A DNA stretch of 64,000 bases from Lutraria lutraria (Eukaryota > Mollusca > Bivalvia > Venerida > Mactridae): positions 44,113,137 through 44,177,136 of the forward strand of contig OZ026833.1 of NCBI GenBank assembly GCA_964023205.1, read 5' to 3'. The position numbers were made by a program, and so were the translations under genes. Position 1 is the stretch's first letter. Every line of letters starts with the position of its first letter. Below the pieces are notes generated by a model, which was given only the letters and a program-made list of their open reading frames with translations, had not been told where the DNA came from and did no database searches. Positions 1 to 64,000 of the stretch are shown piece after piece.

Positions 1-690
1 GGTCACACAGATAGGATTTCATCCACTCTAATGGCTTGCCCGTTATACCGAAATGATTTTCAAGTCTGCGTAGGAGAGTGGTGTGATCAATGGTGTCAAA
101 TGCTGCTGATAAATCAAGCATTACCAGGACCGTAGCTTTATTCTGATCTAGAGAACAAAGGATGTCATTTTGCACACGAAGTAGAGCAGTTTCAGTAGAG
201 TGGAATTTTCTGTATGCGGACTGACGTTCTTCGTGGAGATTATGCAGTGTTAAATGCTCTTCTAGTTGAGCATCGACTACCTTCTCAAGAACTTTGGAAA
301 TGAAAGGTAAGTTTGACACAGGTCTGTAATTTTTCAGTACATTTTGATCAAGGCCTGGCTTCTTTATTAGTGGTCTTATTCTGGAGCTTTTAAAAGCAGT
401 GGGTACATAAGCACTTTTGAGTGATGCATTGAATATTCTTGTTAATATTGGTAATAGTTCATTTAAGCAATCCTTCAACAGCCATGTTGGTATTGGATCA
501 AGTTCACATGATTTACTTGGTGATCTATTTATTAGTTTCCGGATTTCATCCTCAGATGTTGGATATTTCATTGACAGGCCAGTTGACCAATCAGATAACG
601 GCATTTCCACTGACCTTCTGAAACCGACAGTATCATGTGTGAGATCAAACCGTTCAGTTGTTAAAAGATAAGAAAAAAAAACTAATCGTA
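1..690 (-). mobile_element. LINE reverse transcriptase fragment, 5'-truncated
   Basis: Read on the minus strand, about 220 codons from near position 670 down to position 1 form one uninterrupted frame of a non-LTR retrotransposon polymerase. Visible landmarks in order are DPIPTWLLKDCL (about 496-461), RIRPLIKKPG, NYRPVSNLPFISKVLE (about 330-285) and the fingers/palm segment LDLSAAFDTIDHTTLL (about 127-80), followed by LEWMKSYL. This order is typical of CR1/L2/Jockey-type LINEs. The catalytic FADD box would lie beyond position 1. Similarity stops near 670-690, so the copy is 5'-truncated, as is usual for target-primed insertion. The open frame over this length suggests a young copy. I cannot assign the exact clade. 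Confidence 0.85.
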
Positions 691-1593
691 ACCAATAACA
701 TAAAAGTTCTCACTTATAATTTTCTGGTACTGCAACAATCAATCAAATGCAATGTGTCAGACCCATACATAATTTTCCTATTTTATATACAAAAAGCCGA
801 GCGTCAATATTCCTCGAAATAGCACCGAGATTACGTAACATTACACATTCTAAGACACGTATAGAAACACGATTTTATTTAGTAACTTATACAAAACATA
901 GTATCTCGTTACAAACATAAATACAATAAAGTTTGGATCATGTGACATCGTGAAAATTCAAAGAGTAGAAGATACACAGCTAATTAATGAAAACTAATAG
1001 TTCAAAAATTAAAGAGGTTGAGCCGTGCTTAAAATAACATGAATCAAGAAGCACGATTTAGATTTGTTAACTGCAAGTTACTTATGAAAAACAACAACAA
1101 TAAAACAAACAAACAAAAAAGCATCATATAGATTAGAATTTTACCAAAAATAATGGTTACATCATGTCCACCTAGACAACGACTGACTGTTTACGTAAAG
1201 AAATGCATGATAAGTGAATTTTGCTAGATTAATTATGTCTAATTTTTCAGTAGATAGCATGAGTTGAGTGAATTTGAAGACACTTGGGCAAACATAATAG
1301 TATGGTTTTAAAAAGTGCTTACGAATATTTATATATAGCAAAGTGGTAATCATCTTCGATGTCATTTGAACTACATATCAGACATATGATAAATGCTAGA
1401 GCATTGAATTATGTGAATTCATCCTGCTTATGTTGTAAAGCGAATATTCATTGATTGTGATTTATTATATTGTTGTATATTAACGGTAATATGTACATTG
1501 TACAATGTATTATAGTATATACTCCCCGTGTTTGGAGGAAATAAAGATATATATATAAAATGTTAAAAAATATATCCGAGTCAAGCAAATTAA
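691..1593. other. AT-rich non-coding stretch
   Basis: No supported gene. Only short chance ORFs occur, such as 1162-1365 on the minus strand, which has biased composition and no recognisable motif. Confidence 0.6.
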
Positions 1594-1637
1594 TAATGAA
1601 AAATAACTAACATTCCATAGGTATTATTATATATTTC

Positions 1638-1676
1638 AAATGCCGACCGGTTTCGTCACTGACTCATCAGGGCATT
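1638..1676 (-). ncRNA. Type I hammerhead self-cleaving ribozyme
   Basis: On the minus strand the order is AATGCC (stem I, 5' side), CTGATGA (core), GTC-AGT-GAC (3-bp stem II with a 3-nt loop), GAA (core), ACCGGT (stem III, only two pairs around CG), C, then GGCATT (stem I, 3' side). Stem I pairs six of six bases (1671-1676 with 1639-1644). Every invariant hammerhead nucleotide is present and the cleavage triplet is GUC, so cleavage is predicted between 1645 and 1644. The self-complementary ACCGGU of stem III is the short kind that acts best as a dimer in Penelope-like and retrozyme hammerheads. Activity is predicted, not shown. Confidence 0.85.
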
Positions 1677-1683
1677 AAACACC

Positions 1684-1712
1684 CTGAGTCAGTGACGAAA
1701 CCGGTCGGCATT
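1684..1712 (+). pseudogene. Degenerate hammerhead copy
   Basis: The right arm carries the same unit on the plus strand, with the stem II segment, GAAA and GGTCGGCATT preserved. The first core box reads CTGA instead of CTGATGA (three bases missing). The upstream bases no longer pair with GGCATT, so stem I is lost. It should not self-cleave. Confidence 0.75.
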
Positions 1713-1757
1713 TTAAATCTATAATAATACCTATGGAATGTTAGTTATTTTTCATTA

Positions 1758-3305
1758 TATATATATATTATATACTTGTCGAAATACTATTATACCAAGA
1801 ATGAAAAAATACATCTATAGCACGTTGTTTAAAAACACAATATAGGGGTAGATTCTAATCTAAGTGTCAATTTCGTAATTTCTGGCAACAAATACCTAAT
1901 ATATATATTTAATATTGGATGCAAACTGTAATTATCGCAATTATTTTAATGCTAATGTTATCAAATATAGTTTAATCGGACACGCGGTAGGTAGTATACA
2001 TAATAAATTGGTACATACCAACTTGTACACAGCTAATATTACAGATGATCATACAAATAAATAAATAAGTATACGTTGCGAAACAAACATACTGTTTATA
2101 GCTTACTTAACACCTATATATATATATTAAAAAGTATATCATTAGAAAATTAAAATAAAACTATACTGCAGAATCGGGATAGATTTCTACAGTTAATACA
2201 TGCACAATCATACAACAAGTTTGCGGTAAAATTCTCATAATTTTTAGTAATAAAAACTAATTTAATTATTGGCTAGATTTTTTGACGTTATGCACGGTAT
2301 CAATACTTTAAATAATTGAGTAAAAAGTAGCACTTAGTAAAAAACACGTCTAGATATACCTAACATAGCAGCACAAGGCTTATAAATTTGCGACAGTCAT
2401 GAACAGCAGTACTGGGTAGCTATATATGTAGCTCCTAGAAGTGACTCCAAAAGCTGCGGGAGGTCGTATACATATATATAGTAGGGCTACGGGAGGTCGA
2501 ATCTCTGAATGGTTTATTTGCCTTATCTGTCTTATCATGTGTGCATGTTAGATGTTGCAGTAGAAATCCATTGATTGGTACTGATGATAACTTTATGACT
2601 AATTAACATCCTGCTGATTTTATATGCCAACTGATATTAATATAAGCAGAAGCTACGACCCGGTCTGCTTTATTACCCAGTACTGCACTGTCCAGACTGC
2701 CTGGTCAATAAATCATATACCTCGCATTTGGACTCGTTAAATCCAGGAACATTGAAAAAATCAGTAGGCCTAGGTAATTAATGCATCTAAATATTCGTTA
2801 ACGTAGGATTAAAGTAAACCTGACAGTTCTTGTCGGGTGTTTGTACACGTATCTTTCTGTTCATTGAAATACTTAGGATGCAAAACCTTCGCTCGTTTCC
2901 TAGCGACGTAAGGCACGTGATACCCAAAATGGCTTCTTCTGGAACTGTCACTGTTTAGAGGTCTACATATTAACAGTAATTTTAAGCTAAACAAACATAA
3001 TCAAGTGTGCAACCTTCCGTGTAAAGATCAATGAATAATAGAGGAATATTCTTACAGCAAGGATAATTAATAAAGCTAACGGATTAGGCCGTGAAAGTGC
3101 TAGGACCTTGAGAGAATAAAAACTTACTGTTACAGACTTGGATTAATGAATGGCGAGCACACAAGCTTATCGTGTATGATTGGTCAGTATACTAATCGGT
3201 CAACATATGCTTTATGATTTTGTGCTTCGCTCAATGCTGCAAACGATTAGAATTAATTACTACAGACATATGCAGAATAATAAAGCAAGGGTCTCCCCTG
3301 CTATC
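1758..3305. other. Non-coding stretch with a possible MITE
   Basis: No gene supported. A perfect 13-bp inverted pair (GCAGTACTGGGTA at 2406-2418 and its complement at 2674-2686) could mark the ends of a small foldback element of about 280 bp, and GCGGGAGGTCG-like words recur at about 2457 and 2490. Nothing else is recognised. Confidence 0.4.
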
Positions 3306-3309
3306 AGGT
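3306..3309. repeat. Target-site duplication AGGT, left copy
   Basis: The 4-bp AGGT directly precedes the LTR at 3310 and recurs directly after the other LTR at 9604-9607, as expected for LTR-element integration. Confidence 0.75.
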
Positions 3310-3533
3310 TATTGTACTTACCTACAATAGAAGTGGTTTTAGTCGTATCTTCCCCACGGATCCTGGAGTTTCACTCGACAGAGGTCACGATGTAGACAGA
3401 TAAGACATTCAACAACAGACAATAGGTAATTCTTCAAATAGCGCAAAAGAAACGGAACTCTCTTTCCGGATGTTATTCATCTACATGCGACTGACCACGA
3501 TTATCGCTGTCATCACACTTGGACGCTACCACA
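3310..3533 (-). repeat. 3' LTR
   Basis: The 224-bp long terminal repeat reads TGTGGTAGCG... to ...AGTACAATA on the minus strand. It matches 9380-9603 at all but one base (position 3501). Confidence 0.93.
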
Positions 3534-3541
3534 CTCCCCCC
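3534..3541 (-). other. Polypurine tract
   Basis: GGGGGGAG on the minus strand abuts the start of the 3' LTR, the position where plus-strand DNA synthesis is primed in LTR elements. Confidence 0.7.
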
Positions 3542-3610
3542 GGTTCTATAAACAGCGTCCCGGGGTCCATGTCTTCATCCTCCCCCCTCGGTCCACGTAA
3601 CACAGGCTCA

Positions 3611-5857
3611 CTAAACAACATCCGCAAAAAGCCTGTGGCCATTGCGGCGGGTGACGGCTAAAATTTCCCCCGTGGGCACCCCCCTAATCTCTGCCACCGC
3701 TTTCGCTACATCACCCACAAATGCTGGTGTGTTGAAGGTGGCCGACCTATCCGTCCTCAGGTACGGCGCGTCTGTCTCAATCAACAGACGGTCTGCAGGG
3801 ATTCGCTTCACTGCCGCCCTCTGAAACCTGTCGAAGGTCTTGACCAGGCCGGATATGCTGAAGTAGCAGCTCGGGAACGTGGTCATCCAGGCCAAAGCTT
3901 GATCCACCCCGCCAGTAAAGCAGTGTAACTGCATTCGCTGGCGTGGAGAGACCCACTCCTTCATAATCTGAAGCCCCCTAAAGTAAACCTCACTCTCGTA
4001 CCCTCCATCCCGACTCTCCCGGAAGTGTAGAACTACAGGCCGGATGGGACAAGCCAACTCAAGGAGAGCTTTGAACATGGCTTCTTGTACCTGCCACTGT
4101 GCGCGAGGCCTCGTATAATCAAGGCCAATCTCCCCCAAAGCCACCACGCCTTCCTTTCTCAACTCGTTTCTGACCAAGTTGACTGCAAACTCTGTATCCC
4201 CAATAGCATTGCTGGGGTGTATCCCTACCGCGGAGCCGAACCCTCTCTCCTGCGGATACCTCTGTGGGAAGGTCGCTTGGTCACAAAAAACCATGACGCC
4301 TCCATCCACGTGCACAGGGACCTTTGGCGTAGCCCCCCGGTGAAACTTGCACAACTCTTGTACCGACAGGCCCGCTCTATCTAATTTGTTCTGGCTCCTG
4401 TCGAGGTGGAAATGGCTGTCGAAAGCCAACAATACCGGGACTTCTACCGCTGCCCTTGTTGCTTGACCCGTAACACCAGCGCTTCCCGATTCTGATGTCC
4501 CTGGTCCCACTCCAATATCGTCAGTCGATTGACTACCCGCACCCCCGGGACGGTCTTCCGAGCTGTCATATCCCACTTCATCCACCACTTCCAAGTCCTC
4601 CTCGGCCTGGATGTTCACAGCACTCTCTAGCTGGAACCTCTCCCTGTATTCCTTCTGACCATAAGGCCGAAGCAAGCTGAGCAGAGCCAACTGTACCCTC
4701 CAGTGGAACAGAAGTACTCTGCTAGTCACGCTTGACAAACGCAAATTTCTTGGGACGTTCCAATGAAATCGTCTCCCCACCCTCTCGATCCAAGGCCTGT
4801 CCAGATCATGGACCACTGCATTTTCAGGAATCCCCAGTCTCCTACGATGGACCAGCTCCATCCCATCATTCACCGTATTAGCCCCTACCAACCTCAGCAG
4901 AAACAATAAGGCTTGTAGTCTCTCCTCGTCTCGTTGAGGAGCCTCCAACAAACTATACCTATGGAAAAGTCTAGGTAGGTGAGCCGACTCTGCATGCCGG
5001 TGCAAATTCCTTCGCCTCGCTCTACAAGCTGGCACTGGGCAAATCTGCATGCCTCTCCTCCCTACTGGCTGCCACCTCGACCTGTCTCTCTCCCTCTGAC
5101 CCCGGGCTTCCTCCCTGGGTTCCTCACCCCTATCCTCTCTAGGCCTGTGTAACAAGGGAGACCTCGACCTGTACCGCCCTTCCGCGTTCCCCCTACGTTC
5201 CTCAGATCTGGACCGATCCACTTCACTCACCGGTGAAAATGCTGCTGCCCTGGCTGCTCGAGCACTCGCTTCTACTCTCCTCGCAACCTCTTCTAGTGTC
5301 TCTCCAGCATCAAACTCTGGAGGGGCCAAACCCTCACCTTTCTGCTCCTCCTCCGTCCCAACGTCCATTGGGGTGGGTATCTCCTCCTCATCCGAGATCT
5401 CAATTACCTCGGATTCCACAACCTCCTTCTTGACCTCCTCACCCTCAGGTTCCTCCTTAATCCCAGGCAAAACCGGGAACTCGGCACGGTCTAGACTAAT
5501 CGGTCTCTGCCGTCCAACCCTAGTCACTGGAGCCCGAGCCGGGCCTCTAGCCCTCATCCCAGATATGGTCATTCCGGGTCGCCTCTTCTTCACTGGTGCC
5601 CTCACAACTCTTGCCATGAAGTCGTCTCCACACACCAGCTCACCAAATTTCCGGATATCTTTCACGAAAGATATCTTGTTCCGGCTCCTAGCCAGTCTCA
5701 ACTGTTCCTCCACTAAAGGCTCGATCCTTTTGTGATCGGCCGGCCTCATCGTGCCCAACTCAACGATAAGGTCCCTTCCCGAAGACCAAAGTCGACCAGA
5801 CTTGTTTGCCTCCTCCACTTCTGCATATATGTCCCGGTTATCTATCCTGGACACCAT
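3611..5857 (-). CDS. Retrotransposon-borne TatD-family nuclease with SIM and zinc finger
   Basis: This frame is open for 761 codons from 5896, but I choose the ATG at 5857 (748 aa) because a splice-acceptor signal ends one base before it. Numbering on the 761-codon frame: basic N-terminus; VIEISDEEE (about 164-172), a SUMO-interacting motif; an Arg/Ser/Glu-rich tract (228-275); a C2H2-like finger (C286, C291, H299, H306); and a full TatD metal-dependent hydrolase domain (about 488-761). All expected metal ligands are visible: H495 and H497 (SHFH), E589 (GEIGLDY), H624 (VVLHF), H658 (LHCFTGG) and D709 (ETDAPYL). TatD proteins are 3'-5' exonucleases or endonucleases on DNA, and relatives of animal TATDN2 act on RNA. 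It lies after Gag/integrase, where retroviruses place env. Its role in the element is unknown; it may process nucleic-acid intermediates or be captured host cargo. Confidence 0.85.
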   Translation of the reverse strand: MVSRIDNRDIYAEVEEANKSGRLWSSGRDLIVELGTMRPADHKRIEPLVEEQLRLARSRNKISFVKDIRKFGELVCGDDFMARVVRAPVKKRRPGMTISGMRARGPARAPVTRVGRQRPISLDRAEFPVLPGIKEEPEGEEVKKEVVESEVIEISDEEEIPTPMDVGTEEEQKGEGLAPPEFDAGETLEEVARRVEASARAARAAAFSPVSEVDRSRSEERRGNAEGRYRSRSPLLHRPREDRGEEPREEARGQRERDRSRWQPVGRRGMQICPVPACRARRRNLHRHAESAHLPRLFHRYSLLEAPQRDEERLQALLFLLRLVGANTVNDGMELVHRRRLGIPENAVVHDLDRPWIERVGRRFHWNVPRNLRLSSVTSRVLLFHWRVQLALLSLLRPYGQKEYRERFQLESAVNIQAEEDLEVVDEVGYDSSEDRPGGAGSQSTDDIGVGPGTSESGSAGVTGQATRAAVEVPVLLAFDSHFHLDRSQNKLDRAGLSVQELCKFHRGATPKVPVHVDGGVMVFCDQATFPQRYPQERGFGSAVGIHPSNAIGDTEFAVNLVRNELRKEGVVALGEIGLDYTRPRAQWQVQEAMFKALLELACPIRPVVLHFRESRDGGYESEVYFRGLQIMKEWVSPRQRMQLHCFTGGVDQALAWMTTFPSCYFSISGLVKTFDRFQRAAVKRIPADRLLIETDAPYLRTDRSATFNTPAFVGDVAKAVAEIRGVPTGEILAVTRRNGHRLFADVV

Positions 5858-5858
5858 C

Positions 5859-5882
5859 CTGAAATGCACAAAAATAAAATGT
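5859..5882 (-). promoter_or_regulatory. Splice acceptor just upstream of the TatD ATG
   Basis: On the minus strand a T-rich tract (ATTTTATTTTTGTGCATTTC) ends in AG at 5860-5859, followed by G and the ATG at 5857. This looks like a genuine 3' splice site and would let the second ORF be translated from a spliced subgenomic RNA, as env is in retroviruses. The donor would lie in the leader or the Gag region and was not identified. Confidence 0.5.
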
Positions 5883-6080
5883 TTTACTCCATGCATGCTA
5901 CAATTCTATAGATGTATGATTCGTTTTTTAGTTGCCTGCCTCAAACCCACCCTGAAACCCGTCATTACACCGGTCTCACTGTTATCATATCACTGCCATC
6001 GTCCTTACCATGGCATATACAGTACCTCTCATAGCTCCTTGTTGGACTAGAGTCTTCACTTTTAAGCTCTGTCCTTAGTT

Positions 6081-7991
6081 TTACCAACCAAGCTTGTGAT
6101 AGCTCTGGCCAACGGAGTTTATTCGGTCCTGTTCACACGTAACTCCTGCTTCTGCTGTGTCTCCTGCTATTTGGGGATTTAACAGGAATCTCTCTACCCA
6201 CTTATTAAATTGATCCTCTACTATAAGGATATGACAGTTACCTCTCTCTTTCATTGGAACTGGACCTAGAGAGTCAATATAGACCCTTCCCCTAGGAAAT
6301 TCCGAATGATGGGTGACCCTCTCACCTCCACCTTTTCTTCTTGGCTTTGTCACGTACTGCAGAATATTGCTAGACATCTTACACCATAAATATTTCTGTT
6401 TCGCCATGGCAACTGTCCTATCCTCACCCAGGTGCCCAACCTTCTGTAGATCAAGACCTAAAGCCACAATTTCCCCTAGCCTACTCTTGGGTACCGGAAG
6501 CTGCTTCCGGTCAGTGTTAGGATCGGACAGCCAATCAACACCTTCTGCCATAGAAAAGCACTTCTTATTTCTACAGTCATACTTGCCATGTACCTTTTCC
6601 AGATCCATACTTCCCTCCGGAGGTTCTTTCCAGTGCCTCGGCCACTCTCTGAGTATCTTTAATTTCTCTTCCTTTCCCTGCTTAACCTGCCACTCTACAG
6701 CCTCCATCTGTACCCCAAGTACCTTAAGGCTGCCGACTTCCCTCTTGGTGACAGTAACATGGATGACATCATCAACACCCCCGATAGAAGGACACCGGCT
6801 TTTATCACTGTTCTTCGGACACTCAATTTTGTAGTGCCCCCCCGCATTACAAAAGAAATCCACCACACGCCCCAATTGGTTTGGGGACAAGGATCTACTC
6901 CTCAAGTGTGGGTCGTCTCTCATCATATGCCCTGGCTGATGGCAACTGTAACCCACCGCATCTCTACTATCCCTACTCGGCAACCGGGAGGTTCTACTAC
7001 GAACGTTACCCAAGATCTCATCAATCTTGTCCAAACTTTTGATCAACACCTCCTCCAACCTGTCCACCCTCTCGTCCAACTTGCCCATCCAAACTTCCAG
7101 CTTGGACAGCCTTTCCTTGCTATCACACGAGCCGGAACTACTCTCCTGATTGCCCCCTGAAGCTCGCACCTCAGATACACTTGGTGCCTCCAGAGCCTCT
7201 TCTCTTCTTACTGACTTTGACCCATCAAACTCCCTCTTCAGCGTATGGATCGCCCATTTCATCTCATCCACAGCCTCTTCCATAGTTTTAGGCTCCTTAT
7301 TGATCACCTGCTTGCCAGCTTCTTTCTCTCTGGCGCCCTTGCAAAAGAGTACTATGGACTGCTTAACCATGAATTGGTCTGGCAGATCTCTGAATACCTT
7401 CCACGCCATGGTCAACACCCTATCAGCCCAATCGTCTAGTGATTCCTCGCTACCTTGCTGGGCTCCTGAGAAGGTTATCATGGCTGCCTCACGCCGCTCA
7501 TGAAAACCGAACTTCTTCTCCATCTTCTCAACCATCTCCCTGTATGTCATCTCCCTATTGGCTATGGCTAGCTCATACCATTCACAGGCCTTGCCCTTCA
7601 AACATAGGCATAAGTAATCTCCCTTATCTACGTCTGACCATTCCAGAATGCCTGCGTATTTCTGGAACTTACTGTAAAAATCATGCCAGCTAGAATTTCC
7701 ATCGTATTTTAATGTTTTGGGCAATAGCTGCAGTTTGGCTTCTACCCACTTATCCCTGTTCAACTCTATACTACTTGGTGCCCCAAATGACCTGTCATTC
7801 CATTCCCCCCTACCACTAATATATGTGGGTCCCATATCAATCTGTCCCTGCCCATCAGTGTGTATCCCTGGGAAACTCATATTCCCTCCATAAAATGGAG
7901 GATAAACCCCCGGCCACATAACTGGCATTGGGTATGGCTGAAAAGGGCTTTCATACCCAGTCCTCCACCCCTGTCTTTCCCCACTTAACAT
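6081..7991 (-). CDS. Gag fused to truncated integrase (defective retrotransposon polyprotein)
   Basis: One 636-codon frame. Residues 1-75 are Pro/Gly-rich; about 80-255 form a Ty3/gypsy-type Gag capsid domain (KYDGNSSWHDFYSKFQ, WADRVLTMAW); 292-328 is a predicted coiled coil. Residues 350-391 hold two nucleocapsid knuckles, both damaged: each lacks its first Cys and the first also lacks its last. Protease, RT and RNase H are absent. Residues about 500-550 match the integrase zinc-binding region (VGHLGEDRT, WCKMSSNILQYV), with the first His and the CxxC pair lost. Residues 568-615 are the start of the integrase core (YIDSLGPVP, with the first catalytic Asp), truncated before the second Asp and the Glu. 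It may still supply capsid but cannot integrate DNA. Confidence 0.85.
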   Translation of the reverse strand: MLSGERQGWRTGYESPFQPYPMPVMWPGVYPPFYGGNMSFPGIHTDGQGQIDMGPTYISGRGEWNDRSFGAPSSIELNRDKWVEAKLQLLPKTLKYDGNSSWHDFYSKFQKYAGILEWSDVDKGDYLCLCLKGKACEWYELAIANREMTYREMVEKMEKKFGFHERREAAMITFSGAQQGSEESLDDWADRVLTMAWKVFRDLPDQFMVKQSIVLFCKGAREKEAGKQVINKEPKTMEEAVDEMKWAIHTLKREFDGSKSVRREEALEAPSVSEVRASGGNQESSSGSCDSKERLSKLEVWMGKLDERVDRLEEVLIKSLDKIDEILGNVRSRTSRLPSRDSRDAVGYSCHQPGHMMRDDPHLRSRSLSPNQLGRVVDFFCNAGGHYKIECPKNSDKSRCPSIGGVDDVIHVTVTKREVGSLKVLGVQMEAVEWQVKQGKEEKLKILREWPRHWKEPPEGSMDLEKVHGKYDCRNKKCFSMAEGVDWLSDPNTDRKQLPVPKSRLGEIVALGLDLQKVGHLGEDRTVAMAKQKYLWCKMSSNILQYVTKPRRKGGGERVTHHSEFPRGRVYIDSLGPVPMKERGNCHILIVEDQFNKWVERFLLNPQIAGDTAEAGVTCEQDRINSVGQSYHKLGW

Positions 7992-9359
7992 TTTCCACGC
8001 TATCTGTTAACTGAAATGCCAATTAAACTTTATTTATACCCCCTACTTACTCACATACTGATGTAATAATCAACTCTCTTGGCCCCTCTCTGATACCTGC
8101 TGTAACTACTCCTTCGATGCCTTGTCAATGTTAATTTGTGACATGTTTGTGTTTAATATAATAAATGTAAGACAGTAAAATATTTTTATTTATTCTCTCC
8201 CGTCCTGCAAGTACAAACACAAAATTCCACTGGGTCTTAAATCAATCTCGCGTACTGGGGCAATTTCAAATGGCTATATTTACCTCTTAGTACCTCTTCT
8301 TCTGCATTAACTATTCTTCCAAAATAACCGATCCTTAACCCGAACTAAATATATTATGTCAATGTATCAAAACAGATGTCTTGACACACTTTCAATTAAG
8401 CTTCATGGCTTAACTGAATGTATTGTAATTTTATCACTTTTATACCAATTTCACTTATATTGTGCACATGTATTTGCACAAACCAAGTAATGTACACACA
8501 AACTGATGTGAGGCAGGGCTTATCTCACCAAAATCACTGAATATTATAAATTTATCAATTTAAGTTTTTCACTGAACTTATTTTTAACAGTAAAAATTAT
8601 TAAATGCACCTATCTTATAATAAAATATTCCCTATCAAATATATTCCAATTTATTCAACATCCAATCAAAAAAATTAATTATATATCTTAAAAAATAAAA
8701 ATTATTAACTTAATTAATTTGTCAACTAAAGAAAAATTATTTCCTTACTATTTCCTAAACAAATGTTAATATTACAAATGTTACACTGTCTATCATACTA
8801 TTATCCTCACTTAAAACTAAAAATAAACAACCTATAATAATCTGTTTCAAAAATTAAACTTTGCCTTTAATAAATACAATAATAAATTTAACCTGCCTCT
8901 TTTACTGTACTCTGACAACAATCTACGCCTCCACAAAATACTAAAGGCTGCCACCCACTATGCTCTCTGGGTGAACTCACAAATCAACGCTGGACAACAA
9001 GTCTCAACAGCCAAAATAATGGCTACAATCAACAAAAAATCCTACAATAAAATTGTCAATTAAATACCAAATACTGATACAGACTATAATTGCTATACGG
9101 TCCAGTGGCTCGGACATCCACTGCCACGCTAAATATCTGATAATTGCAAAAAATATAATTGCAACTCCTCTAATTGCAACATAAATCCCTTCACCAATGT
9201 TGCTTTTAATAATAAAATGCTTATATAATAGTTACCAGCCTTCTAATCCTAGTGAAAATCTTGCTTAAAATTCAACTACACAAAATATTCAATATGGCCG
9301 CCTGCACAGACGAACGGAAAAATTGCAATGTTGAAATATTTCCAAAAAATATCAATTAA
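7992..9359 (-). other. 5' leader of the LTR element
   Basis: This AT-rich untranslated stretch between the primer-binding site and the Gag start has no open frame of note. It is expected to hold the packaging signal and any splice donor used for the TatD mRNA; neither was pinpointed. Confidence 0.6.
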
Positions 9360-9377
9360 TCGGTGCTCGCAGCGCCA
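9360..9377 (-). other. Primer-binding site
   Basis: TGGCGCTGCGAGCACCGA on the minus strand starts two bases after the 5' LTR. The leading TGG complements a tRNA CCA end. Which tRNA primes it could not be decided by eye. Confidence 0.65.
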
Positions 9378-9379
9378 TT

Positions 9380-9603
9380 TATTGTACTTACCTACAATAG
9401 AAGTGGTTTTAGTCGTATCTTCCCCACGGATCCTGGAGTTTCACTCGACAGAGGTCACGATGTAGACAGATAAGACATTCAACAACAGACAATAGGTAAT
9501 TCTTCAAATAGCGCAAAAGAAACGGAACTCTCTTTCCGGATGTTATTCATCTACATGCGACTGACCACGAGTATCGCTGTCATCACACTTGGACGCTACC
9601 ACA
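9380..9603 (-). repeat. 5' LTR
   Basis: The 224-bp repeat is identical to 3310-3533 except for g at 9571. As the upstream LTR of the minus-strand element, it should hold the element's promoter. Confidence 0.93.
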
Positions 9604-9607
9604 AGGT

Positions 9608-9911
9608 GATTACAATTTATTTTATATTTGCACCTTCTCTCAGCATAATTTAAAATTGATTGGAGAATTTTTAGATAGGCTTTGTTGTTTGAATGTGTCC
9701 AGGAGGGCCTATCTGATAACTATTTAGTCTGAACTTATTTGTGGCAATAAGACACTTCCTCAATTTGGCCTGTCTGCCGCATTACAACAAAGAACAAAGT
9801 ATCTTTGTGAACTCAAAATCCTCAGTTAAAAGCTGTTGGGCATGATAACTTACTTAATTTTACATTGTAGCAGTCTGGTATATTAATTATCGATCAACTG
9901 GGATATTTACC
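9608..9911. other. Non-coding gap
   Basis: AT-rich sequence between the LTR element and the SINE; nothing recognised. Confidence 0.5.
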
Positions 9912-10079
9912 AGCCTGAATAGCTCAGTAGACTGTAGAGCATCTGACTTGCAAGCAGGGGGTCACAGTTTTGAGCCCCACACCGGGTACTTTATCATAGA
10001 GCTAGGGTGAAGTAAAGGCTGGGTTAGTTGAGTCTGTTGTTGTCGCAGTGAGTTACTTAGAATAAAAAGGAAGGAGGAT
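9912..10079 (+). mobile_element. tRNA-derived SINE
   Basis: Positions 9912-9988 resemble a tRNA: an A-box-like TAGCTCAGTAG with its D-arm, an anticodon stem and loop GACTTGCAAGC (anticodon TGC, alanine-like), and a B-box-like GTTTTGAGCCC. Mismatched arms and a non-tRNA 3' body ending in an A/G-rich tail near 10079 point to a SINE rather than a working tRNA gene. Confidence 0.6.
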
Positions 10080-10157
10080 TGTAGCATCAATTTTTTGTCG
10101 TATATTATATTCATATTATATTCATATAATATTCATAAATTGGCTAAGATATTCACC

Positions 10158-10200
10158 AGCCCGATGAGCTCAGTTGGTAGGGCATCCGACTTGCAAGCAG
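10158..10200 (+). mobile_element. Truncated second copy of the SINE head
   Basis: AGCCCGATGAGCTCAGTTGG through ACTTGCAAGCAG repeats the D-arm and anticodon half of the SINE at 9912, then stops. It has a better A box than the first copy but no B box. Confidence 0.55.
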
Positions 10201-11480
10201 ATGCATTTCAGTTTACAACTGTTGTATAAATATAGGTGAAGATGTAGTTATTATACATGTATATCTATAAGTTATCATATTTCATCTATGCCTAAGTACA
10301 CCATTATGTTTTGCTATTAAAAAGTAACCAACAAATAAACTTATGCTATTCAAAAGTTTATCTACATGCATGAATACTGCTGAATATTTTGTATTGAATA
10401 TTGAGAAATTTCATTATGTTAATGTTCTATTCTGAGTGAGTTTTCATAGATAATTTGTACATGTGTATGAATATTCTGGGGAATCCCACTATGTCTAAAT
10501 GCACCTGAATGTTGCTAAAAAAGTTACAAACAATAAACCTTTTGCTGTCTTATTTAAATGTGTATACATATAAATAGAATACTGTTTTTGTGCTGAATGT
10601 CTGGAAAATCTCAAAATCATAAAGTAAATATAGGATAATTTACTATTGATAAATAATTTAAATTTTGGTCTTTTGCGAATATCAAAACGCTGAATAGAGT
10701 TGGTAGCTTTTATCGGTTTATCATTATTGCGATATCAGCTAGACAATATCAATAACACAATATTTTTTCATCGTACCAATATATTGGATTTAGCTTTAAT
10801 AACTGGACTTTAAATAAGTCCAAATATAATTCATGTCTAAAAACTGGTCAAACTTGTATTATCAACTTTGCACATATACATTATAATACATGTATTAATT
10901 GTTTAGACACTGCTAAATAAGAACAAATTCTTTCAAAGTGTGGTTCCAGACAACACTATCACCAATAAACTGCATTATTACCCAAGGCTTTATGTGAATG
11001 CTTATTCATTATTCTTTATTTAATGACAACTTGCAATATTTACTGCGATACATATCCTGATACAGCATGCACTATTGTGATATATCACAATATGTTTTTA
11101 AGGTGCGATACCCAGCTCTAACTCTTAGTATGCCTAAATGTGCTTTTGCTGCTAAAAAGAAACAGTTAGTTAGTCCATCTGCATTTTCCTTGTCCCTAAT
11201 GATTAGACATATAATGTGAAAATAACTAAGTACACAGTGTTCTAGCCAGGATTTTTTTAAGGCATGTTGCAAATACAAATTTGAGTCACCCATGAGCTGT
11301 ACGGTGAATGACTGAATGTGTCCAAGTGGGGGGTGGTAAGTCCAACAACTTAAGTGGTTCATATTTTAGTGAATTTTAAAGTCAAAAGACAGAACTGTTA
11401 AAAAGTGTTATAAATATATAACATATCATACACAAATCAATAGGAATTAAGATACATTAATCAGTTTTGCATGTCCAAAT
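10201..11480 (+). repeat. Diverged repeat cluster, no gene
   Basis: A phrase like ATGCCTAAATGCAC, followed by TTTTGCTGCTAAAAAGTAAC, recurs at about 10289, 10491 and 11130 with strong divergence. This suggests old tandem units of one repeat. The minus-strand ORF at 11072-11362 has no recognisable motif. Confidence 0.4.
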
Positions 11481-11899
11481 AAGTCATTTGTGTGAATCCG
11501 AGGCGCCATGGTTTTGACAGGATGCTCTTTTTATGGAAGTACATGGAATGTCAACCCAAACTGCTCTATCAGGCACGCACTTCTTAGGTCTCCTTTGATA
11601 GTACATGTAGTGTTTCTCTATTTTATATGTAAGCACTTACATTAGAACTCCCAACTAGAACTACAATTGATAAATACCATAAGATAGTGCGCAGTGATCA
11701 AGACCCAGGTCTGAAGCTCCTAGGTCAAGGTCACACTTGGAGGTCAAGCATGAAAAAGAGTGTCATAGACCTTGTCCAGGCTGTATTTCCGTTATGCATT
11801 GACATATTTGAAAATAACAGGGTCAACTGTTAAATTCCATGAGGTGATATGCAGAGCACAAGACCCATGTACATACATGTAGTTCCAAGGCTAAGCTTA

Positions 11900-13956
11900 G
11901 ATATTTTGTGTATAAGCATTGTCTAGCGGACCTCTACCAAGTTTGTTAAAATTATCGCCCCATGGTAAAAATTGGCCCGCCCCGTGTTCGCTTGATTTAT
12001 GTAGACTTACATCAGGGGTTGTAATATTCCGGAATATTCCGGAAATCCGGATTTAAAGCCGCCAGAGGCGATTTTGAGATCGATGTAAATCTGAGTTTTT
12101 TTTGGGGGGGGGGTACAGATTGGGATGGCTGTTAGCACATCCCAGCATCTGGATCACTTGGGCGTTTTTCCTATTCACTAACACTTTGTTAACAAGCGTC
12201 TATATACACAAGAGTATTTGCAATTGCAGAACGAATATTTAGCTTAAAACTTGAAGTTAATCGAAGCTTATGAACTTTTTAATCGTTGACAATTTGTTGG
12301 TTAATGGGTCCATAAAATGAATAATTATCAGCAACTTTTTAAACATAGGTAGCAATACATTTTGACACTGACTCGGCCCGAACTATTTCAACCCCATTAA
12401 TCGAGGTAAGAAATTGTGAAGGAATTCAATCCCTATGACCTTGTCATGGAAATATTTTGTGCACATAATTTGATATAAACATGAATTGGTTGATATGTCA
12501 TTCCTATGTATTAACTTGTAAAAAATAGTGGGTGGGGTAGCAAATTTGAAGAGTCTTTCAAGCAAGTTCCAAGGATTAAGTCTTCCATCTTTCCCCCCAG
12601 TATTTTGGGAACATGACCCATACCATTGGGATTGGTAATTTCTTCAGTGTTTTGTTAGATATTGGGAAAATATGTGCTATTTCAATTTTGAAATACACAT
12701 AAATTGACACTATCACTGACCATAATGGGAACTTTCATTTATTACATGCCTTTTACAGTGAAAGATCTCTTGTTTTGTGAGATTTGAGTTAGTATCTTTT
12801 TTGTTTTATTTTTGGAAGTTTCAATTGGGAATTTTTGTCTGTGAATTGGAAAAGAAGGATACTATTTTTAATTGGGAATATGACCCAATATCAGCTAAAA
12901 AATTAACCCAAAAATCACTGTGTATTAACTATTATCATCTTTTTAAGAAATATGGAGAGAAAAACATAGTGAGTTTTGAAAAAAAATAACATGAACTTGT
13001 ATTGCCGAAATGCATTACAGAAGAACCTGAAAATGCTCAAAATCGTTTTGCATCGGGGGGCATTGCCCCAATGAACCCCCCACAAGGGCTCTGCCCTCGA
13101 CCCTGCTGGGGACCTGTGCTCGCTAGACCCCCGGCTAATTTTCAGGATTGACAATCTTGTCCTGTTACAACCCCTGTTATATAGACTTAAATCTTCATGT
13201 CCAAAACCACAAGGCCTAGAGCTTAGTTATTTTGTCCCGTGGACTTCTACCAAGTTTGTTCAAATTAATACCCCAGGGTTTACTCTATTTTATATAGGAA
13301 AATTGAAAAAATCTTCTTTCTGAAACCTCGGGGCTTGGAGCTTAGATATTTCAGATGTAATATTTTCTAGTGGACCTCTACCATGTTTGTTCAAATTATG
13401 GCCCTGGGGTTGAAATTGGCCCTGCCCACGCGGGTCTCTTGATTTACATAGGCTAAAGCCGCTTATATATGTGAAAATGTTTAATCTTCTTGTCGAAAAC
13501 CTCAAGGCATATAGACCTAGTCTAGTGGTCCTGTACCAAGTTTGTTCAAATTATACCCCATGGGTCAAAGTTAGCTCAACCCGGGGTTTAACCTATTTTA
13601 TATAGGCTTAACTAGGAAAATTTTTAAAAAATCTTTTGTCCAAAACCACATGGCCTAGAGCTTAGCTATTTTGTAAGTTGCATTTTCTAGTGGTCCTCTG
13701 CCATGGGTGTTCAAATTATGGACCGTGGGTCAAATTGGCCCCAGTCAGGTTTACTCTATCTTATATATGCTTAAACATAGAAATTACAAAAAAACCGTCT
13801 TGTCAGAAACCCAAAGGTCCAAAGCTTAGATATTTTGGCCCTGGGGTAAAAATTGGCCTCGTCCCCAGGTGACTTGTTTTTACATAGGATCATGATTATT
13901 TTCTCTCGGGTCTTTTTTCTGGAAAGCGATAAGGGGCCATCATGGCCCTCTTGTTT
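11900..13956 (+). mobile_element. Helitron-like element with internal minisatellite, interrupted
   Basis: About five diverged units of roughly 130-170 bp lie at 11900-12012 and 13177-13890. Each contains AAACCACAAGGCCTAGAGCTTAG-, CTACCAAGTTTGTTCAAATTA- and CCCTGGGGT-like blocks. The right end is a perfect hairpin GGGCCAT-C-ATGGCCC (13934-13948) followed by TCTTGTTT, like the 3' hairpin of Helitron or Helentron elements. A hAT-like insertion (12013-13176) splits the array. The left boundary is uncertain. Confidence 0.6.
12013..13176. mobile_element. hAT-like non-autonomous DNA transposon nested in the minisatellite
   Basis: The 12-bp terminal inverted repeats are CAGGGGTTGTAA (12013-12024) and TTACAACCCCTG (13165-13176). 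CAGGG-type ends are common in hAT elements. The flanking sequence is minisatellite on both sides. The duplicated target looks like TTACAT/TTATAT, shorter and less exact than the 8 bp expected for hAT. Internal ORFs are short and lack transposase motifs. Confidence 0.6.
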
Positions 13957-14385
13957 AAAAATGTGGTAAGAGTACTGAATTGTGCCTATAGTAAATAACT
14001 CATTGTCTAGAAATACAAAATTAGGAACAATTGTATGAAGTTAAATTGTGGGTTTGCATGTGATAGATATCATTTCAGTTTTATTTTTACAGAAATAAAA
14101 CACCTAGTTGGAATTCCATAGTAATGACATCTTAAAACATTTGTTTCAAATTAAGAATTTTCTTTGCTAGAATATTTATTAACATATACATTCTTAAATA
14201 TCACTCATCTTATGATAAGATTTTTTCCAATCTTAGTAAATTTTGAATGAGTATAAACAAATAATTAAGATACTTCATAAATGCAAGACCTGGTCTAAGC
14301 CGATTCGCACCTAAGTAACTTAATTATTACAGAAATTTACTTCTGTAATGGTAATTTAACTAAATTACTAATTTTGTAAACTTTT
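13957..14385. other. Non-coding gap
   Basis: AT-rich, nothing recognised. Confidence 0.5.
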
Positions 14386-14681
14386 GCCATGGCAATATTT
14401 GCCATGGAAATTTTGCCATGGCAATATTTTGCCATGGAACTTTTGCCATGGCAATATTTTGCCATGGAAATTTTGCCATGGCAAACTTTTGCCATGGCAA
14501 AAAGTAAAAATTAAAATTTCATATTTATTGATCAAAACCATAATAATTGTGTTATTTATGATACCTACACACCCTTACATAGTGTTCCTTTAGATATTAA
14601 AAAAAATTTTGCCATGGCAAAAGTGTTGATTTTTTTTTATACCGATTTGCCATGGCAAAACGCCGTTTGCCATGGCAAAGA
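14386..14681. repeat. Cluster of CCATGG-centred palindromes
   Basis: GCCATGG occurs at 14386, 14401, 14415, 14431, 14445, 14461, 14475 and 14491, spaced 14-16 bp, and again near 14610, 14648 and 14668. Many sit in the 14-bp palindrome TTTGCCATGGCAAA. The 69-codon ORF across it is just the translated repeat. Confidence 0.85.
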
Positions 14682-14699
14682 CAGTTTTTCTTTGCATTT

Positions 14700-16033
14700 T
14701 TCAAGAAAACTAGTAAAGATAGAAACATGGGACTTACAATTTTTTAATAAGTAACTAAATGCTACAATTTAATAATGTTTTTGTTTCTCAAAAGCGCGTA
14801 AAAGTGGGGGCTGTATTTGCCAAAGACCGGCGCGGCAAAAACAAACCGGCGGAGGTTTATTACAATATAAAGTCGTTTCAACCGGTGAATAACCTGATCT
14901 ACCTCGGAAAAGTGTAAATGTTTACAACGGTTCTCATTTAACTTTAAATCGACTATAGTTGTAAATCAATTACTGTATACACATGTGTAATTTTGACCGA
15001 CATAACCACGTGGGGAATACGCACGGGCGCATGGGCAAAAGGTGCATTTAGTCATGGATTAAGCAAACACAAAGGGCTGAGGTGCGAGTTCATGCTTCAT
15101 TAGGTTACAGAAGAAATAATACTATGGTACTCAAAAAGTGGCGTATGTATACGATAGATCACGAGTAACTGTGGTTTATGAAATTTAGAGGCGAACGTAG
15201 CGAGCCGTCATACATTTCAATTATATAAGACACATCGAAACAAAATAGCGCTGTGTTGGTGACCTGGAACTATGGCTGTCCCAGCAATGCAATCAACAAC
15301 GTAATTACTTCCAGTGTTTTGATACTAAATTCTTCTTCGAGAGCAAAACCAACACTAATAAAAATTTGGCTGTACACCTCTTTAAATATGTGCGCATATT
15401 AGTCTGCTCATTTCTGACTGGTCAATATAGAATCAGTCAAAATACAAACGAATGATTTCAAGATATTACGGCCGTCTACATACTTTGATGAGCCGCCAGC
15501 TAGTTAAAAAATGGTTACCGAAGGCCCATCTGAGCCAGGCACCCGGCAAAAAGGAGAAGGGATTCGGGAGGTACTGCGTGAACATAAAATAGGTGTCTCA
15601 TAAGCCAACTTGGCTGGCCCTTTCAATAGGGGTGACACTATAATAAACAAAACCTTTACCTTTTTTACTTTACATAAACAGCGAAACAGATACTATTCTT
15701 GCGTAAGTCAGTATCTTGGATTGTTGATGGTATTTACGTTTAATTAAAGGATGTATTTATGTTTCAGATAGTAATTGTTAATTTATCTCTCATATCAAGT
15801 AAAATAAACAACTTACGCAATAGAGAAGCCGATTGACTGGACGCTGAATATTTAATTAGCAAATGTCTATTTTGAAACTAAGGAAGACACCCGCAGCAAA
15901 ATTAGAAACGGTTAAAACATAACAAATACGTCACATAAATAAGTATTTTATACAACGGAACATTTAACGTTATTTATAGTGTAGGCTGTTAACACATAAC
16001 TTCAATGTACGATACGTCTATTTAACGGGTATA
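14700..16033. other. Non-coding stretch with a remnant of the ParB-like gene unit
   Basis: No gene. Positions about 15205-15300 resemble the DNA upstream of exon 2 of the neighbouring ParB-like genes (26568-26590 joined to about 26890-26935; also 33365-33390), with an internal deletion. This suggests the remains of an earlier copy of that unit. Confidence 0.45.
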
Positions 16034-16209
16034 CAGTACAACCTCTCCAGGGCAGCCCTCTCTTCAGCAACAACCTCCCTTCAAGAACAGTTTGATTCTT
16101 TCCCACTGCACGATTTAACTATTAATTTAACTTCTCTAGAGCAACAACCTCTCAGCAACAAGATAATTTTGCTACTCCAAAAGGGTGTTGCTTTTGAGAG
16201 GTTGCACTG
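16034..16209. mobile_element. 176-bp MITE with TA target duplication
   Basis: The ends CAGTACAACCTCTC and GAGAGGTTGCACTG are near-perfect inverted repeats flanked by TA (16032-16033, 16210-16211). CAGT-type ends and TA targets fit pogo/Tigger-derived MITEs. The paralogous site at about 32230 lacks it and has a single TA (GTATACACTAAAA), a natural empty site. Confidence 0.8.
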
Positions 16210-16383
16210 TACACTGAAAGAAAACACAAAATGCGCGTGATTTTCTGATCATTTTTCCTAAATCGATATCTATCTGGGTTTAGGTCAGATATGAGAACGT
16301 TAACCATTTTCGGAAAATGATATTGAACATGCTAAGGACGACAAATATACATTGTGTTTTAACTACATGAACTGTAGTTTAAA

Positions 16384-19300
16384 ATGTTTTGTGAAGTGCG
16401 TCTTCGGCCATCTGAAATATTTTATACACAAGATTCTATAAACAGAATTTTTGGGCGTTGTACAAACCATAGCAATGTACTTATTGGACGTACACTGGAT
16501 GATTTATGTGAGAACAGGTACCTGTTTATTTGTTATCACAATATTAAGTCTTATCAAAAGCTACAGAACTTGTTAGATTGTGTGACACATTTAATGATTT
16601 TTGCTGAAGAAATAGATACGTTTACATAATAACTCATGTATGTTTGTGAACTTGGCGGCCTAATATTACTCATGTATAATTGTTTTCAGGGCATCTTGCT
16701 AGCTCATGTTGAGCTATTGTGTCCGTCGTCAGTCCGTCTGTCAGTGCGTCAACAATTGCTTTAAAAAACATCTCCTTCTTAAGCAGTTGGCCAATTTCAA
16801 AGACACTTTACAGGGATGTTCCTTGCATGACGCTCTTCCAAAATTTAACTTCATTAAAACTCTGGTTGCCATAGCAACCAATAGGAAAAATCTTTTAAAT
16901 CCTGTCTAAAACCACTGGACCTAGAGCTTAGATATTTGGCGTGTAGCATTGTCTAGTGGACATTTACTAAGTTGTTCAAATTATTACCTTAGGGTCAAAA
17001 TTTGCCCCGCACTACGGGTCATTGGATTTATATAGGCTTTTATAGGAAATTTTAAAAAATCTTCTTGTCCGCAACCACTAGGCCTAGAGCTTAGGTATTT
17101 GGTATGTAGCATTGTCTAGTAGACTTCTGACAAGTTTGTTCAAATTATGGCCCTTGGGTCAAAATTGGCCCCGACCCGGGGTTAACTCTAATTCATACAA
17201 GAAAAATTTCAAAATGTTCTTGTCAGAAACCACAAGACATAGAGCTAAGAAATTTGGTATGTAGTACACAATTTACAATTTAAAACAAATTATGCTATCA
17301 CATAGAAAAGTTTGTACTGGTAAATGAACAGTCAAGTCAACAAATACTTCAGATTTCAGGATTTTAGGATAACTCATACAAGTTTTAATGACTATGAACA
17401 AAAGTCAGAGGAACCTGATTCTTATACATTATGACATTCAAATATAACTGATTAAATATCAACTTTCAACCATCAAACATTTTGAAATGCTGGACCCGGG
17501 TCAGTTCTATGTGACTTATATCATAAGGGGAGGTAATATTACTAACTAGTTCTCTCCCTTTTTGACGATTATATGATATAGTAATTTCTTATTTAGAAAT
17601 TCCAAAAACAACACAATTCAGGAAAAACTCAATGAAAATATACAAAAGTATAATCCCACCACGATAATTTGATGTTTACTAACAAAGCTATAAATAACTT
17701 CAATAAACATTATAGGGTAGTCAACATAAAACAAACAGGAATGTAATGATGATAACATTCACATTTTTCATATACGCTTAATAGAACAGTCGGTAAGGTA
17801 GATGGCTGACAAACTTTGTTTAAGTTACCGCACTGGTTCGAATCCACAAACTCACTTTTCCTTTTTTCATTTTTCATGTCCAACTTTGGCGGACATGGCC
17901 TTATCGAGTATCTGATCAATTTTCAAGGGAACTACAATTCAGGGGTTTATATACAGTCTACCTATTGTTACCCTCCTTGCTTGCGTTATGCTGACTTTAT
18001 TAGGGGTCATAAAGTAATAAAGTCAGTCACGCGTAACAGATAAAATATGTTATTTTAATTGATCCAAAAATCGATATTTCACTGTATAACTTTTGGATCT
18101 CTGATAAGACTTTCAAGAGCATGTCCCAACTATTATGTACGTCGTTAAAATGGACCGAAACGTATGATATTGACATTAATTTGTTTCATCAGTCAAATTA
18201 ATTTTGCAAATGCTAATATTATGAAAAGACAACATTCAAGAATCCTAGTAATAATTTTGTTATTGTATGCACAGTCAAATAGTAATTTGATTCTATTCTG
18301 CATATAAACACATTAGCTTACAATACATTTATTTAAACATGGCTGTATAATGTTTCATCCATAACTGAACATTAATGGTTAATAACAAAAACATCTTTCA
18401 GTTTTGCAGCATTTATTTCAAATTCATACAAATGCATCATCCCCAACTTTTTTAACCATCCAGTATTGGTAAACCGATAATCTTTTTTATATAGAATAAA
18501 GAAGGCTATTGTTAAATAACTCGTCATAACTTTCTTTCTGTTTAACTCACAAATTTTGTTACTATCACAAAAGTTTATTTAATTCATCTGCCTTTTTATG
18601 AATATTTTTTTATTAATTTAAAATAATAAATCAATGGTCCTTTTTAAGTTTAAAAACTATAACCCTTCATCTTTTTTACGGCCTCTACTTTCTATTGTAA
18701 AACCGAAAAAAATGCCAATTTAGGAATTTATGTTCCGTTTTGTTTCAAATTTACACCACTTTGTTAAAATATTACAAAATTTGTTACTATCACATTGTCT
18801 TGGTATTTTATTTTACTTTTAAGATATATAAAAATAATTAGGCTTAATTGACATCTTCGAAGTCCTTTTTAACTTTTAGACAACTGACCTGTTAATTTAA
18901 ATAAGAATTTATCGTCTCGGTAATACTCGGTATTTTCCGTAAGAATACCGAAGATACCGATATCTCTATATACTACTACCACACATTAGGTTCGGTTTTA
19001 TGTTAAATCTTCAGATCAACGCAAATAAATTAATTCTAATATTTATTAAATGAGAAAAGTCGTATTTGTGAAGAAAGGAAGATTATAATTAGAGTATCAT
19101 TATTAAACAATTGTTTCATATTCTAAATAATTTTTAATGTATATTAGTTAAATTTGAAAACATTTTCTGATATTATTGTACATGAGAACTAAGAAATAAG
19201 ACAATGTTACTTTTTATAATGAAATGTTAAACTTGGTACATGAATGTAACGCTTGACAATAGTGTGAAAAATAGAATAAGTTTAATTCTGTATCTGCATA

Positions 19301-22300
19301 ATTCTCCAGGTGATAATTGCACACACAATCGCTTATTAAACAGACTCAATTCAATTTTTGTATTTTTGTTGTTGTTGAAAATACGTGATGTAATTATTCA
19401 ATGTAAATTTTGATTAAAGTTTTCTAGAGTAATGTGCTCAGTTGTAATAACTTAAGTTACTATTTCTGAATGAAAGTGATGTTTTAAATAAAAAACAATG
19501 ACAATGGTTAAATATTATATATTAAATCCGAGGTACACTGGATCTTTTATGACCCTTAAATTGCTTTATTATCTGTCTCCAATCAGAATATAGCCTGCGG
19601 GTAAAGTAACATCCTTGCTGTCTGTGTTTTATGGTCAGACTTTCATTGCACAATATTGCAAAATCCATAATCGGTAAAATGTATTTGAGGGAGTAAACTG
19701 TAAATTTTCATTTCTCAAAATCGTTGAAAGGTCATTTATAAAGGAGAAAGGGCTGTTCGGAGTAGATTTGTTTAAGTTAAGACAAAAAAAATCTTTACAC
19801 ACAAATATCCCCTATTAACATACATCGGAAAGAATTATTGCAAGCGCGTTTAAAGATTTTTTAAACATTGTCTTTGATAAATGATAAATTAGCAGCGTGT
19901 GTAGTGAAAACCCAACTATGAAAAAAAGAGAAATTGACAGGCCATTTGATGGCATCAATGTAATTTACTGCAGTTGTACACTATCCTATTTTCTTCAACA
20001 GTATACCCAAAATATGCAGATTAAACGCGATTTTGTGCCCTTTAATGTAATAACCACTATGCTTCTGGGACTTATATAAAGATTGGGGATGTGCTTATAT
20101 ATAATATCACTTTTTACCAACTGCTTTTATGTAAACATGTATATAAGACAATGTACATATATGTAACGGGGAGATGTTTACGAATGCATAGAACTGTGAA
20201 TGAAGTCTATAATCCACAGTAAACTAGATTTTTTTTATAAACATGCATACTCATAAACGAAGTATTACAAAACATTCTATCTATTAAATTTTGTGATTTT
20301 CAAAATTAAATTCTTATATAATTTAAAGCCGCAGTGTACTTGTATAAAAACGAAGAATTAACACTAATATTCTAAACATTAAGCATTTTTTATGATCATA
20401 AGATTTTCAACATTTACGTTTTTGTTTAAAGCCACGTACGGTGAATTTATATAAAAATACAGAACAATTTTAATTATTACTGTCTGTGAAATAAAGAAAT
20501 ATTTTGTTCTATTCGGCTTATGTAAGAAAACTGATACATGCACATTTGTAATTTTCAAGATAACGATAAAAAAATATTTATTTTATAAAAAATCATAACC
20601 TTATCAAAATTCTAAAAACTATATAAAGTTGTTACTTTAAATTAGTCTGCCTGATATCAGCTGATATGAAAAGTTAAAATGTTATAGAATAACTGAAACA
20701 TCGATTAGTCCCGATCCAACAGTAGATGCCTAAGGTCAGATTAGTCACACATGACTGGTTTTATGGTCCTGTATACCACGCATGCTTGCAGATAGGCAAT
20801 AACACAGTGCTCTAATGATGGGTAACTCTGGTGATAATCTGATGACACCCTAAATTTGACTTAATTCCCTTGATTTCCCCGATTTCAAGATGGTCATGAA
20901 AGTTGGCCATGTTTATTTTAAAGTTTACTAATATCATTTACTTCACTGAATTCATATTGCCAAGGCCTGATACAATTGCATGTTTACTGGTAGTTTTAAA
21001 ATAGCTTATACCTGTATTATACTCTATTCAACACACTGCACAAAAGAATAATTCAGTTATAATTGATGCTATACTAAATTCACAAAGAAGTACTTGCATG
21101 CATGTGCTTTCAGCTGGAACAAACATCACAATATGGGCATTCACAACAAAATTTATACAAGGTAATAACGATTTAAGATTATACAGTTGTCATTGGATTT
21201 CATGGTCATATCAAACATTAATACAGCAAAACAGTGGCTGAATATATTTACACCCAAAAGTGTTCATGTAAAGCAATGTTTATCTGTCTAAATGTTTATC
21301 ACATCAAAATCACATTAATCACTGATATCTGTCTTTAATAATGTCACCATAAATTGTTTAACGACAGAAAAGTGTTTAAAAGTTCATAATCCAAGAAATT
21401 AATCGATTAGAATCCGGAATCTTCATAGATATAGAAAAATAATGAGTTCGACGAAGCATCCATTTTCGTTTTGTTTTTATCTAAGTTAAGACACCTCGTA
21501 CCTTGACTAAACTTTTAAGATAAAAATCGTCGATCTAAGAATTTTTCTAAGAATGTTTTTCACTCTAAGACTAAAGTCAAGAAAAATCTTACAAAGTTAG
21601 CAAAACTTGGCGAAAACTAAGATAATTTCGGGATTCTTAGATAATTGTTCATCTTAGTTGGTTTGTGAATACGGGCACTGGTGTATATAAACAGTACAAT
21701 CAATTTCTGCAATTTGATTGAAATAATATCTAACAAATATAACTCGACGTGCCCAATTGTTTGTGAGTCAATGTGAGATGCGTATAAAAAATCAATAATC
21801 AGGTAAAGTTAGCAACCATATAAAGGGATCTCAAAAATATGATTTTATTATCCGTCCTTTGTTTACACATCATTGAAAAAATAGATATACAAAGTAGGTA
21901 ATCTATATTATTTTATGACATGTTTTTATAATTGACATGTGGACGTATGCCAAAATGATATGTTTAGCATATAATTATATTATCAAAAATGAATTAATAA
22001 TAAATTTCATTTAATGAAATGTCATCGTCTATTTAAGGTCAATTAGAACAATAGATGAAAACATTATAAAATATAAGAAATATATATTACTTGATCTGTA
22101 AAAATATTTACATAATGCCTTCCATTAGGCATATCTCATAAAATAGTTGTCAGATGCCTTTTCTTATTTTTTGCAACATGATTCAAAAATACTGTGCTGT
22201 ATTTCTATATATACTTTGTGATAAAAAAATTGGAACGTTTTTATTGCAAGTTAATGTCAGTTTCACATCTGTCTAGGTAAAATAAGACCTACTTCAGTTT

Positions 22301-25300
22301 AAACATCCAAAAATCTAATGGGGCTTTAACAATAGCGAAAACCATTTTTTATTTATGTTATTTTTTATAATATCAACAAATTTGGTTATAAATATCGATT
22401 TTGCTTTTATACGGAAGTAAAGTAAAATATTTCACATATTCTAATATTTTCATCCATGTTGTAATAGGTTTTAGTCTTCAACCTCAATTATCCTAAAACT
22501 TGATTCAACGCGTCCAATGTTTATTACCCTGTATAATACATCATGCTGTGGCTGTATATACATAGATACCTAATCAGCAGATATGATCTTCGCCAAATGA
22601 TCGTTGTTTCCGTAAACGTACGTAAATGTCCGAGATTTGCCGAACGATTGACGAATTGAACTTAAAAAAAGCTAAGGGGTAGTTTTAAAAATCATCAAAA
22701 GGGTCAAAGAAGATATCATTTGATTGTTTTCATATTTTACATGGTGAAAGAAATTAAATTTTCAAAACGAATGCAATGAGTACAAATTTGATCACATTTC
22801 CCCCAAAAAAGTTATGATGCTGAAAACATCAAATTTTCATTGAAAAATCTACCAATTTTACGCTTTTTACATTGAATATAGAGGGAATCGATAGGTGTCT
22901 TTTTCAAACGCAAAAGGGTCGAAGAAAGAATTAATTCAAAATAATAAAAAATACACCATTAGAAAGATAAAAGATTAATTAAACTTTTGTGATGAGTACA
23001 AATTTCGTATTTTAAATAGAATAAAAGTTATGACGATTATAGTGAAAACCCCCTTCTTTGTTTAATGTAATTTTTTTATCGATTTTCCAAATCAGCATGT
23101 CCGCGAAAGTTGGGTATGACTAGTTTTTAAAGGATCGTCGAATACATAATATTAAAATATTTTTTTATCATTATACTTATTTAATATATATGTACTGCCC
23201 ATTAAACTGAATAATTGTATACATACATTAAACATGTGTATTGACTCCGAAGATTGTGAATAGTGATAAATATATGAAAGAAAATAAGAAAAAAATATAA
23301 ATATAATATGTACAAATGATATAAATACAAAATTAAAACAAAACGTATGGGGACATTCCATGATAATCATAAATAAATATAAAAAGGTAAAAATGTATTT
23401 AAAAAAATGTACACCTCTGGGGATTTGAACACACCAGACAATTCAAGAACACTTTACAGCAGCGCATTTACCTACTGCGCTAATGTCACACTAGTTCATA
23501 TTTGTTTTTCGTGCAGTCATTTCATAACGAAAATCGTCAATTGTGGTTGTATTATCAGATACACTCTACTTGTCATGCCTATTATCTTCGGATTAGACTG
23601 AACTAGCATTTTGGCGGGAGTCAAATAATCGGGAGGGCACTGTATAATGTTTAGAAATTAATGATTGTATTAGGGTCTGTAAAATAAGTTATATTTTTAT
23701 TGTGTACTATTTTCAGACAATATTAAGTATCATTATTCTAAGTTTATTTATTTGAATTGCACTGTTAACTTTCTGTTGAAACATACATTCTTTACAGTTC
23801 TTTGTATTTACTAATTCCTTTCTCGAACCCTGCAGATCTCACATTCATTATTTATAAATACCTTGGTTCCAAGATGTTCACAAAGTCTTTGAAGAACTGG
23901 TTATCTACAAGACTATAAGGCAGGACTTTTCCCACAATGAGTTTTAATAGCGCCTCAGCAATACACTTGGTCCAAGTTTTGCTGAAGGATTGGTGTTGTT
24001 GGTGTTGTTGGTGTTGACCTCAGTGATTGTTTTCTGTATCATCTTTGGTTGTGATTCAGCTTTGGAACTACCAACAGACGGAATGTACTCAGAATTTGAG
24101 TTGTACTCGAAATTTGTGGTATTCATGAAAAGGAAAAATGCATGTGAATAACTTCTTGAGTGACTTAAGGTCATCAACTTGTTACGACAACTAAATAAGA
24201 CAAGATTCGTAATTGCTAGTCGGGTTGTGGCCATGGCAATATGAGCTCGATTGAAATCAACTAATTAGCATTATAAGCACTGTTCTGTGTCGTCTACTTA
24301 GCTAAATATGAAAAGGTATGGGAGTTAAAGGGCAACGCAATGTTGACTTTGCAAGCACTTAGTCGTGTAGAAATATTAAAGTTATGATGATTCCTGCATT
24401 TTAAAAAAAAAAATCCACCATTTAACAAAAATATTGGTGATTTAATATTGTCATTTTGTGGTTGAGCGAATCTCCTGGTGCGCCGCCATTTTGAAAGAAA
24501 AGTCACATATCGTGACGTCCTATATATCACAACGTGTAAAAGCCAGTACACCCGTTCTGCGAGCACTTTTATAAAAGATACGGCCTTAAAAGATATTGTA
24601 TTGTATATTGTATTATAAATGACAATATTTTTTACACTTATCCAAATTAACGTTTAACACCGCTATTCGTTTTGAATTTATACAAAAATGATGTGATTGG
24701 TGGTGTGACAAACTTCAGTTAATTTCGAAAAGTTATAAAAAAAATATGTCATATACCGACGTAATAATTATTGATTGTTTAAATGTGCATGAACGCATTA
24801 TATATTATGATGTTTGAACAAATAATTATGGTGCAATTATTTTGTCTGTATAATAAAGAAAAAAAGATGAAAATACGATTGTTAGTGATATTTCATAATG
24901 GAAAATTAATAATAAACAGAAACATTTCATGAGATCAAAATAAAACTAAGTATGAGTTTTTATATGTAATTCTTCAATCGTTTTACTGATAATGTAAAAT
25001 ATCTGATAATGATTTAATAATTCTTTCAAATTATAGACAACAGTTGAACTGCATGACACTACTTGTTTATTTAATCTACGTCACGTACCTAAAACAATAA
25101 CCAAGGTCCCAATTTGCTACTATTACTCCAATTTCACATTAAACTTCAATTAACAATCAGATAAGCGGTACATTACACATCACCCTGTCTCAGCAAGTTT
25201 TATGACACTGAAATATGCACAGGACAATGATATGTGGAGACAGCTGACTTCAAAAAGAAACACCGACAGACATGTGTAATATGGCAATTTTAACCGTGTG

Positions 25301-27709
25301 TGGTCGCGTGATCAACTGATTAGCGACTTTTCATTGGTTGATCAATTAGAACTATGACCTAGAACATTATTTTTCAACAGAAGTGTAAGAAGTCTATGAT
25401 GCAATATTATGTCTGGTTCTTGCTGTCTCGTGATGTAATTTTCATCAGTGTGGGAGATATTGATTTTTAAAGTGAGCGTATTGAAGGTGGAAAATAAATG
25501 TGTAGTGATTATGGATTGACAGTCTGAAAGGTAATTTAGGCAAAAGTTTAAGAAGTAACTTCACATGTTTTTGGCTTTTATGCTTGTTATATGATTAATA
25601 AGCATTTACGTATATCATATTCTACTTTTCCCGAAAATAATGGCAAATTTCCAGATTTTCCGTGCTTTCCCGCGAATCAGACCAATGATGCTATATATAT
25701 ATTACCCCACAATTAAATGTGCAATACTGTTTAACTCCCAACTCAACAAACAACATAACTGTGCGTTCGTACACCACTTTGTATAGATGTGATAATTATA
25801 ATAATCTTCAGTGATATTTAATCTGTAAATTAACTTTTACATGTTTGTATATAGATAGATTTACTATGGAAATGGTGTAAGAAAATCAACCAATTATAAT
25901 GTTTTTTGCACTTCGTAGTGTTTGATCTTAATTCTTATCAATGAAATATAACTATAATCAGGGATGCTATATTACAGAACAGAACAGAAAAGACGTTTTC
26001 ACGTCAGTATTTTTCACGCAATTTATAAATATAAAAAAATGTTAGTATTATAGTTTATGTCACTATAAAAATGGATTTACTTTAGTGTCGAATGGAAAAT
26101 TAAGCTTTGATTCTATTGAAGAATTTTGTGGCTGTGAAAATTGTGTTTTGGTGGATAACGTGGAAGAATATGTTAGCTATGATTCTAAAATACAAATGCG
26201 TGATTTCTTAAGCTTATTCCTCACAATTAAAGGCGATATCTATAATAATCAACCATTCTCTTTCACTCCCGCTTATTCGCCATATCCATGTTTGTGGGAT
26301 ATGACGTCACACACAACTGTTAATCGATTGTAAATGGGTAAAATGGCGGCGCCCTGTACTCTTTCAGATAACCAAGATTCTACGATATTTTCGTAAAATA
26401 TCTTCAATGTGCGTATTTTAACGCTCAAATGATTTATTTTTTTCAGAATAATAATGAATAATTATTTAAATGAGATTAATTCATAATTAGGGTTGCGTTG
26501 CCCTTTAATAAATAATACGTCCACGGAGACCTGGTTCAATTAATAGAAACATGGGGACGACACATTAAGATACATTTCAATTATGAAAGATACATCGATT
26601 CTATCAAAAATTAGTCGGTATACCCAAGCACACAGATGATAAAGATAAATCGATAACATAACTCAAAGTAAGATAGTTTGTTTCTATTTACAATAATATC
26701 TAAAGACATACCATTTGGGTCATTGGCTCCAATGTTCCCGTTACGTTTCCCAAGAATTGACAATCTCCTGGTTAACACTTCAAGTGGAGACAACAACCCT
26801 TTTCTCTGTATGACAAATATCGCTTGCATGATCAATCTTTTCCAAACCCAGATCACTCTTGTCGGAAGGACATTGCCGGTTACATGTGTCGAAACAAAAT
26901 AGCGCTGTGTTGATGACCGGGAAATATGACTGACCATGATACATTAATGTTGTATTTGCGATAAAACGGCGTTAAATGATTCTCGGTAAACTATTGATGT
27001 AAATGTATTGTAAGTATAAACTTATTTGAGGATTAGATTATAAATTTGCAGTGTTCTAACCATGCAGATTTTCACAACTTACAGGTTGTAACTAACAAGA
27101 AAAGACAAGGGTTTACTTTCCTCCACTTTGAAGTTTGCTGATTATTTAATTATATTTAAATTGTACATTAATTTGTATCTGTTTTACAGGTGTCGCCTTT
27201 CAAATATTCCTACCATTACGGTAATTCGGCGAGATGGAAAATGGTTTACAGACTGCAATAGACGACTATGGGTGTTTCGACATCTCGAACGTCTTGGTAA
27301 ATGTGAAACGGTTCCAGTAACTAAGGTAACTGCGGTATCGCCTAGGAAGATGAGTACTTCAAATGGCGGAACGGAAATAAGTATAAGGAATGGTTCTCCA
27401 GGAGGTCTATGGTACATAAAGCCTAGTACTTACAACCACCTACATATAAGGAGAGATCAACCAGAAGGAAACGATGACAATCAACAAGAGTTACCTACCG
27501 TTGATCATGTCCCAGATACTCCACAGGAAAGTCATGATTTAAATAGAGGATCCGACATTCAAAATACGAATATCACACGTAGAAAACGGAGGAAGGAGAA
27601 TGTACTTCCGGTTACAAACCAGTATTTCCTTAGGTCAACGACATTGTTAGGCCGACATCATCCGTATAATCTGCGAAGTCGCGTACGGAAACAAAACCGT
27701 TCTAAATGA
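16384..27709 (+). CDS. Stand-alone ParB/sulfiredoxin-like protein (paralogue E), two exons
   Basis: Exon 1 is 16384-16517 (134 nt, phase 2, donor GTACCT). Exon 2 is 27190-27709 (520 nt, acceptor TTTTACAG). Together they give 217 aa in frame. The N-terminus has LRPSEIFYTQDSI, and exon 2 has DGKWFTDCNRRLWVFRHLE. This pair resembles the two boxes of the ParB N-terminal/sulfiredoxin fold (SQDSI box, then the RR box). A second conserved block follows (SNGGTEISIRN, GSPGG). The C-terminus is basic (RRKRRK) with YFLRS and YNLRS motifs. Nuclear location is only a guess. The 10.7-kb intron aligns with the 1.1-kb intron of the copy at 32431 plus insertions. AATAAA follows at 27794. Exon pairing is inferred from phase and paralogy. 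Confidence 0.65.
16690..17265 (+). mobile_element. Helitron-like minisatellite element, 3'-truncated
   Basis: It begins near the hairpin TAGCTCA-TGT-TGAGCTA (16700-16716), then has a GTCCGTCGTCAGTCCGTC stretch. About 2.5 units of the same minisatellite seen at 13200-13890 follow (ACCACTGGACCTAGAGC, TTGTTCAAATTATGGCCC). The match fades near 17265 without the usual GGCC hairpin end. It sits in the intron of the ParB-like gene. Confidence 0.55.
17775..17850 (+). other. tRNA-derived sequence (SINE or tRNA pseudogene)
   Basis: A consensus B box GGTTCGAATCC (17835-17845) follows a weak A-box-like AACAGTCGGTAAGG at a tRNA-like distance. The acceptor arms do not pair convincingly, so I do not call a functional tRNA. 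Confidence 0.4.
23410..23485 (-). other. tRNA-derived sequence (SINE or tRNA pseudogene)
   Basis: On the minus strand a D-arm-like AGCGCAGTAGGTAAATGCGC is followed by a B-box-like GTGTTCAAATCCCC. Intervening stems are poor and no matching acceptor stem is visible. Confidence 0.4.
24329..26504. mobile_element. piggyBac-like non-autonomous transposon with TTAA target
   Basis: The ends AGGGCAACGCAA (24329-24340) and TTGCGTTGCCCT (26493-26504) are exact inverted repeats, flanked by TTAA at 24325-24328 and 26505-26508. TTAA duplication with CCCT-type tips is the piggyBac signature. The 2,176-bp interior has imperfectly matched subterminal parts (GCGCCGCCATTTTG near 24481, AAATGGCGGCGCC near 26341). 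No transposase DDD motifs are seen; the 82-codon ORF at 26085-26333 is unrecognised. The paralogous intron near 33120-33145 lacks the element. Confidence 0.8.
26509..27189. other. Intron sequence shared with the paralogue
   Basis: This aligns in pieces with 33140-33685 (GTCCACGGAG, ACATTTCAATTAT, GATAAAGA, AGATAGTTTGTT). No separate gene. Confidence 0.5.
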
Positions 27710-28824
27710 CTTACAGTTACATTACAAACAACATAAGTATTCAAAATACATTTATTATCGTGTTGTTTTAAAAAAGAAACTACAAGTGTTGAAAATAAAA
27801 AATAAATAAAAATGAACATTTGATTCCTAATATTCGAGCAAATATATGTCTCGTGCCATGTTCATATGCTGGGATAGCATTTTAATGATAACAGTGCTTG
27901 TGTGTAAGCGCTATTATTATAACCATGATTACACGAGTTAAAGTCTATTTCTGTAAAAGGTTTGATATAATACTCCATTGTTCGTTGAAATATTGCTTCC
28001 TTTCCGTGAGGTTAACGTATTGATAAAATTGCTTAGATATACGTTCATTGTCATGTCTTCTTGCAGTACAATTCATTTGTATTATCTTTTATATCATTAG
28101 TTTCACATTTTGTAAAATGTTTATTGTTTATTTTTTACAAATCAAATAAATGTTCTGCTCTGCTCTATTCAGCTCTGTTTAAAACACTGTCAAAATGCCT
28201 ACTTACTTATATAAGTTATTAAGAGTGCAAAGTCGTTTGTCGTTCATACCAAACAGGTCAGTATTGCGGTATTGAAACAACAATGTCAACAACGATAGAA
28301 TTGTTGATCAGGGGCCGTATTTAGCTTCTTGATTTAAGATTTTATTAAATTTCGACTTAAATACATGAAATGTGTTCATCTTGTGAGAAATATCTTAAGA
28401 CTTATTTATAAATGATCTTAGCTTTATTTTTAACTTAAATATCGACTTATTTTATGTTTTTGGTAACTAAAATGGAATCTTAAATGTTTTAAGAAATTTC
28501 TTAAGCACATTTGGCTTACCAGATAGGACAGAAACGAAAACACTACTAGCAAAAGTTGTAACTACACCTGTAAGGTAGTTAAGTTACAGAGGGAACTAGA
28601 TTCTATATTGGTCTTTACTGTCAAATCCTCATATTTTTAATTCATCACCAATGTTTCGAAGAAATCGGTATTGTTTAAACTGATTAGATACTGCAGTTAT
28701 TCATATATCAATTTCAATATTTACCTATGAATTCTAATGATAATTCTCGTTTAAACGTGTAAATACCACACGTAATTCCATCTTACTTTCGTTTTTTTAC
28801 AACAATATTTTGACTTACATTTGG
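27710..28824. other. 3' flank of the ParB-like gene, non-coding
   Basis: AATAAA at 27794-27799 may end the transcript. At about 28310-28510 a CTTAA-rich stretch (repeated ATCTTAAG-like words) resembles 21480-21670 and is probably an old interspersed repeat. Confidence 0.45.
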
Positions 28825-28835
28825 GCCTGAATAAC

Positions 28836-29140
28836 TGGCGCACCCTATAGGGATCCTTTCGAATATAGCTCCCCGGAAAGCTGTACTCGCAAATATTTTT
28901 GTATACAGCTCCTTGCGAAGCTCTATTCTATGAATACATCTCCCGTTCTAAATAAGTAGCTGTGTTCGGAGTAGTTGTTGCTCTCATGTATATACAAAAA
29001 CATGACGACAGAATATGCATGTACCATGCAATAGCCAGTAGAAGGTAAAATACCCGTCCGTCTGTCGGTCTGTCTGTCATGTACATGCCCAGATGAAATG
29101 ACATTTTTGGGTTGTTTCAGTTCTTTTTTGTATTCTGCTC
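28836..29140 (+). repeat. Interspersed repeat, copy 1
   Basis: The copy starts with CACCCTATAGGGATCCTTTC, then GAATATAGCTCCCCGG and inverted GAATACAGCTCC/GGAGCTGTATTC-type words, then a CTGTCTGTC run, then GGGTTGTTTCAGTTC. The same order is seen at 30508-30890. The overlapping minus-strand ORF at 29077-29355 is repeat-derived. Confidence 0.6.
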
Positions 29141-30507
29141 GCAAAGTCCCCTACCGATTGGATCTTTAAATGACTGATTGGAGGAATCTTAAATTTGGAA
29201 CTGTCCAGTCTACCAGTCAGATAACTACCCCAAATAGCTATATTCGGAACGATTCCTATAGCGCATGACATAGCTAACAACATTATGTGTAAGTCTTCAA
29301 TATAATACCGCATACTAGCGGATTCTAGGGGAGAGGAACACCCTCTGTTGCGCATCCCCTAAAAGTTTTCGACCATAAATAGAAATGAAAATAATTCATT
29401 CAATGAAATAGCATTTCATTCTAAGACGTCCATTTTCATAATATTGGGTCATACAACTTCTTTTGATTCTATCTGGGCCTCCAATCAATAAAAATCTATA
29501 GCACAATATTTTGGAGCTGGTTTATAATTTGTTCAGGGGGGGGGGGAGACTCATCATTAATTATAAATAAAAAGTCAGAGGCACAGTTCTCTGCACTATT
29601 TTTTATATTTTTATGATTATTTTAAGCCTAAGTGTTGTAAAATATTCCTATACACAGAGTCGTTATCGTCGCCCAAAACTAAATTTCGTGCGATATTAGT
29701 TTATAGAAGACCAACCAAATATATTAAATACAATGAAATTAATTATCTAGGATCGATGTCATTTCTGTCAGAGAACATACTTCTTTTAAATACCAGATCG
29801 AAATTAATGATTGTAATTTAGATTTCGAATAAACGGTTTAAATGTATCTCCGTGTATTTTTTGTTTAATGGCACGCATCATTAATTTTAATATTAATTAC
29901 TTAAAAATAAAAAAATATTTTTTTTTAAAGTTCCGATTTCGGGTTCAGTCGTGATCAACTTTACTTTCAAGTTTCAAGTTTATTTTATTTCATTCAGCAT
30001 ATACTATATATATACATTGTAGAGTGTACAATATCAATTGAACATACCAGACTATATGTAAAACTGTAAATAGTTCAAAACAGTGAAAATACATGAAATT
30101 CAAACCGAAATACATTTGGTTAGCAAGTATGGTATTTAGATAAGGTGGGGTTTTGTATGCTCAAGAATTTTACTAGCAAAGGATTTACCCAAATTTAAAT
30201 TATTTTCTTTCTTTTCTGATATTCATACTATTTTCAAAGGCGTAAATATTTGGATTAAACTCTGAATGTCAAGATTTTTTCATTCATTCACAACTTTGAT
30301 TTTGAACCTAGTCAACTATACTACTGAAAGGACTTGGGTTCAATTCTAGTCTCCGCCTTTCAAATCTTCGGAAACGCCTTTTCAGGGTCCAAAACCGATT
30401 ATTATTTTAGGAATAGTACGGATATAAATTCCCTGTTTCTCCTGTAGCTTATCTCCGCTTTCTGTCTCTCTGAGGCGGTCCCGAAATGACCTAGCTGTGT
30501 CACACCC
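29141..30507. other. Non-coding gap
   Basis: No gene. An 11-base G run lies at 29536-29546. Confidence 0.45.
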
Positions 30508-30804
30508 TATAGGGATCCTTTCATATATATTGCTCCCCCAGGAGCTGTATTCGCAAACGTTTTCGAATACAGCTCCCCGGGAAGCTATATTCGCCGAATA
30601 TAGCTTCCGTACTCAATAAGAATCTGTATTCGGAGAATTTGTAGCTTTCCAAAAGTATCTTACGCTGAATAAAATCTATTTACTTTCAATGATGATGAAT
30701 TCGCTGTATATACATTAAACACGTGCCGACAAGTTATGCATTTACGATGCCATGTCCATGTTGTGTGATTTTCTGTTTGTCTTGCTGATAAATTGACTGT
30801 CTAT

Positions 30805-30839
<35 letters not shown>

Positions 30840-30890
30840 ATGTATATGTCAATATGATATGATAGTTTGGGGTTGTTTCAGTTCATTCAG
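30508..30890 (+). repeat. Interspersed repeat, copy 2, with (CTGT)n
   Basis: CACCCTATAGGGATCCTTTC is followed by hairpin-prone AGGAGCTGTATTCG, CGAATACAGCTCCCCGGG and CGAATATAGC. A CTGT microsatellite lies at about 30797-30840, and GGTTGTTTCAGTTCA closes the unit. A third, short copy starts at about 40034. Confidence 0.6.
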
Positions 30891-32430
30891 CCATTATGAG
30901 GTTAAAAGTTGTATTCTGGGGATAGGAAGTATGTTGTGGGAAATATAATAAAAAAGACCGAAGATAATACCTCACAAAATCAGCCTCGTTAGAACGTCTG
31001 TCTGTTTGTTTATCTAGAAAATTGCTATACATGTTATGTAGTTAATAGAACCTATTTGAAATCATTGAACTTCATGAATAGATCCAGCAAGCCAAGTAAC
31101 TGTTTTTGTTAACATCCCTTTTATCAAAGCTATATTCGACTTTGCACATACCTTTTTCACTACTTTCTTAGCCAAGTCATTAGATAAAGCTAGCATACTT
31201 TCTGTTTTTACCCACTTCCTGAACATCCTGCATGGCAAACTGTCGGAATCTCCTTAATATGTCACTAAACATTATGTTTGTGTATGTGTTATGTTATAAA
31301 CATGTGTTATTTTCAACATATCAATGTCGGGCAAAAAATAATTGAGAACTAAATCAAAACTCTAAAGGTTCTGCTGTTGTTCGGAACTACAAAGTAGTCA
31401 AAATTTGAATTTCTTTGTAGAGTGGGGTATGTTGTATTGATGCAGACTAAAGTACTACTAACATTTTACTACATCCGCTATGCATTGTTAAAGTTGTTCC
31501 CGTCCCATATGCTTTCAGTACTTTGGTTTATGTTTCCCATCTGATCCCCAAAAATACTCTAATTATGCAGAATGCAATACCTCATACATGAAGACATGCT
31601 CGAGGAAAAAGTTACACGTTATAAGCATTAAATTAATCGATTAAAAGTTCCCGATGAACCACTTTTTTAAATATCTGGTTGACTCACAGTTATCATCACA
31701 TCGTCCATGAATTCAATGATGACTTCTATACGTTTACAATAGAAGCTAGGAACCAGACTAAATTAGCATATACAGCACGAGAATTATTATGTCATCCTTC
31801 CTTGAAATGTGTGTACTTTTGGTAAATATTGTAGTAATCCGAGGAAGAGCTTTGTTTAGATTTGTTTACGACTGTTTTGTATTCCTCATTTACGATATTG
31901 CATAGGCATCTGATTTTGACGTATATGCACGTAATATTTGAATTTATATTTATGCCATTTAATTGAAAAAAATGAAAGTATGTTCGTAGGCGAAATGTTA
32001 ATTGAAGCTGTTCGGTATGCAGAAAAAATGAAAACAGATCGATTGTTGAGAAATGGTAATAACTTCGTACCGATCAACAAAAATGAATTGTACGTATGCA
32101 ATTAATACTTGCTGATAAATGACTATTCAATACAACGGAACATTTAACGTCATTTATAGTGTAGGCTCTTTACACATAACTTCATTGTACTATACGTCTG
32201 GTTTAATCGAGTAAACATTGCGAGTATACACTAAAAAACACACAAAATGTCCGTATTTATCTAATCATTTTTCAAAGATCGATAACTTCCTGGTCTAGGT
32301 TAGTTATGAGTATGTAAACCATTTTCGAAAAATAATATTGAACATGTTGAAGTATCGATTCCTCCAATGAAGATATTTATAGATATTTATGTAAACTAAT
32401 GTGTTTTACCTACATGATTTGTAGTCTATA
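30891..32430. other. Non-coding DNA upstream of ParB-like paralogue D
   Basis: From about 32130 it matches the 5' flank of the copy at 16384 (ACAACGGAACATTTAACGT onward), which marks the left edge of the duplicated unit. No gene otherwise. Confidence 0.5.
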
Positions 32431-34208
32431 ATGTCTTGGGAAGTGCGTCTTCGGCCGTCTGACATATTTTACACAAAAGATTCTATAAATAAAATTTTCG
32501 GGCGTTGTACAAACCATAGGGATGTACTTATCGGATATACACTGGATGATTTGTGTGAGAACAGATACCTGGTTATTTGTTACCATAATTTTAAACCTTT
32601 TCAAAAATTGCAAAAAAATGATTGTTATATTGTATTGTTAATCAATTTAATGATTTTTGATGAAGAAATAGATTTGTTTACATAATTACGTATATAATTG
32701 TTTCAACGTATCTTATTTTCGTAGAGTGACCCAGCGGGCTGGTAGGTGTGTCCCAGTGTATTTAGTTAGGCATCATTCGTTATTGATATACGGCAATAAA
32801 ACCGTTTTGTCAGGCTTATTAGCAAAACCATCTTAGAGTTGTTAAGACAAATAATAAATAAGAGTAAATAAGAAAAGTATTGTGTAATTGCTGGGCGGGA
32901 TGTCGCTATGACAATAATTATGAGCTCGATCGACAATCTGCTTTTAAAATTAACTAATTAACCTTGTATGCGCAGTTCTGCGTCATTTGACAAATTCAAT
33001 GAAAAGGGTCCTCGGTTAAATAAATTTCATTAAGAACATATAGATTATGTTAACAATTCGAATATATGTAAAAAAGAACGTTGTAGTGACAAATTTTGTA
33101 CGTTGGATCGTCTGCTTAGCTAAATATGCAGAGCGTTATGTCCACGGAGCCCTGGTTAATTTTTTCGGAAGTTGTGGCGACAAGTTCCCTGCGACATTTT
33201 AGTTGATGGCATTAATTTATTCGGTCATTCGTCCTCTATTGTTCATCATGAATGTGATAAAGTTTGCAATTTCTGTCTGAGCTCAAGAAAACATGCCAGA
33301 CTAACTTCCCACTAGTATATAACTGAAGTACTGTACAAATAAGGCGTAAATCCGGACAAATAGATACATTTCAATTATATAAGATACATCGATTCTATGA
33401 AACAATAGCCGGTATACCCAAGCACCCAGATGATAAAGACAGATCAATAAAATATCTCAAAGCAAGATAGTTTGTTCAGACTATTTACAATAACATCTTT
33501 TGGGTCATTGACTCCAGCTTTTAATTTCCCCATTACGTTACCCAAGAGTTGTCAAGACACAATTACACAAGACAAAAATTTATTAAACGTTAATTAACAA
33601 AAAAAGAAAAGGGCTTACATCACTTTATTTTGATAATTAAAGTTATTGTAAACATAGTCCAGAAATAAATGTGTATGTTTTACAGGTGTCGCCTGTCAGA
33701 TATTCCTACATTTAAGGTAATTCGGAAAGATGGGAAATGGTTTACAGACTGCAATAGACGACTGTGGGTGTTTCGACATCTCGAACGTCTTGGTAAATGT
33801 GAAACGGTGCCAGTTATTCAGGCTAATGAAACTGCGGTTTCGCCTAGGAAAATTAGCACTTCAAATGGCGGAACGGAAATAAGGATGAGAAATGGTTCTC
33901 CGGGAGGTCATTGGTTCATTACACCTACTTACGACCTACAAAATATAGAGACTGATCAACCAGAAGGAAACGGTGACAATCAACAAGAGGTACCTACCGT
34001 TGATCATGTTCCAGATACTACACAGGAAAATTGTGATTTCAGTAGAGGATCAAACATTCAAAATACGAATGTCACACGAAGAAAACGGAGGAAGGAGAAT
34101 GAAATTCCGGTTACCAACCAGTATTTCCTTAGGTCAACGACATTGTTAGGCCGACATCATCCATATAATCTGCGAAGTAACGGACGGAAACAAAATCGTT
34201 CTAACTGA
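32431..34208 (+). CDS. Stand-alone ParB/sulfiredoxin-like protein (paralogue D), donor site mutated
   Basis: Exon 1 is 32431-32564 (LRPSDIFYTKDSI, TLDDLCENR). Exon 2 is 33686-34208 (acceptor TTTTACAG; DGKWFTDCNRRLWVFRHLE; SNGGTEIRMRN; basic tail with YFLRS and YNLRS). If joined at the paralogous positions it gives 218 aa in frame. The donor reads AG|ATACCT where paralogue E has AG|GTACCT, so the GT is lost. The next GT, 10 bases into the intron, would change the phase. Either an unusual donor is used, exon 2 is expressed from another start, or this copy is becoming a pseudogene. Exon 2 itself is intact. AATAAA lies 31 bases after the stop (34239-34244). Confidence 0.6.
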
Positions 34209-36012
34209 CTGAGAGTAACAAGCGCAATTTATTAGAACAATAAAGTCATGAGTTAAATTTTATTTCTCTGTGCAGATGACAGAAGACTTCATTCTGTATG
34301 ACATTGTGATGTATTAAATTACTGTGCATTTATCATTGTTAAAATATTGATGTATTTAATAAAAATTGTATAAATGATATCACTGAGTTACAGTAATTAA
34401 AACACTTATAACAGGACAATCTACCGCATATAAGTAAATTGTTAGACGTATTTCTATACGAAGTACATTTTGTATACAGAGGACAGCAAGGTACACATGT
34501 ACTGGCGGTATTTCAGTCGATCATTTGCATATGTGCTTTAATATTTCAGCTTCAATCAGAAAATATATTCTTTCAAATAAGTCTCAAGCATTGCCTGCAT
34601 CTGATAGAGAGTAATAGAGACACTATGGCACATGTCATGCAATAATAAGATAGTCGTATGGTTATTGTGTTGCTAAACTAAGACAGAAATACTGTAAACA
34701 AAAGCAAGCAATCATCTACAATACAAACAAGGATGACATTGAGCTAATAAAAAGTGCTCTAGATACATATATTTGATACACTGTATTTAGAGGACTAATA
34801 TGTTAAATCTACTACCACCGATCCACAAGCGTTAGTGGATATTAATAGACGATAAAACCGTCACCGTACACTTGTTACAAATGTTATAAATAAATATTAT
34901 TATTATAATCATTTAGATAATATAATTATGATACAATGTATTATTATAATAAGACCGGACACCACAGAACAACAATCTACATCAGATGGCAGATCCTCAA
35001 GAAGAAGTAGATTACAGTAGAAGTGAGGAAAATGAGTGAGAAGATATATGAAATCATTTAAGTAATTTAAACTGATGTAGCGCACCAAGGATTTAAAACT
35101 GTATGCTATGATGTTGCGAAGAAAGTTTGTAGTTAGAATCTTTGATAAAGGACTGAAAACAGGATAATGTTGTTGTTTTCTTTTGTATTTTTGTGGCAAG
35201 TGTCCGGGTGGGACCATTCTGAAAAATACTTTATCCCGTTTTTACGCCTAGATGAGTCATTAAGGACATATCTGAAAATGTATAAAGATATTTTTTAATG
35301 ATCATAGCATATGATAATAGAAACATTTTAAGCAAAAAAATGGGGGTCGAAGTGTTCGTGTTTTTAGTTATCTGCCCTTGAAAGTGACTTTGGATTATTA
35401 TCGGTCATTATGACTTTTAAATTAGTTATTTTTTGTTGATTTTGTAATTATATTTTGCATCATATAGTTATATTAGGTACGTATATTATATACGTATTAT
35501 ATACGTACCTGGTTATATGAATAAGAATATAAATTTAAAGCATGTAAAACTCAAAAAGTTGCAGTTGTCTTCGGTGATTGGTGCTATTGTGCAGTTTAAC
35601 GAATTAAGTGATACTGTAATTTGAATAAAAGCACAATTATTTTTACAAATTGATCAAATCTACACAATAAAAATTAAGTGAAAAAATATATTTATTCAAC
35701 ACCGACCGTGATCGAGTACCCGATTTTCAAAAAGTCTTCATAAATATTGTTGGTGTTGTTGTTGTTTTTGAAAAGGGCCAGTATTCCATGCATTGATAAC
35801 GCGAGGTCTCGCCAGATCCCGCGGGCAGAATTCTGTCCGGATTCTGACCGAAATTAATTAATCAGCGTCCGGAAAACTTTAGGCAATACCTGTTGGCTTT
35901 GTACAGACAAGTCAACGGGAACCAGATTTTATTTGTAGTGTTTAAACTATAAGGGGAGATTACTGTGTAATGATGCGTTACTGTGAGAATAACTTGTTCG
36001 TGATTATGACTG
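34209..36012. other. Intergenic, with a repeat at 35036-35265
   Basis: Positions 35036-35265 recur at 58020-58465 (TATGAAATCATTTAAGTAAT ... AAGTGTCCGGGTGGGACCATT). A short palindrome AGGTACGTATA...TATACGTACCT sits at about 35474-35510. No gene supported. Confidence 0.5.
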
Positions 36013-36020
36013 TATATAAA
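36013..36020 (+). promoter_or_regulatory. TATA box of the B-box gene
   Basis: TATATAAA lies in a G+C-richer local context (ACTGTATATAAAACGGCACG). A start about 30 bp downstream, near 36043, would give a short 5' untranslated exon ending at the donor GTAAGTAT (36109 on). Confidence 0.55.
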
Positions 36021-36895
36021 ACGGCACGTTTTGATACGCTTGTTAAATCTCTGTTTACATCAGTTATACAGCTGGGACACTACAGTATTCACCAAAATCG
36101 CTGCTTGTAAGTATTTATAAGTAATAATCACAAATGTACTACAACGTTTTATAGGTTTTATTAGCAGAATGGTTAGTTTGATGGGGAAATCTGAATATGC
36201 AAATGTCAGTATTGACTAGTCCGACTTTCGTTTTCATTTTGTTGTGTTCATTTTAAATGCATATCATTGCTAATACTGCGTATAGATTAGTAGCTTCACA
36301 TGTGTTCGTTATTTTTGTGTCGAATGTTGTGAGAATTGCTTGAAAAAATGAATGGGTTGCAGCCTTAAATCGAAACCAGGTGTACTTTCGGTTTGACCAA
36401 GTATGAATTTAAAATCCAGCAAAGTCGGAAACGGAACTAATTTGGTTTGGATATGTTGTATTGAGATGCGATTTGATTTGTTATCATGATTTCAATGCCC
36501 CAGGATTGAGTGTGTCCTTGAGGCATGGCGTCCGGCACCTGTGCCACTAAGCATTGATCTGGCTGTACAGAACTTGGAACGGGATCTGGTTTACCCACTG
36601 ATCGTCTTCATTGAAGTGTTGTTTTGTTTCATTCACCACAATGTAATAAGCGCTAGTTAAACGCAGATATATATCATACTATTGAAAACGCGGATACCTA
36701 AAACACATAAGGATCGAGAATGACTATTTGCGGTCATCGTACTGAAAAAGGTATTATAGACCTAAAAGGTAGATTTTACACACGCCATAAATCAATTATT
36801 GCCATTTGTGCGAAATACGGCATGTAAATTGATTCTCAGACATCAAAGTCTAACCTTGACACCACACTTTAATCATTTATCTGTAACAATTTCAG

Positions 36896-39800
36896 ATATA
36901 CGTTTCGTACACAGTTCAGTAAACTTAAAAGACGATATGGCTGTTGCGGGAAGAAAACATGAAGTAGATAGCAAATTACATTGTGCTGGGCAAGACGATG
37001 CTAAAGAACATGATGTTGGGATTGAAGATGTTACAATAGAAGACGTTGGGAATAGTCATTACGAATTAGATGAAAACATTACAGGCCAAAATAAAATATG
37101 CACAATGTGTGATGCTAAACCATCGGCTGGGCATTGTTTACAATGTGAAATGCATATTTGTCATTCCTGTTTTGATATGCATTTGAAAATAAAACAATGC
37201 AGGAATCATGAGTTTCAGAGTGTCTCCGAAGATAGCAATATTCCCGAGCGATTTGATATTTGTGTCAAACATGCACGTCAGGAAGTGAAGCTTTATTGCG
37301 CAGATCATAAATTTGCTGGATGTGCCGAATGCATGTTGTTTGCCCACAGAACTTGTACATATGAGTATATTGTAGAAGTAGCAAAACGTTTTCAAGAAAG
37401 TGATGAGCTTGCCCAGATGCGTGATGATATTCAAAATTTAAACACCACTCTTAGTGAATGTAAAGATACAGTTACCTCGAAAACTGAAGCTACCAAGATG
37501 GCGATGGAAACTGTCTTTGTCGGCATTGAGGAATTTACCAAATCGATTATGACGTATGCTAAAGAGGCAAAAGAACATGCCCTAAAGGAAGCAACAAATA
37601 AAAAAATAGCAAATGAGAAACTGATCAACAAGCTTAATAATGAATCATTTACCATTGAATCGCAAATTGAAGTTATAAATACAGCTTTTCGAAATGAAAA
37701 AATGGATCATAAGCTGTTCCTTTTGTCTATAGAATCTAGGCCAAAAATCGATTCTTTACAGGTTGCACTTTCAGCAATTGTCTCCAATAATACCATAAAG
37801 GAATATGAATTCCGACCAAGCTGGATTCTTAAAGATATGATGTCAAACACAAGACCGCTTGGTAGATTTACAGACAAAAGCAAATGTCAAAAAGGTAATT
37901 ATGTGTTAATTTCCAAACGTGTTCGATTGCTCTTATCCTCATGACGGTTTGTAAGTACATGTACATTGTACCATGTTATTATGCCATTATTTAGACTTTA
38001 TGCATTGTAATCTAGTAGCATTGACTGTGCTGGATTAATCTATTTTTAGTAAGTTGTGTACTAATAGTATATCTATTATTTGGTCAGACACTTCCATTGG
38101 CCAATTGCTCATGTGTTGAATCTTCAAATAGTTGGTTCTTGAAATCTTAAGCTTCGGTTTTGCTATTCTTTTCACATTGTACGTAGACTTCTAGTATATC
38201 GATTGCATGAATGCAGATTTATTATGATTTGCTGTTTAATAGATTATAACAAACATTGTGAAAAATAAAAATATTCTGGTTCACTTCAGATCATAATTAT
38301 TCTGATCGAGTTCTGAACATCACTAACAAAGAACTTCGCAACATATTTAGTGAGGTAAGTTAATGATAAACAGTATGGTATAAAATCTATATTTGCTAGT
38401 TTCAGTGTACACGTCCTTAAGTAGGTGAAGATCTACATGTAAGTTTTGACAAATACAGTTGACATCATTCAACTCGCTTTAAATAAACGTGGATTTAAAT
38501 TCAATGAAAATACATGTAATTATGGCAAATTACAAGACTGGTAAATATTTTTGACCTAGAAAGATTAAAACGTTCGTTTTAATAAAGTATGAAAGTATAC
38601 AGTCATTTAGTCATGTAAATGTAGTTTAATTACCTGTGTACGCGTATACATGTATGCATTCAATCAATACAGGAAAAGCTTGATACTTATCATATTGTCT
38701 GCTGCATTACCAATTGTTGTAATCATTGCTGAAAACATTGTTAACATCGAAGTTCCACGTGCAGTTATCAATTATTGTTATGGATTTTAGTTTGGTAAAA
38801 TCACTTGTTAATAAAATTTTATAATCACAGGGTGTGAGAAATGTTGCCGCTGTTTCATTGCATATTGGTTACCCTTGCATTGCGTCCGTCCCTCACTCTT
38901 TTGCAAATGGATTAAGGAATATTTCTGCTGTTAGCCACGGTATTTGCATTACAAGCACATAATGTACTTGCGCCTCTCTTATATGGTAAGTTATGGTTTT
39001 TTTTATAAAGAATATTATAATATATCTAATTAAAGAAGGTGAAGTCACTATCATGAAAAATCAACAGCTGCAACCGTGTGGGTAAATACTCAGGTCATTG
39101 GCAACGGACCACTTTAAATACTATCCTCAAAACGATGAACAACGTAAAGGTTTAATCAGTCTATGTGCTTACATCAATAAAGAAACAAACAGTAATGTAA
39201 CCCCTTACTAGTATTCCTCGTGGATTAGCGCTTAAAAAGAAATACTCATATTTCAAAATCCTGTTCCAAGAACATTTATTTGTTAATAAATAGTTTCTAA
39301 GCGTGTTTGATAATTCATACACTAAATAATTATGTTCATTTGAATTGACTTTTTCAAATTCCTTTAATACTATAGGTAATGAAAAATTATAATAATGATA
39401 AGAAAGGGATTCCTAGAAAGAAATATATATAAAACGTAAGGCCTTCCAAAAATTACTACCTTTCCCAACCCCCCTACCCAAAACTAAAGTGACACACGGG
39501 ACCGTTCAAAACTGGAGGACAAATCACAGCCTTCTGGAGGGTACCACCTTCCAACGACCTGTAGCAAAGCTACAAGGTGGTGTTAAACTACTTTGACTGG
39601 TCAAACCTCACACTTACCACTGGAGAAATGAGTCTATATTTTACATTAATGAATAAAACATATTAATTTGTTTCTTTATTTTATACATGCATAATATAAT
39701 CCCACCGGTTTCATTCATTTTATATAATGCATATATTTATAAATAGATTGTATTGTATTTTTTTTTCAGGGTAGAGCTTTGATAGAAGAGATAGAAGTGG

Positions 39801-39907
39801 CTCGAAATCATACGACTTACAGTATGGCTATGATAGACAGCAACATTCAACTACCAGTCATTATATTTATCTGGATAATGTGTTGGCTAACATTGACAGG
39901 ATCATGA
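36896..39907 (+). CDS. RING-less B-box/coiled-coil (TRIM-like) protein
   Basis: The acceptor ATTTCAG at 36895 opens the exon. Translation probably starts at 36937 (GACGATATGG); the same frame upstream of 36896 is intronic. Exon 1 codes to 37894 (donor GTAATT, phase 1). Likely exon 2 is 38290-38354 and likely last exon 39770-39907, giving 386 aa. From the 36937 start, a first B-box-like zinc site (CTMC ... CLQC ... CHSC ... H) is followed by a second (CVKH ... CADH ... CAEC ... H), then about 140 residues of predicted coiled coil. No RING and no NHL or SPRY domain is seen. The last exon ends in a hydrophobic run ([15 protein letters not shown]), possibly a membrane anchor. RING-less TRIM-like genes of this layout are expanded in bivalves and often linked to immunity. 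The later exons are tentative. Confidence 0.7.
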
Positions 39908-41920
39908 TCCTTTCCTAGTCGAATTCCTTTAATCCTTAAAATCCTCTTATCCGAACGCATCTTTCGATTCCCGTATTTTCTGTTTTGAAATTATAAGCAA
40001 AACATTTTAAAATAATAGGCGATTATATGCCATGCCACACCCCATAGGGATCCTTTCGAAAATTGCCACGTAGGTTTGTTCATCTATATATTTGCGAAAT
40101 TTTCAGTGAACATTTTGTTGAATAACTGTATGTGTTCCTTGCAGTATTTATTATATGTGTTTGAATGACATCCACTTTTACAATTGTGATAAAAATCTTC
40201 CCTATACAGCAATTATGAGATTGTAATGAAGTAATTAATTTTTAGCTTTCAATAGCATTGTCTTATATTGTGTGCTTCGGATTTCAACGAAGTACAAATG
40301 ATGAACATGGAAAAGAAATTCTGTCACTTCATTTCTGAACTGTATTATCGTAGGTCAACGTCATAATAGGGCAGATCACAACCACATTATGTACGTACGA
40401 AGTCATGTCCACGGAAAAAAGTGTGTAAAGTTTGTAAACTGACTTAACATTATAGATTGTAACTTATCAATGGATAAGCTTTGTTACTATTCACATCCTG
40501 TTTGTAATAGAAAAACATATTATTCGTTGTTTGGTCGATTTTAACTTAATACTTTACATGTACAGTCAAGCACGTTTACAGCTACCTGCGAATAAATACC
40601 GTGATATCGGTCGCATTCAATAATCACAACCTATACCACAGAAGCATGCAAATAAAGGATGACAAAACACAGTCCCATGAGGTTACCACCCGAATGGACT
40701 GCAGCAAAGCTGCAGAGGATATACAAAAGGTATTGAGGATCCAACCTCAAACCTATCCCATAGGGAAACAAAAATAATGACACAAAAAAGATAATACACA
40801 TATACATTAAACAGACACAAAGGAAAATAGACAAGAACACGCTGAAACTTGTACAAAAACAGTCTGTAGTGACTGCTTAATGCCAAACAAAATGTAATAC
40901 GTATACTTGCATTTAAAAAAATTCTATCTGAAACAAGAAATATTGTATGGCAAGAGTTGCCTTCATGAGTAACACGACATGTCCTTTACAGGCATATTGT
41001 TCGGTTGCATCAGTCCAGATAGCCGGTACATATATAACCCAATCCATATCAAATATATGGCTTCCTAGTTTAGGTCGGTGTTCTCCTTTAGATCATCAGC
41101 CGTTTATTCGATCCACATGAAGAGATTTTTTAGACTCAATGAATATTCAGCACTTCACAATTGAAAGTGAATGAACACATCAACACATTTCAAAAGCAAA
41201 TACATCATTTGAACGGTGTCATATTTTGTGACAATTTTTTTCATTCAGTGTAATTTTAGTTTAATCTTGACTGTTCTAAATTAAGTTTATTACATATTTA
41301 TCATCACAGGTCCGTTACTACTGATATGTGTTTCTTTCAATGTACACAATGTTATCACAGATCGCAGACCACATTGTAATTTGTAAAACAATTTTAAAGC
41401 GAAACCATGTGTTCATATCACGCTATCACAATCTCATGAATTGTCATAATTTAAAATCGATGTTATTAATCTGTACTTATTTTCTGAAAATGCAAAACAA
41501 ACCTTTTGAATTAATTAGTGTATGTGAGATGTGTAGTACGAGCATATTTCTTTCTGATATTTTTGTTGTATAGCTGATAAACATTTTATAAAAAAAAGTT
41601 TTTGTTACCGTATACGTTTAAAGAAAATAAATACAAGTTTACTCTAGCAGGTAACAACAGAACAACACTGTAATTTGTTGCTTTGTACCGATGCACCTGA
41701 CCATTGGCCAGATAAAAAAAATAACGGAGATAAAACTAAAAATAAAATTATCTAATAAATCCTTTTTTACCATAATACACATACACATGTATTAATAGCA
41801 CAATGCATACGAATTTGAAATGACGTAATTGGACAATAATATATTTCTGAAAAACGGATTTGATATAATAATGACATTTATTCCAGTACTGTCTTTGTAT
41901 TGAAATATACGTGGTCGAAA
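39908..41920. other. Intergenic, with short repeats
   Basis: About 40034-40060 is a third, short copy of the CCCCATAGGGATCCTTTCGAA repeat. About 40660-40760 resembles 39520-39610 (ACAGTCCCATGAGGTTACC, GCAGCAAAGCTGCAG), a small interspersed repeat. The ORFs at 40631-40886 and 41328-41573 show no recognisable motif. Confidence 0.45.
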
Positions 41921-43120
41921 ATGTTACTTAAACCGTCTGAAATATTTTACACTCAAAGTTCGATTAACAGTTATTTCGGTTGGAAAACAGGGCACAGACG
42001 TTCAAAAATTGGAGATACATTGGACAGTATATGTGAAAACAAGTAAGGGATTCTTTTTAATTGGTTCGTTTAGTTCATTATGTTATAATACGAACCTGAT
42101 GAACTTATTTCTGCCCTCTGTTGGTGACTTTATTGCTTCCAAAACGACCCAAAATTACAGTTTTTACTGAATATAAAAACAATAAGAATGGTTCTAATTA
42201 ACAAAAATATTTTTTTACAGAGATTCTATGAACACTAAGATCAAAATTGTATGGTAAATTATAGGAATTTTGTTTTCCCGATACCCCCCCCCCCCCCCCA
42301 GTTATTATGATTATCAAAACGACTAAAATGGGAGAGAGCGGAACATACAGAGAGTTGATGTTCCAATAGGTTTCTATCCTACATGATATTTAAACAAAAA
42401 TAAAGCTTTACATTTCACACTTTCTATAGATAGTGCATTTTGCTATTTTGCAGCTGTAAAATTTCCGATATTCCCATCATCTTGGTGTGTAAAAAAGATG
42501 GCAAATGGTTTACCAGCTGTAATAGAAGGTTATGGATATTCAGACATCTGGAAAGACTGGGAAAGTGTACCAATGTTGAAGTTGAAGAAACAACTGAGAT
42601 CCCATCAGGAAAGATGACGTCTTCTAATGAGGGGAAAGAGATTACTGTTAGAAATACGCCACCTGGTGGTTGTTGGTATTCCAAACCAACAGTTTACATT
42701 CCAGAACATGCAGAATCTAATGGCGAAGTATTAGAAATCATGCACACAAAGGAAACTGAAACTTCGGTCGACTCCCTTACATTTACCGAAGGTTCTTCTG
42801 CTCCTGATATAAATACTTCTAATGAGGTTTCCATTGAAGACAACGCGGAGGGTAAAATGGAAAACCGCGCATGCAATGTCATTGAGATGCCCCTAGAATC
42901 TGAAATCCATAATACTAAAACTGCTGATAGTCCTTTGGATGATACAGAGCCGGATTCAATTGAGAGTGATACTGAGATTATTCCGGGAACCAAAGAGCCA
43001 ACTTCTCACAACGAAAATGCAGATGAGAACGATGAATTATGCTTATACTCAGCACAAATTCTTCGAAAGGAAAAAAACAAAAGCGTAAAGCGGCTTCAGC
43101 CCCAACAAAAACATGTATAA
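41921..43120 (+). CDS. Stand-alone ParB/sulfiredoxin-like protein with acidic tail (paralogue C)
   Basis: Exon 1 is 41921-42042 (122 nt, donor GTAAGG). Exon 2 is 42454-43120 (acceptor TATTTTGCAG). Together 262 aa in frame. Motifs: LKPSEIFYTQSSI and TLDSICEN in exon 1; ISDIPIILV, DGKWFTSCNRRLWIFRHLERLGKC, then SSNEGKEITVRN and PPGG in exon 2. The C-terminal half (about residue 125 on) is Glu/Asp/Ser/Thr-rich and probably disordered, ending in a short basic stretch. This differs from the basic tails of E and D and from the HSPA12 fusion in B. A 16-base C run (42284-42299) lies in the intron. Function unknown. Confidence 0.7.
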
Positions 43121-45677
43121 TGTTTATATGCATGTTTCGGAAAATCAGAACAACGGATTTATAACAATGTTTGTAAATCCTCATCATTTATGATTTTGTG
43201 ACAGCGTTCTGTGATATGATAACGCGTTTTCCATTATTTATTTTCATATAAGGATTTTATTAGAAATCTGTGATGACGTTTAAAACATTAAAAAAAAAAT
43301 ACTTTTTTTCAGAATTTTTACTCACGTTAAACTCAGTTGAGCATTATTTTGACTCTCTTTCTACTTCTACTAATGTTCTGTTCCGAAGCTTGTCCATTTG
43401 TATTTTTTATATAGTTGTCTTATTAAAGAAAATGATTAAAGGTGTTAATAAATTTACCCGAAAAAGATACTGGTTAAAAAGAGTTTTCACCCATGTATCA
43501 TTGTTTATTTATGTTGTCTGTCAGTTGGTATGTGACCTTGTGGTTCATTCACGGCTATGTAGTCTATCTAGAGATGTTTTTATTTCACTTGATTAATTTC
43601 TTCGGCGTCCGTTTTCTGATTTGCTTTTCATAAATTTAGTTATTGTTTTCATTATTTACTTCACCTTCGCCCCGCTTTCAGCTTGTTTTCATGGATTATG
43701 TAATTGATCCCCTCACCTATTCTTCGATACCGAAAAAAGTACAGTATTTGCCCTTAAGAAGCAATTGAAGCACAAAATATTTTCAAATAGCATAACCTCG
43801 CCCGCCTGATGTATAATAATAACATTAACTCGAATTTATTTTCTGAAAATGCATGCATTCTATATAGTTATTTGTTTTAAAGCATGTTATAATTAATTGT
43901 TTTGATTTCTACAGACCAAAAGAGAGTTTCGGTGATTACTTGTCATTATAACTTTAACATGACAGTTTGATTTTCAGAAATCAGCTATTGAATATGTGTA
44001 ACGAAGTGTCTTTAATACCCAGCAATAAATAGATAAAAATAAATGTTATGTCCTCTTTTTGTATTGTCCTGTATGTAGGGTAGATTTTGAGTTGGCGGAT
44101 TTTGAGGCGTGTATTATTTTTTTATTTATAATTGCTTCACCACTGGTGTATTACTACAAATACACATACCACTGATAAAGATATTGGTTCTATTTGCTGA
44201 GATATATAACAACTACAAGCATGTGGTGTAAATGTCATTTTTTAATGAAATGACGGTGTTATCTATAATTAATGGTATCCAATGTATAACAACAAAACAT
44301 ACAACAGCAAGGTGGGGACATAAGATGCCTCAACAAATGCGTCTAGCAGACCAATTTTGCCCCCACCCCAAGATCACTATCAGTATGGTTTATTTTCTTA
44401 TCTCTATACCTTAATAAAATTATTTATATCAAACTATCTTTATATAATAAGATAAAATGCCAACATACTCATAATTATAAATTGCCCGTTAGGATGTTAC
44501 ACTTAAGAACATCTATTGATACATTGTTCTTTGTAACTTATAAAAAATATGCATAAAAAATAAACAAATTTTCAAACAAGTTTTACAATTTACATGATCA
44601 AATAATTATAAATATTCTAACTTAAAACAATTTTGTCATACAAGGACACTTCATTCGGAAATTCCATTTCTATTTATATATTTGGACTTTTCGAAATGGT
44701 CTTTTGTTGAATAATTTTATATCGTGGTAATTGGAGTGCGGCGAATGTAGTATACAAAAGCGTTTTAATCAACATGTTTTTGAAAATCGCTGCGGTCTTA
44801 CTGTACATGTCTATCACGTCAGGAAGTTACATTTTAAACATGTTTTTGTTATACAATCTAAACAGTTTTGTTCAATCATAATATGTTGAATCATAACATA
44901 TAATAGTATACGTTAAATGACCATTTACTCCACATATGTACTATACTTTCTGGTTTTATGATATAAGATTTAATGTTTAGTATAGTTTACTCTTTCAGAT
45001 GGTAAAGTATAGACTTAGACTTCACAGTTGACTGACCTTATGAATCACGAATGAGGCTCAGTATACAAACATAAAACATACTAATTGAAATAAAATAACT
45101 TGATTATTCATTTCCAGTAAATATGGAAAAGGTTATAGTTGCGAAGTCCAGTACATCTCAGGTAGTGCCCATCCTTCGTCCTTTTGTATTAGATTAAGCA
45201 CCGTTTATCAGCTGTATACCGGGTTTGCTCATGGCAAAGTTAAAGTGTTCAATTCTATCATGTATCCCCCTCATTATGTACCTCCTGCTTACATATATGA
45301 AATGCCAATCAGTGTTGAGAATGAATTTGGGTGAAATATCGTCGGTCTTATTAGGAAGGCAATCATACAAACGGATTTTGACCCATAATTTCTGAATAAA
45401 GCATACTGTTTTAATAAACTAATTTATCATGTTCTATTATTAATATATTAGAAACACTAGTACTATGATTAATTTGTGATATGAGCGGTCATATTCTCCC
45501 GATTATGTCGTTTACATAATATACAGTACAGTGTCCACGAAACTGTGTATCAGGAAACAAAATGATTATACTCTTTGGATGCAAGCCAACGTTTTCAAAA
45601 AATATGTCTTTTTATAGACCGATAAAAAGTATAATATTGTTATTGAATGAGCAGACTACAATCTTCTTTAGTCAAAG
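43121..45677. other. Intergenic; start of the tandem-duplicated unit
   Basis: From about 43630 the sequence matches 53610 onward in pieces (TAGTTATTGTYTTCATTATTTA; later CATTTCCAGTAAATATGG at 45112 and 54511). This is the left part of the unit holding gene A. No additional gene supported. Confidence 0.5.
45570..45677 (+). promoter_or_regulatory. Putative proximal promoter of gene A
   Basis: CTTTGGATGCAAGCC and GTCTTTTTATAGACCGATAAA (45606-45626) match the corresponding block in front of gene B. The TTTATAG lies about 60 bp before the ATG and could serve as a TATA element. Confidence 0.3.
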
Positions 45678-46234
45678 ATGTATCTACGACCGTCAAATAT
45701 ATTTTATTCACAAGATTCAATAAGTAACAAATTTGGACAAGGAGGTTACAGGGGTGCTTTAATAGGAGCTACACTGGATGACATTTGTCAACGAGTATGT
45801 AGTTCAAAAGTATCAAGACAAGTTATTCTAAATAGTTTTAGTTAATCTATTAGTATGAGCTCTTGTTATTTGTAAATATATAGTTATAAAGAATATTTCG
45901 TGTTGATGTGTTAAACGGGAGCCTGACGCAAGGACATATCGATCATCGTCCGCGTTAGGTCGCAATGCTTTATTCAAGTCTAGACAAAATATCAAAGGCA
46001 CACGATCCACCCTATTTCGGAGTAGTTATGGACAGTCGTGTAGACCAAATATTCGCCCTGATTCGACAGTAAATGCATCGTCATCAACATTCATGTCATC
46101 CCCACCGGTCAGAAATACAATTCGTAACAATTTCTCAACACAATTATTTGGCCGCTCAGGCTTGCAGACTGATCGGCGACATGAGGTAAGATTATTTTAG
46201 ATTTGAAACAAGACACAAGTATCGTATACACATG

Positions 46235-46256
46235 TATATATATATATATATATATA
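46235..46256. repeat. (TA)n microsatellite
   Basis: About eleven TA units in the intron after the linker exon of copy A. Confidence 0.8.
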
Positions 46257-47667
46257 ATGTGTATAAAGTGTTATTACAAACGACAAAAGGGCATTGTGTT
46301 AATTTGTATAGCGTGTTTGATGTTCTAAAGTTATCAACCGCTGAATATGTAATACTCTTTAAACCAGACATTTCCGGGTCATCTACCTGAATAGATTGAT
46401 TCCGAAAGTAAATGTCAAATCTATTTATAATATAATACAATTTTAATGCATGAGTCAAAAAGTTTGGACCAATGTCCATATATGATGTTTCACCTTTTGT
46501 GAAATTTTATCCTGAACTCAAGACAAGTCATTCTTGAATGCTGTACTTTGGGGGACATTCCCTTCTAAAACAACACATTGAAAATTCCAAAGAATTTAGA
46601 TATTGTTTCACGAATAGTTTTCTTCAAATTGAGGATTTGGCTAGATTGACTTTCATATTTTGCACATTGATTTTTGTTTATAAAAATATTCATATTTTCC
46701 ATAAATGGAATTTGAACTGTATTTAATATCAATAGGCTGATAGATGTTATCGATATCCACTGTGTTGAAATGTATATTTAAACGGGTTGACATATATGTA
46801 CTTCAATATTTTTAATTTACTGCTAACATCAGCGACAGACCCTTTAAAATTCATTAAATCTCGGTTGATTGAAGAAAATTTGCATGTATACCTTATAGCA
46901 ATCGTTTAAAACAATAACGAAATCAGTGAATATTTTCTGCAAATAGACTTGCGCAATAATACGTCTATTAAGAGTTTCGTATAAATAGAAGACATTAGGA
47001 AATTCCAGTACCCAAATATAAACTTTATACCAGCATTTTCAGAAAATCGTATAGGCCGTAATGTGGTAATATATTATCTATCTATAAAGTAATATGCCTT
47101 TAATGCGTTAAAAACAAACTGACGTGCTATTTTTAGATAGCAATAGTTCACTTGCTCCTTGTAAACTGGAATGAACTATATTGTGTAGTTCGACATTTAT
47201 CGTGGTTTCCCACATATTTCCAACCGGACTAGGTCTAAGCGCAGCGTTTTTATGAATTATTAATTATTTACACAATTCTGAAATACATTAACTTATAGTA
47301 TTTTATTTGGAATTGTCAGATTACGTTCTTGGTGGTTATTTTCAGTCTTCTATTAGCAATAGTGGTTCGTATCACTGATTGATGACGTTTTTACTTTTTA
47401 TTAGACACGTGTACAATTGTTATAAAAGTATCGAAAATCATGATAAGTGTATCATAAAATGCATGACATTGCATAAAATGAACCGGTCAAAATTGAATGG
47501 TAACATGATAATCATTAAATATAATATTAAACTACTTATATCCAAGTCTCAGACTTAATGAAAACACAAACTTTCTCTTTGCGTTTTCTTTGCTGAATTC
47601 GATCATGTATACAACAAAATATATTTTGTATTCAATTTTACTACTATTTTACTACTCTTTGTAAAAG

Positions 47668-50342
47668 GTGTTTTCAGTTCAACCACAAAGAAGTCTTGAA
47701 TCCACAAAATATCTGGTCTGCGCCTTAGATTTCGGATCAACATACTCTGGTTGGGCGTATTCGTTCAAAGATGATTATGAGAAAGACCCAACTAAAGCAT
47801 TTGTCAGACAATGGCATTCCGGTTCTGGTGGACTATGTACAGAGAAGACACCAACAATTGTCTTGATCAAACCAAATGGTAAAACACTTGAAGCGTTTGG
47901 TTATGAAGCGGAAAACAAGTACAAACAGCTAATGCATTTTGATAGTCACAAAAACTACTATCTCTTTCGGCAATTCAAGATGACATTGTACAAGAAATTA
48001 GGAGAGGTACTGTAATCATGAAGTGTTTTGCGATGAAACTAATGCAATAACGTAAAACAATTTGTATATTTTAATTCAACGATATACAACAGTCACAAAA
48101 CCAGTTTGTAGTATACTGTCGTATCGACAAATAATTTCTTTATCTCCTGGAATCTCATAATGTCAATTCCTGTATTTGTGCTATCCTTGTAAAGTATTTG
48201 TCATATTGATATTGGATGGGCTTTTATCATTAATTAGAATTAATTTTATACATAAAAAGACATGTCAAACACTATATGTGTATTCTGCAGGGAATAACGC
48301 GCAATATCTTGCTGAAAGATTAACTTGAAAAAAAGCTTCCAGCTCTGGATATTTTCTCCATGTCGATCAAATACTTGGCTGATGATCTAAAGGAGAACAT
48401 CTACCAAAAGCTAGGAAGACATATGTTTGATATCGATTGGGTTATTACTGTACCAGCTATCTGGACTGATGCAGCAAAACAGTTTATGCGAGAGGCTGCT
48501 GTAAAGGTATTTACCGTAAATGCAAATTATTACACTGATTACTAATAATATATATTCGTGTTCTTGTATGTGGATATCTGCCAGATACAATATAATAATA
48601 TATGAATAAGAAAATAAGTTATTTATCAGATTTTGTTTTTAAGAATGAATTTATAACAAATATCAAATATTCACATTGTTCAAAATGTCACAAATGCGTT
48701 ATAAATAAAAGTACAAAAAAGTTATTTATCAGATTTCTGTTATTTATTAGAAATTGTTAAGAAGATTTTATAACTTTCACGTTGCATACATAACGAATAT
48801 AGATAGTATTACTTCTTTCATTGATAAATTTATAGCAAAATCATTAAATTGTATTTTACTTTTTTGGATAAGTTATTCAATGAATTAGTTTAGTTTATAA
48901 TACATAGTCAATTGTGATATACTTTGTCGTTGCTAATGATGTTATCTTCACTATTCTTCTTAAGGCTGGGATTTCATCAGAACGTTTGACATTGTCATTA
49001 GAACCAGAGGCTGCATCCTTATATTGTCGACATTTAAATATTGATGATACTGTTGGTCATGACGGTGTTGAAGTTACCAGACCAAGGCCTGGAAGTAAAT
49101 ACTTGATCTTTGATGCTGGAGGTATGTCAAGGTTTCAAACACCTTTTTGGTTCAAAGATACTTGGCATTCTAAAGATCATTAGACATGTTTTTTTCTTTA
49201 AGCAATATTCAGGTCTGTTATTTATTAAACTGGTAAGCCATTCATTCAGTGTACGAGTATTAATCGTATTTCTTTTAGGTGGTACAGTTGATATTACACT
49301 ACATATGGTTGGTATAGGTGATACACTGCGTGAAGTTAAACCAGCATGCGGAGCTGACTGTTGAGGCACAATGGTAGACAAGGCATTTGAATCACTAATA
49401 ATGGACTTAGTTGGACAAAACATGTTCACCAAATTCAAAGAGAACGAAACAGATGAGTTTCTGGATTTTTTTAGAGAATTTGAACGTAAGAAACGAGAAG
49501 CCGGTCGTCCTTCATGTGGTTATAAATCTGTGAAATTACCAGCGGCGCTGTTAGAAATATACAGCGACGAAACAAACAGACAGATGAAAGATGTTGTTGC
49601 AGCGTACAGGTATTCGGAGTATATAGAATTAGTACGCGATAAGCTAAGAATCAATAATGAATTATTTGCTTTTTTGTTCAATGATTCAATTTCAAAATCA
49701 ATCCTCCAACTGAACGAGGTGCTCAATAAAGAAGACCTGACAACAATACACGCAATTTATATGGTTGGAGGATATTCACAGTCTCCACTCTTGCAGAAAC
49801 GAATTAAAGAAGAATATCCTACTCTGAATATTGTTGTTCCACGAGACGCCTCAATGTGTGTCTTGAAGGGAGCATTGATATACGGTCACCATCCGACTAT
49901 GATTTCTGAAAGAGTTCTTAAGTACACATATGGAATGCGTTGTATAACCTCATTTGATGCTTCTATACACCCAGCATCAAAGATTTGTAAAAATGATGAA
50001 GGAGTGATGTATTGCGATGGATTATTTTCTGTTCATGTTAAAAAGGGTCAAACTGTCCATATTGGGACAAAACAAACGAAACAGTTTTATACTTCGATGC
50101 AAAAGAACCAGTCGGGTTTATCAATTGATTTGTACGTCTCAAATAGCGTATTCCCACGTTTCGTAGATGATGTCGGTTGTAGGAAGATAGGGCAAGCTGA
50201 AATAGTTTTTGAAGATCCTTATGCTGTGATGTATCCAGAGGCTAATGTTTGCCTTACATTTAGTGAAACTGATGTTATAGTTGAAGCAGAGGAAGTAGCC
50301 ACAGGGAAGAAAATTACAGCCAATATGGATTTTCTTGGCTAA
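47668..50342 (+). other. HSPA12-like module of copy A
   Basis: ALDFGSTYSGWAYSF (phosphate-1 loop) lies in the first exon, LIFDAGG|GTVDITLH (phosphate-2) spans the 49121/49279 junction, and YMVGGYSQSPLL (adenosine) is near 49760. The module starts with GTG directly after an intron and a TAA lies in frame just upstream, so it has no start codon of its own. Confidence 0.8.
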
Positions 50343-53300
50343 ATTGAAATCTACTTAGTTAACTTACTTCCTTAAAAATCCAAGTTAAACTCCTACTGTA
50401 ACATATCTTTGTCCTCGCATTACAGTATGTCTATACTTCTCATGAGCCGTCATTTTTAATCGTATTTGTACGATATCAAGCTCTTAAAACGTTATAATGT
50501 CATTATACCCATAACCCACAAGACACCCGACGGTGTTCTATGGCGAGGTAGTAATCATTCGCGAATACAGCATGTGAAACTCGCAAATTTCTGATGTCAA
50601 ACAGATTGATGAGAATAAATGCTATTCTGATTGTACTATTTTACTTGCATGTTGTCTTATTTCGACCCAAAGGGCGGCAGTTCATGACAATATTTTAATA
50701 AGTATAAAGATGACTTAAATTTCTTGTAGACTATTGCTTACATACTGAAATATTCATCATGATGGTAAAAACATCCAGCATTATTACCATAAACTGGACA
50801 GCCGTAGTTACATTTTTGTGATTTTATTTGTCGTAGCCAATGAATGTATCTCTTGCATGTTTGTGAATCTTCAATTTTCAAATAATTTTGAGTTTGTTAT
50901 TATTTTTCGGCCCAGCTGTATTAAAATCGATTTTGACCTACATTTGTAACCAATGAAATTGTTAGATACAAAATCTTCACTGAAGTAGGAGTTTTCTCAT
51001 TGATTGAAGGCTATTTCGTTACATATTTTAGAGCAGAAACCATCATTATTTGTTTTACTGCCTCTGAAAATAATGCAATAATGAAAGCCAAACAATCATC
51101 AATTCAACCACACATTAAATATCAAAACGTTTAAACCATGAAAAAATACACTATGTGGAATTCAGATACAGTAAATAAGATAAATATATTATATATAATC
51201 TAATTTAATGAAAAATAGTTTGTACACTTTTAGCATTAAACTCAAGATTTTTTGTCTTTAGCCAACTACATAGTTCAATTTTTAGGTGAGGAATGTTATT
51301 GTATACACGGACGATCCCATTTGTAAAAAGTAAACCATTTTATCTTATTCCAGTTATTTGAATACATGAGATAATCTGCTGTGTTAGTTTTCTTAGTACT
51401 AATTTTCTACTGTATACACGCCGATTATCTTTTTTAAAAGATATTTCTTGTTCATGTTATGATTATACATGTGCAACTGACGATATAAATGACAGCTTTC
51501 TTCATATTGGTAGAAATATGTGATAGATTGCAACATTTTCGATGTAAATATGGATTTATTATCATTATTAAAAGTTATGTTGTTATTGACTGCTGTCGTT
51601 TGTTGGTTATTTAGTAGCTAGTACATTTTATGGATGAGTGATCCCTAGTCAAAGTCGTGGTCTGACGTTCAGTAGTCGTTTCAAAGTCCCGTACGCCGTT
51701 GTTGTCGTTTTCCATCTTCCCCGTGACAATGTCGAAGTGTGTTCTCCAGATATAAAATAAAGATAAAGAAATGTTCTGTCCTCCATTTATGTATTGTTCT
51801 GTATGTTGGGTGGTTTTGGTTTGGGAGGTAAGAATAGGGTAGTATTTTGGTAAGTTAGGATGTTTTGGGTGTATTTTTCCATGAATTATTTTCTTATTTG
51901 TATACCTTATCAAATCTATTTATATCAAACTATCAAAAAATAAAGATCATCCGACAAAATCTATTGTCTATTTATACAATGTTCTATATAAAAAAAATTA
52001 ACGTAAATACGCAAACTAGTTTACATAATCGAACAACTATGAACAGTTTAACTTCAAGCAATTTTTTCACACAAGGTCAAATCATAAGGAAATATTTGGA
52101 CTTTTTGATATGTTTATTTGTATATAATGAGAATCATGTAGGTCAAGGACCACGACAGAATTGAGATAATAAGATGTCTCCCTTTTTGGTTTTATCTTTG
52201 ATATTTAGACGTGAATAGTTCGATAAGCATTGAACTTTATTTTTTATTTAAATAATTCATGTTTATATGCCACCTGTGCTTGTTTGTATGCTTTCAGATG
52301 AAAAAAATAATAATCATAATTTGTCTATAAGGCCATCCATAAAATAAATGTTGGTTTGTGGTTTCGCGAACAAAACTTTTAACAAAGGGTTGGTAGGTAG
52401 GCATTTGTGTAACATTATATGCTTGTACTGAAGATAAAATGGTGAAAACAAAAATGGAGCCGAAATCACCAAAACAATTTGCAAACCAATAATTCAATAT
52501 TAATGATAGCCTTTAATCATTGTTTTTTAATGTGCTACCGACATGGAAAAGTTACATATGAATTGTGATTCTGTGGTTAGAGATAACTAATGTTGAATAA
52601 AAAATCACCAATCAGATTGACTCTACACTTCTGTCAATCCCAGATAAACAGTCCATTATGTTCGTTTTGACTAGCTTTACATGTCACATTGCTGCCAATA
52701 AAAAGATTACTTTATCAGCAGCTACTATAAATGATACAAAATAAATTGTGGTTCGGTTTACGAATTTATAATATTAACAATCAAACCGGTGAACAAAAAG
52801 GTCATCTTCGGGAATGAAACAGTTTTAGTACAATGTCCGTTATTCACTTGGGATATTCGGTGGTTACCGCTAACACAGGCTCGACTGTACACAAGTTCAA
52901 AGGACGATGGTTGACAAACCCCAGAAGTGTCCTTTGTAGACAGGTGTCATTTGTTCGCAGGTCTGATAAAGCAAACCATGAAATACAAGTATAAGTTCTC
53001 ACTATAGTATGACATTTGTTGACTGCTTGCTGGTATGCTAATCACTACATTACAAAATAAGCATATATTTACAAGGAAAAAGAACAGGTGTTCACGGGTG
53101 TCCGTCAACTAACGTTTTCTGTAAATAAAAAGAGAAATACTACAACTTTAGGGGCTTTGATGTACAATGAAAAAGCTGTGTGAATATTCATAAAAATTAT
53201 GCTCGAACACAATCGTATGCAATGGAATTAAATAAAAACTTTTTTTCATAAATCAGAGGTAGATTGAAGCACAATGATTACATGAGACAAGTCAGAAATA

Positions 53301-55137
53301 GCTGAAAAGATCGTGTTCTCGACTATCATGAAATATGGTCCCTTAATAACGTCTACAAGTGAATACATACTTGAGGAATATACTACTTGTACATTTATCA
53401 CATTATGTCCATCAAATTACCGATTATCAATTGGTAGAAAACAAGACATGAAATTGAAACATTAGTAAAAAAGATTTGGTTTATAACTTCATGTGTATTT
53501 ATTTCGAATTTATTTTTACGCATTGCTATATACACTCTATTACATATACTATACTTCGTATCAGTGCCTATTGATTTAGAACAATAGTTGTGCATACATG
53601 TAAGTTTTCATTAACTTAGTTATTGTCTTCATTATTTAGTTCACATTCTCCTACACTTTCAGTTGGTCCATGGTTTATGCAAGTGCATCCTTCTATTTTT
53701 CTTCGGTATCGGAAAAAGCACATTATTTGTATTTAACTAGCATACTTAATCGTTGCACAAAATCTTTTCCACAGGCCTCAGATCCTATAAACAATTATTA
53801 ATGTTAACTAGATTGATAACTTCAGAAAAGGGCATTTTTACGCATGTTTTGATTGTTTGTATTGATTTATACAGACGAAAGAGATTATCAATAATAATTT
53901 GTCAAAATGTTCTCAACAGAATAGTTCGATTTTCAGAAAATCAACTATTGAAAATTGTGTCGAAGTGTGTTTTTTTATATTTATATTTTTGTTTTGTCCT
54001 GTATGTATGTTTGTCACACAAAGCCAATTCATTCAGAAATGTCATTTCTATTTATATATATTTGGACTTTTCGATATGGTTATTTTTAGATAATTAGATA
54101 GCTCGGCGGTGGGAACCCGTTTTGATAAACAAAATTTCCTCAATCGGTGTTATATTACTGTACATGAGTATCACGCCAGGTCTAGTTTCTAGTTCTACTT
54201 ACATATCTTGAAGAATTTTATTCAGAAGTAAATCTGAATCACATGGTTGTTAATTTTATACTCATACATGAAATGGCCAGTTACTTTACATATATGTACA
54301 TATATGTACTTCTCAACAATATGCTTCAACATTGTTTTATCATTTAAGAGGCTATGTTTAGTATTGTTCACCCATATTGTATTTCATATTGTATTGGTAA
54401 AGAATAGACATTGACTCCTAAGACGACTGACCTTGTGAAGTACTAAGCAGACACAGAATAAAAACATAAAACATACTAACCGAAGAGAATGAAGTAACTT
54501 GATTATTCATTTCCAGTAAATATGGCATGGATAAGTTCAATGTATCATCTACATCTAAGATATTGTTCGCCCGTTCGTTCATTGTGTATTGGGTTAAACA
54601 CCGTTTAGCAGCTGTATATTGGGTTTGTTCAAACCAAAGTTGGATTGATCAGATCTAACATGTATTCCCTACTCACAGCCCACTACACGTATTAAATGCC
54701 AATCAGTTTGATGAAATACCGTCGGTCTCATTAGTAAGGCAATCATACAAATGGATAGCAACCCGAAGCCCCTCAATAAACAGTCTAACGCTGTTCTCCC
54801 TAAGCAGGTATTTTTACATCTTAATGGCGTTGCTTTTCAAATAACAATATTGCCTGTATCTACTATGAAGATTTCTATTACATTTGCTGCACTCTCTATT
54901 AGCATTATTTGTTTAAACCTTGAATTTAATTATTTAATTAAGTTTACTTAACAAATCTGTCGACAGGTAGGCGTAATTATTGAATTCAGAATAATGTATT
55001 AATGAACTTATTCATTCTATTATTTATGTATTGTAAAACACTGGTCTGGGATTAATTATTGGTAAGAATGGTAATGTAGTTTTTTATATTTTTATTGTTA
55101 TGTCCACAAAATTACGTATCGGCTAACAAAGTTATTA
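50343..55137. other. 3' flank of copy A and left part of unit B
   Basis: AATAAA lies at 50614-50619. Positions 51780-51900 and 52137-52390 match 63190-63280 and 63436-63660, which identifies the right part of the duplicated unit. From about 53610 the sequence restarts like 43630, the junction of the tandem duplication. No separate gene supported; ORFs such as 53753-54097 lack motifs. Confidence 0.5.
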
Positions 55138-55242
55138 TATACACTTTGGACGCAAGCCTACGTTTTCAGAAAAATGTCTATTTATAGACTGATAAACATT
55201 GTCCATACTGAATAAGTAGACTACATTCGTCTTCAGTCAAAG
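55138..55242 (+). promoter_or_regulatory. Putative proximal promoter of gene B
   Basis: CTTTGGACGCAAGCC and GTCTATTTATAGACTGATAAA (55176-55196) are conserved with copy A. TTTATAG could act as a TATA element. Conservation between recent duplicates is weak evidence of function. Confidence 0.3.
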
Positions 55243-56075
55243 ATGGATCTACGACCGTCTGAGATATTTTATTCACAAGATTCGATAAATAATAAATTTA
55301 CGCATGGATACCACTCTGGTACTTTGATAGGAAATACATTGGATGATATTTCTGATGGACGGTATGAACCAAATTTATAATGTTATTTTTATATCAACAA
55401 ATGTGTAGTCTAACCATTAAGAATAGCTATTCTGGGTTATTTTGTTTAATCTTGTTGAGTTCTTGCTAATAGTTCATAAATAGTTATATATATTAGTTCG
55501 TGCTGTTGCATTTAAATTTCAAATGCTAACACATCACAATTTTCATAAGGTTTTGAGAAATATGTTTAGTTTTTGTTTCCTCTAGATGTATAATCGAAGA
55601 TATTCCGAACATTTCGGTAAAGAAAAGATACGGGAAATGGGTAACAGCAGATAATAGAAGACTTTGGGTATTTAGGGAACTTGAAAGATTAGGGAAATGT
55701 CAGAGCGTTCGTGTAAGCATTACTGGCTATATCATGCCGAGCAAATTTACAAGTCGCAACGGCGGTACATCAATTGAAGTTCGTAGAAACCCTGGTGGCA
55801 GATGGCACCTGAAGCCTGACGCACAAACATATCGACCACTGTCCACGTCTAGACAAACTGTTGAAGACACACAACATCGGACGCAATCCAGCATATTCCA
55901 GACCTCCAGTTTTGAACAGCCATGTAGACCAAATACTGACCCTGGTACGACAGTAAATACATCGTCTCTACCTTCAGCATCCAGGCCATCCCTACCTGTT
56001 CATAATCCAATTCTCAACAATTTCTCAACTGATTTATTTGACCGCCCAGTCTTCCAGTCTGATCGGAGACATGAG
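55243..56075 (+). other. ParB-like module of gene B (exons 1-2)
   Basis: Exon 1 ends ...TLDDISDG with two bases of the Arg codon. Exon 2 (acceptor TTTCCTCTAG) completes it and continues CIIEDIPNISV. Exon 2 has no stop: it runs open to the strong donor GAG|GTAAG at 56076, unlike exon 2 of paralogues C, D and E, which end in stops. Box 1 (SQDSI) and box 2 (DNRRLW) are the best-conserved parts across all five copies. Confidence 0.75.
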
Positions 56076-59000
56076 GTAAGATTATATAAGTATAGAAACA
56101 AGATACAAGTATCATATTATGTATATATAAAACATGTTTAAAATGGTATTTCAAACGTCATTTGGCATTGTGTTCATATTTATAGTGCGCTTAAAGCCGT
56201 AGGACATCAGTATTTAAGTTATGAACTGCTAAATTTGTTATATTTTTCAAACTAGATATTCTCTAATATGTACCTGAACAGATTGATTTTGAAAATAATT
56301 GTCATTTTTGTTATTTACACTAGAATAATTTTCTTATTTCTAATGCATGAGTCATGGGTTAGTAACCAATGTCCTCATATGATGTTCCACTTTCTGTAAA
56401 AGTTTATCTTGAACTCACGGCAAGTAATTCAACTGAGATACTTTTGCAGACATTTTTTTTCTAAAAGAACACATTTGAAGTTTGGATAATGTTTGTTTCA
56501 CATCTAATTTTCTTCAAATTGGGGTTTGCCTAGATTGGCCTCCAATTGTTGCACAAGCATTTTTGTTCATGAATACATTGTTTTTTCCATATATGGATAT
56601 ATTTTATCAGAATTGAATATTAATAGGCTGATTTTATGTCATCGATATCCGCTGTGTTTGTAACGTTCATTAAAACGTGTTAAGTTGCTTGTACTTAGAT
56701 GGTTTTTTTATTTACTGTTTACACAAGCGAAATTGTGCATGTATGCCCGATGCAGTACGTAATAACAAGCGCTTACATTTAACACAAACCATATATTATT
56801 TTAACACTGACGCTTATAAATAAAAAAAAACATATAACATGAGTCAGTATTTTCTGTAAATGGACTTGTGCAATGATACGTCTATTAATAGTTTCGTATA
56901 AATAGAAGTAATTAGGAAACCCCAGTACCCAACCAACATTTTCCAAAAACCATGTTTGCCATATATGAGGTAATATATGTATACATTTGTGTATATATAT
57001 CTGCCATATCAACTAACCGACGTGCGACTTATCTGATTAGAATATAGAACTCGTGCCATTTATATGTAAACTAGTTATGCATAAAGACCGTACAGTTTAC
57101 GGTGGTTTCCCACATCATTCAGAAATAAGTGAACAGCGTTTCAAAGCATAATTTATATTTTACACTATTTGGAAATACATTAACTTATTGTATCGTCTTT
57201 GAATTTTCAGATTACATTCATGATACTTACTTTCTTTCTTCAATTAGCACACTGGTTCATTATACATTGTACTGCTTAACAGTGGAATATCAATTTCGAC
57301 TAAGTCGATAAATGGGTGAATCTTGGAACAATTGTTCGAATATAGCACTGATGAATGACGTTTACTTTTTATTAGTTCGTTATAATAATGTTAAAAAGTA
57401 CGATAAGTGTATCATAATTATCCATAAAATAAAACGGCCGTAATTGAATAGTTGAATGATGATCATATAATAAACTGACTTCTTATATTCAACTCTTACA
57501 ACAAATAATGCCATCTGCATCTGCCCGTGTTTTTTTTTTTTTGAAGTCTTTGGAAATCTTCCATACTAATTATTATGGGAAAAGGTCATTTGAGGTTATT
57601 ACCAAATCTCTTACTACTACGGTAAACAAGACAGGGCAGAAGAACGAAAAATAGTTCTATCATTTTATAAACATAATTATACAGTGCTATTCTCTGGCAA
57701 TCATAAATCATAAACTCGATGTGATATGTTATTTAATGTTTTGCTTATGTTTTAGAGAAAAAAATATGGTAATTGTGATTGGCATGATAAACAGTCCTCA
57801 AATATTATCAATATAATAATGTATATAGTTATATCATGAAACTATTCTGTCAAGATTTCTGCACAATGCCTTCCCATCAGTACCTTTAGTGCTTTCATAT
57901 TCTAAGTTCTAAAGTGTATACAATCAATGGTAGTACACTACGTCATCAGTTGATCCCCCTGGACATTCTGTTTGTAAACATCATCTCTCGACTCACATGT
58001 TAAATTGCCCTAGTTTATTGTATGAAATCATTTAAGTAATTTAAAATGTTGTACGAGGGGTTATCTAAAAGTTTTGTCACTGTTTCGATAATGCTAAAAT
58101 ATGAACAAAAAATGCTCCTACTTTCACTAAAAAAGTGCTCGCTAGCGGTGTTGCAATAAACCCTCTGTGACGTACCCGCCGCACGCCAAATTCACAGAAT
58201 AAGCTATTTCGCTTTCCATATTTAAAAAATATAATTATCACAAAAATAACGCATAAAATCAGACGTAGTTTTCCTGACGTAGCGCACCAATGATTTACAA
58301 CTGTATGCTATGATGTTGTGATGAAAGTTTATAGTTAGAATCTTTGATTAAGGCCTGAAAACGGGATGATGTTTTTTTTTTGTATATTTGAAGCAAATGT
58401 CCGGGTGGGACCATTCAGAGAAATACTTTATATCGTTTTCACGCCTTGATGAGACATTAACATCATGAACTGTTTTTACAGTTCCTGTTGTTACAATAGT
58501 CTTCCTCGGCGCGCTATATTATTTTCCTTTACTTTTATGAGTTCCATTAATAAAAACACATTTCATGTTAGAAGCAGCAGGTGCGCGATAACGTAGTGTA
58601 CTCAGTCTACCATTGACAATGCATTATGTATTCTTGTATTCTACCAACCGAGTCTTATCAGACAAAAGTATGTTCATTAAAATGATGATGAAAAGTACAA
58701 TAAGTGTATGATATAATGCATCATATTGCATTAAAACAGTCGCGGAATAAGATATATGCAAAAATGTATCTTGTTTTCAATTATACTACTATTAGTGACA
58801 TTTCTTTGTAAAAGGTGTCTTCAGTTGAACCACAAAGAAGCTTTAGATCCACCAAATACCTAGTTTGTGCCTTAGATTTCGGAACAACGTACTCTGGTTG
58901 GGCGTATTCGTTCAAAGATGATTATGAAAAAGACCCAACTAAAGCATACGTCAGACAATGGCATTCCGGTTCTGGTGGACTATGTACAGAGAAGACACCA

Positions 59001-61986
59001 ACAATTATATTGATCAATCCAGATGGTAAAACACTTGAAGCGTTTGGTTATGAAGCGGAAAACAAATACAAACAGCTAATGCATTTTAATAATCACACAA
59101 ACTACTATCTATTTCGTCAATTCAAGATGACATTGTACAAGAAATTAGGAGAGGTACTATAATTATTAAGGTTTTTTCACAATGAAACTATCACAATAAC
59201 GTAAAACAATATTATTTGTATATTTTAATTCAACGATATACAACAGTCACAAAACCAGTTTGTAGTATACTGTCGTATCGACATATACTTTCTTTATCTC
59301 CTAGAATCTCATAATGTCAATTTCTGTATTTGTACGGCGTACTTTCCCTGTAAAGTATTTGTCGAATTTAAATTGGATGGGCTTTTAGCATTAATTAGAA
59401 TTTAGTTTATTCATTAAAAAACGTTCCATTCACATGTATGTATTCTGCAGGGAATAACGCGCGATATCGTACTAAAAGATGAGCTCGGAAAAAAGCTACC
59501 AGCGATGGATATTTTCTCCATGTCGATCAAATACCTGGCTGATGATCTAAAGGAGAACATCTGCCAAAAACTAGGAAGACATATGTTTGATATCGATTGG
59601 GTTATTACTGTACCAGCTATCTGGACTGATGCAGCAAAACAGTTTATGCGAGAGGCTGCTGTTAAGGTACTTGCCGTAAAGGCAAATTATTACACTTATT
59701 AATAATAACATATATTCATGTTCATGTATGTGAACATCTCCCAGATACATTCAATTTAATTATATATGAATATGAAAATGATTTATTGTCCAGAATTTTT
59801 ATTTTTAAAAGAATGAATTTATTACAAGGTATCTGTTAGATAATAACATAGTTGAAAATCTCACAAATGCCTTATAAGTAAAAATAATAACGGTTATTGA
59901 TCAGCTTTCCGTTAAAAAATAAGTTGACAAAAAGATGTTTTAATTTTCACGTTGTACATAACGGATATAAATATTACTATTTCTTTTATTGATAAACTGA
60001 TAGCAAAAATCACTCAATTGTATTTGACTCTTCCCTTCCCATTCCCTAAAGTATGCTCATAACATCAAAGCCATTAGGATGAGAGTTTATTTGTGTTAAA
60101 TGTAAAGAGTACAAACTGCTATATGTGAAAATGTCATTTATTTATTAAATGACGGTGAAATCTTAAAATATTCAATACATGACATTAAGTATAACAAAAC
60201 AAATTGTTTAATTTTCATTAAACATATAACATAAAAAATAGTACAAGTTTCCATAACGCAAAGGTGGGGTACACACAACGGCCACCACCCGAACATCCTA
60301 CATGATTTTTCAGAAATATTTGCCACCTCAATTGTATTTTATGTTTTGATTAAATTATGCAATGACTAAGTTTTCTTGTAATACATAGTCAATTGTCATT
60401 TTCATTCTCCTTGACGATGGTAAACTTTCACGCAGTAACGAATGTCATTAATGCTGTTATTTTCAGAAAATTGTTGGTTTTTGTTTATTTTGTATGAGTT
60501 ATAAAATGACTCCATTTCGTTTATAAGGCTTAGACAATTGTCACACCTCGTTGCCAATGATGTTATGTGTATCATTTTTCTTAAGGCTGGGATTTCATCA
60601 GAACGTTTGACATTGTCATTAGAACCAGAGGCTGCATCCTTATATTGTCGACATTTAAATAGTGATGATACTGTTGGTCATGACGGTGTGGAAGTTACCA
60701 GACCAAGGCCTGGAAGTAAATACTTGATCTTTGATGCTGGAGGTATGTCAATGTTTCAAACACCTTATAAGTTTATGGTTCAAAGAAATGCCCCATATAC
60801 AGCTAACAAACTTGGAATTTTAAAAATCATTAGACATAATTATCTTTCCCTTAAGCAATATTTAGGTTTGTTAAGTATTAAACTATTGGGCCATTCATTC
60901 AATATATCAATTGAATTTCTTTAAGGTGGTACTGTCGATATTACACTACATGCAGTTGGTATAGGAGATACACTACGTGAAGTTAAACCAGCATGTGGAG
61001 CTGACTGCGGAGGCACAACGGTAGATAAGTCCTTTGAATCGTTAATGATTGATTTCGTTGGAAAAAACGTGTATACCAAATTCAAAACAAACGAAACAGA
61101 CGAGTTTCTTGATTTTTGGAGAGAATTTGAACTTAAGAAACGAGAAGCTGGTCGTTCTTCACGGGACTATATATCCGTTTTAATACCCGCAGCTTTAGTA
61201 GAACTATATAGCGATGAAACTGACCGAGAGCTGACAGATAATGTTGCCACATCCAAGTACTCAAAATTCATAAAATTTGTCCGTGACAGTCTGAGAATTA
61301 ATGTTGCATTATTTGCAACCTTTTTCGATCGTTCGGTCACAGAATCAGTCGAACAAATTAATGAGATATTTCAAAATGAAACCTTGACTTCCATACACGC
61401 CATTTATATGGTTGGTGGATATTCACAGTCTCCACTGCTGCAGAACCGTATAAAAGAAAAATTTCCTACCCTGAATATTGTTGTTCCACGCGACGCCTCC
61501 ATGTGTGTCTTGAAGGGAGCATTGATATACGGACACAATCCAACTACGATATCAGAAAGGGTTCTTAAGTATACATATGGAATGAGTTCTTTAACCAAAT
61601 TTGATGCTTCTATACACCCAACATCAAAGTTTTATAAAAATGTTGGGGTGATGTATTGCAAGGATATATTTTCTGTTCATGTCAAAAAGGGACAAACTGT
61701 CCATATTGGGACGAAACAAAGGAAAAAAATATATTCTTCAATGCAAAAGAACCAGTCGGTTCTACCAATTCAGTTGTATGCCTCGGACGATGCATCCCCA
61801 CGTTTTGTGGATGATGTCGGCTGTAGGAAGATAGGGAAAGCTGAAATAGTGTTTGAAGATCCTTATGCTATGATGTATCCAAAAGCTAAAGTATGCCTGA
61901 CATTTAGTGGAAATGAAGTTATAGTTGAAGCAGAGGAGGTAGCCACTGGGAAGAAAATTACAGCCAATATGAATTTTCTTGGTTAA
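55243..61986 (+). CDS. ParB/sulfiredoxin-like and HSPA12-like ATPase fusion protein (copy B)
   Basis: Six exons: 55243-55361, 55586-56075, 58815-59153, 59451-59666, 60586-60742 and 60926-61986, all GT-AG with matching phases; 794 codons including the stop. Residues 1-78 have LRPSEIFYSQDSI and KWVTADNRRLWVFRELE, the ParB/sulfiredoxin-like core. SRNGGTSIEVRR and NPGGRWHLKP follow, then a Ser/Thr/Pro linker to 203. Residues 204-793 are a full Hsp70-type ATPase of the HSPA12 class: LDFGTTYSG (223-231), DAGGGTVD (438-445) and MVGGYSQ (602-608). No C-terminal EEVD. HSPA12 proteins are divergent Hsp70s, expanded in bivalves and linked to stress and immunity. The fusion rests on phase-0 joining: the HSPA12 exon has no ATG and an in-frame TAA immediately upstream. 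The intron at 56076-58814 could hide another exon. Confidence 0.8.
56076..58814 (+). other. Intron of gene B with two repeat-derived segments
   Basis: Positions about 58020-58465 repeat 35036-35265. That copy is split by about 230 bp beginning TTGTACGAGGGGTTATC near 58049, which looks like a mariner-type terminus. The right terminus is not visible. No extra exon was recognised. Confidence 0.45.
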
Positions 61987-64000
61987 TTTCGATCAAGCCG
62001 TCTGGTTTTATCTTGTCCGTATATATCGTGCTTCAAACACGTCATAAATGTACACGAAACACACTTGACAGGCAAAAATGTTCTATGACGAAGTAGTGGT
62101 CATGGATGAGTCGTAGCCTGCTAAACTCGCACGGTTCATATTTGGACTGATTTGAACTAAGCAGACTGTTAAGGTGTAATAACTAAAATTATTTGATACT
62201 TTGCATATATTTATTTATTATGTGTATCAAATCGTCTAAAAGCAAGTGTGGAAAATATCAAAATTTATTTAACTTTGATAGCAACAATTTTTTAGGTAGT
62301 TGAATTGCCCACAGCGTTAAGTAAATTTTGTTTGGTATGTATATGCCATTTTACTTACGATGCAAAGGGTGACAATTCATAACGTGATATGAATACGAAT
62401 GAAGATTGCTTACATTTCTTGAATGCTAATGCTGAAATATTCATCATGCTTGTATATTAAAACATCTATACCTAGACAGTCTAAGATCAAAGTTTAAAAT
62501 AAGAAAACCAAGCGACCTATGAAAGGCCAATATCAGATGTCAACCGACGAAAGATCCTTGCACGGAACAAATATAGGCACACTTTGTAATATATACATGC
62601 ACACACTTTAGAATCTTTCATTTTGGTTGGGGTTTTGATTTCCTGGATTTCATGGGTGAACTGATCCACGAAAACTAACCCGCACGAATATAAATGCCAA
62701 GATTTCAGTAGTATACAGCATAATATACAGTAGAGTTTTTAATGTTTTTACAATTTACATTACTCTGTTTTTATTCTGACATATCTGCATGTTTTAAGTT
62801 GTAATATATTTTTTTCTTTCAATTTTTAAGTTCCCTTTTTGGTATTGTTTTGTTAGATATGTGAAATGTATTAAACAAGGAGAGATTTGTAGATTGTAAG
62901 CACACATATTGTTAGCTTGTGTTTTGTATGCATACATATGAAATTTGCTATAAAAACAATTTCAATTTGTTTGCCATTAAGCAGTCAATACAAACTAATA
63001 TTTTGTTTCAGCATTTTTCTCATAATCTTCCTTTGTGCCTGAATTATGTGTATTATTTATTTATTTAATTGATTAGCATGAAAGTTTTTTTCCGTTGCGG
63101 TAAGTGTGAGGTTGGATCTTGTTTAAACACCATGTATCTGTCCTAGCGCTACCCCTTTAGGAGACTTTTTTATGTTCTTATGCGTTGAGTGGGGTTTGGT
63201 CTTTGAAGTTTAGAAGAAGGTAATATTATGGGATAGCCGGGATTTTTTGTATGCGTTTTTTTCTATGAATCATTTTCTTATTTATGAGATTGATGACTAA
63301 ATATCAAATAAATTTGTCATTAAACATGTGATAAGAATACCGGAAATATCCCAATATGGTCGACATTTTCTCTTTGATAATGTTTTTGTTACTAACAGTA
63401 ATATATATGTATATATCTGTTCAGCAATGCTATAGGTCAAGGACCACGAGAGAATTGAGAGAATAAGATGTCTCCCTTGTTTTGTTTTATCTTTAGTGTA
63501 TTAGATATGAATAGTTTGATAAGCATTGTACTTCATTTGTTATTTATCATGTTTATGTGTTACCTTGTGTGTGTATGCTTTCAGATGAAAAATAACAATT
63601 TGTCTATAAAGCCATCCATAAAATAAGCGTTGGTTTGTGGTTTCGCGTACAAAACTTTTAACAATGGGTTTGTGGGTAGGCATTTTAGCAACATAATATG
63701 CTTAAATTGAAAACAAAAAGCTGAAAAGATGAACAAAAAATGGAACAAAATCACCAAATTAATTCTTAAACCAACATTTTTTTAATGATGGCCTTACTCG
63801 TTTATTTTGAATGTGTTACCGACACTGACAAGTCACATATGAATTGTGATTCTATGGTTAGAGATGATTTATGTTGAATAAAATATCAAAAATTAGATTC
63901 CCTTTATACTTCTATCAATCCCAGATAAACAGTCCAACATATTCGTATTGACTAGCTTTACAGGCCACACAGCTGACAAGACAACCTTACTTTATCAGCA
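61987..64000. other. 3' flank of gene B
   Basis: It matches the 3' flank of copy A in blocks (63190-63280, 63436-63660 and 63830-63990 with 52560-52720), confirming the tandem duplication. It also holds an inverted copy of the GGTTGGATC/GATCCAACC small repeat near 63100. No gene supported. Confidence 0.5.

Follow-up and report, generated by a model that had tools for sequence, protein, structure and literature searches.

Candidate fusion of a ParB/sulfiredoxin-fold domain with an HSPA12-type Hsp70 in the bivalve Lutraria lutraria

We analysed a stretch of 64,000 nucleotides of the Lutraria lutraria genome (G000:C1:44113137-44177136, hereafter the window), in which stand-alone genes for a ParB/sulfiredoxin (Srx)-like domain lie upstream of a gene that appears to join this domain to an HSPA12-type Hsp70. 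In that gene (copy F) both halves are intact, and its six exons, with GT-AG borders throughout, join in phase into 793 amino acids and a stop codon, in agreement with the 794 codons counted in the first-pass annotation. The features of the cluster are the following.

16384-27709, plus strand: copy A exon 1 (16384-16517) and copy B exon 2 (27188-27709), which may belong to a single gene with an intron of 10.7 kb
32431-34208, plus strand: stand-alone ParB-like copy C, exon-1 donor changed (AGATACC versus AGGTACC in copy A)
41921-43120, plus strand: stand-alone ParB-like gene D, immediately upstream of paralog E, with its two exons at 41921-42042 and from 42455 on
45678-46188, plus strand: 5' portion of paralog E (exon 1, linker), with a deletion that removed the end of intron 1 together with the ParB core of exon 2
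47665-50342, plus strand: HSPA12 exons of paralog E, a decayed copy whose matches at 48273-48509 and 49254-50339 are interrupted by in-frame stops
55243-61986, plus strand: fused gene (copy F), stop codon at 61984-61986
55243-55361, plus strand: exon 1 of F, with the start codon and the beginning of the ParB/Srx-like domain (SQDSI box), ending in phase 2
55586-56075, plus strand: exon 2 of F, core of the ParB/Srx-like domain (DNRRLW box) and low-complexity linker, ending in phase 0 at a GT donor
58815-59153, plus strand: exon 3 of F, beginning of the HSPA12 nucleotide-binding domain (DFGTTYSG)
59451-59666, plus strand: exon 4 of F, HSPA12 part
60586-60742, plus strand: exon 5 of F, HSPA12 part (EPEAAS, FDAGG)
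60926-61986, plus strand: exon 6 of F, remaining ATPase (MVGGYSQSP) and beta-rich C-terminal part

In the predicted protein, the ParB/Srx-like domain takes up residues 1 to about 118 and the HSPA12-type Hsp70 residues about 215-793, with a disordered linker (about 119-214) between them. The C-terminal part gave the only Pfam match of the whole protein above its cut-off (PF00012, HSP70, 42.2 bits against a cut-off of 20.6), two further matches lying far below theirs, and it has an Hsp70 nucleotide-binding fold in the predicted model of an ortholog, P0030. The phosphate-1, phosphate-2 and adenosine motifs can be read in the sequence, where DFGTTYSG lies in exon 3, FDAGGGTVD spans exons 5 and 6, and MVGGYSQSP lies in exon 6. 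In a full-length protein search, 7989 candidates were scored and 3434 exceeded the threshold; among the best 120 of these, which were listed, the named matches were mostly "heat shock 70 kDa protein 12A/B(-like)", and in both the search and a tree the fused gene groups with proteins named HSPA12. HSPA12A and HSPA12B are atypical Hsp70 proteins, expanded in bivalves. By Pfam match and predicted fold, the whole C-terminal part of the fused protein resembles them, but the fused protein adds an N-terminal ParB/Srx-fold domain and a linker, an arrangement found in one of the 120 best of the 3434 matches. Several other bivalve proteins (P0031-P0039, 900-1240 aa) match HSPA12 over approximately 73% of the model though they are far longer, and one of them (P0037) has two HSPA12-like units.

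The fold of the N-terminal domain was assessed by structure prediction. The model of the ParB-like family reached a pLDDT of about 95 across the domain and matched ParB, Noc, sulfiredoxin, SerK and SbnI; Foldseek ranked ParB and Noc above sulfiredoxin, and among viral models the top match was a phage ParB-like nuclease domain protein (E 0.0018). These predicted models support the ParB/Srx fold read earlier from sequence boxes. While the domain thus shares its predicted fold with the ParB-CTPase fold proteins, neither PF02195 nor another Pfam ParB model matched the fused protein (E <= 1). Residues 1-203 had no Pfam match at E <= 1, PF02195 was not among the 8 Pfam families matched by 29 relatives of the N-domain (E <= 10), and a sequence-profile search of the PDB gave no ParB or Srx match and one weak match, 2ewc (E 0.028). 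No homologue was found with exon 1 alone. A joint alignment of N-domain proteins with HSPA12 misplaced the N-domain rows and was kept out of the folding. Furthermore, Pfam detected in the whole fused protein no HTH, DNA-binding or C-terminal dimerisation domain of canonical ParB, which leaves a role in DNA partition unsupported.

The search with exon 2 yielded the 29 relatives (125-283 aa, a range set by the search); for 10 of them an organism was named, in each case a bivalve (Mya, Dreissena or Mytilus). The motif DNRRLW, which the shared-word search favours, is present in 29/29. At the C-terminus, 14 of the 29 carry a CaaX-type prenylation motif and four a hydrophobic helix, and none of the 120 best matches of the full-length search ends in CaaX. 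A copy at C1:17.2 Mb of the same genome (L045 1105-1935, minus strand) has the C-terminus CCIIL. By sequence, the stand-alone relatives, P0001-P0029 among them, are probably an unnamed, membrane-anchored ParB-fold family. The N-domain of the fused protein is a member of this DNRRLW family, but where the relatives often end in CaaX or a hydrophobic helix, the fused protein has HSPA12 in that place. In prokaryote and viral contigs, 11 stretches per collection matched a pattern and none was confirmed as a relative of the N-domain. On C5, a ParB-like domain was also seen within one open frame of 584 codons that has a long tail of low complexity (L047 1336-3090). In addition, the stand-alone copies B, C and D of the window (16384-43120) read CNRRLW at the position of DNRRLW in the fused copy and the 29 relatives; this Cys beside the motif recalls sulfiredoxin but may be one residue off.

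The genome holds 28 N-domain matches, of which 19 lie at C1:44.05-44.17 Mb, four at C1:17.24-17.25 Mb, one at C1:16.99 Mb, one on C5 and three on C9. The copy order A-E (window 16402-50342) recurs about 75-82 kb upstream as A'-E' (G000:C1:44054142-44081066), in what seems to be a segmental duplication that looks recent in the aligned copies E and E'. Through a shared deletion, E and E' (L039) have both lost the end of intron 1 along with the ParB core; the HSPA12 part is open in E' and carries stops in E. Copy G (L042) has the ParB core, linker and HSPA12 exons in order, with stops, and copy H (L071 1910-2799) has open exons 1 and 2 and a kept donor, with no HSPA12 exon found in the 7.1 kb downstream. 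At synonymous sites, H diverges from the fused copy by 0.65 in the domain and by 0.19 in the linker, a pattern suggestive of gene conversion. Both E and E' have stand-alone ParB-like genes upstream of them in the same orientation, and since intron 1 has the same phase in the stand-alone copies A and D as in F, exons 1 and 2 of F most likely derive from such a gene. An HSPA12 exon fragment was also seen on the minus strand at 40889-41145, with a similar one at the start of L039.

The first-pass annotation had asked for a proteome search for both domains in one protein, and P0030 of Mactra antiquata (784 aa), recorded publicly only as "Heat shock 70 kDa protein 12A", carries both. It is 55% identical over 100% of the fused model, with 77/118 identical residues in the N-domain, 22/81 in the linker and 343/576 in the HSPA12 part; the linker score was 0.8 s.d. 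above shuffles. P0030 alone has the N-domain among the 120 best of the 3434 full-length matches. A tree of the last HSPA12 exon was built from 65 rows, namely the fused gene, E', P0030, 16 loci of the same genome (from a search in which 74 of 405 candidates were scored) and 46 listed proteins (even-numbered, 440-650 aa, with the AGGGT motif). The fused gene, E' and P0030 formed one clade with SH-aLRT 99 against the 62 other rows. Owing to the end-to-end match of P0030 and the shared HSPA12 clade, the fusion is most likely older than the split of the two species, and the same end-to-end match, together with decayed or partial copies that keep the order of parts in the cluster, places the fused architecture beyond chance. 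The N-domain tree was set aside as evidence; the window's stand-alone copies formed a clade of their own, the two fused proteins were unresolved and the bootstrap had not settled, so that it neither supports nor rejects an early fusion.

Taken from the sequences and predicted models, it is probable that the locus is one gene encoding one protein, with a ParB/Srx-fold domain, a linker and an HSPA12-type Hsp70. Two adjacent genes would be the unlikely alternative, with a ParB-like gene encoding about 224 aa, read through exon 2 unspliced to a stop codon at 56139-56141, and an HSPA12 gene whose own short first exon would lie somewhere in 56076-58814. The first-pass annotation had held that exon 3 needs the preceding exons, and indeed no ATG precedes DFGTT and an in-frame stop lies directly upstream; however, on contig 17 an HSPA12 exon that is not fused likewise has no ATG and lies behind a phase-0 acceptor, and the first exon of this unfused gene is thus a separate one. 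The absence of a start codon from exon 3 therefore proves nothing and was rejected as evidence of fusion, and the separate first exon on contig 17 speaks for two genes, as do the absence of an HSPA12 exon behind the intact exons 1 and 2 of copy H and a linker with no detectable selection. Moreover, searching the intron for mini-exons that run from an ATG to a GT in phase 0 gave 42 candidates in F and 11 in E', some of those in F with fair donors (GAG/GTAATA, AAA/GTATGT). The two fair-donor candidates of F, however, have no counterpart among the 11 of E', and the sole position-matched pair (MSSYDVPLS/MSIYDVSPF) has poor donors. Against separate genes stand also the exon-2 donor, which E, E' and H have all retained, and above all Mactra, which holds the same joined protein as one record.

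In a second alternative, which we consider quite unlikely, the two parts are truly fused, yet the ParB-like domain is a functionless passenger and the protein acts as an ordinary HSPA12. The loss of the ParB core in E', whose HSPA12 part stays open, would fit this reading, and so would the rarity of the fusion (one among the 120 best of 3434 matches). The domain itself is nevertheless under selection against change, with Ka/Ks between F and H of 0.30 (0.17-0.50, 118 codons), and its identity with Mactra contrasts with the adjoining linker, which is not conserved. Selection against change acts likewise on the HSPA12 part, with Ka/Ks between F and E' of 0.35 (0.26-0.47, 590 codons); the value for exon 1 in this pair was 0.59 (0.23-1.77, 39 codons). 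In the linker no selection was detectable by Ka/Ks, either between F and E' (0.95, 0.50-1.97, 81 codons) or between F and H (0.80, 0.37-1.90, 85 codons), and in view of these values and of its 22/81 identity with Mactra, linker conservation was dropped as an argument for fusion. The classical sulfiredoxin signature is GGCHR with the catalytic Cys. That the N-domain is a working sulfiredoxin repairing oxidised peroxiredoxin, with HSPA12 refolding damaged protein, is very improbable, as all 29 relatives have DNRRLW without Cys at the motif, compared with GGCHR by sequence only, and ParB and Noc rank higher in Foldseek.

For the probable single fused gene, the origin can be pictured as follows. 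A stand-alone ParB-like gene upstream of an HSPA12 gene would have lost its stop codon and gained a splice donor, and splicing would have linked the new donor with the phase-0 acceptor found ahead of the ATPase domain in such HSPA12 genes. Human HSPA12A binds the tail of SorLA in an ADP/ATP-dependent manner (PMC6345817). In the fusion, the ParB-like domain could tentatively be regarded as a docking or sensing module, a role we put forward as possible but doubtful. As many stand-alone relatives look membrane-held through a prenyl group or a C-terminal helix, an Hsp70 with an ADP/ATP-dependent hold on its clients would have taken the place of the anchor, and the fused protein may bring the HSPA12 chaperone or adaptor to a ligand or membrane complex recognised by the ParB-like domain. 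A putative nucleotide switch in the N-domain is rather unlikely. It is more improbable still that a putative nucleotide-responsive ParB-fold switch, drawn from a lipid-anchored bivalve family, is wired to the Hsp70, with client grip (ADP/ATP) and location each governed by a different nucleotide, perhaps CTP and ATP.

Fusions of the ParB-CTPase fold to many lineage-specific domains, and its binding of CTP, ATP or GTP, have been surveyed; in the accessible part of that survey, fusions are analysed for bacteria, archaea and phages, sulfiredoxin is named as the most common form of the fold in eukaryotes, and mention of Hsp70 is confined to an analogy and the references (PMC12704722). The earlier statement that no example had been described agrees with the open-access literature searched (one collection, in the text available there), where no description of a ParB/Srx-fold to Hsp70 fusion was found, but the public Mactra record P0030 already held the fusion unnoticed. 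Since another bivalve has the same joined protein, the fused protein looks like a real, undescribed protein design. Of the earlier reading, a novel architecture of two nucleotide-dependent modules in a putative stress or defence sensor, the architecture is thus backed by the fused ortholog and the predicted structures, while its start-codon argument was not diagnostic and a DNA-partition role found no support. The finding points to an unnamed bivalve ParB-fold family, many members of which have likely lipid or membrane anchors, and provides an example in which the gain of new targeting parts by the large HSPA12 family of bivalves can be tested.

Other features were observed elsewhere in the window. 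On the minus strand, a reverse transcriptase fragment (RVT_1) lies at 2-709, and at 3611-5905 and 6081-8006 a 764-codon frame ending in a TatD DNase domain adjoins a second frame with weak gag and integrase matches, below the Pfam cut-offs. An open frame at 36868-37941 contains a B-box zinc finger just at the Pfam cut-off.
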